Assembly: GCF_000975155.1 (NCBI RefSeq)
Contig: NZ_BBRG01000001.1
Coordinates: forward strand, 1,004,313-1,068,312
Direction: 5' to 3'
Length of the DNA: 64,000 nt
Source of the DNA: Demequina globuliformis
GTDB taxonomy: Bacteria; Actinomycetota; Actinomycetes; Actinomycetales; Demequinaceae
In this document: piece by piece, positions 1 to 64,000 of the stretch
Position numbering within the stretch: position 1 is the stretch's first letter
Layout: every line of letters begins with the position of its first letter
Position numbers and translations under genes: made by a program
The notes under the pieces: model-generated
Databases searched by the model: none
Told to the model about the DNA's origin: nothing
The model's input: the letters and a program-made list of their open reading frames with translations, nothing else

Positions 1-1760
1 GCTTCCTCGGTACCGTCCGGTGCGGTCGGGTATGTGCCGTCCCAGTCGCTGCGCGACAGGAAGGTCAGGTCGCCCTCGACGTAGTCGAAGCGGTTCTCGT
101 AGGTAGTGCCGGTGTCGGCGTCCGCCGCGTAGACCACGTCCGCGGCAACTGTCGTCGTGGTCGACGCGACCGGGGTGTGCACATCTGTGCGCACCGAGAT
201 CTCGTAGTCCCCAGCCTCAACCGCGTAGTTGCCGGCGGCGGTGTCCCACGAGGCCATGTCCTCGACGGCGAACTCGACGGTCACCGTCTCCGACGCGCCC
301 GGCGCAAGTTCACCGGTCTTGGCGTAGCCAGCGAGCTCGATAGCCGACTTCTCGATGCCGCCGTCCGTAAACGGAGCGGAGAAGTACACCTGCACCACGT
401 CCTTACCGGCGACGTCACCGGTGTTGGTGACGGTCACGTCAACCTGCACGGAGTCCTCGGTGATGACGGGCTCAGCCGCCTCCCACGCGAAGTCCGTGTA
501 GCTCAGGCCGTAACCGAAGGGGAACTGCACCGTCTCCTGGTAGCCAGCCTCGTCATCGGCCCACCGCGTCTCGTAGTAGCGGTAGCCCACGTAGATGCCC
601 TCCTCGTAGTCGAGGAACGCGCGCGAGGTGTTGGTGTAGTCGTGGTCTCCCAGGTTCACGGAACCAGGAGCCGTCGTCACGTCATACGCGTAGGTGTCGG
701 TGAGGTGTCCCGAGGGGTTGACCTCGCCCGAGAGGATCTTGGCCAGCGACGTGGCGCCCTCGGGTCCGGGGGTACCGATCCACACGGCGGCGGTGATCTC
801 GGGGTACTCGTCGAGGAAGCCCAGCTCGAGCTGGTTGCCCGAGTTCACGATCACGATCACGTTGTCCTGCACGGAGGTGACCTTGTCCAGCAGCTCGCGC
901 TGCTCAGCGGAGAGCTGGAGGTCTTCCTGCGTGAAGTCCGAGCCCTCGGTGCCCGCGACGCCCACGGTCACGATGGCGGTGTCGGAGAAATCCTGCGCCT
1001 GGGCTAGCACCTCATCGGTCAGGTAGTCGGGAGCGGGCTCACCGTCGTCGCCGCCCAAGAAGGCGCCTGCGATCTGGGTGATGAAGTTCCCCGATGCTTC
1101 CTTGTGCTCCGCGCCAGCGTCCGCCATCGCGGCGTCCAGTTCGGTGTTGTAGGCAATGCCCTGAGCGTCAAGTGCCTCGAACAGCGTGGGAACTTCTAGG
1201 CCGGTCGCACCGCCCGAGCCGCCACCTCCCAGCAACAGGTTGTAGGAGGCGAACGAGAACACGTTCACGCCGCCGTCCAGCGGGAGCGCGTCGCCCTCGT
1301 TCTTCAGGAGCACAAGCCCCTCGTCGGAGATGCTCTCCGCCACGGTGGCGGCGTGGTCGCGGGCCGCGACGGCCTGCTCAGTGTCGTCGGTGAACTCCAA
1401 AGAAGCGATACGGGCGAAATCGCTCACGTACGGAGCCGCGAGCGCGCCGATGCCGATCACGGCCACGCCGGCAACGCCCCAGCCGATGGCCCGGCGGCGG
1501 CGGTGCGCCACCTTGCGCTCAATGCGGGCGCGGCGCTTGTCCGCGCGGCGCTCCTTACGGTTCATCGACGCGCGGGCCTCTTTGGTCTCAGCCTTGTGCT
1601 GCTTCGCGTCTGCCTTGGCCTGAGCCTTATCGCTGGCCTTCGCGGCCTTGCGCTGCTCGGGCTCCATGGCGTCGAGCTCGGCCTTGCGCGCGCGAGCCGC
1701 CTCGCGGTCGGCACGTGCGTGCTCCACCGCTTGAGTCTTGATTTCTTTCCTGGTTGCCAT
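1..1760 (-). CDS. Membrane-anchored, domain-permuted GH3 beta-glucosidase (3' part beyond window)
   Basis: About 586 residues are visible and the frame runs open through the left edge. Residues 1-90 are Ala/Lys/Arg/Glu-rich and probably helical, then comes one hydrophobic segment (about 91-110), so the enzyme is likely a cell-surface protein with a cytoplasmic charged tail. The next part is the GH3 C-terminal domain (SDEGLVLLKNEGDALPL, later PFGYGLSYTDF), then a fibronectin-III-like domain, then a linker (DGDLTFLSRSDWDG) that in permuted GH3 enzymes leads into the catalytic TIM barrel. The order is therefore C-domain first, the inverted layout known from some rumen bacterial beta-glucosidases. 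The barrel itself lies outside the window. The ATG follows the stop of the upstream GH3 gene by 7 bp, so the two form an operon, probably under the TetR gene at 4325. Substrate is not predictable. Confidence 0.85.
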   Translation of the reverse strand, partial: MATRKEIKTQAVEHARADREAARARKAELDAMEPEQRKAAKASDKAQAKADAKQHKAETKEARASMNRKERRADKRRARIERKVAHRRRRAIGWGVAGVAVIGIGALAAPYVSDFARIASLEFTDDTEQAVAARDHAATVAESISDEGLVLLKNEGDALPLDGGVNVFSFASYNLLLGGGGSGGATGLEVPTLFEALDAQGIAYNTELDAAMADAGAEHKEASGNFITQIAGAFLGGDDGEPAPDYLTDEVLAQAQDFSDTAIVTVGVAGTEGSDFTQEDLQLSAEQRELLDKVTSVQDNVIVIVNSGNQLELGFLDEYPEITAAVWIGTPGPEGATSLAKILSGEVNPSGHLTDTYAYDVTTAPGSVNLGDHDYTNTSRAFLDYEEGIYVGYRYYETRWADDEAGYQETVQFPFGYGLSYTDFAWEAAEPVITEDSVQVDVTVTNTGDVAGKDVVQVYFSAPFTDGGIEKSAIELAGYAKTGELAPGASETVTVEFAVEDMASWDTAAGNYAVEAGDYEISVRTDVHTPVASTTTTVAADVVYAADADTGTTYENRFDYVEGDLTFLSRSDWDGTYPTAPDGTEE

Positions 1761-1767
1761 CGTTGTC

Positions 1768-4212
1768 TCAGCCCTCCTTTGGTGCTGTGGTCGACGTGGA
1801 TGAGACTGCGCGTTGGGCCCGTCGGTGAGCCCTCCACGCGGAGAACATGTGGCGCGTGCCGCGCCAGAAGTGGCGGTTGACCATGAGCAAGAAGCCGTCG
1901 AGCATCGCCTCATTGACCCGTCCGCCGCTCATACGCGAAACCGATCTGAACGGCAGTTCGAGCGCGAAGAGGACGTTGTTGCCGGCGATGGGCCTGCCCA
2001 GCCAGTGCATGACGCGGCTCGCGCCAGTGATCGCGCAATACAGCACGCTCGCGAACCCACCGCGGCCACGGGTTTGGATGATGAGGTCAGCCCGCGTGAG
2101 CGGTGCGCTCCGGTCCCAATGCGGGTCCGGCACGTCACGTCCGAGTACGGACTCAAAGTCCGCTGCGGTAGCGCGCTCGACGCGACCGTCCACGTAGACG
2201 GACGCAGGCATCGGCCCGTCCAGGTCAGAGCCCTGGACCGCCAGCGGCGCATGCAGCCGGATGTCACGCGAGGACGCGCCTACGCAGATCCGGTACTCGC
2301 CGCCTACGGTGCGCCAGTCATGGGCCGCGGGGACATAGACGTCGAAGGCGTGCTCGGAGAACTCGATCCGCACGGTCGCTGACTCGCCGGGGTCCAGTTC
2401 CACCTGCGCGAATCCCCGCAGTTCCCGCATCGCGCGGAACTGTCCGTGCGCCTGCTCGGGCGCCTCGACGTACGCCTGGACGGTTTCTGTGCCCCGGCAT
2501 CGGCCCGTGTTGGTGACGCGCACCGCGGCACCCTCCGCGTCCACCTCGAGGTCGCTGTACGCAAAAGTGGTGTAGCTCAGGCCGTGGCCGAACGGGTACC
2601 GGACCTCGAGCCCTGCCTTGTCGTAGTGGCGATAGCCCACGTACAAGGACTCGCGGTGCTCCGCGGTCTCCTCGCCCAATCCAAAGTGCTCGCTCGACGC
2701 GACGTCCTCGTACCGCAAGGGGTACGACTCCGCGAGGCGACCGCTCGGGTTCACGCCCGTCAGTACCTCGACGATCGCAGGGCCGCCGCCCTGGCCACCC
2801 AGGTAGCCGTGCACAATCGCGTCGACGTCCTCGGCGAACGGCAACTCCACAGGGGCGCCGCCCGCGAGCACCACCACGACGCGCGCATCCAGGTTCGCAA
2901 GTTCGCGCATGAGGTCCAGCTGGTTCTGCGCGAGCCGGATGTGGCGCCGGTCAACGCCCTCCGCCTCCGCCGACTCATCAAGGCCGAGGAAGACCAGCAC
3001 GGTCGCGGCTTGACGCGCGAGGGCGACGGCGCGGCGACGGCGAGAGGGGCTCGGGCGGTCCCGCCGGGTGAAGCCGGGCTCGTAACCCACGATGTTGAGG
3101 GCCGATGCCCGGAGGGCCCCGAGGGCATCATCCAGCCGGGCGGGGTTGACGAGGGAGCTGCCCGCTCCCTGGTAGCGAGGGCGAGCGGCAAAGTCGCCAA
3201 TGACCGCGATGGGCCCGGACTCGTTCGTCAGGGGCAGTGCGTTGTCCTCGTTGCGCAGCAAAACCACGCTGCGACGGGCCGCCTCAATGGCGAGCGCGTG
3301 GTGCGCGTCGAGATCCACGGCCGGCCCCGGCTCGCGACGGGTGCGGTCGATGAGCGTAAGAAGCTCAGCGACGCGCTCATCGAGGACATCCTCGCGGAGT
3401 GTCCCCGCCTGGACCGCAGCGGCAATCTGGGCATCGGTCACGCCATCGGTCGAGGGCATCTCGAGGGCGTTGCCCGCCTCAAGGCCCGCGACGCGGTCGT
3501 TGTTGCCACCCCAGTCCGTCACGACCAGTCCATCAAAGCCCCATGTATCCCGAAGCACCGTCTGGAGCAGATAGGGGTTCTCGTTCGCGTAGGTGCCATT
3601 GACGCGGTTGTAGGAGCTCATGACGGTCCACGGCTGGCCGTCCCTGACCGCGATCCGGAATCCCTCGAGGTAGATCTCGTGCAGGGCGCGCTCGTCCACG
3701 ACCTCATCGATGGTCATGCGGTGAGTCTCTTGACTGTTGACCGCGAAGTGCTTCGCGCTAGCGGCCACCCCGCGCGACTGGATGCCGCGGATCATGGACG
3801 CAGCCATCGTTCCGCTGACTAGCGGATCCTCGGAGTAGTACTCGAAGTTGCGGCCGGCTGCGGGGTTGCGCTTGATGTTGAGGCCCGGGCCGAGCACCAC
3901 GTGGACGTCCTGGGATGCGGCCTCCGCCCCCAGCGCGGCGCCCACGCGTTCCACGAGCTCTGGGCTCCAGCTGCATGCCAAGGTAGCGGCGGTGGGGAAG
4001 CACGTGGCCGGAAGGCTGGCATTGAGTCCCAAGTGATCGGCGGCGCCGCCTTGCTTGCGCAGTCCGTGGGGGCCGTCGGTCAGCATGATGGACGGCACGC
4101 CCAGGCGGCTGATGGCCTTCGTGTTCCAGAAGTTTGCGCCGGACATGAGCGAGGCCTTGTCGGCCAGCGTCATGTCGCTGATCAAGCGTCGTCGATTGTC
4201 TGTCATGCTCAT
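1768..4212 (-). CDS. GH3 family beta-glucosidase/beta-xylosidase-like glycosidase
   Basis: 814 residues with the usual GH3 order. The N-terminal barrel has a TDGPHGLR motif near the start, the KHF motif, and the nucleophile aspartate in VVTDWGG (D233). It is followed by the alpha/beta sandwich domain (SVVLLRNEDNALPL) and a fibronectin-III-like domain (YPFGHGLSYTTF onward). No signal peptide or membrane segment is seen, so it probably acts in the cytoplasm on imported oligosaccharides. It is the first gene of a two-gene minus-strand operon with the anchored GH3 enzyme. Its promoter region holds two copies of a TCCACCnnnnGGTGGA palindrome shared with the divergent TetR gene. An ATG two codons further in is an alternative start. 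Family is certain; the sugar specificity is not. Confidence 0.9.
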   Translation of the reverse strand: MSMTDNRRRLISDMTLADKASLMSGANFWNTKAISRLGVPSIMLTDGPHGLRKQGGAADHLGLNASLPATCFPTAATLACSWSPELVERVGAALGAEAASQDVHVVLGPGLNIKRNPAAGRNFEYYSEDPLVSGTMAASMIRGIQSRGVAASAKHFAVNSQETHRMTIDEVVDERALHEIYLEGFRIAVRDGQPWTVMSSYNRVNGTYANENPYLLQTVLRDTWGFDGLVVTDWGGNNDRVAGLEAGNALEMPSTDGVTDAQIAAAVQAGTLREDVLDERVAELLTLIDRTRREPGPAVDLDAHHALAIEAARRSVVLLRNEDNALPLTNESGPIAVIGDFAARPRYQGAGSSLVNPARLDDALGALRASALNIVGYEPGFTRRDRPSPSRRRRAVALARQAATVLVFLGLDESAEAEGVDRRHIRLAQNQLDLMRELANLDARVVVVLAGGAPVELPFAEDVDAIVHGYLGGQGGGPAIVEVLTGVNPSGRLAESYPLRYEDVASSEHFGLGEETAEHRESLYVGYRHYDKAGLEVRYPFGHGLSYTTFAYSDLEVDAEGAAVRVTNTGRCRGTETVQAYVEAPEQAHGQFRAMRELRGFAQVELDPGESATVRIEFSEHAFDVYVPAAHDWRTVGGEYRICVGASSRDIRLHAPLAVQGSDLDGPMPASVYVDGRVERATAADFESVLGRDVPDPHWDRSAPLTRADLIIQTRGRGGFASVLYCAITGASRVMHWLGRPIAGNNVLFALELPFRSVSRMSGGRVNEAMLDGFLLMVNRHFWRGTRHMFSAWRAHRRAQRAVSSTSTTAPKEG

Positions 4213-4232
4213 GCTCAGTACCCTGGATGAAG

Positions 4233-4250
4233 TTCCACCGGTTGGTGGAA
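4233..4250. promoter_or_regulatory. TetR operator copy 1 (TTCCACC-4-GGTGGAA)
   Basis: A perfect 7-bp inverted repeat with a 4-nt centre lies 21 bp upstream of the GH3 start at 4212. The same palindrome recurs 38 bp away (centre to centre) in the same divergent intergenic region. Two copies between a TetR gene and the glycosidase it faces point to autoregulation and repression of the GH3 operon (inference). Confidence 0.75.
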
Positions 4251-4271
4251 TTCAGGTGACTGTAACAGAGA

Positions 4272-4287
4272 TCCACCACTTGGTGGA
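4272..4287. promoter_or_regulatory. TetR operator copy 2 (TCCACC-4-GGTGGA)
   Basis: Perfect 6-bp arms around ACTT, the same motif as copy 1. It is placed to block the rightward promoter of the TetR gene at 4325, giving autoregulation (inference). Confidence 0.75.
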
Positions 4288-4324
4288 AATTGGGCGGCGG
4301 CGTGCCGTCCCGGAGGGAGCCCGA

Positions 4325-4966
4325 ATGGCGGACGCGCCTGAGTCACAGTCGACCTCAACGTCGCGATCGGATGGGTACGCCAGTGGGCGCGCGACCAAGG
4401 AGTCGATCGTGCAAAGCGCTGCCGAGGCGTTTTCCCAGCGCGGCTTCCACGGCACTTCCGTGCGCTCGATCGCCCGCGAGGCCGGCGTCGACCACTCCAC
4501 GCTGATCCACCACTTTGGCAATAAGACAGCGCTCCTGCTCGCCGTCATCGAGTGGCACGACGAGCAAAGCATGCCGCGCGAACTGCCGGGCGAAATCACC
4601 GTCGAGTTCATCACCGAATCGATCGTCGCGACCGCGCGCCACAACCTCTCCACGCCCGGATTGGTGCAGCTCCTGAGCATTCTCAACGCGGAGGCCGGCT
4701 CGCCCGACCATCCCGCCCGCGAGGCACTCCAGCGCCGTCACGACCTGCTCAGCACCCTCATTGCCTGGACCATCCGCCGCCAGCGGGATGAACTCGGAAT
4801 GGACGAGGACCCCGCCTCGCCCGAGGAGCGCGCCGCGATCATCGTCGCGGCCTGGGACGGGCTGCACATGTACGACGCCCTCCACCCCGGCGTCCTTGAC
4901 GTGCCTGCCATTCTCGATGGCCTCCTACGTGAGGCGTTTGGACTCCCCGGCCAAGGTGCTTCGTAA
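4325..4966 (+). CDS. TetR/AcrR family transcriptional regulator
   Basis: 213 residues. The N-terminal helix-turn-helix reads AAEAFSQRGFHGTSVRSIAREAGVD.. followed by the family hallmark LIHHFGNKTALLLAV; the C-terminal part is the ligand and dimer domain. I chose ATG 4325 because CGGAGGGAG sits just upstream; the frame is open back to 4055, but that part overlaps the GH3 gene and its promoter. It is transcribed away from the GH3 pair and has two matching operators in the gap, so it is probably a ligand-responsive repressor of those glycosidases and of itself. The inducer is unknown. Confidence 0.88.
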   Translation: MADAPESQSTSTSRSDGYASGRATKESIVQSAAEAFSQRGFHGTSVRSIAREAGVDHSTLIHHFGNKTALLLAVIEWHDEQSMPRELPGEITVEFITESIVATARHNLSTPGLVQLLSILNAEAGSPDHPAREALQRRHDLLSTLIAWTIRRQRDELGMDEDPASPEERAAIIVAAWDGLHMYDALHPGVLDVPAILDGLLREAFGLPGQGAS

Positions 4967-4993
4967 CCCCCTACTCGCCGTTCGTGCACCTTC

Positions 4994-5048
4994 GTTCGTG
5001 CACCTCAGTGCCGGATCTGGTGGCGAACTCCGCACTCAGATGCACGAA
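4994..5048. repeat. Dispersed 55-bp imperfect palindrome, copy 1
   Basis: The element begins GTTCGTGCACCTCAGTGCCGG and ends in an imperfect inverse, CCGCACTCAGATGCACGAA, so it can fold into a long stem. A second copy lies in the opposite orientation at 21938-21993. An extra partial copy of the left arm (GTTCGTGCACC) precedes it at 4980. Both copies sit directly after the 3' end of a gene. Confidence 0.8.
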
Positions 5049-5073
5049 GGGGCGGGTAAGCAGGGGCGTAGGA

Positions 5074-5157
5074 GCCTCGCCCCGCCTCGCCCCGCCTGGC
5101 CCCGCCTCGCCCCGCCTGGCCCCGCCTCGCCCCGCCCTGGCCCCGCCTCGCCCCGCC
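5074..5157. repeat. GC-rich 10-bp tandem repeat (CCCCGCCTSG)
   Basis: About eight units of CCCCGCCTCG or CCCCGCCTGG alternate, with one slightly longer unit near 5131. The run ends inside the left arm of the strong hairpin at 5151-5218. Function unknown. Confidence 0.85.
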
Positions 5158-5218
5158 AAATGGAACCATTTCGCTGTTTTACGTTGCTATAACAGCGAGA
5201 TGGTTCCATTTGGCGGGG
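5151..5218. terminator. Long hairpin, 28-bp arms, 12-nt loop
   Basis: Arms 5151-5178 and 5191-5218 pair at 27 of 28 positions; they contain CCAAATGGAACCAT and its inverse. It lies after the TetR gene and about 60 bp before the next start. No clear T run follows on the plus strand, so transcription termination is a guess. An exported-protein binding site or a small mobile palindrome are alternatives. Confidence 0.55.
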
Positions 5219-5266
5219 GAATGAGCGGCCGCAGGGCGTTGTCATCCGTTCGTCACGTCGCCCCCG

Positions 5267-5272
5267 TAGTCT
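5267..5272 (+). promoter_or_regulatory. -10 box TAGTCT of a probable leaderless mRNA
   Basis: TAGTCT is followed by six bases and then the ATG of the uridylyltransferase gene. No Shine-Dalgarno sequence is present. This is the layout of actinobacterial leaderless promoters, where transcription starts at the A of the start codon. Confidence 0.55.
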
Positions 5273-5278
5273 GAACCC

Positions 5279-6664
5279 ATGAGCGCTGAAGGACTCCGCC
5301 TGGCCCAAGACAAGATGCGTGCCGCGGGCGTGAACGACGCCGCGATCGACGTATTCACGCACTACTACGGAGAATTGGAGGCAGGCGCGACCGGGCTCAT
5401 CCCCGAGGAGACCATCACCCCGCTGCTGGAACCGGCCCACCTGGCAGACGTCGAGGTCACCGAGGAGGCCGCCAGCGAGGCTCTACGACGCACCGCGATC
5501 ATCAAGCTCAATGGCGGACTCGGCACTTCCATGGGCATGGAAAGAGCCAAGTCATTGCTGCCGGTGCGCGACGGGAGTTCCTTCCTCGACATCATCGCCA
5601 GCCAGGTCTCGCACGCGCGCACGGAGCACAACGCCCCCTTGCCCTTGGTGCTGATGAACTCGTTCCGCACCCGCGAGGATTCGCTCGAGGCTCTTCGCGC
5701 ACACCCCGGCATCGAGGTCGATGGCCTGCCGCTGGACTTCCTTCAAAACAAGGAACCCAAGCTCCGTGCCGACACCCTTGAGCCCGTCGAGTGGCCCGCT
5801 GACCCGTCGCTCGAATGGTGCCCGCCCGGCCACGGCGACATCTACACCGCACTGTTGGCGTCCGGGGTTCTCGAGGCGCTCCTGGACGCGGGATTCCGCT
5901 ACGCAAGCGCGTCCAACTCAGACAACCTTGGCGCCGTGCCGAACCCGCGCATCGCCGGCTGGTTCGCCGCATCGGGAGCCCCGTACGCCGCGGAACTGTG
6001 TGTGCGCACCCTCGCCGATCGCAAGGGCGGACACCTGGCCGTCAGGACCGCGGACAACCAGCTCATCTTGCGCGACACGGCGCAGACCCCGCCGGACCAG
6101 ATGCACTACTTCACCGACGAGCACCGCCACCCGTTCTTCCACACGAACAACCTGTGGTTCGACCTTGAGGCTCTTCACCGCGCACTCACGGAACGCGGCG
6201 CCGTGCTGGGGCTCCCGCTCATCCGCAACCTCAAGACGGTCGACCCGACGGACAAGGCGTCGCCCGAGGTCTTCCAGATCGAGTCGGCCATGGGAGCGGC
6301 TATCGAGGTCTTCGAGGGCGCGACCGCCATCGCCGTTGAGCGCGAGCGGTTCCTGCCGGTGAAGACCACGAACGACCTGCTGGTGCTGCGCTCGGACGCG
6401 TACCGCCTCGATCCTGATGGCGGGCTGCGCCTCGACGTGGCCAAAGCCCCCTTGGTCGACTTGGACCCGGACTACTTCAAGACGGTCACGGACTTCGACG
6501 CCCGCTTCCCCGCCGGCCCGCCCTCGTTGCGCGAGGCGTCCTCGCTCACGGTGCGCGGCGACTGGACCTTTGGGGTCGGCGTGGTGGTGCGCGGCACGGT
6601 CACGATGGAGGGGTCGGGGCACGTTCCCGACGGTGCGCTGCTGGATGGCGCTCAGCTGGACTGA
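5279..6664 (+). CDS. UTP--glucose-1-phosphate uridylyltransferase (UDPGP family, eukaryote-like type)
   Basis: 461 residues, the usual size for this family. The nucleotide-binding signature KLNGGLGTSMGM is at residues 76-87, and a conserved NSFRTREDS stretch and the central GHGDIYTAL loop are present, with a left-handed beta-helix-like tail. It makes UDP-glucose from UTP and glucose 1-phosphate in the cytoplasm, feeding cell-wall and glycan synthesis and the Leloir pathway. This is the UGP2-like form found in bifidobacteria and related actinobacteria, not the GalU form. It stands alone, with a candidate leaderless promoter at 5267. The start is fixed by that promoter. Confidence 0.92.
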   Translation: MSAEGLRLAQDKMRAAGVNDAAIDVFTHYYGELEAGATGLIPEETITPLLEPAHLADVEVTEEAASEALRRTAIIKLNGGLGTSMGMERAKSLLPVRDGSSFLDIIASQVSHARTEHNAPLPLVLMNSFRTREDSLEALRAHPGIEVDGLPLDFLQNKEPKLRADTLEPVEWPADPSLEWCPPGHGDIYTALLASGVLEALLDAGFRYASASNSDNLGAVPNPRIAGWFAASGAPYAAELCVRTLADRKGGHLAVRTADNQLILRDTAQTPPDQMHYFTDEHRHPFFHTNNLWFDLEALHRALTERGAVLGLPLIRNLKTVDPTDKASPEVFQIESAMGAAIEVFEGATAIAVERERFLPVKTTNDLLVLRSDAYRLDPDGGLRLDVAKAPLVDLDPDYFKTVTDFDARFPAGPPSLREASSLTVRGDWTFGVGVVVRGTVTMEGSGHVPDGALLDGAQLD

Positions 6665-6673
6665 GGTCGGGAC

Positions 6674-6754
6674 GGGCCGATGCCGGGTTGAGTACACGCA
6701 GCGCGCCTCGTTTGGGCCCGATGCTGGATTGAGCAGACGCGGCCGGCCTGGTTT
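6674..6754. repeat. Imperfect 40-bp tandem duplication after the uridylyltransferase gene
   Basis: Two adjacent units share the pattern GGGCC(C)GATGC.GG.TTGAG..ACGC.GC.GCCT.GTTT. They lie in the short gap before the convergent gene. No function is apparent. Confidence 0.6.
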
Positions 6755-6801
6755 GCGGAGACGCGGCAGGCAGGCCCAGCGGGCGTCAGCGCACTTCCGC
6801 G

Positions 6802-7656
6802 CTAGCACGCACCTTCGACGACACCCTGCGTGGGCAGGTATGAGTATGCGGCGTTTTCGCCGCCCTCATAGGTGAGGTCCAGGCACCAGTCGGCCGGCGC
6901 CGTGCCCGTCAGCGTGACCTCATGCGAGGTCTCCAATTCGGAGGCGATGGTCACGTCGCCCACCGTGTACTCGGAGCCGCTGTCTGCCAGTACCGGCAGT
7001 GCATCGGTGGCCACCACTTGGGTCGCTACCTCGGCGCCGACGGCGTGGATGTCCTGCTGCGCCTGGACGTCAACCTGCGCGGGCACGGGGCCCTGCAGGT
7101 AGAACCACACCCCCACACCCGTGGCGACCAGTGCGATCCAGCCCAGGACCGCGCCCGCGAGCGCGAATGGCCGGTTGGTCGCCTCGCCCTTTTTCGCGGC
7201 GCTGAGGCCCAGGTGGCCAAGAATGATCGCCACCGGCGACAGCGCCAGCAACGCCGCCACGAACGCGCTCACGCCCATCCAGTTCTTGTCCGCGCCGGGC
7301 TCGCCTGGCGTTTCAGCGGAATCGTGAGCCTCATGCGCGCGATCGGCATCGTCGCCGACCGGGTCCATGACAGCGGTGGGCTGCGCATCGCCGTCGACGA
7401 CCGGGTCGAATACCTCGGTCGGCTCGCCGTCAACGACGGCCCGCTCCGCGGGACCGGTCTCGATCTCATCAATATCCACCGCGGCGGTGTCGGTGTCGCC
7501 GTCAACGGCAGGCGGCTGCCCCTCAACTCCTGCAGCGTCCGGGCCGGACACGCCGAGGTCGTTGCGGGTGGCGGCATCGGCCTGTTCGCGCAGCTCGCGC
7601 CGGGTCGGCATCGATTCGCCGTCAAACTCGGGCGCGGGGCCCTGAGTGTTATCCAT
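6802..7656 (-). CDS. DUF4190-like membrane protein
   Basis: 284 residues from ATG 7656, which has GGAGG about 8 nt upstream; the frame is open further to 7917 but without support. Residues 1-125 are acidic, low-complexity and probably disordered. Then come two hydrophobic segments (WMGVSAFVAALLALSPVAIILG and FALAGAVLGWIALVATGVGVWFYL) separated by a HLGLSAAKKGE loop, typical of DUF4190 proteins. The last 100 residues form an exported domain with two cysteines (WCLDL and the final Cys), possibly a disulphide. It may be a cell-envelope protein; no function can be assigned. It is monocistronic. Confidence 0.75.
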   Translation of the reverse strand: MDNTQGPAPEFDGESMPTRRELREQADAATRNDLGVSGPDAAGVEGQPPAVDGDTDTAAVDIDEIETGPAERAVVDGEPTEVFDPVVDGDAQPTAVMDPVGDDADRAHEAHDSAETPGEPGADKNWMGVSAFVAALLALSPVAIILGHLGLSAAKKGEATNRPFALAGAVLGWIALVATGVGVWFYLQGPVPAQVDVQAQQDIHAVGAEVATQVVATDALPVLADSGSEYTVGDVTIASELETSHEVTLTGTAPADWCLDLTYEGGENAAYSYLPTQGVVEGAC

Positions 7657-7862
7657 GCGTGGCACCTCCGTCGAAACACTTCGTTCGCGATCAACGTACC
7701 TCGCGTGAGCGCCGGGCGCCTGCAGCCCTGACCGCGCTCGCCCACATCGAGGCGAGGTGGGGCGGGTTTCGCCGAGCGGGCGTGTTGCTCCGCTCATGCG
7801 CGTGGTCGCGCTCGTAGCCTGGCGCCCTTGGCTGAGCCCACGGGCACGGCCCGAGCATGGCG

Positions 7863-7895
7863 AAGGCCCCCCGAGATTCGGGCCCGGGGGGCCTT
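7863..7895. terminator. GC-rich hairpin terminator
   Basis: Perfect 11-bp arms (AAGGCCCCCCG and its inverse) around an 11-nt loop, in the gap upstream of the minus-strand gene ending at 6802. The A at its left and T at its right make it usable in either direction. Confidence 0.7.
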
Positions 7896-7974
7896 GCCGT
7901 GGCTCGAGAGTTCTCACACCCTGGGGATAACCCCGGCGCGACGGCCGTCGTTGACGTTACGGCTTCGATGCCCA

Positions 7975-8374
7975 TGTGGACAACGACCTCTCGGCCAGCG
8001 ACCGGTGCCGCGAGAATCCTGCGCCGTCATCCGCAGTGGCTGGCCCAGCCCCATGAGGCCGCACGTCACCAACGTTCTCCCGTTGTCCAGATCGCCCGGA
8101 TTTTTCACGAGACGCACCAATAAAACGCGATATACCAGGGCCTTTAGTTCACAAATCCAAGATGTGAGCCCCGGCAATCGCGCACATGACCCTCACGGGG
8201 CCCGGGTGCGACGTCGTCATCCATCCGTTGTGACTAGTCGTACTCTTGTCGCGCTGACCATGCAAGCGGCGGCGGGCACGGATTTGTCACCCCAAGTTAT
8301 GCGCAGGCTTTTCCACAGCATTCGCACCGTGTTCAAGAACTGTTCACACCGCTGTGGACAAAATCTGTGGAGAA
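7975..8374. other. Cluster of DnaA-box-like sites in a 720-bp intergenic gap
   Basis: Two exact copies of the actinobacterial DnaA box TTGTCCACA occur on the minus strand at 7975-7983 and 8353-8361. One-mismatch copies lie at 8083-8091 (TTGTCCAGA), 8309-8317 (TTTTCCACA) and, on the minus strand, 8366-8374 (TTCTCCACA). A comparatively AT-rich stretch (about 8100-8160) lies between them. No dnaA, dnaN, parAB or rpmH gene is near, so this may be a DnaA-titration or secondary site. A displaced origin is less likely but not excluded. The rest of the gap 7657-8377 holds a terminator and no gene I can support. Confidence 0.5.
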
Positions 8375-8377
8375 CGG

Positions 8378-10228
8378 CTAGGCGTCCTCCTCCTTGTCGC
8401 GTTGCGCGACGCGGGTCAACATCGCGTTGTAGGCCTTCAGTTCGGCGTCCTCGTCGCGGTCAGCTTGGCGGTCCTTGCGTCGCGCTTCTTTCTCATCCGA
8501 CAACCGCCACGCCACGATCACGCCGATCGCCAGCGCGAGGACAGGAAGCTCCCCAATGCCCCACGCGATATTGCCTCCGTACTGCTGATCCGTGATGGCA
8601 TCCGGCCCCCACGTGCGGCCCATGAGGCCAAACCAGGTGGGTGCCAGGAGCACCTCGGAGGCGGCAAGGGACACGCCAAAGAACGCGTGGAACGCCATGG
8701 TCGAGAACAACAGCACAATGCGCATGGGGTATCCCGGGCGCTTGGGGCCGGGGTCGATGCCCACGAGCGCATTGGCGAACAAGTAACCCACCAGGGTGAA
8801 GTGCAGGACCATCAGCAAGTGCCCCACGTGATTGCGCAGGGCAAACTCGAACAGCGGAGAGTAGTAGAAGACCACGAGCGAACCTGCGAAGTTCACGGCC
8901 GCGACAACGGGGTTGGCGAAGAAGCGCACCCACCGCGACTCCACCACGACGCGCAGCCACTCACGCGGGCCGCGCGTGCTGTCCTTGCGCGGCGGCAGCG
9001 CGCGCAACGCGAGCGTGACCGGCGCTCCCAATGCCAGCGGAATTGGCGCCACCATCACCAGCAGCATGTGCTCCACCATGTGCCCGGAGAACGTGACCAT
9101 GCCGTACACCGTGGGCGCTCCCTGGGTGATCCAGGCCATCACTGTGACACCCAGGAGGAAGCATGCGGTGCGGTACCAGGGCCACCGGTCGCCGCGACGG
9201 CGCAGCCGGTACGCCCACCGCACGTAGGTCACCGCGGCGGCCACCACGGCGAACGCGGTGAGGATCTCCAGGCGCCATTGCACGATCCAGTTCAGCGCGC
9301 TGGGCGCAGGCGGCAGGTCGTAGCCGGTGAGGAAGTAGGCGGGGGTGGGCTCTTCGATCGCCTCAATCGGAACGGGAGGCGCGGTGCCGGACAGCACGAC
9401 CGCGATGACAATGACCGCAGCGATCGCGCCCACATCCACCATCATGATGCGCCAGAACCGGTCGCGTACGTGCGCGTCGCTGAGGCGCGGCAGCGACACC
9501 CGGCGGTGCCAGGCGGCCAAGGCGATCGCGACGGACATCAGCACGATCTTTGCCACCAGCAGCCACCCATAGGTGGTCGTGACGAAGTCGGACACGGAGT
9601 CGACGCGGATGTAGGCGTTGGCGGCCCCCGAGACCACCAGCGCGGTAGCCGCCCAGATCATCACCTTGGAACTGCGCTGCACCGCCGCCTTGGCTTCCAG
9701 GCCCAGCGGTCGGCGCATCGCGAACAGCGTTCCCACCATGCCCATCCAGAGCGCGGATCCGGCGAGGTGAAGGAACAGCGATGATGTGGCGAGGTGGTGG
9801 TCCGTGGCGCCGGCGGCGTGCCCCGTTTGGGCCTGCCAGCCCAGCGCCCACAGCATCGGCACCAGTGCCCACGCCGCGCCGGCTGGCGTGCGCACCAGGC
9901 CGGCCACCACGGACACCACCAGGGCCGCGATCGCCATCTGCAGGTAGGCCTGCCCCAAGGGGATGGTCGTCGCGAACGACCAGACTTCCTCGACAAAGCG
10001 CTCAGGGGCAATAGCGTCGTTGCGGATGTACGCGTACGACACAAAGATGTACGCGACGGCGGCGATGGCCCACACGCTGGCGCTCACGCGCGCCACGAGC
10101 GACGCGCGGGCAGCCGCGGGGTGGTGGGCGGGAACGATGGAAGCGATCATGATGAGGCCGCCGGCGGCCAGCCCCAAGAAGATGTCGCGCACGGCGCCCG
10201 TCATCGTCACCAGAGTGTCGATGGGCAC
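8378..10228 (-). CDS. CopD-CtaG fusion: copper resistance D / cytochrome c oxidase assembly protein
   Basis: 616 residues with about 14 hydrophobic segments. The N-terminal half (to about 320) resembles the CopD copper-resistance membrane domain, with HHLATSSLFLHLAGSALWMG and an AAWHRR loop. The C-terminal half is a CtaG/caa3 assembly domain, with FSGHMVEHMLLVM and further conserved histidines. Such fusions are common in actinobacteria and are thought to supply copper to cytochrome c oxidase or to take part in copper uptake. The C-terminal tail after the last membrane segment is charged and cytoplasmic. It lies between the DnaA-box cluster and a divergent gene. Family confidence is high; the direction of copper transport is not known. 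Confidence 0.88.
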   Translation of the reverse strand: MPIDTLVTMTGAVRDIFLGLAAGGLIMIASIVPAHHPAAARASLVARVSASVWAIAAVAYIFVSYAYIRNDAIAPERFVEEVWSFATTIPLGQAYLQMAIAALVVSVVAGLVRTPAGAAWALVPMLWALGWQAQTGHAAGATDHHLATSSLFLHLAGSALWMGMVGTLFAMRRPLGLEAKAAVQRSSKVMIWAATALVVSGAANAYIRVDSVSDFVTTTYGWLLVAKIVLMSVAIALAAWHRRVSLPRLSDAHVRDRFWRIMMVDVGAIAAVIVIAVVLSGTAPPVPIEAIEEPTPAYFLTGYDLPPAPSALNWIVQWRLEILTAFAVVAAAVTYVRWAYRLRRRGDRWPWYRTACFLLGVTVMAWITQGAPTVYGMVTFSGHMVEHMLLVMVAPIPLALGAPVTLALRALPPRKDSTRGPREWLRVVVESRWVRFFANPVVAAVNFAGSLVVFYYSPLFEFALRNHVGHLLMVLHFTLVGYLFANALVGIDPGPKRPGYPMRIVLLFSTMAFHAFFGVSLAASEVLLAPTWFGLMGRTWGPDAITDQQYGGNIAWGIGELPVLALAIGVIVAWRLSDEKEARRKDRQADRDEDAELKAYNAMLTRVAQRDKEEDA

Positions 10229-10323
10229 GGCACCAGGGTACGCGGCGCGCGCCGTCCCGCCGCACGCGCGCGGCCCCTGGGCGAGGCCCGGACCGCGTGG
10301 AGGTGCGGGTCAGGGGCGGCGGC

Positions 10324-10329
10324 TAGCGT
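10324..10329 (+). promoter_or_regulatory. -10 box TAGCGT, leaderless start at 10336
   Basis: TAGCGT lies exactly six bases before the ATG, and no Shine-Dalgarno sequence is present. Confidence 0.5.
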
Positions 10330-10335
10330 GGACGC

Positions 10336-11472
10336 ATGTTGACGCGCCACGACATTCGCCGCCTCCGCTTGCATGCGCTGGGGCTCAGCATCGCCAGCAT
10401 GACGTCGGTGGAGGAGGTCGTCACGTGGCACGGCGCGCTCCAAGCGCAAGACAACGCCAGTGGCCTGTGGTCACTCGGGCGCAGGCTCGCGCAGGGGGCC
10501 GATGCCGCCGCGGCCGGGCAGGTGGCGCGCGAGCGGGTGGCGGAGGGCTTCGCGGCGCGCCATGCGGTGCGTACGTGGCCAATGCGCGGGACGCTTCACC
10601 TGGTTCCCGCTCGCGATGCTCGCTGGATGCTTGAACTCATGGGCGCGAAGCCGTTGGCGGGCGCAGCACGGCGCCGCGAGTATCTGGGCCTCACGGAGGT
10701 AGACGCGGAGCGCGCCGTTGAGGTGCTGCGCGAGACGCTCACTGGTCGTGAGCTCAGTCGCGCCGCGTGCGTCGAGGCTCTTGTCGAGGCGGGGCTCCCG
10801 GCGCACGGCCAGTCGAGCTATCACCTCCTGTGGTTCGCCGCGCAGCGGGGCGTCACCTGCGTGCCGGCGCGTATGGACGGTGAACAGACCTTCGCCCTGC
10901 TTGACGAGTGGGCTCCTGACCAGGTGAGCATGGACCGCGACGAGGCGCTGGCGACCATCGCCCTTCGCTATGTCCGCAGCCACGGACCGGTGTCCATCAA
11001 GGACTGCGCGCGCTGGACCGGGCTCGGCGTACGCGACTGTCGCGCCGGCATCGCCGCCGCGGGAGCCGTACTGAGGGAAGTCACCACGGACGACGGGCCC
11101 ATGTATGTGGCGTCGGATTCGCTCGAGGCTTCAGACACGGACGCCGTCAGGGCCGCCATCCCTCCGCCGCCAGAGTGGGACGTGTTGCCCGGCTTCGACG
11201 AATACATGCTCGGGTACGGGGATCGAAGCGCGATGGTGTCAGCGGCCGACTTCGCCCGCGTCGTACCCGGCAACAACGGTGTCTTCCGTGCCACCGTGGT
11301 GCGGCGAGGCGAGGTCGTTGGCACCTGGACAACATCCAAGCGTGCGCGCAACATGGTCGTGTCGGTCGAGCCCCTCAGGCGGCTCGGCGCGCGGGATCGC
11401 CGCGACGCCGAGCACGCCTTCACCGTCTACGGCACCTTTGTGGGGCGGCCGCTAGAGGTGCGGTGGGGCTGA
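10336..11472 (+). CDS. Winged-helix DNA-binding protein of the HTH_42 / AlkZ-like family
   Basis: 378 residues, normal for the family. It opens with LTRHDIRRLRLHALGL and contains the HGALQAQDN and MRGTLHLVPARDARW motifs typical of HTH_42 proteins. The family includes the interstrand-crosslink DNA glycosylase AlkZ/YcaQ, but the catalytic glutamines of AlkZ are not clearly recognisable here, so glycosylase activity is only a possibility. It is monocistronic, with a candidate leaderless promoter, and converges on the keto-acid dehydrogenase operon with a 4-bp gap. Confidence 0.8.
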   Translation: MLTRHDIRRLRLHALGLSIASMTSVEEVVTWHGALQAQDNASGLWSLGRRLAQGADAAAAGQVARERVAEGFAARHAVRTWPMRGTLHLVPARDARWMLELMGAKPLAGAARRREYLGLTEVDAERAVEVLRETLTGRELSRAACVEALVEAGLPAHGQSSYHLLWFAAQRGVTCVPARMDGEQTFALLDEWAPDQVSMDRDEALATIALRYVRSHGPVSIKDCARWTGLGVRDCRAGIAAAGAVLREVTTDDGPMYVASDSLEASDTDAVRAAIPPPPEWDVLPGFDEYMLGYGDRSAMVSAADFARVVPGNNGVFRATVVRRGEVVGTWTTSKRARNMVVSVEPLRRLGARDRRDAEHAFTVYGTFVGRPLEVRWG

Positions 11473-11476
11473 GCGG

Positions 11477-12958
11477 TTACGCCCAGACCAACCCCTGGGA
11501 GGGGTCGTTCATCACTCGGCCCACGTCAGCGAGGACGCGTGCGCCCAGTTCGCCGTCGACAAGCCGGTGGTCGAAGCTCAATGCCAATTGGGTGACCCAG
11601 CGAATCTTGATCTCGCCCTCGTGCACCCACGGCTGCTCACGGATGGAGCCAAACGCCAAGATCGCGGCCTCGCCAGGGTTAAGGATGGGCGTGCCCGTGT
11701 CGATGCCCAGCGCCCCAACGTTGGTGATGGTGATGGTGCCATCGCGCATCGCGCCGGGCGAGGTGGAGCCCGAGCGCGCCTCCGCCGTGAGGTGCTGCAG
11801 CTCGATCGCGAGCGCGTGGAGCGGGAGCCTGTGGGCGTCCTTGATGTTTGGCACGACGAGCCCGCGCGGGGTTGACGCTGCGATTCCGAGGTTCACGTAG
11901 TGCTTGTAGATGATCTCCTGGCGCTCCTCATCCCACGAGGCGTTGACCTCGGGGTGACGACGCACCGCCAGGAGCAGCGCCTTGGCTACGAGCAGGAGAG
12001 GGGTGACGCGCACGTCGGCGAAGTCACGGTCGGCCTTGAGTCGCTTGACGAGATCCATGGTCGCGGTGACGTCGACGGTGAGGAACTCAGTCACGTGCGG
12101 CGCGGTGAAGGCACTGTGCACCATCGCCTCAGCGGTGCGCTTGCGCACGGACTTCACGGGCACGCGGGTGGCGCGGCCGTCAGTCTGCGTGGTGCCAGCC
12201 GCGAGCCACGGCTGGTCGTCGCCGGGGTACGTTGCGAGGGTCTGGGCGGCGGTGGCCTTGAGGTGAAGCTCGACGTCCTCGCGTGTCACCAGGCCGCCCG
12301 GGCCGGAGGGGGTCACGGTGGAAAGGTCAAGGCCAAGCTCCTTGGCCAACTTGCGCACTGGCGGCTTGGCGAGCACGGGATAGTCGTGCACGTCTTGCTC
12401 CCCGCCCACTGGGTCGAGCGCGCCAGCCTTGCGCGGGCGGCGCTTTGCGGTGCCAGGCTTCACGCCGTAGCCAACTAGCACCGCGCCTGAACCTGCCTCG
12501 TCGGCGTCGCCCTCAGTGCTGCGCGCCGCGCTTTCCTCGCTGTGCGCTGAACGACTCGCGGCCTGCGCAGCCACCTCCCGCGGTCGGTGGTCACTCGCCG
12601 CGTCCTTGTCAGCCTCGCCGGATGGTGGCGAGGCGGCGTCAGTGCCGCTTTCGACGGCGACGTCTGCCGCGGCACCGTTGCCGTCGCTGGTGTCGCCGGC
12701 GGGCTCACCGTCGGGGTCAACGTCTACTTCGAGGATGGGCGCGCCTACCTCGACCGTGTCGCCGACCTCGACCAGCAGCTTCGTCACCACGCCCGTGAAC
12801 GGGCTGGGGAGTTCCACCAGGGACTTCGCCGTCTCGATCTCGACGATCGCCTGGTTGACCTCGATGGCATCGCCGACCGCGATGTGCCAGGTGACGATGT
12901 CTGCCTCTGTGAGGCCCTCGCCGGCATCGGGGAGATTGAACCGCTCATAGGTGGGCAT
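11477..12958 (-). CDS. bkdC: Dihydrolipoyl acyltransferase (E2) of a branched-chain-type 2-oxoacid dehydrogenase complex
   Basis: 493 residues. The lipoyl domain is at 1-80, with lipoyl-lysine K45 in ETAKSLVE. A Glu/Asp/Ala-rich linker runs to about 170, then the E3-binding domain (PPVRKLAKELGLDLSTVTPSG), then the catalytic acyltransferase domain with the active-site motif FDHRLVDGE (H464, D468) near the end. It transfers the acyl group from E1 to coenzyme A. It is the third gene of the operon E1a-E1b-E2, starting 10 bp after the E1b stop with AGGAG upstream. A single lipoyl domain and the E1a/E1b split suggest the branched-chain complex; a pyruvate dehydrogenase role cannot be excluded. No E3 gene is in the window. 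Confidence 0.9.
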   Translation of the reverse strand: MPTYERFNLPDAGEGLTEADIVTWHIAVGDAIEVNQAIVEIETAKSLVELPSPFTGVVTKLLVEVGDTVEVGAPILEVDVDPDGEPAGDTSDGNGAAADVAVESGTDAASPPSGEADKDAASDHRPREVAAQAASRSAHSEESAARSTEGDADEAGSGAVLVGYGVKPGTAKRRPRKAGALDPVGGEQDVHDYPVLAKPPVRKLAKELGLDLSTVTPSGPGGLVTREDVELHLKATAAQTLATYPGDDQPWLAAGTTQTDGRATRVPVKSVRKRTAEAMVHSAFTAPHVTEFLTVDVTATMDLVKRLKADRDFADVRVTPLLLVAKALLLAVRRHPEVNASWDEERQEIIYKHYVNLGIAASTPRGLVVPNIKDAHRLPLHALAIELQHLTAEARSGSTSPGAMRDGTITITNVGALGIDTGTPILNPGEAAILAFGSIREQPWVHEGEIKIRWVTQLALSFDHRLVDGELGARVLADVGRVMNDPSQGLVWA

Positions 12959-12968
12959 GTCAGGCTCC

Positions 12969-13982
12969 TCAGTGCTTCATTACGCGGTCGACGGCGTCGA
13001 GCACTCGGTCAATGTTCGGGAGAAACTCGTGCTCAAACGTGGCACCAGGGTAGGGGGTCGCGAAACCGCCGACCCGGAGAACAGGCGCGTGCAGGTGGAA
13101 GAACGCTTGCTCCATCACCCGCGCGCTGATCTCCGCGCCCACGCCGAACGCGGTCGAGGCCTCGTGCACCACCACCACGCGTCCGGTTTTTTTCGCCGAC
13201 CGCACGACAGCCTCCGAGTCCAGCGGGGAGATGGAGCGCAGGTCGACAACCTCGATGTCAGTGCCGTCGGCGCTTGCCAGCTCCGCGGCTTGGAGGGCGA
13301 GCTTGGCCGTCGGCCCGTACGCCACGAGCGTGACGTCACGGCCTTGGCGAGCGATGCGCGCCCTGCCCATCTCCGCCGTGCCCGCCGCGGCGCCGCCTGC
13401 GCCACTCAACTGAGTGACGACGCGATCCACGTCGACCTCGCCCTTGTCCCAGTAGCGGGCCTTGGGTTCGAAGAAGAGGACCGGATCGGGGCTTGCGATC
13501 GACTGCTGGATCATCTCGTACGCGTCTTGCGGGCTCGCGGGCGTGACGATGCGCAGCCCTGGCGTGTGCGCGAAGAGCGCTTCCGGGCTCTCGGAGTGGT
13601 GCTCGATGGCACCAATCCCACCCGCGTAAGGAACGCGGATCACGACCGGCAGGGTGATGGCGCCGCGCGAGCGGTAGTGCATCTTCGCCAACTGGGTCGT
13701 GATCTGGTTGTACGCGGGGAAAATGAAGCCGTCGAACTGGATCTCGAGGACGGGGCGGTAGCCACCCATCGCCATGCCGATCGCGGTTCCGACAATGCCA
13801 GACTCCGCGAGCGGAGTGTCCATCACCCGGTCATCGCCAAAGTCTGCGTGCAGGCCATCGGTGACGCGGAAGACGCCGCCGAGCTTGCCGATGTCCTCTC
13901 CCATCAGCGTCACGGTGGAGTCGCGCTCCATCGCGGCGCGGAGTCCGGCATTGATGGCGCCTGCCATGGTCAGCGTGGTCAC
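12969..13982 (-). CDS. bkdB: 2-oxoacid dehydrogenase E1 beta subunit
   Basis: 337 residues from the GTG whose bases overlap the E1a stop codon (GTGA). It contains the expected transketolase-like motifs: LMGEDIGKLGGVFRVTDGL, PLAESGIVGTAIGMAMGG, EIQFDGFIFPAYNQI and the HHSESPEALFAHTPGL segment near the cofactor. It pairs with the E1a subunit to decarboxylate branched-chain 2-oxoacids using thiamine diphosphate. A longer frame exists up to 14108 but would lie inside E1a; the 4-bp overlap indicates translational coupling and decides the start. Confidence 0.92.
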   Translation of the reverse strand: MTTLTMAGAINAGLRAAMERDSTVTLMGEDIGKLGGVFRVTDGLHADFGDDRVMDTPLAESGIVGTAIGMAMGGYRPVLEIQFDGFIFPAYNQITTQLAKMHYRSRGAITLPVVIRVPYAGGIGAIEHHSESPEALFAHTPGLRIVTPASPQDAYEMIQQSIASPDPVLFFEPKARYWDKGEVDVDRVVTQLSGAGGAAAGTAEMGRARIARQGRDVTLVAYGPTAKLALQAAELASADGTDIEVVDLRSISPLDSEAVVRSAKKTGRVVVVHEASTAFGVGAEISARVMEQAFFHLHAPVLRVGGFATPYPGATFEHEFLPNIDRVLDAVDRVMKH

Positions 13983-15097
13983 TGTGCCGCCTCCTGCGTG
14001 TCGAAGGACCGCTGATAGCGGTCGAACCAGGCGCGTTCCGCGTCGAGCCCTGCGTGCGGCAGGGCGTACACGTCGTTGAACATCTCCAGCAGCTCCGGCC
14101 GCGTCCACGACTTCACTGTGGTGCGGGTGCGCTCGCCAAGCTCGGCCGCCTCGCGTGCGACCTGCGCACGGAACTCATCGCCGAGTTCGCCGCGGGACTC
14201 GAGGTAGGCCTCGAGCCGGGAGATCGGGTCGCGCTCAGCCCAGTACTGCTCCTCCTCGCGGGCGCGGTAACGCGTGGGGTCGTCCGACGTGGTGTGCGCG
14301 CCCACGCGGTAGGTAAGGGCTTCGATGAAGACGGGGCCCTTGCCCGAGCGTGCGTGCTCGAGCGCCCACTCGGTGACAGCCCGGCACGCGATGACGTCGT
14401 TGCCGTCCACCCTCACGGTCGGCATACCCACGCCCTTGCCGCGGTCGGCCAGCGGCACCTTGGTCTGACGCGTCACCGACTCGGAGATGGCGTACTGGTT
14501 GTTCTGACAAAAGAACACGATGGGGGCGTTGTAGACGGACGCGAACACCAAGGACTCGTTGACGTCGCCCTGGGACGTAGCGCCGTCGCCGAAGTAAGCG
14601 ACGACCGCGCCCGGCTCCTGCTCCTGGGCGGCGTCTCGCTTCATCGCCATCGCGTAGCCCGTCGCGTGCAATGAGTGCGCGCCGATCACGAGCGTGTACA
14701 TGTGGAAGCCGTGGTCCTGCGGAGTCCACGCGCCATGCTGGAGGCCACGGAAGATGCGCAGGATCTCGACCAGGTCCACGCCACGCACGTGCGCGACGCC
14801 GTGCTCGCGGTACGACGGGAACACGAAGTCGCTGGTGCGTAGCGCCCGGCCGGACCCAATCTGCGCGGCCTCTTGTCCAAGGGACTGAACCCACAGGCCC
14901 AACTCGCCCTGGCGCTGCAGGCTCGTGGCTTCGAGGTCCCACGCTCGCACCAGGGTCATGTCGCGCCACATGGCGCGCAACTCGTCTGCGTCGAGGTTCG
15001 CCACGTAGGGCGAATAGACGTCATCCGTGAGGGCGCGGCCCTCGTGGTCAAGCAACTGGACAAGGCCGTCAGTCGACAGCGGGCCGGTCGGATCCAC
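13979..15097 (-). CDS. bkdA: 2-oxoacid dehydrogenase E1 alpha subunit
   Basis: 372 residues from GTG 15097, chosen because GAAGGAG lies 5 nt upstream. The thiamine diphosphate motif begins at AYFGDGATSQGDVNE and ends at CQNNQYAIS. Substrate-channel motifs SYREHGVAH and HSLHATGYAMA are present. It catalyses the first, rate-limiting decarboxylation together with E1b. It is the first gene of the operon, preceded by a region with two TACG-type palindromes that could bind a local regulator. The conserved phosphorylation-loop-like RVGAHTTSDDPTRYR is typical of the branched-chain enzyme. Confidence 0.92.
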   Translation of the reverse strand: MDPTGPLSTDGLVQLLDHEGRALTDDVYSPYVANLDADELRAMWRDMTLVRAWDLEATSLQRQGELGLWVQSLGQEAAQIGSGRALRTSDFVFPSYREHGVAHVRGVDLVEILRIFRGLQHGAWTPQDHGFHMYTLVIGAHSLHATGYAMAMKRDAAQEQEPGAVVAYFGDGATSQGDVNESLVFASVYNAPIVFFCQNNQYAISESVTRQTKVPLADRGKGVGMPTVRVDGNDVIACRAVTEWALEHARSGKGPVFIEALTYRVGAHTTSDDPTRYRAREEEQYWAERDPISRLEAYLESRGELGDEFRAQVAREAAELGERTRTTVKSWTRPELLEMFNDVYALPHAGLDAERAWFDRYQRSFDTQEAAQ

Positions 15098-15139
15098 GGG
15101 CACTCCTTCGCAAACCTGCGGCGGGCATGCGCCCGCCTT

Positions 15140-15175
15140 CCGTAACTTACGCAAGCGTAGGCTACGGAACCGTAG
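15140..15175. promoter_or_regulatory. Tandem palindromic operator upstream of the E1a-E1b-E2 operon
   Basis: CTACGG-AA-CCGTAG (15162-15175, perfect arms) and TTACGC-AA-GCGTAG (15147-15160, one mismatch) repeat with a 15-bp period, and a further half site CCGTAA precedes them. They lie 43-78 bp upstream of the start, where a promoter is expected. A TetR- or Lrp-type regulator encoded elsewhere is a reasonable guess. Confidence 0.6.
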
Positions 15176-15258
15176 GTTTGCAATCCGACCACCCGCAACG
15201 TACGGATACGCTCCACGCCCGAGGCCACCGACGTCCCGGGCGCCGGTCGAAGATTGGC

Positions 15259-15999
15259 CTATCCGTGAGCTTTGTATGCCTCGATTACGTCCTCTGGAGG
15301 CCCATCCATCTTGAGTTCTCCATGATCAATCCAGAGCACACGGTTGCAAGTATCACGGATGGACCCCATCGAATGGCTCACGAGAAAAACAGTGCCCGCC
15401 TGCTCGCGTAGTTCGCGGATCCTCGCTTCACTCTTCGCTCGGAACTCTTTGTCTCCGACTGCCAACGCCTCGTCTACGAGAAGAATGCGGTGGTCACGCG
15501 ACACAGCGATCGAGAACCGGAGTCGCGCGGACATGCCTGACGAGTACGTCTTCATTGGCATGTCAATGAACTCGCCTAGACCCGAGAAATCGACGATGTC
15601 TTTGTACGTCTCCTCGGCCTCAGCCATGGAGTGGCCAAGGGCAAGCGATCCGAGGATGACGTTCTTTTGGCCAGACAGCTCTCCGAGCAGAGCGGCATTC
15701 ACACCAAGCAACGCGGGCCGGGAGGACGCGTAGATCGTACCTTTCGCGGGAGCCTGCAACCCGGCGATGGCCCGCATGAGCGTCGACTTTCCCGACCCAT
15801 TGTGGCCGATGACACCTATGCTTTCCCCTTCGCGAGCGACGAAAGAGACGCCGCGCACAGCCTTGACCACCCGCACACCGCGCTGTCGGCGAAGCAGGTT
15901 TCGACTGTTTTGTGCCGCTTTTCCAGAGGCAAACGTCTTGTAGTGGATATGGACGTCGTTTGCGACGACTGTTGGCATACCCAAAGTCGATTCAGTCAT
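15259..15999 (-). CDS. Polysaccharide/teichoic-acid-type ABC exporter ATPase
   Basis: 246 residues. Walker A is GHNGSGKST (65-73), the Q-loop region is SGQKN, the signature is YSSGMSARLRF, and Walker B is ILLVDEALAVGD. This combination, with the short helical start and DEALAVGD, is characteristic of the Wzt/TagH subfamily that exports cell-surface glycans. It lacks the C-terminal carbohydrate-binding domain of Wzt-type proteins, so it resembles TagH-like or KpsT-like ATPases. It overlaps the permease gene by 8 bp. No glycosyltransferases are next to the pair, so the glycan is unknown. Confidence 0.9.
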   Translation of the reverse strand: MTESTLGMPTVVANDVHIHYKTFASGKAAQNSRNLLRRQRGVRVVKAVRGVSFVAREGESIGVIGHNGSGKSTLMRAIAGLQAPAKGTIYASSRPALLGVNAALLGELSGQKNVILGSLALGHSMAEAEETYKDIVDFSGLGEFIDMPMKTYSSGMSARLRFSIAVSRDHRILLVDEALAVGDKEFRAKSEARIRELREQAGTVFLVSHSMGSIRDTCNRVLWIDHGELKMDGPPEDVIEAYKAHG

Positions 16000-16852
16000 G
16001 CCCGTAACGCTCCTCCGCGCGCCAGAAGAACCATGTTCCGAAAGCGAGCATCAGTACTGCAGAGACAATAGCAACGGTCCACATGAAGCTGTTCACCGGG
16101 TTTCCGGAGACCATGTAACCGCGAATGAGTGAAATGAAGTCGTGGACCGGGTTGAGTTGCGCCAGCCGCAGCATCCAACTTGGCTGGTCGGCGAGCACCA
16201 GTTCGAGGGAGTAGAAGATGCCCGAGGCATAGAAGAACAGGCGAGTAATCAACGGGATGAGTTGGCTAATGTCGCGAACGTGAACGGTCAAACGCGCGAC
16301 CGTAAGTGCGACGCCGAGATTGAATGCCGTCATCACCACGAGCACCGGAATCGACATCAGCCACCAGAACGTGATCGGCTCGCCCGTCACCACCAAAATG
16401 ATGCCGAGAACGACCATCATCGGAACCATCTCGATCGCGTGCCTTGTGATCAAGGCCACCGGGAGCAGCATTCGGGGAAAGTTCAGCGAGCGAACCAAGG
16501 ATGCTTCGCCAACGATTGCCCGCGCACCCATACCCAGCGCCTTCGAAAAGTACTCGAACACAAAGACCCCGGCGACAAGGAAGGGTATGAAGTTGTCGGG
16601 CCGCGTGTCCGACGGCATGATCACCGCGAAAATGAAGCCGTATAGAAGAGCGTTCAGGATCGGCTTGAGGACAATCCACCCTAACCCCAGCCGGTTCTCC
16701 TCAACGGAAGCTTGTAGCCGATAGCGGGCCATGGTGTAGATGAAGGCGCGACGCCGCCATACCGAAACTAAGTATGATCCGAGCGGCGGGCGCGCGCCTA
16801 CGCGTTCGAGGCCCGCTTCGCGAGCGATCGCCTCGTAATCGATGGTGGTCAC
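15992..16852 (-). CDS. ABC-2 type exporter permease for a surface polysaccharide
   Basis: 286 residues from GTG 16852, which has AGGAG 4-5 nt upstream; the ATG at 16912 gives an unlikely Cys/Arg-rich extension. Six membrane segments are visible after an amphipathic N-terminus (YRLQASVEENRLGLGWIVLKP is the usual first-helix motif of TagG/RfbA permeases), and the loop LNPVHDFISLIRGYMV is conserved in that family. Together with the ATPase downstream it forms a complete two-gene exporter. Confidence 0.9.
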   Translation of the reverse strand: MTTIDYEAIAREAGLERVGARPPLGSYLVSVWRRRAFIYTMARYRLQASVEENRLGLGWIVLKPILNALLYGFIFAVIMPSDTRPDNFIPFLVAGVFVFEYFSKALGMGARAIVGEASLVRSLNFPRMLLPVALITRHAIEMVPMMVVLGIILVVTGEPITFWWLMSIPVLVVMTAFNLGVALTVARLTVHVRDISQLIPLITRLFFYASGIFYSLELVLADQPSWMLRLAQLNPVHDFISLIRGYMVSGNPVNSFMWTVAIVSAVLMLAFGTWFFWRAEERYGHD

Positions 16853-16954
16853 GTAGCTCCTACATTCTGGGACACCAGCAGTGCACCAACGCTGACAGGC
16901 GCGTCTGGGCACATATACGTTAACAGCACGCGCCGCACCGACCGCTTTTTGCCG

Positions 16955-18031
16955 CTACGGGCGGCCAATATTCGCGAGCGCAGCCAGGAGCGCGTCGTTC
17001 TGTTCGGCGGTGCCGATCGTGACGCGGATTCCTTCGTCAGCGAAGGGCCTCACGAGCAGCGCGGGCTCCTCAGCCGCGAGCGCGCCGGCGATCTCAAGGG
17101 CGCGCGATCCGGCTGGTAGCCACACAAAGTTGCCCTCGGCGACGGGCACGTCCCAGCCTTGCTCGCGCAGGGCGTCCCGCACACGAGGACGCTCCGCGAC
17201 GGTCGCGGCTACCCGTTCAAGGAGCTCGTCGATCGCATCGAGGGAGGCCGACGCCGCGACCTGGGCGAGGGTGGACACGGAGAACGGGGTCACGCACGCG
17301 CGTACTGGGCTGATGAGCGCGGCGCTGCCAACCGCGAAGCCGACTCGCGCGCCCGCGAGCCCGTAGGCCTTGGAGAACGTGCGGGTGAGGACGAGGTTGG
17401 GGTGGCGCTCAAGCGCCGCGAGCCCATCGATGGTGTGGGGATCGCGACCATATTCAACGTAGGCCTCATCGAGAACGACCAGCACGCGCTCGGGCACGCT
17501 CGCCATGAAGGACTCGAACTCGTCGTGACGCAGCGACGGACCGGTGGGGTTGTTGGGCGAGCACACGATGACGACCTTGGTGTTGTCGGTGACGGCCTGT
17601 GCCATCGCCGGCAGGTCGTGCCGCGCCTGCGCGGTGAGCGGAACGGGAACCGCCGTGGCGCCGGCAATGGGTGCCAGGATCGGGTACGCCTCGAAGCTGC
17701 GCCAGGCGAAGATCACCTCGTCGCCTGGGCCGGTGTAGGCCTGCAACAGGTGCTGCAGCACCGCGACCGATCCGCCAGCCACCGCGACCCGGTCCGCCGT
17801 GACTCCCAGGGACTGGGCGAGTTGGTGGTGAAGGTCGACCGCGAACATGTCTGGGTAGCGGTTGACCGTGGCTCCCGCGCGCGCAATGGCCTCCGCCACG
17901 CTGGGCAGGGGGTCGAACGGGCTCTCGTTCGACGACAGTTTGACTGGCGGGAGGCGATCCGCCTGGCCGCGAGCGCCCGGGATGTAGGCGGGCAGGGCAG
18001 CGACCGCGGGGCGCGGCTGGGGAAGAGTCAT
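16955..18031 (-). CDS. hisC: HisC-like aminotransferase (histidinol-phosphate or aromatic amino acid)
   Basis: 358 residues, fold type I PLP enzyme. Visible motifs: KLSSNESPFDPLPSV at the start, NRYPD, GGSVAVLQHLLQAY, the SPNNPTGP loop, DEAYVEYGRD and the PLP lysine K221 in TFSKAYGLAGARVGF. It would convert imidazole acetol phosphate to histidinol phosphate; actinobacteria also carry a close paralogue that acts on phenylpyruvate, and the two cannot be told apart here. No his genes are adjacent, which slightly favours the aromatic enzyme. I use ATG 18031, preceded by a GATATT box at 7 nt; TTG 18040 is an alternative. Confidence 0.82.
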   Translation of the reverse strand: MTLPQPRPAVAALPAYIPGARGQADRLPPVKLSSNESPFDPLPSVAEAIARAGATVNRYPDMFAVDLHHQLAQSLGVTADRVAVAGGSVAVLQHLLQAYTGPGDEVIFAWRSFEAYPILAPIAGATAVPVPLTAQARHDLPAMAQAVTDNTKVVIVCSPNNPTGPSLRHDEFESFMASVPERVLVVLDEAYVEYGRDPHTIDGLAALERHPNLVLTRTFSKAYGLAGARVGFAVGSAALISPVRACVTPFSVSTLAQVAASASLDAIDELLERVAATVAERPRVRDALREQGWDVPVAEGNFVWLPAGSRALEIAGALAAEEPALLVRPFADEGIRVTIGTAEQNDALLAALANIGRP

Positions 18032-18067
18032 GGGGTCCAATATCTCAGGTGTGACAGACTTCCCGGC
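18032..18067. promoter_or_regulatory. Compact 36-bp divergent promoter region, probably two leaderless starts
   Basis: Only 36 bp separate two divergent starts. GATATT on the minus strand is 7 nt from the aminotransferase ATG, and CAGACT on the plus strand is 7 nt from the holin-like ATG. Each promoter must use its -35 region within or beside the other gene. Confidence 0.45.
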
Positions 18068-18451
18068 ATGAGATTCCTGCTGAGAGTCGCAGCAATGGCC
18101 TTCGCCGTGTGGATCACGACCCTGCTTCCACTCGACATCGCGGTCACTGGCGGTGAGGACGAGTGGTGGACACGCCTCCTGGTATTCCTGGCAGTGGGCG
18201 CCATTTTGCAGCTGATGAACCAGATCGTGAAGCCCGTCCTCACGGTGCTCGCGCTGCCCATCACGATCTTGACGCTTGGGTTGTTCATGCTCGTCGTGAA
18301 CTGGCTGATTCTGTGGATTGCCGCGTGGCTCACGGACTTCATCCCCGAGGTCACGCTCACCATTGGTGGCTTCTGGCTCACACTTCTGGGCGCTCTGGTG
18401 ATCTCGATTGTGTCCGGCATCGTGAACGGCATCACTGGCTCACGCGACTAG
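18068..18451 (+). CDS. Phage-holin-family (superfamily IV) small membrane protein
   Basis: 127 residues with four hydrophobic segments and the conserved NQIVKPVLTVLALPITILTLGLF core followed by VVNWLILWI, diagnostic of the mycobacterial four-TM holin family (PF04020). Despite the name these are chromosomal membrane proteins of unknown function in actinobacteria, not part of a prophage. The frame is open much further upstream, antisense to the aminotransferase, but ATG 18068 is the only start giving the family's normal length. Confidence 0.85.
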   Translation: MRFLLRVAAMAFAVWITTLLPLDIAVTGGEDEWWTRLLVFLAVGAILQLMNQIVKPVLTVLALPITILTLGLFMLVVNWLILWIAAWLTDFIPEVTLTIGGFWLTLLGALVISIVSGIVNGITGSRD

Positions 18452-20112
18452 TCACGGCCGCCGGGCAGGGGTGCGACCGTCCCCAACTGGCCGCCCAGGG
18501 TCGGTAGCCGCTCGAGGACGGGAGGCGCCGGAAAGCCGTTGGCGTTGAAGTACTCCAGCGCGCGCTCTCGAGTCTGCTCGGAGATCACGGGCATGGACAG
18601 CGGACCACGTGGACCTGTCACAGCCTCACCACGCCGCTGGGGCCGCGATGGCTCCTGTGGCGCGGACTCTCCGGCGGGCTGCGCCGTGTACACGGTCCGT
18701 TCAACGGCCGCTCCGCTCAAGAACATGCCAGCGGTGGCCTTGTAGTGCTCCACCGACGGGTGCCCCAGCGCGTCAATGTCTCTCGCCAGCCGCGTGTACT
18801 GCGGCATCTCGTGTGCGGACACAATGCCGCGTGCAGCGGCGGCGGTCTCCGGGTCGCTTGAGGCGCGCGCATCCGTGGTGATGAGGACCTCGTTGACGCC
18901 GCGAGTGCCCCTGTCCCCATCGACTCCGGGGACAAGATCGGACGCATCCTGGACCGTCAGGGACTTGACGTTCGGATTGCGTGGCTGGTCATCGGCGGGC
19001 GACCCAGCGGTGACGACATGCGTAATGCTGTACTTCGATTGCACCAGCGGGGACGCGGCCAGACCGTACGCGACCGTGGCCCCCTGCGAGTGGCCCACCA
19101 ACATGACGGGAGCGTCCGGAGGGATCCCCGCGTCCTCCATTGCCATCAGCACTGCTTCCGAGTAATCCGTCATCACGGGTTCACCGTCGGCACTGCCCAT
19201 CGCGCCTTCGGCATTGGCGGGCCAGTCGCGTGGGTCCGCGTCGGAGTAGCCATGGTCCGCTGTCCCGGGGATGTTGACGATGTACGACACCTCGCCGTCG
19301 GGGCCTATCACTTTGTCGATCGCTAGATGGCCCTCGGCCGCGCTGTCGACGTTGGCGTATATGCCTTCGAGGTCGCGGGGCGCTGCGACGGCCGCGCGGG
19401 ACGGCTGCGCCTTGACGCCCGCGATGGCCGGCTCCCCCATGAGCCACTCAAGCCCTGCGCCAACCCCGGCCAGCATCCCGGCAATCGACTGGTACGGGGT
19501 TGGGCCTGTTGGCGGTCCAAGGGGGCTGCGCTCGTCCAAGAGACCGGTGACGAAAGTCACCGAACCCCGGTTGAAGACACCGGTCATGGGCGGAAGTGAG
19601 TTCGGCATCAGGGCGCCGCCAATCGGGTCAAACCCTCGGTTGTGCGCGACCTGGCCTGGCAGCGTCCAGCGCCACGTCGTGGCCCAGACCGCCCTGGTGG
19701 CGGACACCCCCATCGACAGAATGTCGTGCCCGTATCTGCCCGCAGTCTCAAACAACGAGATACCTTGGCGCGCCGCGCGCTCCGCATCCTCATAGCCCTG
19801 CGCCACCCTGAGCAGGTCACTCCCGCACGAGTCGAGCGCGCCCACAAGGGCGGAGCCGGGAGCGCTGATGCTCAGCGCGTCGTCGATGACATCGCGCACC
19901 CGCACCACCCATGCCCTGACCTCGGGCCCGGCCTGCGGTATCTGGTCGTCGATCTGGTGTTGCGCCTGCCGCAGTTGGCGCCAGCATTCCTCGATGCTGT
20001 GGGCGGCGTCGCTCACCACACCGGAAGCCGTCTCAAGGTCTGCGGTGACCGCGTGGGTCCCTGCGTAGCCGCCGTGAACGGAGATGGGGGTATCCCCCTC
20101 GTGGCCGGTCAC
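18448..20112 (-). CDS. Large alpha/beta hydrolase with WXG100-like helical N-terminus
   Basis: 554 residues from the GTG that overlaps the upstream stop (GTGA). Residues 1-130 are helical and resemble ESX/WXG100 proteins. The hydrolase part carries VNIPGT (oxyanion side), the nucleophile motif GHSQG (Ser342) and a candidate late histidine around GHPSVEHY, resembling DUF1023-type esterases of actinobacteria. The Pro/Arg-rich tail ends in a short domain. No signal peptide is seen. The translational coupling to a small WXG100-like protein suggests export through a type VII system or an intracellular pair; neither is demonstrated. It converges on the holin-like gene with a 4-bp overlap. Confidence 0.8.
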   Translation of the reverse strand: MTGHEGDTPISVHGGYAGTHAVTADLETASGVVSDAAHSIEECWRQLRQAQHQIDDQIPQAGPEVRAWVVRVRDVIDDALSISAPGSALVGALDSCGSDLLRVAQGYEDAERAARQGISLFETAGRYGHDILSMGVSATRAVWATTWRWTLPGQVAHNRGFDPIGGALMPNSLPPMTGVFNRGSVTFVTGLLDERSPLGPPTGPTPYQSIAGMLAGVGAGLEWLMGEPAIAGVKAQPSRAAVAAPRDLEGIYANVDSAAEGHLAIDKVIGPDGEVSYIVNIPGTADHGYSDADPRDWPANAEGAMGSADGEPVMTDYSEAVLMAMEDAGIPPDAPVMLVGHSQGATVAYGLAASPLVQSKYSITHVVTAGSPADDQPRNPNVKSLTVQDASDLVPGVDGDRGTRGVNEVLITTDARASSDPETAAAARGIVSAHEMPQYTRLARDIDALGHPSVEHYKATAGMFLSGAAVERTVYTAQPAGESAPQEPSRPQRRGEAVTGPRGPLSMPVISEQTRERALEYFNANGFPAPPVLERLPTLGGQLGTVAPLPGGRD

Positions 20113-20378
20113 TGCCCGTACCACCCAGCCACGTCATCGGCCCCTTGGCATGTCTGCTGAGCCAGCCCCACCGCACGGATGAGGCGTTCCACGTCCGCGC
20201 GCAGGGCCGCAAGCTGGGTCCGGTAGGCATCTGCCGCGACGGAGACCCAGGTGACGTCGCCTGCGCCGCCGAGCAGGCTCAGGGCGGACTCGGCCGCCTG
20301 GAGCGCCTCGGCGAGGTGATAGTGCGGGAAGTACAGGGGTGGGAGTGTCACTGCAGCGACATCGGTTTCAATCGGCAT
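20109..20378 (-). CDS. Small WXG100-like protein paired with the hydrolase
   Basis: 89 residues, nearly all predicted helix, with a TWVSVAADAYRTQL turn resembling the W-x-G hairpin of the WXG100 family followed by a second helix. ATG 20378 is preceded at 7 nt by TAGCGT, a probable leaderless promoter. Its last four bases overlap the hydrolase start. Probably a partner or chaperone of the hydrolase N-terminus. The family assignment rests on pattern only. Confidence 0.65.
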   Translation of the reverse strand: MPIETDVAAVTLPPLYFPHYHLAEALQAAESALSLLGGAGDVTWVSVAADAYRTQLAALRADVERLIRAVGLAQQTCQGADDVAGWYGQ

Positions 20379-20385
20379 GCCAGTC

Positions 20386-20391
20386 ACGCTA
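20386..20391 (-). promoter_or_regulatory. -10 box TAGCGT of the WXG100-like/hydrolase operon
   Basis: Located seven bases before ATG 20378 on the minus strand, with no Shine-Dalgarno sequence. Confidence 0.45.
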
Positions 20392-20468
20392 AACGGCAGC
20401 AAAAGTGATCAAAAGGCATCCAGCCCAGGTTGTGGATAGTCCGGCCCCACCGGCGTGCCTGTGCGTGG

Positions 20469-20474
20469 AACAAT
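20469..20474 (+). promoter_or_regulatory. -10-like box AACAAT before purB
   Basis: AACAAT lies exactly six bases before the GTG start of purB, matching the leaderless spacing seen elsewhere in the window, though its first base deviates from TAnnnT. Confidence 0.4.
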
Positions 20475-20480
20475 GGCGCC

Positions 20481-21908
20481 GTGACTTCCTGGAACCCAGC
20501 CGCCCTCACCGACTTCACCACCATCGAGCCCGCCGTGGCCCTCACGCCGCTCGACGGACGCTACCGCGGCGCTGTCGCCGGCCTGGTCAACCACCTGTCT
20601 GAGCCCGCGCTCAACCGCGCGCGCCTGCACGTCGAGGTCGAGTGGTTCATCCACTTGTGCGAGTCCTCCGCGGTCCCCGGCGCGCGCGCCCTCACCGCCG
20701 ATGAGTCCGCGTTGCTGCGCGCCATCCCGCGCGACTTCGACGCCGCCGGAATCGCCGAGCACGCCGAAATCGAAAAGGTCACCGTCCACGACGTCAAGGC
20801 CGTCGAGTACTACATCAAGCGCCGCATCGAGGGCACGTCTCTTGAGCCCCTCAGCGAACTCGTGCACTTCGCCTGCACCTCGGAAGACATCAACAACCTC
20901 TCCTACGCCCTGATGGTCAAGGGCGCCGTCGAACAGGTGTGGCTGCCCGCCGCCACCGCATTGGTGAGCGACATCGCGGAGCTGGCCGGGGCATCGGCCG
21001 CTGTCCCCATGCTGTCGCGCACCCACGGCCAAACCGCAACGCCCACCACGCTCGGCAAGGAACTCGGCGTGCTCGCGCACCGCCTGAACCGCCAGCTCGC
21101 ACGCGTGGGCAAGCAGGAATACCTGGGCAAGATCAACGGCGCGACCGGCACCTTTGGCGCGCACACCGCGGCCGTCCCGGACACCGACTGGATTGAGGTC
21201 TCGCGGACCTTCGTCGAGGGCTTGGGCCTCACCTGGAACCCGCTCACCACTCAGATCGAAAGCCACGACTGGCAGGCCGAGCTCTACGCGGACGCCGCCC
21301 GTTTTGGCCGCATCCTGCACAACCTGGCCACCGACGTGTGGACATACATCTCCCTGGGCTACTTCGCTCAGGCCGCGGTCAAGGGCGCGATCGGTTCCAG
21401 CGCCATGCCGCACAAAATCAACCCCATCCGCTTCGAGAACGCGGAGGCTAACCTCGAGATCTCGGCGGCGCTGTTCGACACCCTCGGCTCGACCCTGGTG
21501 ACGAGCCGCCTGCAGCGTGACCTCACCGACTCGACGTCGCAGCGCAACATCGGCGTCGCGTTCGGCCACTCCCTGCTCGCGATCGACAACGTGCGGCGTG
21601 GGCTCAAGGCGCTGTCGGTCAACGAGGCTGCGCTCGCTGCGGATCTAGACTCGTCGTGGGAGGTGCTCGCGGAGCCCATCCAGTCGGCCATGCGTGCGGC
21701 GGCCGTCGCGGGCGTTCCTGGCATGGAGAACCCGTACGAGCGCCTCAAGGACCTCACCCGCGGCCACACCATCGACGCCCAGGCGATTCGCACCTTTGTC
21801 GACGGACTCGAGCTACCCGCTGAGACCAAGGACCGCCTCGCGGCCCTCACGCCCGGCACGTACGTGGGCCTGGCCGAGCAGCTCGTGGAGCGCTACCTCA
21901 CCGTCTAA
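20481..21908 (+). CDS. purB: Adenylosuccinate lyase
   Basis: 475 residues from GTG 20481. It belongs to the E. coli PurB type: TPLDGRYRGAVAGL near the start, HFACTSEDINNLSYAL, SRTHGQTATPTTLGKEL, and the signature loop GSSAMPHKINPIRFENAEAN that carries the catalytic serine. It removes fumarate in two steps of purine synthesis (SAICAR to AICAR and adenylosuccinate to AMP). Length and motifs are complete. It is monocistronic; an earlier in-frame start at 20430 has no ribosome binding site. Confidence 0.96.
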   Translation: MTSWNPAALTDFTTIEPAVALTPLDGRYRGAVAGLVNHLSEPALNRARLHVEVEWFIHLCESSAVPGARALTADESALLRAIPRDFDAAGIAEHAEIEKVTVHDVKAVEYYIKRRIEGTSLEPLSELVHFACTSEDINNLSYALMVKGAVEQVWLPAATALVSDIAELAGASAAVPMLSRTHGQTATPTTLGKELGVLAHRLNRQLARVGKQEYLGKINGATGTFGAHTAAVPDTDWIEVSRTFVEGLGLTWNPLTTQIESHDWQAELYADAARFGRILHNLATDVWTYISLGYFAQAAVKGAIGSSAMPHKINPIRFENAEANLEISAALFDTLGSTLVTSRLQRDLTDSTSQRNIGVAFGHSLLAIDNVRRGLKALSVNEAALAADLDSSWEVLAEPIQSAMRAAAVAGVPGMENPYERLKDLTRGHTIDAQAIRTFVDGLELPAETKDRLAALTPGTYVGLAEQLVERYLTV

Positions 21909-21937
21909 ACCCCGCCCGTCACCGTCCCGCCCCGCTC

Positions 21938-21993
21938 GTTCGTGCATCTGAGTGCGGTTTTTGGCACCAGATCCGGCACTGAGGTGCACGAAC
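21938..21993. repeat. Dispersed 55-bp imperfect palindrome, copy 2 (inverted relative to copy 1)
   Basis: The reverse complement begins GTTCGTGCACCTCAGTGCCGG, ATCTGGTG follows, and it ends CCGCACTCAGATGCACGAAC. This matches 4994-5048 almost base for base except for the central 8-10 bases. It starts 29 bp after purB. Confidence 0.8.
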
Positions 21994-22045
21994 AGATGGG
22001 CGTGAACAGACGGGAGTGAACAGGCGGGCGTGAACAGCCGGGCGC
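21990..22045. repeat. 14-bp tandem repeat, four units (GAACAGnCGGGCGT)
   Basis: Units begin at 21990, 22004, 22018 and 22032 and differ by one or two bases each. The array abuts the dispersed palindrome. Confidence 0.8.
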
Positions 22046-22070
22046 GGACACCGCCGGGGACGCGGGCCGC

Positions 22071-22754
22071 TTAGCCCAGCCGGACCTCATCGCCCACGGC
22101 CACCACGCCCGGCGTCTGAACGCCCAGGTAGATCGCAGCCTTGAGGTCGCGCGTGCCGCCCAGGGCCTTCAGCCAGGATGTGCGGCCAGCAACCCCGTCT
22201 TGCTCAAGATCAATGGTCCGGCAGCGGGTCACGCGCTTGATGGTCGTGAGCACCGCGCCGCCAATCTGCACGGTCCCGTCCCAGCCTTCTTCCTCGAATG
22301 GCTCGGCAGTGGCCACCACCAGGTTCACGCGCAGGCGCCGGGGGTCGGCATCCACGCCGAGCTCGCGCGCGCACCAGTCGAGGGTCGCCGTGCCGATCAA
22401 CGACACCGGGCTGTCGTCGAAGTGCTTCACGTCGCCCTCCGAAGCCAAGCGCACGGTGGCGCCAAAGTCCTCTGTCAATGCGGCATCGGCCCTGGCGTCT
22501 CCCGCAATCCACGTACCGGCGGGCCCGCTTACCTCGACCCCAGCCGCCGTCGTGGTGGCGGAGTACTCAAACACGCGGTCATGGCGCGCGAAGCGACTGC
22601 CGTTCTTGCCGCACGCGAGCTTGGAGTGCTCGTCGCGCACGGCCCACGCACGGTCCCCAGCAAGGCCCCGGTTGTCGATGACCACGGACCCGAGGGACTC
22701 GCCACCCATCGCCTTCACGGGGTAGCGGCGGATGCTCACGACGGAAACGCTCAT
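22071..22754 (-). CDS. MOSC domain protein
   Basis: 227 residues. It has the MOSC N-terminal beta-barrel start (SIRRYPVKAMGGESL, GLAGDRAWAVRD) and the C-terminal MOSC core (RRLRVNLVV..., FEEEGWDG, IGGAVLTTIKRVTRCRTIDL), with the conserved cysteine Cys-Arg-Thr near residue 188. MOSC proteins bind a molybdenum cofactor or sulfur carrier and reduce N-hydroxylated compounds in the mARC-like members. No redox partner domain is fused. Monocistronic; physiological substrate unknown. Confidence 0.88.
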   Translation of the reverse strand: MSVSVVSIRRYPVKAMGGESLGSVVIDNRGLAGDRAWAVRDEHSKLACGKNGSRFARHDRVFEYSATTTAAGVEVSGPAGTWIAGDARADAALTEDFGATVRLASEGDVKHFDDSPVSLIGTATLDWCARELGVDADPRRLRVNLVVATAEPFEEEGWDGTVQIGGAVLTTIKRVTRCRTIDLEQDGVAGRTSWLKALGGTRDLKAAIYLGVQTPGVVAVGDEVRLG

Positions 22755-22831
22755 GGAGCGAGCCTAGGGCCGATGCCCGGGTGCGGTGGGAGCGGCCGGC
22801 ACCGGAACCGGTGGGCGCGTCAATACAAAGA

Positions 22832-22865
22832 GGGCCGGCGTGCGGGGAGAGCCGCACGCCGGCCC
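22832..22865 (-). terminator. Rho-independent terminator of the sigma/anti-sigma-like operon
   Basis: Perfect 14-bp arms (GGGCCGGCGTGCGG and inverse) with a 6-nt loop, followed on the minus strand by CTCTTTG. It lies 24 bp after the stop of the membrane partner gene. Confidence 0.8.
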
Positions 22866-22888
22866 ATCCGTTGGACCGATGATGGCGG

Positions 22889-23530
22889 TCAGTCCAGCGG
22901 GGTCCGTACAGAGAATTCGCCCTCCGGCTGTGGTCCTCCGTGCACCACCTCGATCGAGTCGGAGCTACCGTCGGGCTTGGGAGTCACGGTCACCCACACC
23001 GTCTGCCCGCCGACCTCATCGGAGAACACGAAGGTGCCGGCGGACGTGACCTCGAGAAGTGCGGGCGGCCCGTCCGCACTGGTAAGCACGGCGGTTCCTG
23101 GCTCGTCGCCAGCGACGAGCGCGCTGAGCAGTTCGCCCGTGGCGTCGTCCTGTACGGAGTAGAGCATTCCCGCCGGGGCGTCGAGTTGGTGGACGTTTCC
23201 GGGGTCAACAGACGGCGAGGGCGAGGCCACGGGCACGTCCAGCACCGTGGAGGGCGCGACCGACGGCGCTGATGATGCCTCGGGTTCAGTCGACGCGGAC
23301 GCTTCGACGGCGCTCGCGGGCCCCGCCTCTTGAGGCTTTCCCGGCAGCACGTGTGCGACGCCGAGGGCCATGGCGCCAGCGGAGACGGCGGCCGCGGAAC
23401 CGATGCCGGTGGCCCGCACCGCGCGGCGGCGCTTGATGCGGTGACGCACTGCGGCGTACTGCGCGGTCATGGTCGCCGATCCGGCCGGGGCCGTTCCCGC
23501 ATCGCGCATCAGGTCTCTCAAGTCACTCAT
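22889..23530 (-). CDS. Membrane protein partner of the ECF sigma factor (possible anti-sigma factor)
   Basis: 213 residues. It has a short cytoplasmic N-terminus (SDLRDLMRDAG), a basic stretch RHRIKRRR, one membrane segment (about 40-65), an Ala/Ser/Pro/Glu-rich linker, and an exported beta-rich domain. The start overlaps the sigma factor stop by 4 bp (ATGA), so the two are translationally coupled. The layout is that of SigE-family membrane partners. The short cytoplasmic part lacks a zinc-binding anti-sigma motif (HxxxCxxC), so an anti-sigma role is inferred from context only. Confidence 0.7.
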   Translation of the reverse strand: MSDLRDLMRDAGTAPAGSATMTAQYAAVRHRIKRRRAVRATGIGSAAAVSAGAMALGVAHVLPGKPQEAGPASAVEASASTEPEASSAPSVAPSTVLDVPVASPSPSVDPGNVHQLDAPAGMLYSVQDDATGELLSALVAGDEPGTAVLTSADGPPALLEVTSAGTFVFSDEVGGQTVWVTVTPKPDGSSDSIEVVHGGPQPEGEFSVRTPLD

Positions 23531-24078
23531 GGCATTGCTCCTTTCATGGCCGGCGCATGCACCGGGAGGCTGTCGGGGGTGTCCGTCCAGTTGGCGTCGG
23601 TGCCGAGGTCGGCAGCCAAACGGGCCGATGCATCGGACAGGTACCGCTTGACCGTGCCCGGAGCGAGCCCCAGGCGCTCCGCGATGGCGGGGACGGTCAG
23701 GTCGTCGTAGAAACGCAGCACAATGCAGGCACGCTCTCGAGGGGTCAGGCGCTGGAGGGCGTCACGCACGTCGAGGACGGCGGCGCGGTCCGGCTCATGC
23801 CCCGCGACCTCGACACCTACGCGGTCGTGCGCGCGTTCGGCGGCCTTGCGACGCCGTAAGCGATCGATGAACACCGACGGAATGGTGCGACGCACATAGG
23901 CCTCGGCGACGTTCACGTTGGTAAACGCCCGGCCTCGGGAGAATGACTTCACCAGGGCGTCTTGAAGGACATCCTGAGCCTCGGCATCATCCTTGGTCAG
24001 CAGCCGTGCATACGCGAGGAGACCTGCGGCGCGCTCTCGCATTACTTCTTCGAGCACGGGCTCCCATGTCGCCACCAC
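23527..24078 (-). CDS. ECF RNA polymerase sigma factor (SigE family)
   Basis: 183 residues from a GTG at 24078. Region 2 is at about 15-80 (LLAYARLLTKDDAEAQDVLQDALVKSF, then YVRRTIPSVFIDRLRRRK) and region 4 at about 108-160 (LTPRERACIVLRFYDDLTVPAIAERLGLAPGTVKRYLSDA), separated by a short linker. It is an alternative sigma factor, probably for an envelope or stress response. It is co-transcribed with the membrane protein downstream and shares a divergent promoter region with the CPBP protease gene, which is a plausible target. Confidence 0.9.
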   Translation of the reverse strand: MVATWEPVLEEVMRERAAGLLAYARLLTKDDAEAQDVLQDALVKSFSRGRAFTNVNVAEAYVRRTIPSVFIDRLRRRKAAERAHDRVGVEVAGHEPDRAAVLDVRDALQRLTPRERACIVLRFYDDLTVPAIAERLGLAPGTVKRYLSDASARLAADLGTDANWTDTPDSLPVHAPAMKGAMP

Positions 24079-24178
24079 TCATCACCCCCGGCTGTCGTGC
24101 CTTGCGTCGTTGTCGCTCACAGTACGCACGGGCATGGCCAAAGCGTTGGGGTCGAGTTTTGATCGTCCACCTCCCGTC

Positions 24179-24184
24179 TACAGT
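24179..24184 (+). promoter_or_regulatory. -10 box TACAGT, leaderless start at 24191
   Basis: TACAGT lies exactly six bases before the GTG of the CPBP protease gene, with TTTTGA 16 bp further upstream as a candidate -35. Confidence 0.5.
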
Positions 24185-24190
24185 GACGGG

Positions 24191-24970
24191 GTGAGTGAGA
24201 GCGCATTGCCTAGCCGTCGGCGTCTTCGCGCAGAGGTCGTCATTGTGCTCGGACTGTCGCTGGGCTACTACGCGATCTCGGCGGCGCTGACGCTGATCGA
24301 GAGGTATCTCGCAGAGCCCACGATCGGGCAACAGGTCACCCAGCTCAACCGCTCGCGCTCCGAGCTCGACGTGCTCGACCTCATGCAGCAGGTCACGTAC
24401 CAGGCATACCTCCTCATGCCAGTGGCCCTTGCCGTCTATCTCCTCTCCGCGGGTGGGCGGCGCGTGCGTCCACTGCTTGGGCTGACCGGCCCCGCGCGGG
24501 CGTGGTGGAAGGACCTCGGTGTTGGGGTGGGGTTGGCCGCGTGCATCGGCCTGCCCGGCCTTGCGTTGTATGCGATTGGCCGCGCGCTGGGCCAGACCGT
24601 GCGCGTCGACACGTCGGGGTTGCCCGACGCCTGGTGGTCAGCGGCGGTGCTGCTGCTGTCCGCAGCTGTCGCGGGCGTACTCGAGGAGACCATCGCCGTC
24701 GGCTACCTCCTCACCCGGCTCCGTGACCTGGGCTGGGGCGCGCCCGCCGCGATCGTGGCGTCGGCCCTCCTGCGCGGCGCCTACCACCTCTACCAGGGGT
24801 GGCCCATGGCCCTCGGCAACGTCGTGATGGGGCTCGTCTTCGCGTGGTGGTTCCACCGCACAGGACGGCTCGCGCCGCTGATCTTTGCGCACTGGACGTT
24901 GGATGCCGTGGCATTCATTGGGCCGGAGGTCGTGCCGCAAGAGTGGCTCGTCGACCTCGGAATCACGTAG
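24191..24970 (+). CDS. CPBP-family intramembrane metalloprotease
   Basis: 259 residues from GTG 24191; the open frame extends to 23993 but would overlap the sigma gene. About eight membrane segments are visible. The CPBP motifs are present: EE in VAGVLEETIAVGYLLTRL, a histidine in GAYHLYQGWPMALGN, and HWTLD near the end. The family contains CAAX prenyl-endopeptidase relatives and bacteriocin-immunity proteins; the natural substrate is unknown. The next gene starts 30 bp downstream with its own -10 box. Confidence 0.87.
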   Translation: MSESALPSRRRLRAEVVIVLGLSLGYYAISAALTLIERYLAEPTIGQQVTQLNRSRSELDVLDLMQQVTYQAYLLMPVALAVYLLSAGGRRVRPLLGLTGPARAWWKDLGVGVGLAACIGLPGLALYAIGRALGQTVRVDTSGLPDAWWSAAVLLLSAAVAGVLEETIAVGYLLTRLRDLGWGAPAAIVASALLRGAYHLYQGWPMALGNVVMGLVFAWWFHRTGRLAPLIFAHWTLDAVAFIGPEVVPQEWLVDLGIT

Positions 24971-24988
24971 AACCTGACCGCTTGCTCG

Positions 24989-24994
24989 TAGACT
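24989..24994 (+). promoter_or_regulatory. -10 box TAGACT, leaderless start at 25001
   Basis: TAGACT is exactly six bases before the ATG of the 831-aa membrane protein; no Shine-Dalgarno sequence. Confidence 0.5.
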
Positions 24995-25000
24995 CGGCTC

Positions 25001-27496
25001 ATGGCCGGTGCTGAGAACTCGCAGGAGACCCCTGCGTCGACCGAGCCTGAGGAGCGCGACCCCCTCGCCGGCGTAGCCGTGTTCGACGCTCCGCAACAGC
25101 GGGTCCACCGAATGACGGACCTGCTCGCGGGAATCGGCACCATCGTGGGCATCGTCCTGACCCTGCTGCTGGGGGCGTACGGAAGTTCCACCACGGCGGG
25201 CTTCGCCGAGGACGTGCAGGGCATCGCGAGCCTGCTCCAACGGCTGCTCGTGGCACCCGTGAACATCTTCTCCGGAATCGTGACACTCGTGGTGCCGACC
25301 GCGGTGATCATTGACCTGGCCGTCCGTCGTGAGCCCCGCCGCATTCTTGAAGTCCTGGGAGCGGGCATTCTGGCGTTTATCGCCACCGTCGTCGCCGCGT
25401 ACACCACCATCACGTGGGGCAGTGAAGAGCTCGTCGCTAGCCTGTCCATCAAGGGCGCCGAGGGCGAGATGGTGGTGCAGCTTCCCGCGTACTTGGCAGC
25501 CGTCGCGGCCATGCTCACCGCCGCAGGACTGCGTACCACCAAGCGCGTCCTTGCCTGGTCGTGGCCGCTGGTGTGGATCTCCGCAGCGGTCGGCATTATC
25601 TCTGGAATCGTGACGCTGCCTGCGGCTCTCACTGTGGTGCTGATTGGTCGCGCCTCCGGGCTCGTGCTGCGCTACCTCATCGGGTCCTCCGCCGACCGCG
25701 CCTACGGCGGTGCGCTTGCGGACGGCATCCGCCGCGCGGGCTTTGAGCCGCGCCGTATTGTGCGGGCGGACTCGCGCGATGAGTACGAGCCGGAGGGGGC
25801 CGATGCCGTGGCTGCGGCGCTCGGTCGCACCCGGTCGGGGCGCGTCTACGCGGTCACCACGCGCGAGGGCCACCAGTTGGTGGTGCTCGCCCTGGACGGG
25901 GACCAGCATGCCGCGGGCTTCCTCACCAAACTGTGGCAGACCATCCGGTTCCGCGGCCTCGATGCGCGCGCCGAGGTCAGCCTGCGCCAAACTGCGGAAT
26001 CCACCGCACTGGTCTCTCACGCCGCCCGTACCGCCGGAGTGCGCACCGCCCGTGTGCTCGGCATGAGCCAAGCGCGCGACACCATGTTGATCGTCTATCA
26101 ACGCCCCGCCGCCGTGAGGCCGCTGTCCGAGGTCCCACCCGAGGACGTCGACGACGCGATGCTCGATGCGACCTGGGAGCAGCTCGCGCAGGCGCACGCC
26201 GCCGGCATCTCCCACCGCAAACTCAGTTCAGACACCATCTTGCTCAGCAAAAGCGACGGGTACGGCGCTCCCATCATGTGGATTACCTCGTGGGATATGG
26301 GCGAGGTCGCGTCGTCCTCGCTCGCGCGCCGCATCGACACGGTCCAGTTGCTCGCCTCACTGGCCACCATTGTGGGCGCGGAGCGTGCCGCTCAGTCCGC
26401 GTACCGCGCGCTGGGGGCGGACGAGATCGAACAGGTCGCGCCGCTGCTGCAGTCGATCGTGCTTCCGCGAGACACTCGCTCCGCGCTCAAGGCAAACAAG
26501 GACCTCATGCCACAGCTGCGCGAGCAACTCGTTGCGCTCGTGCCTGCAGCAGAGGTCAACCCTCAGGACATCGCGCGGTTTGGGTGGCGCACGATCTTCA
26601 CGTTCGTCGCCGCCATCATTGCCGTCACCTTCCTCATCACCCGCTTCAACACCCAGCAACTCATCGACGCCTTGCAGCAGGCGAACTGGTGGTGGGTGGG
26701 CGCCGCAGCCATCTGGGGCATGCTCACGTTTGCCGGCGCCGGCATCGCGCTCATGGCGTTTTCCCCTGTGCGCCTGCCCGCCTGGCGCGCGATCGTTGCG
26801 CAAGTGGCGGCTGCTTACATTGCGCTCGCCGTGCCCGCGGGCATTGGTCCTGCGGCGCTGAACCTTCGCCTGCTCACCAAGCGCCGCGTTCCCACCCCCC
26901 TTGCGGTCGCAACCGTGGCGTTGGTGCAGGTCAGTGCGGTCATTGTCACGGTCGTGGGCCTTTTTGCGCTCACCCTCTTTACGGGCTCCGAGGGGACGCT
27001 CGCCTCGCTGCCATCGACGTCCGTACTCGTCGGAGTAGGCGTGGTCATGGCGGTGGTGGTGGCCTTCATGCTGGTGCCGAAGGTGCGGCGTTGGGTGGTC
27101 GGCAAGGTCATGCCGCCGGTGCGCCAGACGTGGCCGCGCTTGGTGCAGATCCTGGGCCAGCCCATGCGCCTCTTGGCGGGCCTGGGCGGCAACCTGCTGC
27201 AGACGGGCGCGTACGTGGGCGCCTTCTACTGCACGCTTGAGGCCTTTGGTCAGGACCTGGCCGTGATGGACGTCGCGGTTGTGTACTTCCTGTCGAACGC
27301 GGTCGGTGCTGTGGTCCCCACCCCCGGCGGTCTTGGTGCCGTGGAGGCCGCGTTGATCGCTGGTCTAGGCTCCGCAGGCGTTCCGCTCGGTGTCGCGACT
27401 CCCGTGGTGCTGATCTACCGCTTCATCACCTACTGGGCCCGCATCCCGTTGGGCTACGCGGCCATGACGTGGCTGCAACGCAAGGGCGAGCTCTAG
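25001..27496 (+). CDS. LPG-synthase-like transmembrane protein with pseudokinase-like middle domain
   Basis: 831 residues. Residues 1-230 hold about six membrane segments. Residues 240-525 form a cytoplasmic domain resembling a protein or aminoglycoside kinase: AHAAGISHRKLSSDTILL corresponds to the catalytic loop but has HRK in place of H-R/G-D, and ITSWDMGE replaces the DFG-type motif, so it looks catalytically dead. Residues 530-831 are the lysylphosphatidylglycerol-synthase transmembrane domain (UPF0104 type; conserved VPTPGGLGAVEAALIAGL and RFITYWARIPLG). The soluble aminoacyl-transferase domain of MprF is absent. It probably acts on or moves a lipid in the membrane; this architecture recurs in actinobacteria without a known function. 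Confidence 0.85.
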   Translation: MAGAENSQETPASTEPEERDPLAGVAVFDAPQQRVHRMTDLLAGIGTIVGIVLTLLLGAYGSSTTAGFAEDVQGIASLLQRLLVAPVNIFSGIVTLVVPTAVIIDLAVRREPRRILEVLGAGILAFIATVVAAYTTITWGSEELVASLSIKGAEGEMVVQLPAYLAAVAAMLTAAGLRTTKRVLAWSWPLVWISAAVGIISGIVTLPAALTVVLIGRASGLVLRYLIGSSADRAYGGALADGIRRAGFEPRRIVRADSRDEYEPEGADAVAAALGRTRSGRVYAVTTREGHQLVVLALDGDQHAAGFLTKLWQTIRFRGLDARAEVSLRQTAESTALVSHAARTAGVRTARVLGMSQARDTMLIVYQRPAAVRPLSEVPPEDVDDAMLDATWEQLAQAHAAGISHRKLSSDTILLSKSDGYGAPIMWITSWDMGEVASSSLARRIDTVQLLASLATIVGAERAAQSAYRALGADEIEQVAPLLQSIVLPRDTRSALKANKDLMPQLREQLVALVPAAEVNPQDIARFGWRTIFTFVAAIIAVTFLITRFNTQQLIDALQQANWWWVGAAAIWGMLTFAGAGIALMAFSPVRLPAWRAIVAQVAAAYIALAVPAGIGPAALNLRLLTKRRVPTPLAVATVALVQVSAVIVTVVGLFALTLFTGSEGTLASLPSTSVLVGVGVVMAVVVAFMLVPKVRRWVVGKVMPPVRQTWPRLVQILGQPMRLLAGLGGNLLQTGAYVGAFYCTLEAFGQDLAVMDVAVVYFLSNAVGAVVPTPGGLGAVEAALIAGLGSAGVPLGVATPVVLIYRFITYWARIPLGYAAMTWLQRKGEL

Positions 27497-27510
27497 CTGT
27501 GCGGTGCTCG

Positions 27511-27582
27511 GATATCTCAGCAAACTGCGACGTTCTCAGCATTGGACGACCGCTATCTCAGCACTTCGACACTATCTCAGCA
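27511..27582. repeat. Cluster of four TATCTCAGCA direct repeats, left flank of the transposition island
   Basis: Copies end at 27522, 27541, 27563 and 27582, spaced 19, 22 and 19 bp, with core TMTCTCAGCA. The cluster lies 14 bp after the 831-aa gene. Repeats of this size and spacing are typical of transposase-binding sites at IS21- or Tn7-like ends. A related cluster in the same orientation is at 37365-37416. Confidence 0.7.
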
Positions 27583-28268
27583 GTCGGGTTCGATGGCGTG
27601 CGCCGGCCCCAGAGATGCCTTCCGCTGCTTGAGAAGCCGTCTCAAAGCAGGCTCAAGTTCGACACGCCAGGCATCTAGTGCGCCGCAGCTCGCCAGTCAG
27701 GCAATGTGGACGCGGTGACGAGGGCCGGAGCGGCATAGCCAGCCTCGAATCCCGCGCGCAAAGCACCTGCAAATCCGGCGTGCTACGTTGCGGGAGTCGT
27801 GGTGGCCAACTGTGTTCGATCGCGGGAGAGGCAAGAGCGATCGTGGAAGCAGGCCCGACGGGAGGGCCCTTCCTCGCGGCCGATCGTTCTAGTTCCGCGG
27901 CGCACGACCCTTCACCATCGAGCGCCGCTCCGGTCGGGCTCGCGCCATTGCGAGGGGACGCGCGCGAGTCCACGCGCCAACACGGTTCGGGCATGGGCCC
28001 GCACGCAGCGATCGTCGACTCGGGGTCGACGACGTCGAGCGATTCACCACGGCTCTCCGCGGTGGAGCAAAACTGCGCATGTGAGGACACGTCAGACCGT
28101 GCAAACACCAAGGTTGCGTGAGCATGCTCCTGGAAGGGGATCGACGCGATGAGCCGGGCATGGACGCGCTGGGGTAACAATCCGAGAGGTCCAACCGCAC
28201 CAAGGCTTCGAGCCGCCAGCGACACGGATCCCCGAATGAATGAACTAGCTGCTCTCGGGCGCTGTACG
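27583..28268. other. Non-coding or degenerate stretch at the island's left side
   Basis: About 690 bp with no frame I can support: the available frames have no family resemblance and no ribosome binding site, and composition is GC-rich but irregular. It contains short inverted matches such as CGATCGCGGGAGAGGCAAGAGCGATCG. It may be transposon-end DNA or decayed genes. Confidence 0.5.
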
Positions 28269-28670
28269 TCAGTTGTCGCCTACCCGTTTGCCACGCCTAT
28301 CGAGTCGCCTCACGGTAGAACTACTGAGACCGGCTGCCTTGCCGATGGTGTAAGTCGAGAGTGTCGTATTCTCGGTGCTCCACGCCACAAGCGCCCGGAT
28401 GTCGTCCGTTGAGGCGTCTCGCAGGTCGCGCAACGTGCTGAGGACCTGTTGAACATACCGCTCGATGTCGTCACAATCAGACGACGCCGCACCTCGCGCC
28501 CCCGCTGCAACTTTCGCCTCGGCGTACCGATCGAGCGCCTCAAGGGCGCCTCCGGCAACTGCTGCGGCCGAACGGGCGCCCGAGCCTGGCGCACCTAGCG
28601 CGTCGCGTAGCTGTGGCCAGCCGTGCGTTGTCGCATCGAGCGCCGCGCCATCGCTCTTCTCGCCAGTCAC
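28269..28670 (-). CDS. Small HTH-containing protein of the transposition island
   Basis: 133 residues from GTG 28670, chosen for the GGGGAGG 9 nt upstream. The N-terminal two thirds are helical and Ala-rich with a Cys-Asp-Asp segment; the C-terminus ends in STYTIGKAAGLSSSTVRRLDRRGKR, a probable helix-turn-helix like that of resolvases or small regulators. It is divergent from the tnsA-like gene, so it could regulate the transposition operon. No family can be named. Confidence 0.5.
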   Translation of the reverse strand: MTGEKSDGAALDATTHGWPQLRDALGAPGSGARSAAAVAGGALEALDRYAEAKVAAGARGAASSDCDDIERYVQQVLSTLRDLRDASTDDIRALVAWSTENTTLSTYTIGKAAGLSSSTVRRLDRRGKRVGDN

Positions 28671-28948
28671 GATCACCGTCCTCCCCACTCGACCGCCCCG
28701 CAAGCCTACCACACATTTGACGCGACTGCGCATCCGAAATGGCTCAGATCGGTGAATCGACGCATTCCAGTGACACTTGACGCACTTGATGGTCAGGCGT
28801 ATAACGAGAAACATGTCGACGTTGCACGGCATCCAAGGCGAACCCGCGGGAGACTCCTCGCGCGTCGCACCGTGTGCAACATCTCCCGGAGGACGCAAGC
28901 GGAGCCGTGCACTCAATACACGACTCTTCCTCTACGGGTCGGTCGCCC

Positions 28949-29737
28949 ATGCCTAGCGTTGGCCGTGCGTCGGGGTACGAAACCGATCCTTATCGTCACG
29001 TGAGGTCAAACGACCGCTACATCCTCGTCGGAGGCGGCACCCGTGGCACGCAGCGATGGGAGCAGCCTGCCGACGAGCGATCGCAAGACTTGCCGGTCGA
29101 GCGTGCGGACACGTGTCGCCGGAGTGTCCGTTACAAGAACAAGCGCTCATTCCAGGGCTTCTATCCGGTGTTCTCGACAGGGCAGTACGTCTGGCACGAG
29201 TCGCTCCTAGAGCTCACGTCACTGATGTGGCTCGATCGCGCCGGCGCGCTACGAGGCGTTGCGACGCAGCCGTTCGCGGTCATTGGCCCTCACGCGTTCC
29301 GGCACTACATCGACTTCGCGTTTCTACAGCCCGATGGCGTGCGTGCGATGGTTGCCGTCAAACCGCGGCGGGCCATCGACGCCGATCTGCGCGCGACTTT
29401 CCGAACGCTGAACGCCGTCTGTCGGGCCATCGGCTGGCGTTTCATTGTCATGTCCGACATGTCTCGTACGGAGATGTACGCGCTTCAGTGGCAATGGGTG
29501 TACCGCGAACCGTGGAACGCGTTGCCGACCGAAGCACATGCACGACTCTTCGATGCCGCGCAAAGTCCAATCTCACTGGGCGAGGCTTCGACGATCGCTT
29601 GCCCAAGCGACCCCTCGCGTGGACTTGTCGGGATCTACCACGAGCTTTGGCGCCGCTCGCTGGTCCTGGTCTCTCCCGGAACGCTGCGGCTCGGATCGCT
29701 AGTGGTTCAACGTGACGGGGGCGGCCGTGCGCATTGA
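28949..29737 (+). CDS. TnsA-like heteromeric transposase endonuclease subunit
   Basis: 262 residues from ATG 28949 (GTG 28907 or 28874 are alternatives; no ribosome binding site decides). The nuclease fold shows HESLLELTSLMWLD (first catalytic Glu), a QP motif, HYIDFAF (catalytic Asp) and MVAVKPRR (catalytic Lys). In TnsA the residue two before the lysine is Glu, Gln or Asp; here it is Ala, from a GCC codon one base away from GAC. Strand-cleavage activity may be lost or altered. The C-terminal part should contact TnsC. In Tn7, TnsA cuts the non-transferred 5' ends so that the element moves by cut-and-paste. Confidence 0.8.
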   Translation: MPSVGRASGYETDPYRHVRSNDRYILVGGGTRGTQRWEQPADERSQDLPVERADTCRRSVRYKNKRSFQGFYPVFSTGQYVWHESLLELTSLMWLDRAGALRGVATQPFAVIGPHAFRHYIDFAFLQPDGVRAMVAVKPRRAIDADLRATFRTLNAVCRAIGWRFIVMSDMSRTEMYALQWQWVYREPWNALPTEAHARLFDAAQSPISLGEASTIACPSDPSRGLVGIYHELWRRSLVLVSPGTLRLGSLVVQRDGGGRAH

Positions 29738-31772
29738 CTTCGGAGTCGGTGACGAGGTGACCTACCGAGACTTGCCATGGCGAATCGAGTCGATCTCGCT
29801 CATAGCGATCGGGCTCGTGGATCGTGCATCCGGCGATCGAGTCACGGTCGACCGCCTCGCGCTGGAGGACGAGAATCCGACGGAGTCGCGCGTCCCGCGT
29901 GAGTTCACATGGCTCGATACCAACGACGTCGGACTTGACCTGACTGCCGACGAGCTCCGCATCGGGCTCAAGGTGATCGAGGTGATCGAAGCGGCCTCTG
30001 ACGCGCACCAGGAACTTTCGGCACCAGGCGAACCTAAGTACAGCAAGGCGGAGCGCGCTGCGCGCGCGCGTGCGGAGCTATCGACCAAGCACGGCATAGA
30101 GATTGCGGCCAGCACGTGGCGCAGTTACGAGAAGCGGTGCCGTGAGGGCGCCGGTGTCGCGTGCGCTCGCGATGGCCGTCGTGCGGATACCGCCAAGGTC
30201 ATTGACCGGGCAAGTCCGGCACTTATCGAAGTGTGTAGGGCCTTCCTGGAAAAGCAACGGACGCGTTCCACCATGAACGTCAATGCGCAGGTCGCGGAGG
30301 TCGAGCACGCGTTCTTCATCGCTCACCCCGATCGTGCCGACGAACTCCTGCCAACACGCGTGCTCGGGCGATTGCTCGTCGAGTTGGGCGGGGCGTTTCA
30401 ACCTGCGATCGAGGCCAAGACCCGCCTCAACACGACGACCAAGGGCTGGATGCTCGGCAGCACCGTGCCGGTCGGGCCGGGCTGGGAGGTGCAGGCGGAC
30501 TCAACGCGAATGGACTGTCTGGTCCGTCTCGACGACGACCGTGTGGTGAGGCCGAACCTGACAATACTTCAGGACAAGTTCTCGCGGTCCATCGTCGGGT
30601 TTGGGATCAAGGAGACCAATCGAGCAATCGACGTGGTGCTCATGGCTGCGGGCCACATGCTCCCTATCGTCAGGCGTCGAGAGATGTACTCGCATCTCGA
30701 CTACGACCGACTTCGTGATCTCAACCTCGACTGGTTGTGCGAGATCGACGGCCCGACGGACTGGATGCACGACGTCCGTCGGAACGCGATTCGCATCAGT
30801 CGTGTAGTGACCGACAACGCGCTGGATTTCGTCGGCGGGCCCGTCACCGCCGGCTTCCACTACCTCGGGATCATGCATGCGCCGGTCAGCATGGGAACCG
30901 GCTCGGACAAGGGAATGGTCGAGGCAAATCTTGGCAGCATCTCCACGCTCTTCCTCCAGCACCTCAACGGGTATACGGGACGAAATACCGCGCACCGTGG
31001 ACGTCACCCCGAGCGGGACTCCGTGCTTGACCTTGACGAGCTCGTCTACCTATTCGACGCATGGGTCACGATTGTGTGGCAGAACCGCCGGCACGAGGGA
31101 TTGACGGATCCCTACTATCCGCGGGCCGCTCCCATGAGTCCGAACCTCGCTTTGGCTTCAGCGTTGCCGTTCACCGGTTCGTTGCCCAAGTCGATCACCT
31201 TCGACGACTACGTCCGACTGCTGGTCGCTGAGGGGCGTGTGGTGACGGCAATGGGAATCGAGTTCGACAGCCGGCGGTACGACTGCGAGGCTCTGAATCC
31301 ACTGCGTCCGGTGGCTCGCGAGCGCAAGGGTGCAAACGTGCGCATTCGTTTCCACCCAGACTTCAAGGGCTGCATTTGGGTCATTCATCCAGACAGCGGC
31401 GAGCTCATTAGATGCGACCTGGTTGACCCGCGCAGGCAAGCCCCGTTCACACGCAACTTCCGCGACACGTACCGCGCGCTCGCCTCCGACTACAGCACGC
31501 TCGGTGACGCAGAAGCACGCCGCTGGACCGTGGTCATGAAGGAAGCTGCGAACGCTGAGCACGCGAAGCGCAACAAGGAGGAGCGCCGAAAGGCCCGGGC
31601 GCTTGAGCTCGAGGCGGCCCACGGCCGCGTCCGGGTAGACGACGCCCACGTTCAGGCGATCGGTGCGCCGGATCGTCCGAACGAGGAGCCCGGCGTGGAC
31701 CGAGAAGTGAGCACCGACGACTTCGTCCCATTCGACATGCCCTACGGCATCGACTGGGAGGAGGACGAATAG
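29727..31772 (+). CDS. TnsB-like DDE transposase (Mu/Tn7 integrase fold)
   Basis: 681 residues from GTG 29727, 11 bp inside the nuclease gene (GTG 29712 is possible). An N-terminal part (about 1-230) of helical DNA-binding domains includes KAERAARARAELSTKHGIEIAASTWRSY, an HTH. The catalytic core has aspartates D258 (VQADST) and D363 (VTDNA) and glutamate E399 (MVEANLG). The 35-residue D-E spacing is that of TnsB and MuA. A beta-barrel and a charged C-terminal tail (about 590-681) follow; in Tn7 that tail contacts TnsC. It performs strand transfer of the 3' ends. Confidence 0.9.
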   Translation: MRIDFGVGDEVTYRDLPWRIESISLIAIGLVDRASGDRVTVDRLALEDENPTESRVPREFTWLDTNDVGLDLTADELRIGLKVIEVIEAASDAHQELSAPGEPKYSKAERAARARAELSTKHGIEIAASTWRSYEKRCREGAGVACARDGRRADTAKVIDRASPALIEVCRAFLEKQRTRSTMNVNAQVAEVEHAFFIAHPDRADELLPTRVLGRLLVELGGAFQPAIEAKTRLNTTTKGWMLGSTVPVGPGWEVQADSTRMDCLVRLDDDRVVRPNLTILQDKFSRSIVGFGIKETNRAIDVVLMAAGHMLPIVRRREMYSHLDYDRLRDLNLDWLCEIDGPTDWMHDVRRNAIRISRVVTDNALDFVGGPVTAGFHYLGIMHAPVSMGTGSDKGMVEANLGSISTLFLQHLNGYTGRNTAHRGRHPERDSVLDLDELVYLFDAWVTIVWQNRRHEGLTDPYYPRAAPMSPNLALASALPFTGSLPKSITFDDYVRLLVAEGRVVTAMGIEFDSRRYDCEALNPLRPVARERKGANVRIRFHPDFKGCIWVIHPDSGELIRCDLVDPRRQAPFTRNFRDTYRALASDYSTLGDAEARRWTVVMKEAANAEHAKRNKEERRKARALELEAAHGRVRVDDAHVQAIGAPDRPNEEPGVDREVSTDDFVPFDMPYGIDWEEDE

Positions 31773-32794
31773 TGTCGCTCTACGTACCGCGCGTTAACAC
31801 CTCCGACGACGTGTTCCACTACCGTGCGGTGAACAAGGACTTGCTGCGCATGGCTAAGCCCCTGCGCGTTGCCCCAATCGCCGAGGTACAGGCGTACAGC
31901 TCCGAAGAGCGAGCCGCCTACAACGCCGAGCGTCTCAAGTATCTGTCGCGCGGCATCGTGGTCAACACGCCCACGATCGCCGCTTTGCGCGCCCAGACCG
32001 AGTTGCGCCTGCTTCAGAACCATGGGCGCATCGCGGGCGGGGCTGGCATCTACATGTCGAGTTCATCGAATCATGGCAAGACCACCGCCATCAGGTGTGT
32101 ATTGAGGGACACGCTTCTCGCGCACAAACAGGCGGGCGCAGGACCGTCCAAGACGCGGCTACCTGTCGGCCTGTTCACCATGCCTGAAGTGAGCAACGTC
32201 CGCGCGTTCTGCGGACGTGCGCTGAGCTTCTTCGGACGCGACACAACTACCGCAACGCCCGAGAACAACCTGATCGAACAGCTCGCGATCGCGATCAATC
32301 GCAGCAGGATGCAAGTTGTGGCGATCGACGAGGTTCACAGGATCGACGCCGAACGCGACGGCGAGTCCGTCGCAGAGACCATCCGCGGACTCGCAGACAA
32401 CATCAGCGCGACCATGATCCTCGCCGGCATCAACCTTGAGAATCACTCCTTGTTGCGTGGCGAAGCCGCCCGACAGGTGCGCACACGGTTCTTTTCATCA
32501 CCTGTCTACGACTACGCCGACCCGCGCTCGCCCGGCCGAAACGAGGCCTGGCGAAGTCTCGTGAATGGCATGCTCCGTGCGCTCCCGCTCTACCGCCTGG
32601 ATCGAGCCGCTCTTGCCAAGGAGTGGCGCACACTCGGCACCATGTCCGAGTGGACCGTTGGATTTCTATCGTTGCACCTCACTGTCGCGGCGATGGAGAA
32701 GATCCAAGCTGACGACATCGAAGGAGAGTTCCTAACGATCGACAACTTGCAGGACGTGCAACTCCCGGGACCCCGTCCGACGACCAGGACATGA
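31772..32794 (+). CDS. TnsC-like AAA+ regulator ATPase
   Basis: 340 residues, starting at the GTG that shares one base with the TnsB stop (TAGTG). Walker A is SSSNHGKTT with lysine K103; Walker B is VVAIDEVHRID with D186 and E187; sensor-like TMILAGINLEN follows. It resembles TnsC/TniB/MuB ATPases that form filaments on target DNA and link the target selector to the transposase. The N-terminal 80 residues, rich in Arg and Glu, are the likely TnsB-contact region. The next gene starts 1 bp after the stop. Confidence 0.88.
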   Translation: MSLYVPRVNTSDDVFHYRAVNKDLLRMAKPLRVAPIAEVQAYSSEERAAYNAERLKYLSRGIVVNTPTIAALRAQTELRLLQNHGRIAGGAGIYMSSSSNHGKTTAIRCVLRDTLLAHKQAGAGPSKTRLPVGLFTMPEVSNVRAFCGRALSFFGRDTTTATPENNLIEQLAIAINRSRMQVVAIDEVHRIDAERDGESVAETIRGLADNISATMILAGINLENHSLLRGEAARQVRTRFFSSPVYDYADPRSPGRNEAWRSLVNGMLRALPLYRLDRAALAKEWRTLGTMSEWTVGFLSLHLTVAAMEKIQADDIEGEFLTIDNLQDVQLPGPRPTTRT

Positions 32795-32795
32795 C

Positions 32796-34979
32796 ATGGG
32801 CAACCGATCGGGAGAGCCGACTCGCGAGTATGTCGCCCAGCTGGTGCGCGACCTCCGGTTTCCTCCACTGCACCCCGCTTTGCGCGTGACCCCCGTTCCC
32901 GGGGAGGTTGTCGTGAGTCTTGCGGAACGCCTTGACGCACACTGCGGCGCGCCTCCCGGAAACTACGTAAATGTTGCTCGCGGGCTGGCGCGGCGCCTCC
33001 TCGGCAAAGTGCCGGGCCCGCGCACCGACCAAGTGGTGCTCGCCGAACTCCTGGTGGCACGTTGCCGGCTCCGCCGCGATCAGTTGCACCCGCACGAGCC
33101 GCTTCGCACCACCGCATGGCACACGTGTCCCGATTGCGGACCAGTCGTCGAAGTCGTCGCATCATGCGCGCGATATGCATGCAGGCGCCACGCGCGCTGG
33201 ACTGGACCAACGGCCGCCAAGCGGTCCACACCACTTGCTGCCACCGAGCCCGCACCTGATCACGGGGTTCACCTCCGCGCTAGCACCCTCGACGCGATCA
33301 TCGCGCTCGAATCTCTAACCGAGAACAGCCGCCCGCGCAGTGACGAACTCTTGCGACGAGCCCTGTCGCAATCCAATAAAGACAGGCGCGCCGTACCATC
33401 GACCGCTGATGTGATCTTCGCGTCCGCTCTGGCTGGCCTGATGTCCGACCAGTCGATGTGGACGGGCCTCGACTCGTCGCCATCCGTCGAGGACGCGTAC
33501 GCGCTCGTCGAGCGCGCGGCGCGTGCGCATGCACGCTTGCCGCAGTGGCCGCCTGATGTCACTGCACTCACCGTTCATGCGTGGATGCTCCTGCGATTCG
33601 CTGTCGGCGAGCGGCTTACCGAGCAGGGTCTTGTGATCGAAGTGGACCCGATCTGTTCCGCTTTTTCCGCACCCCGGAGTGCGAAGTTCAGCGCCTTGGC
33701 TGCCGACTTCGCGCGCTGGCTTGCCGCCGTCGACGCAGCGACGTTGCGGCAGTCGTCGATACGAGACCTGTACTGCGCGTCTCCGGGAGCTGCGAGCGCC
33801 CCTGGAGCATCAGTCTGGGTGTGCGATGCCGGGCACGGTCTTGAGCGAACTGCGCCGCCCGCATGGTCCCGTCGCAGGACGTTCCCATGCCAGGTCTGCA
33901 GCGGGGATCGTGCGGTGGAAGGCATTAACAGTCTCGCTGACAGTGACCCTGACACGGCTGCACAGTGGTGCTACGAGCACAACGGACAACTGCTTCCGTC
34001 GGATGTGACGCGCGGCGAGAAGAGGCTGGTGTGTCGGATCTGCGACGCTGGCCATCACTCGCCTGCGACTGTCATCAATCTCGTGTCAGCGTCCGGATGC
34101 CGGCTCTGCCATCGTGAACGTCCCTACTGCGGGGCGCAGTCGGTGGCACGTGCCGCACCCAACCTCCTGCGATGGTGGCACCCGACGCGGAATCTGCCGG
34201 TGACGCCTCAAAGCGCGAGCGCGGCGACGTCGACCCTCCGATGGTGGACATGCGCGGAGGGCCATGCATTCGAGCAGAGCGTCGCCAGCAGGCGACGGTG
34301 TGCTCGCGGCGGTGAAGGTCAATGCCTCGTCTGCACCCGACGGCGTCTTCAAGTCGGCATCAACGACCTTACAACGGCCGAGCCAGCGATTGCGTTGGAT
34401 TGGGACGACGACGAGAACCCGACATTAGCGTGTCGAACGCTAGCGAATCCGATGCGCAAGGGCGTGTGGCGATGCCGGTTCGGTCACGTCGTGTCGACAA
34501 CCATTCACGACCGTGTCGTCACCGGCGGGTGCAAACTCTGCGCCCCGTCGTTTCGAGTCGGGCGACCAAACACCCGGGCCGGTGACGCCAGCAAAGCTGC
34601 GCGACACCCGGAAAGGGTCTTCCTCGCCTTCGACGACCCGGCAGACGTAGCACCCGAGCGGGACCTCACGAATATCGAGTGGACTGCAGTCGAAACGTAC
34701 ATGGTGTCAGTGTTTCCTGGATCCCGACGAGAGCGGCGATTGGTCCTCGACGCCATCTTGTGGGTGCACCGGCGCGGAGGCCGGTGGATGGACCTCCCAC
34801 AACGCTACGGCCCGCCCAGCACCCCACACCTGTGGTGGCGTCGCTTGTGTGAACACGACGAGTGGCGCACCATCGTCGACACGCTCGAGGGGCTCGCCGA
34901 CGACGCGTCTTCATGCGATGCGATCGCAAAGGAACTCGCTGAGCAGCAGGGCCATTACGTCGAGGTGAGCATTGCGTAG
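32796..34979 (+). CDS. TniQ-like target selector with four zinc ribbons and a C-terminal IS402-like domain
   Basis: 727 residues. Residues 20-135 look like a divergent TniQ domain (TPVPGEVVVSLAERL, then a zinc site HTCPDC...CRRH around 111-133). Residues 140-335 are helical and unassigned. Residues 341-582 are four tandem zinc ribbons of DUF4379 type, each W/V-x-C-x2-GH...C-x2-C followed by a linker with N-D/S-L and a Trp (WWHPTRN, DWDDDENP). Residues 624-705 match the DUF4096/IS402 N-terminal domain of IS5-group transposases (LTNIEWTAVETYM..., LDAILWVHRRGGRWMDLPQRYGPPST). In Tn7-like systems the gene in this position selects the target. The domain mix is unlike standard TnsD, TnsE or TniQ. 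A sister gene follows with an 8-bp overlap. Confidence 0.72.
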   Translation: MGNRSGEPTREYVAQLVRDLRFPPLHPALRVTPVPGEVVVSLAERLDAHCGAPPGNYVNVARGLARRLLGKVPGPRTDQVVLAELLVARCRLRRDQLHPHEPLRTTAWHTCPDCGPVVEVVASCARYACRRHARWTGPTAAKRSTPLAATEPAPDHGVHLRASTLDAIIALESLTENSRPRSDELLRRALSQSNKDRRAVPSTADVIFASALAGLMSDQSMWTGLDSSPSVEDAYALVERAARAHARLPQWPPDVTALTVHAWMLLRFAVGERLTEQGLVIEVDPICSAFSAPRSAKFSALAADFARWLAAVDAATLRQSSIRDLYCASPGAASAPGASVWVCDAGHGLERTAPPAWSRRRTFPCQVCSGDRAVEGINSLADSDPDTAAQWCYEHNGQLLPSDVTRGEKRLVCRICDAGHHSPATVINLVSASGCRLCHRERPYCGAQSVARAAPNLLRWWHPTRNLPVTPQSASAATSTLRWWTCAEGHAFEQSVASRRRCARGGEGQCLVCTRRRLQVGINDLTTAEPAIALDWDDDENPTLACRTLANPMRKGVWRCRFGHVVSTTIHDRVVTGGCKLCAPSFRVGRPNTRAGDASKAARHPERVFLAFDDPADVAPERDLTNIEWTAVETYMVSVFPGSRRERRLVLDAILWVHRRGGRWMDLPQRYGPPSTPHLWWRRLCEHDEWRTIVDTLEGLADDASSCDAIAKELAEQQGHYVEVSIA

Positions 34980-37254
34980 CCTGCTCGCACCAACCCTCGT
35001 GCCAACGCTGGTGCGAGGAGAAACACCCGCGAGTTTCTCGACACGGGTCGAGCAGCTCGGCGGCGCTCGTCCCGGAACCTACCTCGCTGTCGCCGAAGGC
35101 GAGCTGCGGCGAATGACGGGACGACGCGCTTCCCTGCAGCGACAGTTCCGTCACTTGCGCGACCTGCTGACCGAACGATGCGGGCTCGACGAAGACACTC
35201 TGGCGCCACAGCAGTGGGACCTCAAGACGGCATGGCATTCATGCCCCGCGTGCGGTCCCGTCGTCGAAGTGCACCGCGACCGCGCTCACCGCGTGTGCCC
35301 TGTGCACCATCGGTGGACTGGAGCGAGCAGAGTCGGGCCGCGCACCCGTGCCGAACCTGCGGTTCCCGGACCATGCCACGGCGCCCATGTCGGAGCGGAC
35401 ATCGCCTCCGCGTCACGCGCCATGGAGGCCGAAGAACGACGCAACCCTCAATTGGTAGCCGAGGTACTTCGACATGCAGTGTCCGCAAGGTCCATCGGGA
35501 CGAGGGATCAGGTCGAGCCCGAAGATCTGCCGTTTGCCGCCGCGCTCGCTCTGACCGTTTTGTCAGATCAGTACATCGAACATGCAGCGCACTGCGCCGA
35601 TGGACCTGCCCTCAAGCATGCGGTCACCGCCATCGTCCGCTCCATCGTCTATGAGAACGGCTGGTTGCGCGACCCTGTCGACTCCATCGTCAATGCAGCG
35701 CTACTCATGTTGAGAGCGACGATCGTGTGGGCCCGCCAGCAACTAGGGCTTGAGCGAACTATCGACGCCTTTACGCCCACAGTTGTCGTGTGCGACGTCG
35801 CCGAGCACGGTCCGTGGAAGGTCGATTCGCACGGCATCCTGAGTGTTGTCTCATCAACTCGCCGTGACCGTTCGTGGTGGCGGGATCGGTTCGTCGTCGG
35901 CGAACGCCCGGGCGCATCGGGTCCGACGCACTGGGTACTGATGTGTCCGGTGGGTCACGTCCTTTACTCCGGCCTCAAACGCCCGCAAGGTCGGTCCAAC
36001 ACCGACTTCTACTGCAACGTGTGCGCTGGTACGCGCCTGGTGCCCGGGATAACCTCACTCGATGCACGGTCCCCAACAATTACGCGAACGTGGCACCCCT
36101 CGCTAAACGGCCCGGTCACGCCTTCCGACATCCTTCCGGGCTCCCGCCGCTATTTCTGGTGGCTATGCCCAGTAGGCCATTCTTGGCCAGCCACGGCCGC
36201 ATCGAGAACCGAGAAAGGCGCCGGCTGTCCATACTGTGCGGGCACCGCGATCGTCCAAGGCGAACAGGACTTCGCCACTACCCACCCTCACCTCGTCGGC
36301 TTCTGGGATGGAACTGTCGAACAGCCAGGGCCGCATCAAGTATCGGCACGTAATAGTCGCCGAGAAATACGACTTCGCTGCCCAAGCGGTCATCCGTTCA
36401 CGCGCAGCCCGCTACGGTTCGCCCTCACCCCGACATGTCCGTACTGCGAAGGGCGCGTGCTCATACCCGGCCGCAATGATTTCGCTACCACTCATCCTCA
36501 CCATGTCGACTGGTGGCACCCCACGGAGAACAACGGGCTCCTCCCGTCAGACGTACGCGCTGGCTCGAACCTCTCGGTCACGTGGCTTTGCCCCTATGGC
36601 CATGATTTCCTACAAGCGATCGGATACATGGCTAAGCGGAGAGCACCCAGTTGCCCAATCTGCTCCGGGCGAAAGCTTCGCCAAGGCGTCAACGACGCGG
36701 CAACGAGATATCCAGTGATCACGCGTGAATGGGCCGACGACCTCAACCCGGTCGCGGCCAACGAGACAGTTCCCGGCAGTGGAAAGTGGTGGTGGCGCTG
36801 CCTAAAGCACGGACACGAGCTCGCGATGACAGTCCACGAGCGAGCTCACGCAGGTGGCTGCACTGATTGCCGAGCAGACGACCGAGTAGCACAGAGGTTT
36901 AGCGTCAACGCTTCCGATCTCGACGCACCGCCGGCAGCCGCGATACGTTCGAGGGTCCAACATCTCCAAGTAGTCTCCCCATCGTTGACGGCAGGAGCAC
37001 CCGCGCTCGCCGATCACGTCTGGGAATCTATTGCGGCTATCGTCTTGGAGGCATCGCCCCAAGCGGTCGTTGACCGCCGCAAAGTGGTGACTGCGATCTT
37101 GTATGTACTGGCGCATGATTTGAAGTGGGCCGACACTCCGCGCGCGCTGAGCGCTCCCAGCACGGCTTGGAAGTGGTTCCATACAATCCGTCTGGCGGGC
37201 GCGTGGGATCCGATCCTTGATTCCCTCGCGCCGTTGCCAAGAAGTCGCGCCTAG
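34972..37254 (+). CDS. Second TniQ-like target selector with five zinc ribbons and an IS402-like domain
   Basis: 760 residues from a TTG at 34972 with GAGG six bases upstream, overlapping the sister gene by 8 bp. It has the same layout: a TniQ-like N-terminus (VRGETPASFSTRVEQLGG, then HSCPAC...CPVHHRWTG), a helical middle, five DUF4379 zinc ribbons at about 321-632 (WWLCPVGHSW, CPYCAG, FATTHPHLVGFWDG and so on), and a C-terminal DUF4096-like domain at about 678-755 (LADHVWESIA..., TAILYVLAHDLKWADTPRALSAPST). It has diverged strongly from the first copy, so the duplication is old. Two selectors suggest two classes of target or a heteromeric reader. Confidence 0.72.
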   Translation: MRSLLAPTLVPTLVRGETPASFSTRVEQLGGARPGTYLAVAEGELRRMTGRRASLQRQFRHLRDLLTERCGLDEDTLAPQQWDLKTAWHSCPACGPVVEVHRDRAHRVCPVHHRWTGASRVGPRTRAEPAVPGPCHGAHVGADIASASRAMEAEERRNPQLVAEVLRHAVSARSIGTRDQVEPEDLPFAAALALTVLSDQYIEHAAHCADGPALKHAVTAIVRSIVYENGWLRDPVDSIVNAALLMLRATIVWARQQLGLERTIDAFTPTVVVCDVAEHGPWKVDSHGILSVVSSTRRDRSWWRDRFVVGERPGASGPTHWVLMCPVGHVLYSGLKRPQGRSNTDFYCNVCAGTRLVPGITSLDARSPTITRTWHPSLNGPVTPSDILPGSRRYFWWLCPVGHSWPATAASRTEKGAGCPYCAGTAIVQGEQDFATTHPHLVGFWDGTVEQPGPHQVSARNSRREIRLRCPSGHPFTRSPLRFALTPTCPYCEGRVLIPGRNDFATTHPHHVDWWHPTENNGLLPSDVRAGSNLSVTWLCPYGHDFLQAIGYMAKRRAPSCPICSGRKLRQGVNDAATRYPVITREWADDLNPVAANETVPGSGKWWWRCLKHGHELAMTVHERAHAGGCTDCRADDRVAQRFSVNASDLDAPPAAAIRSRVQHLQVVSPSLTAGAPALADHVWESIAAIVLEASPQAVVDRRKVVTAILYVLAHDLKWADTPRALSAPSTAWKWFHTIRLAGAWDPILDSLAPLPRSRA

Positions 37255-37284
37255 GCGTCGATCGGCACCGCTTGGTCACCTCAT

Positions 37285-37344
37285 GAATGCGGATCCCGCC
37301 CAGGTTCGTGCGAATGCGGAACCCCGTGATACTGCGAATGCCAA
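37285..37344. repeat. Three GAATGCGGA-type repeats, possible right-end TnsB sites
   Basis: GAATGCGGA at 37285 and 37312 and GAATGCCAA at 37336, spaced 27 and 24 bp, lie 30-90 bp after the last island gene. The inverse CGCATTC appears at 28761 in front of the tnsA-like gene. Spacing and position fit transposase sites, but the left-end matches are few. Confidence 0.45.
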
Positions 37345-37364
37345 TGTTTGTGTAAGTTACCGCT

Positions 37365-37416
37365 CTAGTCTGGCAATGGACGCTATTCCGGCAAAGTGAC
37401 CGTTCTACTCTGGCAA
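37365..37416. repeat. Cluster of three CTANTCYGGCAA direct repeats, right flank of the island
   Basis: Copies at 37365-37376, 37383-37394 and 37405-37416 (spacing 18 and 22 bp). Core and spacing resemble the TATCTCAGCA cluster at 27511, in the same orientation. Probably a solo end of an IS21-like element or a related transposon. The remainder of 37255-37682 has no gene I can support. Confidence 0.6.
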
Positions 37417-37682
37417 TTGCCGGGATGTAGATACCACACCTGTTGGTTTTCTCACGGTTCCACCCTTCAGCACTTCAACATGTGACCATGAAGCGCTCAT
37501 CCACCGCCTCGGGAGTCTCCGCATGGGTCAGCAACTTCGCACGCCATCGGCCAGTGCAGCGAAAGGTCTTCGACGTGTCGCAACTGGACACGTGCTGTCA
37601 ATGAGCACCGTTGGCACCCTGTCGCGATGATCCGAGTCCGATGCGTGGCGCATCGCACGGTGGCGCGCGTTGGGGCCGCAGG

Positions 37683-38195
37683 GTGAGCAAGGACCCTCAT
37701 GCGGCCACGCGCCGATCCTCATCGCGACGCGACGAACTCTTCGACGCTGCACTCGACAGCGTGGCCCAGCATGGGTTCGAGCGAGCATCCCTGCGCGACA
37801 TCGCTTCGCGCGCGGGTATGTCACATGTTGGCCTCCTACGACACTTCAATTCCAAAGAGGAATTGCTGGCTGCTGCACTCAACCATGAGGATGATCGCAC
37901 CGCGGCTGAGATACGTCCGCTCCTTACCGCCGGGCTTTCCGACAGCGAAGTGATGCAGGCCGTCATGCAGATTGCACTGAGGGACCGCGACCGGACTCGT
38001 CGGTGGCTCTCGCTCACGCTGGGTGCGGTAGATCCCACGCACCCAGCACATGCATGGTTCAGTGGGCGCTACGACCGACTGGTTGCGATGGTGGAGGACT
38101 ACGCATCGCGCGCACACAGGCGTTCAGACGGACGCTTCGATCCCCGCACGCGAGCGCTACTGATGCTGTCCATGCTCGACGGGCTGCGCCTGTAG
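37683..38195 (+). pseudogene. TetR regulator truncated by an in-frame TAG
   Basis: The HTH (LFDAALDSVAQHGFERASLRDIASRAGMSHVGLLRHFNSKEELLAAAL) and most of the ligand domain are intact. The frame stops at TAG 38193-38195 right after MLDGLRL. Reading through the TAG continues with SLINPGADVVGR, the usual C-terminal sequence of such regulators (DGLQ-xx-L-x-P-x-DV). A single base change from CAG or TGG explains this. The start is uncertain: GTG 37683 or ATG 37641. It lies directly before a hydrolase remnant, echoing the intact TetR/esterase pair near 61000. Confidence 0.65.
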
Positions 38196-38256
38196 TCGCT
38201 CATCAACCCGGGCGCAGACGTCGTAGGGAGAGTCTCCTCTCGCCACTACCATCAGC

Positions 38257-38751
38257 GTGAGCGCACAGCAAGGGATTCACCACGTCTCCCAGACACCCGC
38301 GATGCCGGATCACGCTCAGCAAGACGAGGCTGGCCGGCAAGCGGTGGGCAGCAGTACGGATACCAACGAGCCCGGGACCGTTAAGGCCCTCGCGTTAGCA
38401 ACGACGGGTGCTGTCATTGACGAGAGTGAAGTCAAGGCGGCGGATGCGTCGCACGGCGATGCGAAGTACTCCATGCGGTGCCGCACGATCTGCCGGAGTC
38501 GGACACCCGCATCCTCCTGTTCATCCTGGCAGCGGGCAACTGGCACCAGTGGTTTTCTTCTGTCCGATACCGTCCGTGTGTATCGCAAGCTGCTTCAGTC
38601 CGGCGCCCTCGCGGAACTTCACCTGTGGGAAGGCGCGCCGCACGGACCATTCACGGGGCGGACGAAGGGGGATCGCGAGCAGGTCTCACAGGTCTGCGCG
38701 TTGCTTAAGAGCGCATGGATGCCTTCTGCGGCACGCACGAAAGCAGGCTGA
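38257..38751 (+). pseudogene. Remnant of an HSL-type alpha/beta hydrolase with internal deletion
   Basis: The 5' part encodes GTVKALALATTGAVID, close to TITGLALATTGAVID of the intact esterase at 59982. It then shifts frame (PHDLPESDTRILLF appears in another frame, matching the strand before the HGGG motif). The frame resumes with FLLSDTVRVYRKLLQSGALAELHLWEGAPHGPF, matching that esterase's C-terminus. About 150 residues carrying HGGG and the nucleophile are missing. It cannot be active. Confidence 0.75.
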
Positions 38752-38863
38752 TCTTCCATCAGCATGTAAGAGATCGGAGCCGCGATATCGCGTCGCGCTG
38801 AGACTGTGCGTTTCAGGTTCGAACTGCGTGAGCGCCCCACGGACCACACAAAGGAGTTCTGCA

Positions 38864-39960
38864 ATGGCGACCATCACCACTGTGCGAGGGGAGATCCCTG
38901 CCGAGACGCTGGGCTTCACCTCGATGCACGAGCACCTCAATGGCGATATGGACCTGCTGACGCGCATCGCGCGCCTCTACAGCGACCACACGCCTCCTCC
39001 CGAGATGCTTGCGCTGCGTAACGAGAACCTTGCGTTCTTGCGAAGTGGCGCCTCTATCTTCTCGGCCGAATGCATGACTGTCGGCGACGTGGAGTACACC
39101 GCCGCAGAGCTCGGGCACTTCCGGGACATTGGCGGCAGGTCGGTCGTCGACGCGTCGCCGATCGGCATTCGTGGCGACGTACGTGATCTGCGCGCGGCGT
39201 CCGAGCGCGCAGATGTACACGTGGTTACTGCGACTGGGCTGTACACCGCGGCGAACCGGTATGACGAGCACGTCGGACTGACAGAGCACCAGCACGCGGA
39301 ACTCTTCCGTCGGGAAGTGACAGTGGGGATCGGTGATACCGGCATCCGAGCGGGCCTCCTCAAATGCGCACTCAGCGCCGCGTCACCGCGCGCACCGCTC
39401 AGCGAAGTTGAAGTCGCGACGCTGCGTGCGTGCGCGACCGTCGCGCATGAGACCGGACTATCGGTTCATGTCCACACAGCGTTTCCCATGGGGCACGAGC
39501 AAGTGATCTCGGGCCTCGGTGTATTGCTCGACGACATGGCGCTGCCGCCGGACCGGGTCGTGATGATTCACATGGACTCATTCCTTCGTCCGTGGAACTC
39601 GCGGCGCGATTACCTCGGTTCCCTAGAGAGCGTGAAGTTCGTCGATACCACCCTCGTCGAGCGTGTTCTCGACCGTGGCGTCACCGTCGGCTTCGACAGT
39701 TGGGGATCCGAAGTAGAAATGCTGCCCCAAGACGACGACCGTCTCAAGGGGCTCATTCACCTGATCCGCTCGGGCTACGGCGAGCAGATTGTCCTCGGCC
39801 ATGACATCACACAGAAGCCCAAGGGGTCACTTACGGTGCGCACGGATTCACCTTATTCAACCGCCTCATCACCGCGGCTTTCGCTCAGTTCGACGTCGCT
39901 GAGAACGCATACGAACAACTGACAGTGACCAACCCCGCGCGCGTGCTAGCACACCCATAA
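38864..39960 (+). pseudogene. Phosphotriesterase-family amidohydrolase, frameshifted near the C-terminus
   Basis: ATG 38864 has AAGGAG 7 nt upstream. The frame encodes MHEHLNGD (metal-binding HxH), VHVHTAFP, VVMIHMDS and GFDSWGSE, typical of phosphotriesterase-like lactonases. After KPKG at 39826 it goes out of frame and ends at 39922. Adding one G to the GGGG run at 39823-39826 restores VTYGAHGFTLFNRLITAAFAQFDVAENAYEQLTVTNPARVLAHP to a stop at 39960, the normal family C-terminus. So one base was lost, or the assembly has an error. The 31 altered residues would replace the last helices; activity is doubtful. Confidence 0.8.
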
Positions 39961-40024
39961 GTGGTGAAGGCGCAGTGCACACGTAAGTAGAGCTCCGTTG
40001 ACCCCGGAGGTCCGACACCGAAGC

Positions 40025-40049
40025 GGAGCGGCGCGACGCGCGCCGCTCC
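40025..40049. terminator. Bidirectional terminator hairpin
   Basis: Perfect 11-bp arms GGAGCGGCGCG and inverse around ACG, between the convergent phosphotriesterase remnant and the dehydrogenase gene. Confidence 0.65.
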
Positions 40050-40069
40050 ACGCGGCTACAGGCACAACG

Positions 40070-41098
40070 TCAGTCCAGGGCGACGACCACCTTATCCGTC
40101 GCCCCCGGGGTTCCGGCGAGGTCGATCGCGCGCGCTACCTCACTCACAGGGACCACATCGCTCACGATCATGGCGTACTTGTCGACATTGGCCGCAATGT
40201 CGGCGATAACATCGGCCATCTCGGTCGGATGACCCATGGAGTGAACGATGGTGAGTTCGGCAGGGATCATCATCTGCGAGTCGAACGTGATGGGCTTGCG
40301 ATGGATACCGACGATGCCGTAGACCGCACCGAGCTTCGGCCCGGCGAAAACCGTCTCAGGCACGGCCGGAACGCCCGCGGCATCGAGATAGATGTCGGTC
40401 CCAGGGAGCCCTGCGCGACCAAACGCATCCGTGGCTTCGCCGTGTAGCTCGACCAAGCGGCTGCGCACGTCTTCTCGGCTCGAATTGATGACAGCATCCG
40501 CGCCAAGCGCGAGCGCCTTGTTCAATCGATTCTCTTGCACATCGGCCACTACCACGTGCTTCACGCCGTGGGCCTTGAACGCAAGGAGGGCCCCGAGCCC
40601 GACCGGCCCCGCTCCGAACACGATGGCCGAGTGATCGGGCGTCGGGCGAGTTCGGTCCACGGCGCGGCGTGCGACCGCGAGCGGCTCAGCGAGCGCTGCT
40701 ACGTGCCACGGGACGTGGGCAGGGAAGGGAATGACGTTGCGCCCAGGGTTGGCATTGCGCACCGCGACGTATTCGCTGAGCGCACCCTGGGGTCCGCCGC
40801 CGCCGATGATCGCGTCGGCAACGCCTGTGGGATCAATGACTACCCGGTCACCGACTGCGAGGCCACTCACGGCGGCGCCTACCTCGACGACCTCGCCTGC
40901 CGGCTCGTGCCCGATTGGCGTCTCCGTCCTGCCAACGGGGATGCCGCCTTCGGTGAGCGCGTGGGGATCCGCGCCGCAGATTCCGCACGCTCGGATGCGT
41001 ACGAGAACGTCGTCGGCTCCGATCGTGGGGATGGGGACCGTCGCACTCTTCAGCGCGCCGGGGCCGGTGATGATGACGGACTGCATCGTGGGGCTCAT
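40070..41098 (-). CDS. Zinc-type alcohol/polyol dehydrogenase (MDR family)
   Basis: 342 residues, medium-chain dehydrogenase. Catalytic zinc site: GICGADPHAL (Cys) and GHEPAGEVVEVG (His-Glu). The NAD(P) motif is GAGPVGLGAL (about residue 170). The structural-zinc loop with its four cysteines is absent; the segment reads DPTGVADAIIGGGGPQGALSEY instead, so only one metal per subunit is expected. The substrate is unknown; in this locus a sugar acid or polyol is likely. It stands between decaying genes and the GH2 gene. Confidence 0.82.
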   Translation of the reverse strand: MSPTMQSVIITGPGALKSATVPIPTIGADDVLVRIRACGICGADPHALTEGGIPVGRTETPIGHEPAGEVVEVGAAVSGLAVGDRVVIDPTGVADAIIGGGGPQGALSEYVAVRNANPGRNVIPFPAHVPWHVAALAEPLAVARRAVDRTRPTPDHSAIVFGAGPVGLGALLAFKAHGVKHVVVADVQENRLNKALALGADAVINSSREDVRSRLVELHGEATDAFGRAGLPGTDIYLDAAGVPAVPETVFAGPKLGAVYGIVGIHRKPITFDSQMMIPAELTIVHSMGHPTEMADVIADIAANVDKYAMIVSDVVPVSEVARAIDLAGTPGATDKVVVALD

Positions 41099-41305
41099 GG
41101 GGGACTTGCCTCATCTCAGTAGTAGTCGGCGGCCCGTGCGCCGCAATGGTGCGTCGGCCGCTAGTCGTGTTGTGGATGGTCCGCGATTCACGCCGTGCCA
41201 GCGGCGTCAGTCACGAGGTGCTGCGCGAGCGGCCAGGGCCAGCGCCTCCCTCAGCGTGGGTTACCTTGAAGGAGGAAGGCGCCGGCCTGCCTTCGGACGT
41301 GGGGC

Positions 41306-43729
41306 CTAAGGTTTCCGCGCCGTCAGCATGACCTGGAGATCGTCAAACCCGTCCGCACTGATGGTGATCGTGATCTCACCGGTCGCCACCGGCCGGACGA
41401 CGGCCAACAGGCGCCCGTCGAAGGTCGTCGCACTCGTCTGCAAGAAGCTCTCCTCCGTGGATTCGCGCGCGCTTCCCAGGCCTTGGAGGCGGCCCGCCCC
41501 TGCAACGTTCACACTCACCAACACGTCGCGGTCCACGAGCACCACTCCCTCGGAATCGACAATGTCGACCTCGATGAAGGCCAAGTCTTCGTCATTAGCG
41601 GCGACTTCATGACGATCGACACTGGCATGCAACTGCGCCACTCCGTCACCGGAGTGGAGGCTCGAGCGCCCCGTCTCTTCCCCATGCGTGTAGGCAATGG
41701 CTTCAAGGTGTCCGGGGCGGAACTGCGCCTCGAACTCGGCGATGTTGCGTCGCGTTTCTCCGACGGTCGCGCGAGCGATCTGGCGGCCATCGAGACGAAG
41801 CTCGACCTCGTCGGCAGATGAATAAACGTCGATTCTGACGGGCGATCCCGTTGGCACATCCCACGTCCAGGTGGAGATAGCGTCATCCCAACTCCACGCG
41901 CCCGCGATGGGCTCCTGCCCATGGCGCTGGGGACGGTGAACCGCGATATATGGCACATCGCGGAGACCAAAAATCGTTTCACGGTAGAACGACAGCGGTC
42001 GGCGGTGCCCAAGAATGTCGATGTCTCCACACCCGGCGACCAGAGTCGGGTAACTACCCATGAGACCGTCGTTCGCGTCTGACTCTCCGGCGTAGGTGAC
42101 CCGTCCGATGCCCGCTTCACCCAGGTAGTCCCAGCCAGTCCAGGTGAAGTCACCAATGACGTGGGAGTTGGCCTCGACAAGTTCCCAGAGCTTGGCGATC
42201 TTGGGACCGTAGGTTTCTGTGCCGAGGATGATGCGGTTGGGGAACATCTCGCGGTCCACCTCGTAACGCGCCTCTCCGTAGTTCATTCCAGCGACGTCGA
42301 CGATGGCATGCGGTTCGCGCGTGCGTTCGGTCACAGGGGGAGCGACGTTCATTTGCGAGAGGATGTCACCCATTTCGCTCATGGTGGTGTTGAGCCCCCC
42401 ACCCGCACCCGGCGTCTCGGTAGGCGGGTCGATCATCAGAGTGAGTAGACCATTGATCGCGTTCGTGATGGGGCGTGTCGGATCGAGCGCGCGGGTTGCC
42501 TCCGCGAGGTCTCGCGCCCATGTCGCTCCCAGCGTTGTCCCCAGGTCCACGATTTCGTTCCCGATCGAGTACATGATGACGCTTGGGTGATTGAAGTCGC
42601 GTTCGACCATGGACTCGAGGTCTCGGTGCCACCATTCGGGAAACGAGACCGAATAGTCGAATGCCATCTTGGACTGCGTCCAGGTGTCGAAAGCTTCGTC
42701 AATAACCAGCATGCCGAGTCGGTCGCACGCGTCGATCATCGCGCTGCTCAGGGGATTGTGGGAGGCTCGAATCGCATTGAAGCCCGCGGATTTCAGGATC
42801 TCCACACGTCGTTCATCTGCCCGTGCGATGGCTGCCGCGCCCAGTACGCCATTGTCGTGGTGGACGCAGGCGCCTCGTAGCTTCGTCGTGACGCCGTTGA
42901 TTCGAAGACCATGGCGAGGGTCAATGGTGACTTTGCGGATGCCGAAGGGAATCGTGAGGCCGGCACCTGAACCGTCCTCGTCGCTTCGCAGTACTAGTTC
43001 AACGTCGTAGAGGTTGGGGTCGTCGGGGCTCCACAACTCGGGGTTGTGTAGGTGAATGCGGGTCCGAGCCGTGGCCGACGCCTGAGGCCGGAGAGTGACG
43101 GGCGCTGTTTCCCGCCCGACCTCGAACTCGCCACGGCGCACAACGACGTCGAGCTCGACCTGCTGGGTGTGTGGTGTCGTATTCGCGATCTCACCCGCGA
43201 CCGCGATGGTTGCGAAGCCGGGCTCGAGGTGTTCGGTCTCGACACGGACGCTGTGGTCGACAAGGTGCACCGCGTCTTCGACGAGCAGGTGAACCGGGCG
43301 GTGAATTCCCATGCCGCTGTACCAACGCGTGTCGGACGGTAGCGCACGTGCCTCCACGCGAATAGTGTTCTCCGCGCCGTACCGAAGCGCCGCATCAATG
43401 CCAACTCGGAATCGTGAATAGCCAAACGCGCGGCCCCCGACGAAAGCGCCGTTGACGAAGACCTGAGCATCGCGATAGACCCCGTCGAACTCGATACTCA
43501 CTCGCCGATCGCGGTACGCATCAGGTACGTCAAAGGTCTTCGTGTACTCGACGGCACCACCCACGAAATACCCCGCCTCCGCACCCGAATCGCGAGAGCG
43601 ACCGGCGGCAAGCATCGCGTCGTGTGGCAAAGTCACGAGGTCTCCGGGGTCGGCCGCTGCGCTGACCTCATCGAACAGGCTCGTCCTCTTGCGTACACGC
43701 CAATCTCGGTTGAATGGCAGCTTCGCCAT
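41306..43729 (-). CDS. GH2 family beta-galactosidase-like glycosidase
   Basis: 807 residues from ATG 43729, with AGGAG 5 nt upstream. Order: sugar-binding jelly roll (to about 160), immunoglobulin-like domain, catalytic barrel (about 270-560) with FNAIRASHNPLSSAMIDACDRLGMLVIDEAFD, acid/base E392 (MYSIGNE) and nucleophile E505 (ILGTETYGPK), then DUF4982-type and Big-like C-terminal domains. No signal peptide, so cytoplasmic. The C-terminal arrangement is that of the DUF4982 group of GH2 enzymes, acting on plant or host glycans. It faces the GPH sugar symporter and probably handles what that protein imports. Confidence 0.9.
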   Translation of the reverse strand: MAKLPFNRDWRVRKRTSLFDEVSAAADPGDLVTLPHDAMLAAGRSRDSGAEAGYFVGGAVEYTKTFDVPDAYRDRRVSIEFDGVYRDAQVFVNGAFVGGRAFGYSRFRVGIDAALRYGAENTIRVEARALPSDTRWYSGMGIHRPVHLLVEDAVHLVDHSVRVETEHLEPGFATIAVAGEIANTTPHTQQVELDVVVRRGEFEVGRETAPVTLRPQASATARTRIHLHNPELWSPDDPNLYDVELVLRSDEDGSGAGLTIPFGIRKVTIDPRHGLRINGVTTKLRGACVHHDNGVLGAAAIARADERRVEILKSAGFNAIRASHNPLSSAMIDACDRLGMLVIDEAFDTWTQSKMAFDYSVSFPEWWHRDLESMVERDFNHPSVIMYSIGNEIVDLGTTLGATWARDLAEATRALDPTRPITNAINGLLTLMIDPPTETPGAGGGLNTTMSEMGDILSQMNVAPPVTERTREPHAIVDVAGMNYGEARYEVDREMFPNRIILGTETYGPKIAKLWELVEANSHVIGDFTWTGWDYLGEAGIGRVTYAGESDANDGLMGSYPTLVAGCGDIDILGHRRPLSFYRETIFGLRDVPYIAVHRPQRHGQEPIAGAWSWDDAISTWTWDVPTGSPVRIDVYSSADEVELRLDGRQIARATVGETRRNIAEFEAQFRPGHLEAIAYTHGEETGRSSLHSGDGVAQLHASVDRHEVAANDEDLAFIEVDIVDSEGVVLVDRDVLVSVNVAGAGRLQGLGSARESTEESFLQTSATTFDGRLLAVVRPVATGEITITISADGFDDLQVMLTARKP

Positions 43730-44193
43730 CATGTCTCCTTAGGTTGTATTCAAAGTGCATTTGGGGCCTAAAGTGCGCTACCAGGTGCCACATGGCGGGC
43801 TACCACTGGTCGCGCACCGCCTTGCTAGATATCCGAGCCCGCGACGGATGGTTGCAAGTCGTCGTCGGCAATCGCTTTTCCGAAGGGTACGAACGCTGCG
43901 AGGGGTGGTGATCCGCAGCGCCTGTTTGAAGGTCCGTTCCAATAGCCGTCCCATGGTCCGACCGCCTCCCGAGGGGAGAGACCACGGCCTAGGGCGGGAC
44001 CGATCGCGCCGGTACCGCGAGAGTCGGTTCGCACCATTGCCTCCATCGACACGGCTCCAACCCGAACGCTGGCCCCGCTAGTGTCACGTGACATGATACG
44101 TTAACACTCGTGCCGAGTCGCCGATGACCGTCACGTGGCGGATCGATGGCCCCTCCGCTCACTCCACGCCTTAAGCACGAAAGCGCCTCAACG
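43730..44193. other. Divergent promoter region between GH2 and the GPH symporter
   Basis: A 464-bp gap without a supportable gene. Apart from the operator at 44082, TGATACGTTAACA at 44095-44107 is a second LacI-type half palindrome. The rest shows nothing clear. Confidence 0.5.
44082..44095. promoter_or_regulatory. LacI-type operator GTGTCACGTGACAT
   Basis: The inner 12 bp TGTCACGTGACA is a perfect palindrome with a central CG. Two further copies of the same design lie at 48474 and 55979. It is about 100 bp before the symporter start. Confidence 0.65.
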
Positions 44194-45612
44194 ATGAGCA
44201 CACAAACGGATTCCTCGGCAGCTGTTCCTGAAACGCCCGCGCGAGCGCTCGCGAAAGTACGACTGCGCGAGAAGTTTTCCTACGGCGTGGGAGACGTAGG
44301 ACAGTCACTGCTTGCGTCGACGGTCACCGCGTTTGCGCTGTTCTACTTCACCAATGTCGCCGGAATCGGCGCTGCGATCGCGGGCACCATTCTGCTCATC
44401 GGTCAGCTTCTCAACGGTGTGACGGACTTCGTGATCGGCATCCTGATCGACAAGACGTCGACCCGTTGGGGCAAGCTGCGCCCGTGGATCCTTTTTACTG
44501 CGGTGCCGATGGGCGCAGCCTATGTAGGGATTTTCACCGTGCCGGCAGCACTGAATGACACGGGCAAGGTCGTTTGGTCAATCGTCATGTACTCGATGTT
44601 GATGGCTGTCTTCTATACGGCCGCTAACGTGGCCTACGGCGCTTTGGTGTCGGTCATCACTGCGGACACGAAGGCCCGCGTCTCCCTCAGCACCTTCCGG
44701 TTCTTCGCGTCGATTCTGACCAGCCTGGTCGCGTCGACTGCAACTCTTCCGCTTGTGAATGTTCTCGGAGATGACCAGAGGGCTTGGACGTCGACCGCGG
44801 CACTGTACGCGGTGATCGCAGTCACAAGCGCTGTCATCGTGTTCGCTGGGACTCGGGAGCGCGTCGTTGTCAACGAGGGCCACGGCGAAGAGCCGAAGGT
44901 GCCCGCATCCACTATGTTGCGCACGCTCTTCCGCAACCGCTACTTCCTCTGGGCAACCGCACTCTTCGTCATGGTGAACGGACTCAGCGGCTTTATCGCG
45001 GCGGGAGCGGTGTACTTCGCCAACGACGTCCTTGGGGACGCCTCGCTCTATGGGCTGCTCGCGATCGCTAGCCTCCTGCCCACCGTGGCAGGCATCCCGC
45101 TCATGCCTACCTTGATGGGCCGGTTTGGTCGCAGGCCGGTAATGTTTGTGGGGTTCAGCCTGATCGTGATCGGCACCGCAGTCGTAGCGATCGCACCGGC
45201 GAGCCTTCCCGTGCTGCTCGTCGGCCTCGTTATCCGCGGTCTCGGCCTCGTACCCTTCGCGGTGGGTAGCATGCCGTTGCTCGCCGAGATCGCCGACTAT
45301 GGCGAATGGAAGTTTGGTATCCGGCTCGAGGGGCTCACGTTCGCGGTCTCGTCGCTGGGCTTCAAGATCGGAACAGGACTCTCTGCGGCAATTGTCGGTT
45401 GGTTGCTCGCTTGGGGCGGCTACGACGCGGCAGCGTCCGCACAGAGCGAGTCAGCGCAGCTCGCCATCACCACCTCATACGTGTACTTGCCGCTGATCAC
45501 GGGAGTGCTCGCGATAGTCGTATTCCTGTTCCTCAACGTCGACCGCCACCGTCCTGAGGTAGAAGCGCATCTCGAGGCGAAGGCGGCAGCGGCTCTCGAC
45601 GATCGGGGCTAA
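44194..45612 (+). CDS. GPH-family sugar/cation symporter (MFS)
   Basis: 472 residues from ATG 44194. Twelve hydrophobic segments are visible, with the family motifs SYGVGDVGQSL at the start, DFVIGILIDKTSTRWGKLRPWIL in the first cytoplasmic loop (the GPH form of the MFS D-R-x-G signature), and GEWKFGIRLEGLTFAVSSLGFKIGTGL near helix 10. It belongs with the glycoside-pentoside-hexuronide transporters (MelB, UidB, XylP). Next to GH2 and glucuronate genes, glucuronides or short glycosides are the likely cargo, driven by sodium or protons. It converges on the LacI gene. Confidence 0.9.
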   Translation: MSTQTDSSAAVPETPARALAKVRLREKFSYGVGDVGQSLLASTVTAFALFYFTNVAGIGAAIAGTILLIGQLLNGVTDFVIGILIDKTSTRWGKLRPWILFTAVPMGAAYVGIFTVPAALNDTGKVVWSIVMYSMLMAVFYTAANVAYGALVSVITADTKARVSLSTFRFFASILTSLVASTATLPLVNVLGDDQRAWTSTAALYAVIAVTSAVIVFAGTRERVVVNEGHGEEPKVPASTMLRTLFRNRYFLWATALFVMVNGLSGFIAAGAVYFANDVLGDASLYGLLAIASLLPTVAGIPLMPTLMGRFGRRPVMFVGFSLIVIGTAVVAIAPASLPVLLVGLVIRGLGLVPFAVGSMPLLAEIADYGEWKFGIRLEGLTFAVSSLGFKIGTGLSAAIVGWLLAWGGYDAAASAQSESAQLAITTSYVYLPLITGVLAIVVFLFLNVDRHRPEVEAHLEAKAAAALDDRG

Positions 45613-45640
45613 GCCAGAGTGTCCGCCCGGGCATCCCTCA

Positions 45641-46633
45641 TCACGCCGTGTCGCCTTCGACGACTCGAAGTTGAGGGAACCCGGCGGCGTGCGCACCGGC
45701 CTCGTCGCCGTCGATCGCGCTAATCAGGTTCGCGCCAAGCCCCCGTCCGACCTCACCCTGATCGATCCGGAATGTCGTGAGGCGCGGCGACCAGAGTTGG
45801 CTCTCGGGAGTCGCATCTACTCCCATGATCGCCACTTCACTGGGCACTTCAAGGCCGAGTTCCCTGCATGCCGCGAGAACTGCCAAGGCGACGACGTCCA
45901 CTTGGCACGCGATAGAGGTCGGCTTGTCGTGCGACAGTACGGGTTCCAGAATGCGCGCCGCAGTCGCCACATCCAGTGGCACCTCGACCAGTGTGGGCGG
46001 GTCGAGGCGCAATTCGGCCGCGGCTTGCAGAGCACCTCTAAAGCGACCCATACCGCTTGGGTAGTCCACAGCGTCGGCCGGACGCGCAAAGAGCAAGCGC
46101 CGCCTGCCGACCCGTTCGACTAACGTCTGAACCAGCATCGAGCCGACGTGAACATCGAACTCATCGAGTTCCGACTCGCCACTGTCCGGAACTACGACTA
46201 CACCCGTTCGCCTCAGTTGCTCCGCCGCCCCTGGCGCGAGGACGTTGAAGTTCACAATCGCCACTGGCGCAAGCATGCGCAGGTCGGTCACGATTGCGTC
46301 CGAGTCCGAAATACCGAACTGTACGAGCACGTGAAATCCTCGCGACGACAGCACCGCCTGCAACTCGACGATGGAGTCCTGGAACAGCGGGGGCAGCGTG
46401 CCAGCCGGCACCAGGACGACGACGGTCGACCCTCGTCCCGTGACCAGGCCACGGCCGGCTGGTGACGGGGCGTACGCCAACTCATCGACCGCCTGATGGA
46501 CACGCGCGCGTGTCGCTTCAGGGAATCGTTCTCCTCGACCGTTGAGGATCTCGTTAACCGTGCTCCGCGAGAAGCCCGAAAGCCGCGCCACGTCCCAACT
46601 TGTCGCACGCTTGGGTCCGGAGGTTTTGGTCAT
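45641..46633 (-). CDS. LacI family regulator 1
   Basis: 330 residues from ATG 46633; a longer frame exists but is Arg-rich and crosses the operator. The HTH reads SWDVARLSGFSRSTVNEILNGRGERFPEATRARV, with N-E-I replacing the usual S-R-A before the hinge; the hinge helix follows (YAPSPAGRGLVTGR). The periplasmic-binding-like sugar domain fills 60-330. A perfect palindrome just upstream of its start suggests autoregulation. Effector unknown, probably a sugar from the glycosidases around it. Confidence 0.88.
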   Translation of the reverse strand: MTKTSGPKRATSWDVARLSGFSRSTVNEILNGRGERFPEATRARVHQAVDELAYAPSPAGRGLVTGRGSTVVVLVPAGTLPPLFQDSIVELQAVLSSRGFHVLVQFGISDSDAIVTDLRMLAPVAIVNFNVLAPGAAEQLRRTGVVVVPDSGESELDEFDVHVGSMLVQTLVERVGRRRLLFARPADAVDYPSGMGRFRGALQAAAELRLDPPTLVEVPLDVATAARILEPVLSHDKPTSIACQVDVVALAVLAACRELGLEVPSEVAIMGVDATPESQLWSPRLTTFRIDQGEVGRGLGANLISAIDGDEAGAHAAGFPQLRVVEGDTA

Positions 46634-46643
46634 TGGAGAAGTT

Positions 46644-46662
46644 TGGCACAGCGTCTGTGCCA
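46644..46662. promoter_or_regulatory. LacI operator TGGCACAG-CGT-CTGTGCCA
   Basis: Perfect 8-bp arms with a 3-nt centre, 10 bp upstream of the LacI regulator 1 start. No second copy was noticed in the window. Confidence 0.65.
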
Positions 46663-46704
46663 TCTGGCGGCGGGGGCGCCGACCCGGCCCGGTGCCGGAG
46701 CCAC

Positions 46705-48336
46705 CTAGACTTTGACGCTTTCCGCCGCAAGCTCTGGGCGCAGCAAGTCGACCCAAACCGCGTATCCGGCGCCAGTCAGATGCAAGTCGTCGAGCGAGAA
46801 CTCCTGCTTGATGGCACCGTCGTCGGTCGCGAACGCTGGCCACAAATCCAAGTACACGGCCCCGTGCTTGACTGCGAGGGTCTTGTAGCGAACGTTGAGC
46901 GATTCGATCCGTTCCCTGAAATCTGCCGTGCGGGGCATGACGGAATTCAACACGATCGGGACATCGACGTTTTCTTCCCTCACCAACGTCAGGATCGCGT
47001 CGACGTTCGCGACAATCTCGTCTTCCTCAACCTCAGCGGTCAGATCATTTGTGCCGATGAGCAGTGACACCCCGGCGGGCTCTTGGAGTTCCCTTTGGGT
47101 GCGCTTAAGAACCTCGTCGGAGCGCTCGCCTCCGACGCCGCGGTTCACGACGGGCCCGTCCACGAACCATTCACTCCAGAGCCCCTGCTCAGTGATGCTG
47201 TCACCGAGGAACAGGAGGGCTCCACGAGGAACGTCGATTGCCTCAAGCTGGCTGTTGCGCATGCTCTTCTGCCGCTCGAGCATGGGCGCGAAAAGGCTGA
47301 GGTAGTACGACATCTCGCGCTGTTCGAATCCCTTCAACGGGATGTGCTCTTCCACGAATGCGCTCAGTTCACGGGCTGCCTCGCGGTCCTCGGGAGCCTG
47401 TCCCGCGAAAAGGCCATGGGGTGCGCCTTCGAACACGTGAAGGTCAGCTCGCACGCCGGCCGCGCGCAGCGCACGATGCAGCCGGACGGTGTCGGACTGG
47501 AGCACATCCCGGGTCCCAGTGATCAACGCGGTCGGAGGGAACACAGAAACGTCCCCGAAGAGCGGAGACAGCTCTGGATCGGTGAGGTCATGGCCACCGG
47601 AGTACAGGCGCGCACGCTCCGAGAGTCGTCCTGACGGCACCGTATTTCCCAGCCAATGAACCTCCACCGTGTCACCCTGGCCAGTCAGGTCGACGGCGGG
47701 CGAATTGAGGAGCAACACCGCCGGACGGGGAAGCTCCTCGGCTGCCAAGCGGAGCATCAGGGCAGCGGCTAGGTTTCCGCCGGCACTCATCCCGAACACG
47801 GCGACGCGGCTCGCGTCATGCGACTCAAGTAGCACCTTGTATGCGATGACGCAGTCATCGAGGGCGGCGGGGTAGGGGTGCTCAGGCGGCATGCGGTAGT
47901 CGACGACCCACGACGGCAGACCATAGGTCGTCGCCACGAGACTGGCGGCCGCACGGCTCACTTCCCCGCCTCCGTCAGTCCAACCACCGCCATGCAGCGC
48001 GAACAGGACTCGATCATCGTCGACGCCTTCGGGACTGGGCGCAGTGAACACGGGCACCGAGCCGACCATGACCTCGCTGACGGGGAGTGTCCGCTCTGTG
48101 CGCACACCGCCGACGGTGCCCATTGCGGTGCCGATCACCTGTTCCGGCGACGTCGGCGCTGATTCCGCTAGCAGTTCGGCCCATGCCGCACGGTCTGTCC
48201 CGGGCGGCTCAGGAGAACGCGGAAGCCCGTAGAGGAACTGCGACATCTGGAGCGCCTCGTCGCTCATGGTCGAGGGCCACGGGAGCTCGCGCTCGGGAAT
48301 CACTAAGGGGGCGGGCGCCACATCGTTGTCGGCCAC
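46705..48336 (-). CDS. Two-domain esterase: HSL-type alpha/beta hydrolase fused to SGNH hydrolase
   Basis: 543 residues from GTG 48336, selected for GAGGAG 8 nt upstream (TTG 48408 is an alternative). Residues 100-340: hormone-sensitive-lipase-type domain with HGGGW (oxyanion hole), nucleophile GMSAGG, and the late GAPHGLF histidine. Residues 365-543: SGNH domain with GDSIT (nucleophile), GVGG, GTND and DDLHLTGAG (catalytic Asp and His). Both active sites look complete. Carbohydrate esterases of the SGNH fold remove acetyl groups from xylan and similar glycans; the fused pair would attack two different esters. No signal peptide, so it acts on imported oligosaccharides. Confidence 0.85.
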   Translation of the reverse strand: MADNDVAPAPLVIPERELPWPSTMSDEALQMSQFLYGLPRSPEPPGTDRAAWAELLAESAPTSPEQVIGTAMGTVGGVRTERTLPVSEVMVGSVPVFTAPSPEGVDDDRVLFALHGGGWTDGGGEVSRAAASLVATTYGLPSWVVDYRMPPEHPYPAALDDCVIAYKVLLESHDASRVAVFGMSAGGNLAAALMLRLAAEELPRPAVLLLNSPAVDLTGQGDTVEVHWLGNTVPSGRLSERARLYSGGHDLTDPELSPLFGDVSVFPPTALITGTRDVLQSDTVRLHRALRAAGVRADLHVFEGAPHGLFAGQAPEDREAARELSAFVEEHIPLKGFEQREMSYYLSLFAPMLERQKSMRNSQLEAIDVPRGALLFLGDSITEQGLWSEWFVDGPVVNRGVGGERSDEVLKRTQRELQEPAGVSLLIGTNDLTAEVEEDEIVANVDAILTLVREENVDVPIVLNSVMPRTADFRERIESLNVRYKTLAVKHGAVYLDLWPAFATDDGAIKQEFSLDDLHLTGAGYAVWVDLLRPELAAESVKV

Positions 48337-48473
48337 TGCGGTGTCTCCTCGCAGGTAGTAGTTAGCTTCACGCTCACCGTCCGACGAAACCCTGGGGGCC
48401 ACGGTCAAGCGGCAACAGTCGCATGGCGTTTTCGTCTCAACAGTGGGACGGGAGCATGCTTTCGATTCGCTAG

Positions 48474-48487
48474 GTGTATCGTGACAC
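48474..48487. promoter_or_regulatory. LacI-type operator GTGTATCGTGACAC
   Basis: Arms GTGTAT/TGACAC with a central CG, matching the sites at 44082 and 55979. It lies in the 252-bp divergent gap between the two esterase genes and could control both. Confidence 0.6.
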
Positions 48488-48588
48488 TACGCGGCAGCGA
48501 GGTCACGGGTCAAGGCGATGCAGCCGCCCTGTTCATTCCCCGCTCCATACGTTCCACGTCGAGCGGGCAGAAAGGAATTCACTCGAGG

Positions 48589-49548
48589 ATGAGGCACCTG
48601 CACCCCGAGATCGACGCCCGGCTCGGCTGGGCACACGGTGTCGATCCCGCCCAGCTCATGACGGACCCAGAGCTTCGATCGCGCCTTTCGCACTCCTACT
48701 TCACAATGGACGACGAAGAGTCACCCGTTGTGAAGTACGAACAGTTCGACATCAGTAACGACGAGTGCCCCTACCCCGTCTCTATCCGGCTCTACCGGAC
48801 CCAAAGTAAATCAGCCACCTCTGCGGTGGTATTGGTCCACGGCGGAGGCTTTCTGGGCGGGACGGTCGACGACCAAGAGTCCGACGGCGTGGCACGAGAA
48901 ATTGTCACGCGTACCGGCGCAGCGGTCGTATCGGTCGACTACCGCCTCGCCTCGCAGGAGCATCACTTCCCGCACTTGCACCACGAGGTGCTTGCCGCGT
49001 TCAAGTGGACTTGCTCTCCCGGCGGGCTCGAACTCAACCCAGCCTCCGTCGTACTCCTAGGAGCGTCGGCAGGTGCATCGCTATGCGCTACCGCGACGCT
49101 CGAGCTGCGCGAACGCTCCGACGAACTTCCGGCGGGCTTGGTGTTGCTGTACCCGCTGCTGTTTAAACTGAGCCCGCCTGCGGACTCCCCTTATGACATT
49201 GATCGCGTCCCTGCGATCTTTAGGATCCTCCAACCCTCAGTCGAGTTCATGTTCGACTCGTACCTAGGGCCCGAAGCTCTCAGGTCGAACGGCGTCCACG
49301 GAAGCCTTGATGACGAGACCCTCGATGGCCTGCCCCCCAGCTTGGTGGTCGCCGCAGCATACGACGACCTGGCAGGCCATGCGCACGAATTTGCCAGTCG
49401 GGCGACGCGGGACGGCTCTGTCGTGCGACTGATCGACGTTCCCGGCATGCCGCACGGCTTCTTGCAATTGCCGCGGTCAATCGACCAGGTAGGCCGCTCA
49501 CTCGAAGCCATTGCGACGTTTGTGGACGAGCAAACGGGCCCTCGCTAG
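48589..49548 (+). CDS. HSL-type alpha/beta hydrolase (esterase)
   Basis: 319 residues from ATG 48589, with AAAGGA upstream. Motifs: HGGGF oxyanion hole, the conserved VSVDYRLA, nucleophile GASAGA, and GMPHGF with the catalytic histidine; AAAYDDL gives the acid. Size and order are normal for the family IV esterases. The first 90 residues form the cap. It is divergent from the two-domain esterase and shares its operator. It probably removes acyl groups from sugars in this locus. Confidence 0.87.
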   Translation: MRHLHPEIDARLGWAHGVDPAQLMTDPELRSRLSHSYFTMDDEESPVVKYEQFDISNDECPYPVSIRLYRTQSKSATSAVVLVHGGGFLGGTVDDQESDGVAREIVTRTGAAVVSVDYRLASQEHHFPHLHHEVLAAFKWTCSPGGLELNPASVVLLGASAGASLCATATLELRERSDELPAGLVLLYPLLFKLSPPADSPYDIDRVPAIFRILQPSVEFMFDSYLGPEALRSNGVHGSLDDETLDGLPPSLVVAAAYDDLAGHAHEFASRATRDGSVVRLIDVPGMPHGFLQLPRSIDQVGRSLEAIATFVDEQTGPR

Positions 49549-49641
49549 CACCCCGTGCCAACGCGCGTAGCGAAAAGCTCTCGCCCGCGCGTGCACGCCA
49601 GAGGGCGCCCGGATCAGCGGGCTACGCACTCCTCAAGTGGT

Positions 49642-49706
49642 TCGCACCGGAAACTGCTCCCCTCGGCCTGAAGGCGAAAGGCACCAGGCAGCAGTTTCCG
49701 GTGCGA
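49642..49706. terminator. Long bidirectional hairpin, perfect 17-bp arms
   Basis: TCGCACCGGAAACTGCT (49642-49658) and its exact inverse (49690-49706) enclose a 31-nt loop that can fold again (GCCT...AGGC). It lies between convergent genes, so transcription termination in both directions is likely. No T run follows. Confidence 0.6.
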
Positions 49707-49761
49707 TGAGTTCGCCGGGTTGGAGAGCCCCAACGAAGATTGGCACGCCAGAGAGGCGGTT

Positions 49762-51567
49762 TCAGTTCGCCCCATCGCCGTCGGATGTGACGGTGACGGG
49801 CATCGCATAGGAGAGCCCGTGACCGTAACGGAACAGCGGGTCATGGGTATCGAAAGGGACGTCTTCTCGACTTTCAAGCACGGCAGCCATCGACCTAGGG
49901 ACGTCGAGCGGTAGCGCGCCCCCAGGCTGGCCATCACCAAACAAAACCTCGACAAAAGGCCGATCCGAGGTGCCGAATGACGCGACGAGAGCCGCGGCTC
50001 CCATCAACGGCTCGAGGATTGGCGGGCGGTCAAAGAACACGTCAATCACGGTCGGCACGGTGTTGATGAGTTCGAGTAGGTGTTCCTGGTCTCCGTCGGA
50101 GTACTCAAGGCTTCCCTTGTGCATCGAGCCGAGGAAGCTCTTCGCTGGGTCTGCGTGATTAGGTGCGCTGACGCGCACGACGGCGAGGTCGGCCTCCGAA
50201 GGAGTGGCGACGACGTTCGCATAACCCGCGAAAGCCTCGGGCTCCACTCCTTCAACGTAAACCTTGATGCCGGGCCGCGCCGGCAACGTGGGCGCATCGC
50301 TGGGCCCGTTCGTAAGAAGGGTGAGGGATGCCTTCTGCGCTGCTACTCCAGCCTCACGGAAATCGAGGCGACCAACGATGCTGTTCGCCTGATCGGCGTC
50401 GACGAAACGCGCGTCGTCGAAGAGTCCGAGTCGGAACTTTTCGCGCAACAGCCTTCGCACGGACTGGTCGATCCGCGCTTCCGTCACCCGTCCGCCCTTT
50501 ACCGCGGACATGAGATGCTCCGTGCGGTTCTCGCCGCCGAACTGGTCGACACCTGCCTCAAGGAGCCGGACCACGCGGTCCTCCTCGCTCAGGTGCTCGA
50601 CTCCCCAAGCCTTTGCTGGGAAGTGCTCGCCATATCCGGTGATCACACCGAAGTCAGTGCAGACAATCCCGTCGAATTCCAGGCGTTCTCGAAGGATCCC
50701 GGTGATCACTGACTTGTTGAACGCGAAGCCAACTTCCTCGTGCTCGGTGCCTACAGGCATGCCGTAGTAGGGCATCATCTGTGTCGCACCGGCCTTGATC
50801 ACATCGATGAACGGCTGCAGGTGGTACTCGAAGAATCCTCCCGGATACACCTGCTCCTTGCCGTCAGAGAAGTGAGGATCGAGTCCGTCCTTCTGCGGTC
50901 CTCCACCAGGGAAGTGCTTGGGCATGGTCGCAACCGAGAGCGGCGTGAGGGTGTCCCCGGCATCCCGTCCTCGGAAGCCCCGCACGTAGGCTGCACCAAG
51001 GCGACCGGTGAGTTCTGCATCCTCTCCGAAGGTTCCGACCATGCGCGCCCACCGTGGTTCGGTGGTGACGTCGATCTGGGGATGTGCGCCGACGCGAATC
51101 CCCACCGCCAAGTACTCCTGTCGCGCCGTCTCGGCAAAGGATTCGACCAACTCCGTAGACCGTGTCGCCGCCAGGCCGAGCGCCTCGGGCCATGCCGAGA
51201 ATGCCGCGCCCGCTGCGTTGGCGGTGAGCGGATTGTCAGTCACGGAGTGTCGTGGGTCGGTGGCGAGGGTCACCGGTACACCCAACGGATGCTCCAGCGC
51301 CACACGCTGAAGCGCATTGTGGATCTCGGCGAGGTCCCGTGCGGTCGGGGGCGAACCTTGGACGAAGAAGGCGGACATACGTCGCTCGCGGATATGCTCG
51401 GCCGCTCCTGGGCGCCCGTATTGATCAGGCTGCTCGGGGTCGGTGATACCCACATATTGGTGGTAAAGGAGGCCGACTTTGTCTTCGAGCTCCATGCGAG
51501 CAAGGAGGTCATCGATGCGACTCTCGAGGCCGACCGCGGGGTCCTCGTAGGGGTACCGGCCCGCCAT
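49762..51567 (-). CDS. GH3 family glycosidase (600-residue type)
   Basis: 601 residues. N-terminal barrel: DDLLARMELEDKVGLL, PRHSVTDNP, FGEDAELTGRLGAAYVRGFRG, PKHFPGGG, with the nucleophile D305 in GIVCTDFGV. The C-terminal sandwich (about 400-590) ends in RYGHGLSY; the separate fibronectin-III domain is missing, so it is shorter than the first two GH3 enzymes here. The stop of the upstream nucleoside-hydrolase-like gene is 6 bp before its start, so the two are co-transcribed. It resembles exo-acting beta-glycosidases; the sugar is not predictable. Confidence 0.88.
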   Translation of the reverse strand: MAGRYPYEDPAVGLESRIDDLLARMELEDKVGLLYHQYVGITDPEQPDQYGRPGAAEHIRERRMSAFFVQGSPPTARDLAEIHNALQRVALEHPLGVPVTLATDPRHSVTDNPLTANAAGAAFSAWPEALGLAATRSTELVESFAETARQEYLAVGIRVGAHPQIDVTTEPRWARMVGTFGEDAELTGRLGAAYVRGFRGRDAGDTLTPLSVATMPKHFPGGGPQKDGLDPHFSDGKEQVYPGGFFEYHLQPFIDVIKAGATQMMPYYGMPVGTEHEEVGFAFNKSVITGILRERLEFDGIVCTDFGVITGYGEHFPAKAWGVEHLSEEDRVVRLLEAGVDQFGGENRTEHLMSAVKGGRVTEARIDQSVRRLLREKFRLGLFDDARFVDADQANSIVGRLDFREAGVAAQKASLTLLTNGPSDAPTLPARPGIKVYVEGVEPEAFAGYANVVATPSEADLAVVRVSAPNHADPAKSFLGSMHKGSLEYSDGDQEHLLELINTVPTVIDVFFDRPPILEPLMGAAALVASFGTSDRPFVEVLFGDGQPGGALPLDVPRSMAAVLESREDVPFDTHDPLFRYGHGLSYAMPVTVTSDGDGAN

Positions 51568-51573
51568 GGCGAC

Positions 51574-52545
51574 TCAAGCCTCCTGGGCAGCCGCGAACTC
51601 GTCCAGCTTCCCGTAGAAGTCCTCGAACAGCAGACGCACATCGATGCGCGAGTACACGCGAATCGTGCCGGCATCCGCCTGCTCGCCGTACAGCCCGTTC
51701 TCGAGCAGCGACGGGCGCGGCACATCGGTGTAGTCGCTCGTGTAAGGCTCGGGACTGTATGGTCCGCCGAGCACGGTGAGCGAAACAAGGGTGTGATCTC
51801 CGAGGCCGTAAGCCTCACCCATCTTGAGCCCGCGCGACCAGGCGTCGACGCGGTGGCCAATCTGGTCGAAGACGTGGCGGCCCAACGCTCCTCGCGAGCG
51901 CACGCGTGACCATGCTTCACTTCGCGACATGAGCGCCTGACTGAAGACTCCCTGCGGCATCTGCCACAACGGAACCTGAAAGTCGTTGAAGACCACCCGC
52001 GAAGCAACCATGTCAGTGTTGACGTTCGTTTCGCGCCATCGCACGTCAGGAGGGAGCTCGTCCTCCGTCATGTCGTACTTCTCGCCACCGAGCCAGATCA
52101 CCGTCATGCGATCCGCGATGCGCGGTTCGAGTAGAAGCGCACTCGCAACCGTCGTAAGGCCGCCACCGCAGGCGACGTACAGCGGCAGATCCGTGTCGTC
52201 GCGCATCGCCTCGCGCACGAGGGCCTCCGCGGCCGCGCTTACGGCGGGCGTCGAGGCGTCGGTCATGGGCATGTTGCTGCCCTCGAGGATCACCACATCG
52301 TCCCGATCGGCGAGCTCAGCAACCTCCCGCACGACACCGACGCCGCGCGTCACACAGTCATCGGTCCACTCAGGGTGGTGCACGCCGACCGCTGACGACA
52401 CGACGAACGGAATCTCAATACTGCGGCACAACAGGTGGTGGGCGATCTCAACGACGCAGTCGGGATCACCGCAGAAGTCGTTGTCGATCACCACGCGCGA
52501 TCGCGCTTCGATACGGTCTGCGCTCCAAGGTTCAGTCATTGCCAT
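51574..52545 (-). CDS. Nucleoside-hydrolase-family (IunH-like) protein
   Basis: 323 residues. The metal-binding signature is recognisable as VVIDNDFCGDPDCVVEIAHHLL (usual form D-T-D-x-G-x-D-D), with further family motifs LYVACGGGLTTVASAL and EGSNMPMTD. Two changes are notable: DFCGDPDC in place of DPGIDDA. A typical member cleaves N-glycosidic bonds of nucleosides. Being first in an operon with a GH3 enzyme inside a glucuronate locus suggests it acts on a glycoside instead. It has its own operator of the TTGGCAA type about 155 bp upstream. Confidence 0.78.
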   Translation of the reverse strand: MAMTEPWSADRIEARSRVVIDNDFCGDPDCVVEIAHHLLCRSIEIPFVVSSAVGVHHPEWTDDCVTRGVGVVREVAELADRDDVVILEGSNMPMTDASTPAVSAAAEALVREAMRDDTDLPLYVACGGGLTTVASALLLEPRIADRMTVIWLGGEKYDMTEDELPPDVRWRETNVNTDMVASRVVFNDFQVPLWQMPQGVFSQALMSRSEAWSRVRSRGALGRHVFDQIGHRVDAWSRGLKMGEAYGLGDHTLVSLTVLGGPYSPEPYTSDYTDVPRPSLLENGLYGEQADAGTIRVYSRIDVRLLFEDFYGKLDEFAAAQEA

Positions 52546-52700
52546 GCCTTACTCCTTCTGCGGCGCATTCGCCCCGCGTCGATCAGTGACGGCTGGCTGA
52601 ACCCACCGTCGCGTTCTCGTGTCCCAGGCTTGACGTTCGCTCCCGTTCACGCTCGAGTTTTGGGGCCCGCCACGTGTTGGTTCCGTCATCAAAAAACCCA

Positions 52701-52718
52701 TGACAATCGATTGCCAAA
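52701..52718. promoter_or_regulatory. LacI/UxuR-type operator TTGGCAATCGATTGTCA (minus strand)
   Basis: Same design as the sites at 55858, 56017 and 57113 (TTGGCAAnCGnTTGnCAA). It lies in the 260-bp gap before the nucleoside-hydrolase/GH3 operon and links that operon to the glucuronate genes. Confidence 0.75.
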
Positions 52719-52805
52719 GGCTACGGCGAGTCGGCGCCTGAGTCAATACTCACTCGTAGCTCAGGCTGGACACCGCGAGAAGCCACGAGCGCCCAGCGCA
52801 CGCGT

Positions 52806-53990
52806 CTACGAAATGCCGCCGTTGATGGCATAGTTCACGGCCAGTTCGACGCCACGAACCTCCGCAAGGCCCTTCATGCGCCCGATGAGCGGGTATCCCG
52901 GTGCACTTGCGCGGTGGAGGTCGTCGAGAATCCGATGCCCATGGTCGGAACGTATAGAAATCCGTGGGCCGGCGTCACCACGCCGGCGCTCCTCGCTCAC
53001 TAGCTCGCGCACCACACCCACGATGTCGATGTCGCCGTCGATATGCACCGCCTCGTGGAAGCTCTCTTGGTCAGCTTCGCGACGCGTAGATCTGAGGTGG
53101 GAAAAGTAGATGCGATCCGCGAAGCGGTGAGCCATCTCAACCACGTCATTATCTGCGCGCACGCCATAGGAGCCGACACACAGGGTGAGACCGTTCGCAG
53201 GAGACGGAACCGCGTCGAGGATCCACTGTGCATCGGCCATGGTCGAGACCACCCGAGGGATGCCGAAGAGGTCGAAAGGCGGATCGTCGGGATGGATCGC
53301 CATGCGAATGCCGACCTCTTCCGCTACAGGAATGACCCGCTCAAGGAAGTACCGAAGGTTGCCTCGCATCGACTCGTGTGTCTGGCCATCGTATGCGGCG
53401 AGAGCTTCACGGAACTCGCCAATGCTGTACGACTCCTCGGATCCAGGCAGCCCCGCAAGCAGCGTGCGTGTGACCGCCTCCACCTCATCGGCGCCGGCAG
53501 CATCGAACCAGGCGCGCGCCGTAGCTACGCGCTCGGGCGCATAGGACTCTTCGGCATGCGACCGCTCGAGCACCCAGATGTCGAACGCCGCGACCGCATT
53601 GGCATCGAACCTCAGCGCTGTGCCGCCGTTCGGGAGCGGCCAATCGAGGTCCGTTCGGGTCCAGTCGAGCGCTGGCATGAAGTTGTAGCAGACCATATCG
53701 ATGCCACACGCGGCCAAGTTACGCAGCGTCGTGCAGTACTTCTCGATCCATTGGTCGCGCGATGCGAGACCACGACGGATGTCCTCGTGGACGGGCACCG
53801 ACTCGACGATCGACCAGTAAAGGCCCGCGTGCTCACATTCGCGTTGGCGCTCGCGAATATCCTCAACCGCCCAGACCTCGCCATTCGCGACATGGTGCAG
53901 AGCCGTCACTACACCGGTCGCGTCGGTTTGCCGCACATCACGAAGCGTGACTGGGTCTGCGGGACCATACCAGCGCCACGTCTTCTCCAT
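52806..53990 (-). CDS. uxuA: Mannonate dehydratase
   Basis: 394 residues, normal for UxuA. Start MEKTWRWYGPADPVTLRDVRQTDATGVVTALHH, then SVPVHEDIRRG, CYNFMPALDWTRTDL, the metal ligands in MAIHPDDPP, LCVGSYGVRADN, YFSHLRST and DHGHR. It removes water from D-mannonate to give 2-keto-3-deoxygluconate in the cytoplasm and needs Mn or Fe. It is the last gene of the eda-kdgK-uxuA operon, 78 bp after kdgK. Confidence 0.95.
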   Translation of the reverse strand: MEKTWRWYGPADPVTLRDVRQTDATGVVTALHHVANGEVWAVEDIRERQRECEHAGLYWSIVESVPVHEDIRRGLASRDQWIEKYCTTLRNLAACGIDMVCYNFMPALDWTRTDLDWPLPNGGTALRFDANAVAAFDIWVLERSHAEESYAPERVATARAWFDAAGADEVEAVTRTLLAGLPGSEESYSIGEFREALAAYDGQTHESMRGNLRYFLERVIPVAEEVGIRMAIHPDDPPFDLFGIPRVVSTMADAQWILDAVPSPANGLTLCVGSYGVRADNDVVEMAHRFADRIYFSHLRSTRREADQESFHEAVHIDGDIDIVGVVRELVSEERRRGDAGPRISIRSDHGHRILDDLHRASAPGYPLIGRMKGLAEVRGVELAVNYAINGGIS

Positions 53991-54068
53991 CAGGACTCTC
54001 TTTCGTTGTTTCTCTCCGCCGGTCCTACAACGCGCAGCCGATAGCGTGGCTGCCCGGGGTTCCGATGT

Positions 54069-55172
54069 TTAGCGGTCGACGCGGGCGCCTCCGCCGGCGG
54101 CGAGTTTGTGGACCTCGGCCTTGGTGGCCATGGTGGTGTCGCCGGGGGTGGTCATGGCCAGCGCGCCGTGAGCGGCACCGAGGTTGACGGCACGCTCGAG
54201 GGTTTCACCCTCGAGCAGGCCGTGAATCAGACCGCTGGCGAAGGAGTCTCCGCCGCCCACCCGGTCGAGGATCTCGAGACCATCCCTCTGGGTGGCACGC
54301 ACCACGCCAGAGTCCTTGGACCAGGCCAGGGCGCCCCAGTCGTTCACGGTCGCGGACTTCACGCCACGCATGGTGGTCGCAATCACCTGGAAGTTCGGGA
54401 ACGCCTCGGCGGCGGTCGCGATCATCTGCTCAAACCCGGCGACGTCCAGCTCTTCTAGAGTTTCGTCGACGCCGGGGACCTCGAAGCCCAGCGACGCGGT
54501 GAAGTCCTCCTCGTTACCGATCATCACGTCTACGTGCGGGGCGATGGCCCGGTTGACCTCTTGGGCACGCTCCTTGCCACCGATCGCCTTCCACAAACTT
54601 GGCCGGTAGTTCAGGTCATACGAGACGACGGTGCCGTGGCGGTGAGCGGCCTCCACCGCGGCGATCACCGTCTGCGCGGCCGTATCGGACAGCGCCGCGA
54701 AGATGCCGCCGGTGTGAAGCCACCGCACCCCGAGCTCACCGAAGAGGTGATCGAAGTCGACGTCATCTGCGGATAGCTGGGAGGCAGCCGTGTGGCCGCG
54801 ATCGGACACACCCACGGCGCCCCTGACTCCGAAGCCACGCTCGGTGAAGTTCAACCCGTTGCGCACCGACCTGCCGATGCCGTCATAGGACTTCCAGATG
54901 ACGTTGCTGATGTCGACCCCTCCGGCAAGGATCAGGTTCTCCACCAGGTGACCGACCTCGTTATCCGCCAGCGCGGTCACAATCCCGGTGCGATACCCGA
55001 ACGCGCGGGCCAGACCACGCGACACGTTGTACTCACCCCCACCCTCCCAAGCCGTGAACTGCCTCGCGGTGCGGATACGGCCCTCACCGGGGTCGAGCCT
55101 GAGCATCACCTCGCCGAGCGAGACGGCATCGAAACGGCACTCTGCCGCGGACTTCACGTTCACCACGCTCAT
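54069..55172 (-). CDS. kdgK: 2-keto-3-deoxygluconate kinase
   Basis: 367 residues, PfkB (ribokinase) family. SLGEVMLRLDPGEGRIR at the start, WEGGGEYNVSRGLARAFG, SYDLNYRPSLW, and the C-terminal signature DRVGGGDSFASGLIHGLL with the catalytic Asp in GGGDSF. It phosphorylates KDG to KDPG with ATP. The ATG overlaps the eda stop by 4 bp and has GGAGG upstream. An extra loop at about 240-265 is slightly longer than in the E. coli enzyme. Confidence 0.93.
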   Translation of the reverse strand: MSVVNVKSAAECRFDAVSLGEVMLRLDPGEGRIRTARQFTAWEGGGEYNVSRGLARAFGYRTGIVTALADNEVGHLVENLILAGGVDISNVIWKSYDGIGRSVRNGLNFTERGFGVRGAVGVSDRGHTAASQLSADDVDFDHLFGELGVRWLHTGGIFAALSDTAAQTVIAAVEAAHRHGTVVSYDLNYRPSLWKAIGGKERAQEVNRAIAPHVDVMIGNEEDFTASLGFEVPGVDETLEELDVAGFEQMIATAAEAFPNFQVIATTMRGVKSATVNDWGALAWSKDSGVVRATQRDGLEILDRVGGGDSFASGLIHGLLEGETLERAVNLGAAHGALAMTTPGDTTMATKAEVHKLAAGGGARVDR

Positions 55173-55816
55173 ACGAGGGCCTCCTTGCCCGCCAGCGCGA
55201 CGGCCTCGGCCGTCAACCGCTGCACCTCATCAAAATCACCGGCGGCGATCAGGTCCCTGGGCACCATCCACGACCCACCCACCGCATGCACCGCCGGAAT
55301 CGACAGATACTCGTGGAGGTTCTTCGGCCCGATCCCACCCGTGGGCACAAACCGCACGTCCTTAAACGGCGCCGCCAGAGCCTTGACCGCGGCCGCACCG
55401 CCGCTGGTCTCGGCCGGGAAGAACTTCACCGTCGTCACACCCAACTCCAGCGCGGCCATCACCTCCGACGCTGTCACCGCCCCCGGCAACGCCACCACAC
55501 CACGCTCGGCACACCGCTCCACCACCGCGCGCGACAAGCCAGGCGAGACCACATACGACGCCCCAGCATCGGCCGCCTCATCCACCTGAGCCGCCGTCAA
55601 CACCGTGCCGGCACCCACGACCATGTCGCCACGAGCAGCCATCACCCGGATGCACTCCCCAGCAGCCGAGGTACGAAACGTCACCTCCGCCACCGGCAAA
55701 CCACCAGCCACCAACGCATCAGCCAACGGTCCAGCGTCAGAAGCCGCATCTAACACCACCACCGGCACCAACCGATGCCGACTCAAATCGGTCAGCATCT
55801 GCGACTTGCGGTCCAT
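55169..55816 (-). CDS. eda: KDPG/KHG aldolase
   Basis: 215 residues from ATG 55816, with GGAG upstream. Class I aldolase: RLVPVVVLDAASDAGPLADALVAGGLPVAEVTFRT (active-site Glu), GAGTVLTAAQVDEAADAGASYVVSPG, and the Schiff-base lysine in VKFFPAE. It splits KDPG into pyruvate and glyceraldehyde 3-phosphate, the last step of the glucuronate route. First gene of the operon eda-kdgK-uxuA; an operator lies 42 bp upstream. Confidence 0.95.
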   Translation of the reverse strand: MDRKSQMLTDLSRHRLVPVVVLDAASDAGPLADALVAGGLPVAEVTFRTSAAGECIRVMAARGDMVVGAGTVLTAAQVDEAADAGASYVVSPGLSRAVVERCAERGVVALPGAVTASEVMAALELGVTTVKFFPAETSGGAAAVKALAAPFKDVRFVPTGGIGPKNLHEYLSIPAVHAVGGSWMVPRDLIAAGDFDEVQRLTAEAVALAGKEALV

Positions 55817-55857
55817 ATGACTCTCTCCTTCGCGGGACGCACCCATCGCGCCCAAAC

Positions 55858-55876
55858 TTGGCAACCGAATGCCTAA
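55858..55876. promoter_or_regulatory. LacI/UxuR-type operator TTGGCAACCGAATGCCTAA
   Basis: A near palindrome upstream of eda, same left arm and central CG as the other three TTGGCAA sites; the right half is less perfect. Confidence 0.7.
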
Positions 55877-55978
55877 TGTAGCGCAGGTTACCTCTCACGC
55901 GCCCAGCGATCGGCATCAGAAAGCGCCGGCCTGCACAATCGGCGCCTCGTCTCAGATGCAGAGGCCGTGTCCCCGGTA

Positions 55979-55992
55979 GTGTTACCTGACAC
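55979..55992. promoter_or_regulatory. LacI-type operator GTGTTACCTGACAC
   Basis: Flanked by A and T (AGTGTTACCTGACACT), third member of the set with 44082 and 48474. It lies in the divergent eda/LacI gap, so that promoter region carries both operator types. Confidence 0.6.
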
Positions 55993-56016
55993 TCGCAATC
56001 TCGGCTGGCAACGCTT

Positions 56017-56034
56017 TTGGCAACCGGTATTGTG
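56017..56034. promoter_or_regulatory. LacI/UxuR-type operator TTGGCAACCGGTATTGTG overlapping a -10 box
   Basis: The site overlaps TATTGT (56028-56033), which lies six bases before ATG 56040. Binding would block the regulator's own promoter. A further half site TGGCAACG precedes it at 56006. Confidence 0.7.
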
Positions 56035-56039
56035 CAGAC

Positions 56040-57086
56040 ATGGAGGCTCACATGTCCGATGTATCAGAAGCGCCCAAGAGCGCCAAGAGTGGGCGCAAGT
56101 CCGGCGCTGCAACGATCTATGACATTGCTCGCCTCGCTGGCGTTAACCCTTCGACCGTCTCCCGAGCACTCAACAAGCCTGGACGCGTGAGTGCGGCCAC
56201 GGAAGCACGCATCCGTAAGGCCGCGGCTGAGTTGAACTTCCACGAAAACCCGCTGGCGCGTGCGCTTCCTACCGGACGGACAAACACCATTGCCGCCGTC
56301 GTCGCTGACATGACGAACCCAGTGGTGTTCAACACCGTGCGCGGTGCCGAGAACGCGGCCGCTCGCTATGGCTTCACCCTGATTGTCGCTGAGTCGCAGG
56401 AGTCGGGGAGTATTGAGGCGGCGACGGCGGACCGAGTGGCGCCGTTCGTCGATGGCATCATTCTCGCCACCACCCGACTCCCTGACGAGCACATCCTCCG
56501 GCTCGCCGAGCGGAAGCCGGTCGTGATGATCAATCGCGCGGCGGGAAATCTCGTCAACATTGCGCCCGACGTCGCTCCAGGTATTGACCAGTTGGTCGAG
56601 CACCTTGCGTCTCTAGGGCATCGTTCGATTGCTTACCTCGGCGGCCCAGATCGCTCATGGATCAGTGCGCGTAGGTGGGAAGCGCTGTTTAAAGCTGCGC
56701 GACTGCGCGGGATCTCCGTGTTCGAGATCGGTCCCAACTCCCCCACGATTGCCGCGGGAAAGTTGTCCTTTGAACGAGCCCAGGCTTCCGGGGCGAGCGC
56801 AATCGTCGCATACAACGACCTTCTCGCGCTCGGCCTCATTCGTGCCGCCAGGGAGCAAGGCGTGAGTGTGCCGGATGACATCTCGGTCGCGGGTTTCGAC
56901 GACATCTTTGGCGCCGATTTCGTCAGTCCATCTCTCACGACGGTGCGCGCCGACCTCCTCGAGGCGGGCACTCGCGCTGTGGAGTCTCTGATGGGCGACA
57001 TTGGCGTGGACGTCATCGCGCGACCCGAAGCTTCCCTGTCGACCACGCTGATGGTGCGCGAATCGACCGCCCACATGCGGCGTTGA
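56040..57086 (+). CDS. LacI family regulator 2 (probable glucuronate-pathway repressor)
   Basis: 348 residues from ATG 56040, a probable leaderless start; ATG 56052 with GGAGG 5 nt upstream is equally possible. HTH: TIYDIARLAGVNPSTVSRALNKPGRVSAATEARIRKAAAELNF, followed by hinge helix NPLARALPTGRT. The sugar-binding domain (75-348) has the usual VVADMTNPVV..., FVDGIIL, AYNDLLALG, VAGFDDIFGADFVSPSLTTV. It sits between the eda-kdgK-uxuA and uxaC-uxuB operons, and a TTGGCAA-type palindrome lies before each of them and before itself. Confidence 0.9.
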   Translation: MEAHMSDVSEAPKSAKSGRKSGAATIYDIARLAGVNPSTVSRALNKPGRVSAATEARIRKAAAELNFHENPLARALPTGRTNTIAAVVADMTNPVVFNTVRGAENAAARYGFTLIVAESQESGSIEAATADRVAPFVDGIILATTRLPDEHILRLAERKPVVMINRAAGNLVNIAPDVAPGIDQLVEHLASLGHRSIAYLGGPDRSWISARRWEALFKAARLRGISVFEIGPNSPTIAAGKLSFERAQASGASAIVAYNDLLALGLIRAAREQGVSVPDDISVAGFDDIFGADFVSPSLTTVRADLLEAGTRAVESLMGDIGVDVIARPEASLSTTLMVRESTAHMRR

Positions 57087-57112
57087 CGGTCCGAAGACTT
57101 TCGTTGCCATCG

Positions 57113-57130
57113 TTGGCAACCGATTGACAA
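57113..57130. promoter_or_regulatory. LacI/UxuR-type operator TTGGCAACCGATTGACAA
   Basis: The clearest copy of the motif, 30 bp before the uxaC start; its right half includes TTGACA, which could be the -35 box, so binding would block RNA polymerase. Confidence 0.78.
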
Positions 57131-57159
57131 ACGGGGTTCCCTTCGGTTTGACTTGGCTC

Positions 57160-58560
57160 ATGCCAACGCCGTCGCGCGACCACAATCGCCTGCTGCCCGT
57201 CGACCCAGGTGTACAAGCGATTGCACATGCGCTTTACTCCTCGGTTGCCGAGGCGCCCATCATTTCTCCGCACGGGCACGTGCCCGCCCAGTGGCTACAT
57301 GAGGATCAGTCATTCACGGATCCGGCGAACCTATTCATCACGCACGACCATTACGTGACACGCCTCCTGCACGCGAATGGGGTTCCACTCGAGGCGCTGG
57401 GCTTGGGTGCGCAACAAGCAGACCCCCGTGAGGTTTGGGACACGCTGGCCGCGCACTGGCACAAGTTTGCCGGTACGGCCTCCGCGTACTGGATCAGTGA
57501 GTCACTAGCACGAGTCTTCGGGGTTGAAGAGGAGTTGACGCCGGAAACGGCACACAGCATCTACGACACCGTCGCGGCGGCGTTGCCCACGGCCGCCCTG
57601 CGTCCACGGGCACTGTTCGAGAACTTCCGGATCGAGGTACTCGCGACCACTGATGACCCGTTGGATGCTCTGGACGCACACTCTGCACTCGCGAGCGATG
57701 CTTCGTTTGCAGGCCGAGTGATCCCGACGTTCAGGCCCGACGCCTATCTGGACCCCGAGGCCCAGGGTTTTAGCGAGCGCGTGGAACAGCTCTTGGCGAC
57801 GGCAGGCGAAGGGAAGGCCACGTTCCGAACGTACCTCGATGCGCTCCGCGCACGCCGTGCGTATTTCATCGAGCGCGGAGCGGTCTCTGCCGATCACGGC
57901 GTCTACGAGCCATACACCTGCGAACTCGACGCACATACGGCGGAAGAGCTCTTCCAGGGCGCCCTTGCTGGCAACCTCGATGCCGACAGCGCCCGTGAGT
58001 TCCGCGGACACATGCTGTGGCAAATGGCTGCGATGAGCGTCGAGGACGGCCTCGTCATGACGATCCACCCCGGGGTTCGTCGCAACCACCACACCTCCAC
58101 ATACGAGACCTTTGGGCCCGACACAGGGCACGACATCCCGGTACGCGTCGAGTTCACCGAGAACCTACGTCCACTGTTGCAGTCTTTCGGCGCTGCGGAA
58201 GGATTCCACCTCGTCCTCTTCACCATCGACGAATCGACCTACTCACGCGAACTAGCGCCTCTCGCTGGGTTCTATCCCTCAGTATTTGTTGGAGCGCCGT
58301 GGTGGTTCATCGACGCTCCCGATGCCATGGCTCGGTTCCGTTCGGCGGTGACGGAGTCGGCTGGCTTTTACCGCACCTCCGGCTTCATCGATGACACCCG
58401 CGCCTATCTCTCGATCCCGGCCCGACACGACGTTGCACGCCGCGCCGATGCAGGCTACCTCGGGCGCCTTGTTGCTGAGGGGCGCGTAAGCATCGCTACT
58501 GCAGAGCGCATCATGACTGACACCGTCGATGCTATCCCTCGTGAGGTCTTCAAACTGTGA
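57160..58560 (+). CDS. uxaC: Glucuronate isomerase
   Basis: 466 residues from ATG 57160; an earlier start at 57124 would place the operator within the coding sequence. Amidohydrolase fold with the metal site SPHGHVPAQW near the start, then NLFITHDHYVTRLL, NFRIEVLATTDDPLDAL, VIPTFRPDAYLDP, MTIHPGVRRNHH, and WWFIDAPDAMARFR. It converts D-glucuronate to D-fructuronate. First gene of a two-gene operon with uxuB, which it overlaps by 4 bp. Length and motifs are complete. Confidence 0.95.
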   Translation: MPTPSRDHNRLLPVDPGVQAIAHALYSSVAEAPIISPHGHVPAQWLHEDQSFTDPANLFITHDHYVTRLLHANGVPLEALGLGAQQADPREVWDTLAAHWHKFAGTASAYWISESLARVFGVEEELTPETAHSIYDTVAAALPTAALRPRALFENFRIEVLATTDDPLDALDAHSALASDASFAGRVIPTFRPDAYLDPEAQGFSERVEQLLATAGEGKATFRTYLDALRARRAYFIERGAVSADHGVYEPYTCELDAHTAEELFQGALAGNLDADSAREFRGHMLWQMAAMSVEDGLVMTIHPGVRRNHHTSTYETFGPDTGHDIPVRVEFTENLRPLLQSFGAAEGFHLVLFTIDESTYSRELAPLAGFYPSVFVGAPWWFIDAPDAMARFRSAVTESAGFYRTSGFIDDTRAYLSIPARHDVARRADAGYLGRLVAEGRVSIATAERIMTDTVDAIPREVFKL

Positions 58561-59963
58561 GCGCTTCGAACAAGACGCTAAGGCCACTCACGCAAGCCGC
58601 TAGGCGACGGCCCGCGGCCCCTGTCCGCATCATCCACATCGGCTTGGGTGCGTTTCATCGCTCGCATCAGGCCTGGTACACGGCGCACGCCTCCGACGCC
58701 AGCGAGTGGGGCATTGCGGCGTTCACCGGGCGTGCAGGCGGCAGCGGAGATGCCATGTTGAAGGTCCTCCGCGACCAGGACTGCCTTTACACGCTGACAA
58801 CCCGTGGTCCGTCCGAGGACGAGGTCGAGGTGATCGACTCGATCGTCGCCGCCCACTCGATCACCGACGGGGACGCGTTCATGGCCTACCTCGAGCGCCC
58901 ATCCACCGCAATCGTGACCACGACGGTTACTGAGGCGGGATACCGACTCGACGCCGATGGGGAACCGGATTGGAGCGATCCTGTGGTCTCGGCGGACGTC
59001 GCAAGCCTGGCTAGCGGGGGCGCCGGAAGCACTCCCCTCGCACTCATTACTGTGGGACTTGAGGCGCGACGACGCGCGGGCGCAGGGCCGATCGCCATCT
59101 TGCCGTGCGACAACATGCCAAACAACGGGAGCACGGTGCGTCGCGCCGTGCTTTCGTATGCGTCCCGAGTCTCCGAGCAGCTCGTCGAGTGGGTCGAGAC
59201 CCAAGTAGCGTTCGTGTCGACGTCCGTCGATCGGATCACGCCGCGGTTCTCCGATGGCGACGTCGACGGCCCGCGTCGGGCCGGGATTGTCGATGAAATC
59301 CCGGTCGTGACCGAGCCCTTCGCCAGTTGGATCCTGTGTGGCGACTTCCCAGCAGGGCGCCCTCACTGGGAGAGCGCTGGGGCACAGTTCACTGAGGACA
59401 TCACCCCATTCGACACGAGAAAGCTGTGGTTGCTCAATGGCGCCCACACCGCTCTCGCGGCCCTCGGCCTCGCTCGCGGCGCAGAGACCGTTGCCTCTGC
59501 AACCCGCGATGCGACCTGCCGGAGCTTGGTCGAGGGATTCTGGTCCGAGGCTGTCCGCCACCTCCCCGGCTTCGTCGATAGCGATAGGTACTGCCGCGAC
59601 CTGTGGGAGCGGTTCGACAACCCGCGGATTGCACATCGCTTGAAGCAAATTGCCGAGGATTCCTCGACGAAGCTCACGATTCGGGTAGCGCCCGTGGCGC
59701 TCGCCGAGCTTGCGGCTCATCGTTCGGCGGATGGTAGTGCAGCGGTGCTAGCGAGTTGGATCAACGTCGTGCTGCACCATGGCAGATATCGCGACGCTCA
59801 AGCCGACGACATCGACAACGCACTCGGGAAGACGGACCCCGTCGCGGCGCTTATCGCGTTGGTGAGCGAGACCCTCGCACGGTCCGGAGGCTTTGTTGAA
59901 CAAGTGCGCGCGCACGTGCGCGACGACCCGTCTCGCACCGTCGCGGGGAGCAACGGCGCCTAG
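58557..59963 (+). CDS. uxuB: Fructuronate reductase (mannitol dehydrogenase family)
   Basis: 468 residues from the GTG overlapping the uxaC stop (GTGA). The NAD-binding motif is IHIGLGAFHRSHQAWYT, then GPIAILPCDNMPNNG, VDRITPR, KLWLLNGAHTALAALGLARG with the catalytic lysine and histidine, and KLTIRVAPVALAEL. It reduces D-fructuronate to D-mannonate with NADH, linking UxaC to UxuA. The family includes mannitol dehydrogenases; context decides for the uronate activity. It converges with the esterase gene 18 bp away. Confidence 0.92.
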   Translation: MSASNKTLRPLTQAARRRPAAPVRIIHIGLGAFHRSHQAWYTAHASDASEWGIAAFTGRAGGSGDAMLKVLRDQDCLYTLTTRGPSEDEVEVIDSIVAAHSITDGDAFMAYLERPSTAIVTTTVTEAGYRLDADGEPDWSDPVVSADVASLASGGAGSTPLALITVGLEARRRAGAGPIAILPCDNMPNNGSTVRRAVLSYASRVSEQLVEWVETQVAFVSTSVDRITPRFSDGDVDGPRRAGIVDEIPVVTEPFASWILCGDFPAGRPHWESAGAQFTEDITPFDTRKLWLLNGAHTALAALGLARGAETVASATRDATCRSLVEGFWSEAVRHLPGFVDSDRYCRDLWERFDNPRIAHRLKQIAEDSSTKLTIRVAPVALAELAAHRSADGSAAVLASWINVVLHHGRYRDAQADDIDNALGKTDPVAALIALVSETLARSGGFVEQVRAHVRDDPSRTVAGSNGA

Positions 59964-59981
59964 TCCTTCAGAGCTCGTGCG

Positions 59982-60974
59982 TTACGAAGCGGGATGCCCA
60001 GCCTCAGCCCACGCCTGTTCGAGAAAAGTCCTGACCTGGCGCACCTGCTCGCGGTCCTCGGGGGCACGGCCCATGAACAGACCGTGAGGCGCCCCCTCCC
60101 AGACGTGCAGTTCTGCACGCACTCCAGCGGCGAGTAGTTTGCGATGAAGCCGCACAGTGTCGGAGAGCAGAAAATCACGAGTTCCTGCCGTGAGGATCGT
60201 CGGAGGAAATTCTGCGGTGAACTCCCCGAAAAGCGGGGAGATGTACGGATCCTCGAGACTGTGTTCCCCCGCATACCGCCGGGACATGTTCGCGATGCCC
60301 CCAGGAATCACCGTGAATCCGTTGGTCACATGCGTGTCGCCGGCGGACGTGAGGTCTACCGGCGGCGAGAGCAGCATCGCCGCGGCCGGCATCGGCAGAC
60401 CTTCATCGCGAATGCGTAGGAGCATGGCTGCAGTGAGGTTGGCACCACCCGACTGGCCGCCGATCGCGATCGCGGAGGCATCCGTCGTGCTGAGCAGGTG
60501 CCGATAGACGGTCATGCAGTCGTCGAGACCTGCGGGATATGGGTGATCTGGGAGCTGGCGGTAGTCCATTCCCCACGTGCGCACCCCATAGTTGCCCGCA
60601 AGCAGGCTCGTCGAGACCCGCGCCGACTCGCCTCCGCCGAACGTGAACCCTCCTCCGTGGATCGCAAAGAGCACACGCTCATCCTCGCTGTCGTGATCGA
60701 GAGGCTCCGCGACGTAATAGCGGGCGCCGTCCGCAACGGACGCGCGGGCGAGTGTCGTCGGCGCACCGTCAATCACGGCACCCGTCGTAGCAAGTGCAAG
60801 GCCCGTGATCGTGCCCTCGTCGGTCGCACGTGCAACGGCAGCGTGTTCGTACCACCCAGCATCGTCGTCCGGTTCAGGGTCCGCGACCATCGGTCGCTGT
60901 GCGGCGGCGGCAAGGACCGCCTGTGCTTCTGCACTAATGGTGGCCGGAACCGGAAACACTGGCTCGTTCGACAT
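59982..60974 (-). CDS. HSL-type alpha/beta hydrolase (esterase)
   Basis: 330 residues from ATG 60974, with GGAGGAG 8 nt upstream. HGGGF oxyanion motif, WGMDYRQLPDHPYPA, nucleophile GGQSGG (serine between Gln and Gly), and GAPHGLF with the catalytic histidine. It is the intact relative of the remnant at 38257 and of the first domain of the protein at 46705. It lies downstream of a TetR gene on the same strand (93-bp gap), so it has a nearby regulator. Probably deacylates an imported glycoside. Confidence 0.88.
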   Translation of the reverse strand: MSNEPVFPVPATISAEAQAVLAAAAQRPMVADPEPDDDAGWYEHAAVARATDEGTITGLALATTGAVIDGAPTTLARASVADGARYYVAEPLDHDSEDERVLFAIHGGGFTFGGGESARVSTSLLAGNYGVRTWGMDYRQLPDHPYPAGLDDCMTVYRHLLSTTDASAIAIGGQSGGANLTAAMLLRIRDEGLPMPAAAMLLSPPVDLTSAGDTHVTNGFTVIPGGIANMSRRYAGEHSLEDPYISPLFGEFTAEFPPTILTAGTRDFLLSDTVRLHRKLLAAGVRAELHVWEGAPHGLFMGRAPEDREQVRQVRTFLEQAWAEAGHPAS

Positions 60975-61067
60975 GGCGGCTGCTCCTCCGTTGGATCGGT
61001 GATCTGCGATCACGCTTACCGCGAGTACGTCTCGTGATTCGATCGTACTATGTAACGTACTCGACGG

Positions 61068-61712
61068 CTAGGTCTCCCGAGCAGAATCGACTCCGCGACC
61101 CGACAGATCGAGCCCTGCCAGCAGCAGTTCGCCAACTTCGGCCAAAACCTCGATCCGTGTCCCCTCCATACCGCTTCCGATGTCGCCCACCTGCACACCT
61201 GCGATGACATTCGCAAGGATCTGCGCGACCAAGGTGGGGTTCACAGCCCGCATTGCGCCGGCCTCGACAGCCTCGCGCACGAGCTGCTCGACGTACGCCG
61301 CAGCGTCTCTCTGCCCTTGTGCATGGACCATCGCGACGGGCTCGTAACTCACGAGATCGACAAAGAAGGAAATCGAGGCACCATCGACCGCCTCGCCCAC
61401 TGCCACGAGGTAACGGGAAAGACGACGGGCTCGGTCCGGTTCCGACTCGATGGCACTAGCGATACCCGCATTGATCCGCGCATAGAAATGTCCCACCACA
61501 GAGACGACAATCTGCTCGCGACTGTTGGCGACGAGGTAGAGCGTCGACTTAGAGCAACGCAGGCGCCGACACATCTCCTCGACCGTCAGAGTGGCGAACC
61601 CATCCTCAACGAAGAGCCTAAGGAGGCGATCCATGACGTCGAGACGTCTGCGGTCTGCGTCGTGGTGAAAACCCCGTGCACGCGCGCGCGCCAACCCATG
61701 TTCAGTGCTCAT
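61068..61712 (-). CDS. TetR family transcriptional regulator
   Basis: 214 residues from ATG 61712. HTH: MDRLLRLFVEDGFATLTVEEMCRRLRCSKSTLYLVANSREQIVV, with YLVANS replacing the usual YYHFxSK turn. The C-terminal ligand domain is normal in size (TetR_C-like YEPVAMVHAQGQRDAAAYVEQLV). The gap to the esterase downstream holds AGTACGTTACATAGTAC (61047-61063), a possible operator. Target and ligand unknown; the esterase is the obvious candidate. Confidence 0.82.
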   Translation of the reverse strand: MSTEHGLARARARGFHHDADRRRLDVMDRLLRLFVEDGFATLTVEEMCRRLRCSKSTLYLVANSREQIVVSVVGHFYARINAGIASAIESEPDRARRLSRYLVAVGEAVDGASISFFVDLVSYEPVAMVHAQGQRDAAAYVEQLVREAVEAGAMRAVNPTLVAQILANVIAGVQVGDIGSGMEGTRIEVLAEVGELLLAGLDLSGRGVDSARET

Positions 61713-61835
61713 GGAGAGATCTTGCCACTGGGCTACACGCGGCCACACGATGCCAATCGAACGCGCCGGAAGCCGAGATCACACCATATCGATTGATCGG
61801 TCACGATTTCTCGTACCCCTAGACGGGTCCGGCAA

Positions 61836-63638
61836 CTAATCGCTGGAGTCCGCATGTGAGGGCTTAGTTCCGCGCAGCGCAGACCACCGTTGCCGGAGGT
61901 CGTGCGCAACGGCCTTGGGCCGCCGGTCGCGGGTGAAGACGCCCTTCTTGTTGCCGTCGACGCGGTGAATGCCATTCGAAGTCTGGAAGTCCGCAAAGTT
62001 CCAGATCTGCTCGCCGACGAACTGCGGGATGCTGTCGAAGACCCGGTGGTTCATCTCGAGATACGCACGCTGGTATTCCTCGGACCAAGGCGCTTCCCAG
62101 ACCGAATTGACGCCAGCCAACGTGTCAGCGCCGTACTCGGTCATCATCATCGGCTTGTCATACTTCTCCGCCCACTTACCCATCTCCCCAGCCAGGTAGA
62201 CCTCGGCGAGCTGTAGATCACCCACTGCGACATACCAGCCGTAGTAACGGTTGAGGCAGAGAACATCGAAGAGCTGCGCAATGCGGTCGTTGTCTGGCTG
62301 CGCGAACATCACTGCGGCATAGCAGACCGGTCGCGTCGGGTCGAGGCTCCGCGTCAGCTCGACGAGAGGCTCGAAGTACTCGAGCGCACCCTCCTCGTTC
62401 GAAGCTGGCTCGTTTGCGATGCACCACATCACGACCGACGGGTGGTTCTTGTCGCGACCGATCAGCTCCCGAATATGCTGCGCGTGCACGGCCTGTGTGA
62501 CGTCGTTGCAGGTCTCGGGAGAAAACGTCGGTCGATTGGGCTCTCCGGTAAGACCCGAGGCGACCCCAAGGTTGAGCCCCACTGCCGCCGTCTCGTCAAT
62601 CACCACAATGCCGTGCCTATCGGCGAAGTCCATGACTTCCTCGGCGTACGGGTAGTGCGAGGTGCGGAAGGAGTTCGCGCCGATCCAGTCGAGCAGTTGG
62701 AAGTCGTGAACAAGGTACGCGTCGTCGTGCCCCTTGCCGCGGATCGCAGTGTCCTCGTGCTTACCGAAGCCGGTGAAGTAGAACGGCTCTCCATTGATCA
62801 GGAACTCGCTCCCTCGCACCTCTACGGTGCGCACACCGAAGGTCTGGGGATAGGTATCGACAACAGAGTCGTCCACCACTGCCTCCACCTGCAGGGTGTA
62901 GAGATACGCCGCTCCGGGCTGCCAAAGGTTGACGTCGCGGATGACGACGACGCCCTCCGCGCCTGTGGCGGCACCGACTTCGGTGCCTGTGGCATCGACC
63001 GCGCGAACGCGGACCTCAGCGTCACCGCTCGTGTGCACGCGATACCCCACTCGGCCCGCGCCGTCGATCACATCCGTCGTGACGGTGACGTCCGTGACGC
63101 TGACCTGCGGGATGCTGACGAGCCAGACGGAACGCGCAAGTCCCGCGTAGTTGTAGAAATCATGAAGGTACGTCTGCTTGCGCCTGCCAAGCATGTCGAC
63201 CGACACGGTGCCAGGCGGAATGGTCTCGTTGGTGAGCTCGTTGTTGACGCCGATCGTCAATCGGAACGTGCCGCCCGCTTCGACCTTGTCCGTGACGTCG
63301 ACTGCGAATGGCAGGTAGCCGCCCACGTGGCCGCCGACGAAGTCGTCGTCCACGTACACGGCACCTTCGTGGGTCGCGGCGTCGATACGGATGAGGATGC
63401 GCTCGCCGTCCCAGCCACGGGGGACCTGAACGTCCCGCTGGTACCACACCCATCCCACGTGGTCCCGAATGGCAGGGTCGATAAACTGGTCGTTGTAGCT
63501 TGCGGGCACAGCTGCTTCGAGCCCCGAGTTCAGCGCGCCTGTCCAGGGGCGCTCGACTCCTTCGCGTGCGATGTCGAAGTCCCAGAGTCCATCGAGCTTG
63601 ATGGCTTCACGGGTTGCGGTGGCTACTGGCTTGAGCAT
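61836..63638 (-). CDS. uidA: GH2 family beta-glucuronidase
   Basis: 600 residues from ATG 63638, with AAAGGAG upstream. Domains: sugar-binding jelly roll (1-180, including VGWVWYQRDVQVP), immunoglobulin-like domain (180-285), catalytic barrel (285-600) with FTGFGKHEDTAIRGKG, FRTSHYPYAEEVMDFADRHGIVVIDE, acid/base E410 (IANEP), nucleophile E501 (MMTEYGAD) and EQIWNFADF. The motif NKKGVFTRDRRPK near the end contains the N-x-K pair that recognises the glucuronate carboxylate, the best sequence mark for true beta-glucuronidase. It frees glucuronate for the uxaC pathway. Cytoplasmic. Confidence 0.93.
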   Translation of the reverse strand: MLKPVATATREAIKLDGLWDFDIAREGVERPWTGALNSGLEAAVPASYNDQFIDPAIRDHVGWVWYQRDVQVPRGWDGERILIRIDAATHEGAVYVDDDFVGGHVGGYLPFAVDVTDKVEAGGTFRLTIGVNNELTNETIPPGTVSVDMLGRRKQTYLHDFYNYAGLARSVWLVSIPQVSVTDVTVTTDVIDGAGRVGYRVHTSGDAEVRVRAVDATGTEVGAATGAEGVVVIRDVNLWQPGAAYLYTLQVEAVVDDSVVDTYPQTFGVRTVEVRGSEFLINGEPFYFTGFGKHEDTAIRGKGHDDAYLVHDFQLLDWIGANSFRTSHYPYAEEVMDFADRHGIVVIDETAAVGLNLGVASGLTGEPNRPTFSPETCNDVTQAVHAQHIRELIGRDKNHPSVVMWCIANEPASNEEGALEYFEPLVELTRSLDPTRPVCYAAVMFAQPDNDRIAQLFDVLCLNRYYGWYVAVGDLQLAEVYLAGEMGKWAEKYDKPMMMTEYGADTLAGVNSVWEAPWSEEYQRAYLEMNHRVFDSIPQFVGEQIWNFADFQTSNGIHRVDGNKKGVFTRDRRPKAVAHDLRQRWSALRGTKPSHADSSD

Positions 63639-63667
63639 GCTGCTCCTTTTCGTTGAGAGAGCGCCGT

Positions 63668-64000
63668 TCAGTGTGTGTCCAACTGAAGACGCCAGGTCCA
63701 GGTGTAGCTGTCCTTGTCCAGGCGGGTCGCCTGATCGGCGTCGGGACCGAGGCGAGCGGATCCCACGCCTCGCTGAGCGATGTCGAGGTGAACGATCGCG
63801 GTGTCGCGAGTCGGCACCTCCCACCAGTGATTGTGCGCCTCAAGGTCAGCGATGGTTCGTCGGGCGACGTTGAGGTGCAGGGGATGCGCGTGCTGCGTCC
63901 GGACCGTGCCTGCGGGGCCAGAGATGCGCGTCGTGAGCGTGCCGCCACGGCTGCCGGACTCCTGCGGGACGATGTACGGCGTTGCGAAATCGTCAAGGGG
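63668..64000 (-). CDS. C-terminal part of a LacZ-type GH2 beta-galactosidase (5' part beyond window)
   Basis: The last 110 residues are visible and the frame is open at the right edge. PYIVPQESGSRGG, HPLHLNVARRTIADLEAHNHWWEVPTRDTAIVHLDIAQRGVGSARLGPD and the ending SYTWTWRLQ match domain 5 (beta-galactosidase small chain) of LacZ. The catalytic part is outside the window. The gene is 29 bp upstream of uidA on the same strand, so the two are probably one operon. Confidence 0.85.
   Translation of the reverse strand, partial: PLDDFATPYIVPQESGSRGGTLTTRISGPAGTVRTQHAHPLHLNVARRTIADLEAHNHWWEVPTRDTAIVHLDIAQRGVGSARLGPDADQATRLDKDSYTWTWRLQLDTH

Follow-up and report, generated by a model that had tools for sequence, protein, structure and literature searches.

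The window, a stretch of 64,000 nucleotides from Demequina globuliformis, carries five genes in the order tnsA-tnsB-tnsC-selector1-selector2, all on the plus strand between 28874 and 37254 according to the ORF list, with neighbours overlapping at three of the four junctions and a gap of 1 bp at the remaining one (Table 1). The original prediction of a Tn7-like operon, TnsA-TnsB-TnsC with two further genes behind it, was confirmed by matches to NF033179, PF09299 and PF05621. Its span of 28949-37254 fits the operon, although position 28949 falls on an ATG within the first ORF (28874-29737), but does not describe the mobile element, which starts at 27498 and passes the window end. The tnsA product matches the NCBIfam model NF033179 (TnsA_like_Actin) at E 7.4e-31 with 107.3 bits, which is 2.7 bits below the cut-off of 110. 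TnsB gave weak matches to solved TnsB structures (best E 5.4e-4), and its residues D263, D368 and E404, which are among the invariant columns in an alignment of 10 TnsB proteins, can be read as the DDE triad.

Table 1. Features in and around the tns operon, in window positions.
Feature	Position	Strand	Basis or content
LPG_synthase_TM gene (flippase-like), candidate target gene, outside the element	25001..27496	+	PF03706, E 1.5e-32
Left copy of the 5-bp target duplication CTAGC, contains the LPG gene stop codon	27493..27497		CTAGC also after the distal end, G000:C8:1094331
tnsA-side end	27498..27585		TGT terminus and four CTCAGCA sites (27516, 27535, 27557, 27576)
tnsA	28874..29737	+	start uncertain, GTG 28874 or ATG 28949
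tnsB, DDE transposase	29712..31772	+	PF09299, E 7.7e-6, above the Pfam cut-off
tnsC, AAA+ ATPase	31772..32794	+	PF05621 (TniB), E 2.5e-9; also PF13401
selector1, 727 aa	32796..34979	+	TniQ-like N-terminus, 4 ribbon units, DUF4096
selector1 ribbon array, residues 343-582	33822..34541	+	Cys/His pattern, PF14311
selector1 DUF4096, residues 624-693	34665..34874	+	PF13340, E 1.8e-11
selector2, 760 aa	34972..37254	+	TniQ-like N-terminus, 5 ribbon units, DUF4096
selector2 ribbon array, residues 325-633	35944..36870	+	Cys/His pattern, PF14311
selector2 DUF4096, residues 679-748	37006..37215	+	PF13340, E 5.4e-10
Internal second end-like array	37351..37434		TGTAAGTT and three GGCAA-type sites; resembles arrays directly after the LPG gene in relatives
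Cargo	37611..64000, on past the window to G000:C8:1094331		protein families

The operon belongs to a Tn7-like transposon of 62.5 kb. Its genes, its ends, the 5-bp duplication and a relative's empty site were observed directly, and so were the domains that make up its selectors. The CTCAGCA sites of the left end are spaced 19-22 bp apart and the distal end has fewer sites in inverted orientation, while the two termini, TGT and ACA, form an inverted match at 16 of 25 bases that was equalled in 1 of 20,000 shuffles. When the flanks are joined without the element, they align with the uninterrupted sequence of the relative G021, and with that of G005 only over the first bases past the stop codon. 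The mirrored ends, the CTAGC on both sides and the alignment of the joined flanks with G021 therefore give an extent of 62,522 bp, from window position 27498 to G000:C8:1094331, beyond the window end. The 10 cargo proteins that were examined (GH2, GH3, a sugar transporter, LacI regulators, UxuA, PfkB and others) serve chiefly sugar catabolism, transport and its regulation, and the G+C content is 61-66% in the scanned part of the element against 67-69% before it.

The second end-like array, inside the element at 37351, is unexplained by the element model. The top-scoring candidate for an inverted partner end, at 43821-43842, was rejected, with no sites beside it and no near-match to CTATCTCAGCA there, and so was an element that finishes just before the internal array, where neither an inverted end nor CTAGC is seen.

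The two selectors are built alike and are diverged copies, as predicted, with 31% identity over 561 residues; compared part by part, identity is 41% for the TniQ-like region, 38% for the ribbon arrays and 28% for DUF4096. The predicted arrays of four and five regularly spaced DUF4379-type ribbons were recovered by the Cys/His pattern, with steps of 70-74 residues, and PF14311 (DUF4379, a treble clef) scores 67.7 bits in selector1 (E 1e-18) and 129.3 bits in selector2 (E 6.1e-38) against a cut-off of 24.5, with Pfam delimiting three and four stretches, fewer than the Cys/His units. The C-terminal domain announced as IS402/IS5-like is likewise borne out in both proteins, since PF13340 (DUF4096, the N-terminus of IS5/IS402 transposases) reaches 44.5 and 39.8 bits, above its cut-off of 34.3. 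The IS5 model NF033580, of 258 positions, is covered only from 3 to 96 in selector1 and from 4 to 82 in selector2, and its scores of 49.4 and 38.6 bits against a cut-off of 110 indicate that no whole IS5-family transposase with a DDE core is present. A fair reading of a DUF4096 that stands without the DDE part is that it was captured from another transposon. Because both selectors retain the DUF4096 signature residues despite only 28% identity, the domain was kept while the copies diverged over a long time.

For the N-termini, the expected Pfam match was absent, with PF06527 (TniQ) found in neither selector, and the claim of a TniQ-like start is instead supported by profile-profile comparison with controls and, weakly, by fold. 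A two-row profile of the selector N-termini matched a six-row actinobacterial TniQ profile, made from the N-termini of genes after tnsC in actinobacterial plasmids, at E 2.3e-6 and a probability of 89%, compared with 0.1% for reversed TniQ, 0.1% for TnsC, 0.2% for TnsA and 0.8% for the ribbons as controls. Searched singly with PF06527, five of these six rows matched at E <=0.027, two of them above the cut-off, and L057 was unmatched. Both selectors carry a CxxC..CxxH motif with 14 residues between its halves (residues 111-132 and 91-112). The model of the selector2 N-terminus has a mean pLDDT of 58 and was computed from an input alignment that contained TniQ rows; with this model, the first 7 of 35 Foldseek matches were TniQ structures, no match reached E 0.001, and the best VIA Z was 3.7. 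An AlphaFold model of full-length selector2 reached a mean pLDDT of 48.5.

The element is inserted at the stop codon of the LPG_synthase_TM gene, with its tnsA side toward that gene, which is conserved in the family (45 of 47 genomes). In a comparison of the window with 8 relatives, similarity mostly stops at this stop codon, and in G021 the LPG gene is directly followed by a gene that stands ~63 kb further on in the window's genome, past the distal end of the element, and that we take to be AztD. The 3' end of the LPG_synthase_TM gene is a candidate att site. In G038, of the same genus, an end-like array comes after the LPG gene, and behind the array lies a fragment with 53% identity to selector2. 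The fragment has an in-frame fusion to a start resembling a methyltransferase, contains neither a TniQ part nor DUF4096 and has the look of a relic; no tnsABC match was found in the fetched stretch. An ACA+AGGGG match in G038 was considered as a distal end and taken for chance.

End-like arrays after the LPG gene were recognised by eye at 14 of 44 3' ends (from 43 genomes), and by matrix score 11 of the 44 lay above the best of 412 control windows (highest 18.6). The site matrix was built only from the internal array of the window, and the window's own left array, at 11.5, is outside the 11. The control windows were taken after other ORFs, 11 that are LPG ends being excluded by script, and two more that overlap LPG ends or arrays were disregarded (L042 at 4019, scoring 29.9, and L219 at 2534, scoring 18.3); with these two retained, 13 of 44 ends lie above the 99th percentile (13.9) and 3 of 44 above the maximum (29.9). 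A tns operon alongside such arrays was found by the TnsB profile only in the window's genome, one of 47. At E 1e-5 this profile matched five of the 47 genomes, and the four besides G000 are weak matches in frames of 443-533 residues that we took for other transposases and rejected as tns operons. Distal ends with a duplication were sought at the other LPG-site islands in 7 genomes and none was convincing, the stretches of G020, G011 and G035 falling short of the flank gene. The LPG 3' end has likely been used repeatedly as an insertion site, and a single insertion site is known for the element itself because only one intact element was found.

Relatives of the selectors were sought with an alignment of 10 TnsB rows, which led to 413 confirmed loci; among the 80 that were kept, one, L071 from Cryobacterium tagatosivorans, has a DUF4379 selector. 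Within the order, where TnsB was found at E 1e-20 or better in 34 of 396 genomes, one of 37 fetched stretches has such a selector (L197, in G247); several of the 80 loci and 37 stretches end at contig ends, where selectors may be hidden. Both operons consist of tnsABC and a single selector gene with a TniQ-like start, which in L071 continues into 5 units and no C-terminal module and in L197 into 3 Pfam units and a probable winged helix, the latter judged from a PF12840 match at E 4e-5 (24 bits, below the cut-off of 27). Two other genera-level lineages thus have TniQ with DUF4379 beside tnsABC, and the expected linkage of these genes to tnsABC holds for the whole selectors of L071 and L197, but not for the relic-like fragment of G038, which is without tns genes. 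Among the examined loci, selectors with DUF4096 occur only in this element: a narrow tail model, built from the two tails of the window, found no other selector with such a tail and matched one separate ORF of 141 residues in L082. Paired TniQ-like genes were seen in L185, L187 and L191.

The TnsB proteins of the three DUF4379 operons form one cluster, which has a support of 99 in a quick 116-row tree and is recovered by 90% of 200 bootstrap replicates in a 42-row tree, and those of L071 and L197 remain together with the window row left out. The DUF4379 array may have arisen once, with the C-terminal module exchanged later, but this reading is tentative because the branches are long. We dropped the idea that each of the three operons has a related HTH gene ahead of tnsA: L071 and L197 have such a gene in common (32% over 97 residues, E 2e-15), but the ORF at 28269-28916 of the window matches neither of the two and no Pfam family except for a chance match at E 0.12.

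Wider searches gave no further elements of this build. The selector N-terminus profile and TnsB as a single query at E 1e-60 each found only the own genome (1 of 396, the former among genomes of the phylum), and scans of viral contigs with selector2 and TnsB gave no match. A TnsC scan of genome contigs yielded 44 stretches, none confirmed. In plasmids, the selector1 N-terminus had no match and selector2 gave 63 records, none covering 80%; the three of these that were inspected (L055, L059 and L060) have no tns gene annotated nearby.

The element resembles Tn7 with TnsD at attTn7 (glmS) in combining tnsABC with a TniQ-type selector that has a CxxC..CxxH motif, and in inserting near the stop codon of a conserved gene with a 5-bp duplication. 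In Tn7, too, the tnsA side adjoins the target gene. The target gene itself differs, being glmS in Tn7 and LPG_synthase_TM here. In addition, the core of Tn7 TnsD is followed by helix-turn-helix domains, as described in a section of PMC10293859, whereas DUF4379 and DUF4096 take their place here. Passages of PMC2918618 put the insertion point of Tn7 ~20 bp past the stop codon, compared with the stop codon itself here, and give 24 residues between CxxC and CxxH in Tn7 TnsD, where all four of these residues are needed, compared with 14 in the present selectors.

Gene order and the TnsA, TnsB and TnsC families are shared with the actinobacterial TnsA-like/TnsB/TniB/TniQ transposons, the second clade of PMC8649781, an Actinobacteria-dominated group for which that paper reports no characterised member as of 2021. 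Unlike here, the selectors of that clade are plain TniQ or TniQ with other parts, DUF4379 being present in 1 of 80 kept loci. The L071 and L197 operons come closer, with tnsABC and then a TniQ-like protein with a DUF4379 array, but have one selector gene each. Tn6022 with TniQ and TnsF, as described in PMC10293859, also has several zinc fingers and a recombinase-derived part in its selector; its TnsF, however, is encoded apart from TniQ and contains an inactive tyrosine recombinase, whereas the parts here are fused to TniQ and the donor was an IS5-type transposase. The same survey describes dual selectors and TnsF, and its main text mentions neither DUF4096 nor IS5. A full-text literature search, with supplements and most subscription articles outside its scope, found no article combining any two of DUF4379, TniQ, DUF4096 and treble clef, and none in which Tn7-like and lysylphosphatidylglycerol occur together; the three articles that contain DUF4379, judged by title or the opening of the abstract, include none about Tn7. 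We read the selector architecture as new and the kind of transposon as already known.

We favour, with a probability of about 0.72, the explanation that this is a Tn7-like transposon of the actinobacterial TnsA-like kind in which at least one TnsD-like selector reads the 3' end of the LPG gene, and that the selectors were duplicated after the fusion of their parts. At least one selector would act like TnsD. Its TniQ-like N-terminus would recruit TnsC, and its treble-clef array and DUF4096, a DNA-binding domain of IS5/IS402-type origin, would bind the conserved coding sequence at the 3' end of the LPG gene; TnsC would then bring TnsAB, which would insert slightly further downstream, at the stop codon. 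In Tn7, the TnsD site lies 23-58 bp from the insertion point (PMC2918618), a distance which, applied here, falls within the final 20 codons of the LPG gene, which are conserved. Because selector1 and selector2 share all parts, they would be duplicates of a gene already having all three, and they might act jointly or on two sites.

The latter option would amount to two targeting modes, in which one selector is directed to the LPG gene and the other, via its own ribbons or DUF4096, elsewhere, for example to IS5-type ends or plasmids. Two diverged selectors that both keep all parts are consistent with it, as are the paired TniQ-like genes of L185, L187 and L191 and the dual selectors with different roles described in part of PMC10293859, but the element has been seen at one site only, both DUF4379 relatives have one selector, and the pair could equally form one complex; on balance we regard two modes as possible, if somewhat doubtful. 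A second alternative, which we consider unlikely, is that Tn7-type elements do not insert recurrently at the LPG 3' end and that the arrays in other species are conserved inherited sequence or old relics. The arrays are indeed similar across several species, stand without a tns operon in all but one of 47 genomes and have no convincing distal end with a duplication in 7 genomes (three of the stretches falling short of the flank gene). This alternative does not, however, sit well with the similar array that lies 10 kb away from the LPG gene within the window's own element, with the presence of an array in G038 and its absence in the near relatives G005 and G021, or with the selector fragment after the array in G038.

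A further alternative concerns DUF4096, which might be a passive leftover of an IS5-type element that inserted at the end of an ancestral selector gene and whose first part came to be read in frame. This would agree with an IS5 model matched over its first third only and with an L071 selector that ends after the ribbons, yet the domain and its signature residues are kept in both diverged copies, and in L197 the corresponding position is taken by a different domain that probably binds DNA; we consider a passive leftover improbable. Going beyond our preferred reading of a TnsD-like selector at the LPG gene, we also speculate, though we hold it decidedly unlikely in this full form, that a Tn7-like lineage reads its target by re-arrangeable, TniQ-fused treble-clef units that each contact DNA, together with an exchangeable C-terminal module (none, a winged helix or an IS5 transposase domain), the duplicated reader giving two addresses here.

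Tn7-like elements are a source of tools for site-specific DNA insertion, and the present element adds to them a selector build in which TniQ is joined to repeated zinc units and a domain from another transposase, as well as a candidate safe site at the 3' end of the LPG_synthase_TM gene. Should the repeated ribbons prove to be modular DNA readers, they would offer an address system that is made of protein and can be changed, alongside the RNA-guided systems, and the natural variants, with 3 to 5 units and three kinds of C-terminus, make such modular reading testable.

A second end-like array lies within the element of the window, directly 3' of the second target selector gene and oriented as the left end, and it is similar to the arrays found immediately 3' of the LPG_synthase_TM (LPG) gene in other species; this internal array may be a remnant of a tandem insertion. 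The same LPG 3' end that is occupied by the window's element carries islands without tns genes in genomes G002 and G025, and each island starts with TGTAGGCAGACGG a few bases past the LPG stop codon. In G038, a genome of the same genus, a methyltransferase-like N-terminus is fused in frame to a ribbon array like that of the second selector, a fusion that apparently originated by deletion.

Tandem pairs of TniQ-like genes 3' of tnsC are also present at three loci in genomes of the order (L185, L187 and L191). Upstream of tnsA, the G247 element has a separate open reading frame with four DUF4379 units on the same strand as tnsA, and this element and that of Cryobacterium tagatosivorans have in common a small HTH-like gene (32% identity, E 2e-15), likewise upstream of tnsA but oriented oppositely to it, which is perhaps a regulator. 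In four plasmid elements, tnsA is adjoined on the opposite strand by a relaxase gene (L057, L062 and L063) or by a dnaE gene (L066), and these neighbouring genes may be markers of other insertion sites.

Coordinates of the features on their respective stretches
Feature	Stretch	Position	Strand
Internal end-like array	window	37351-37434	
Methyltransferase-like/ribbon fusion, G038	L008	8453-10300	-
Four-unit DUF4379 ORF, G247	L197	13069-14001	-
HTH-like gene, C. tagatosivorans	L071	8500-9150	
HTH-like gene, G247	L197	12482-13102	
Island, G002	L047	3822-9800	
Island, G025	L046	4500-16860
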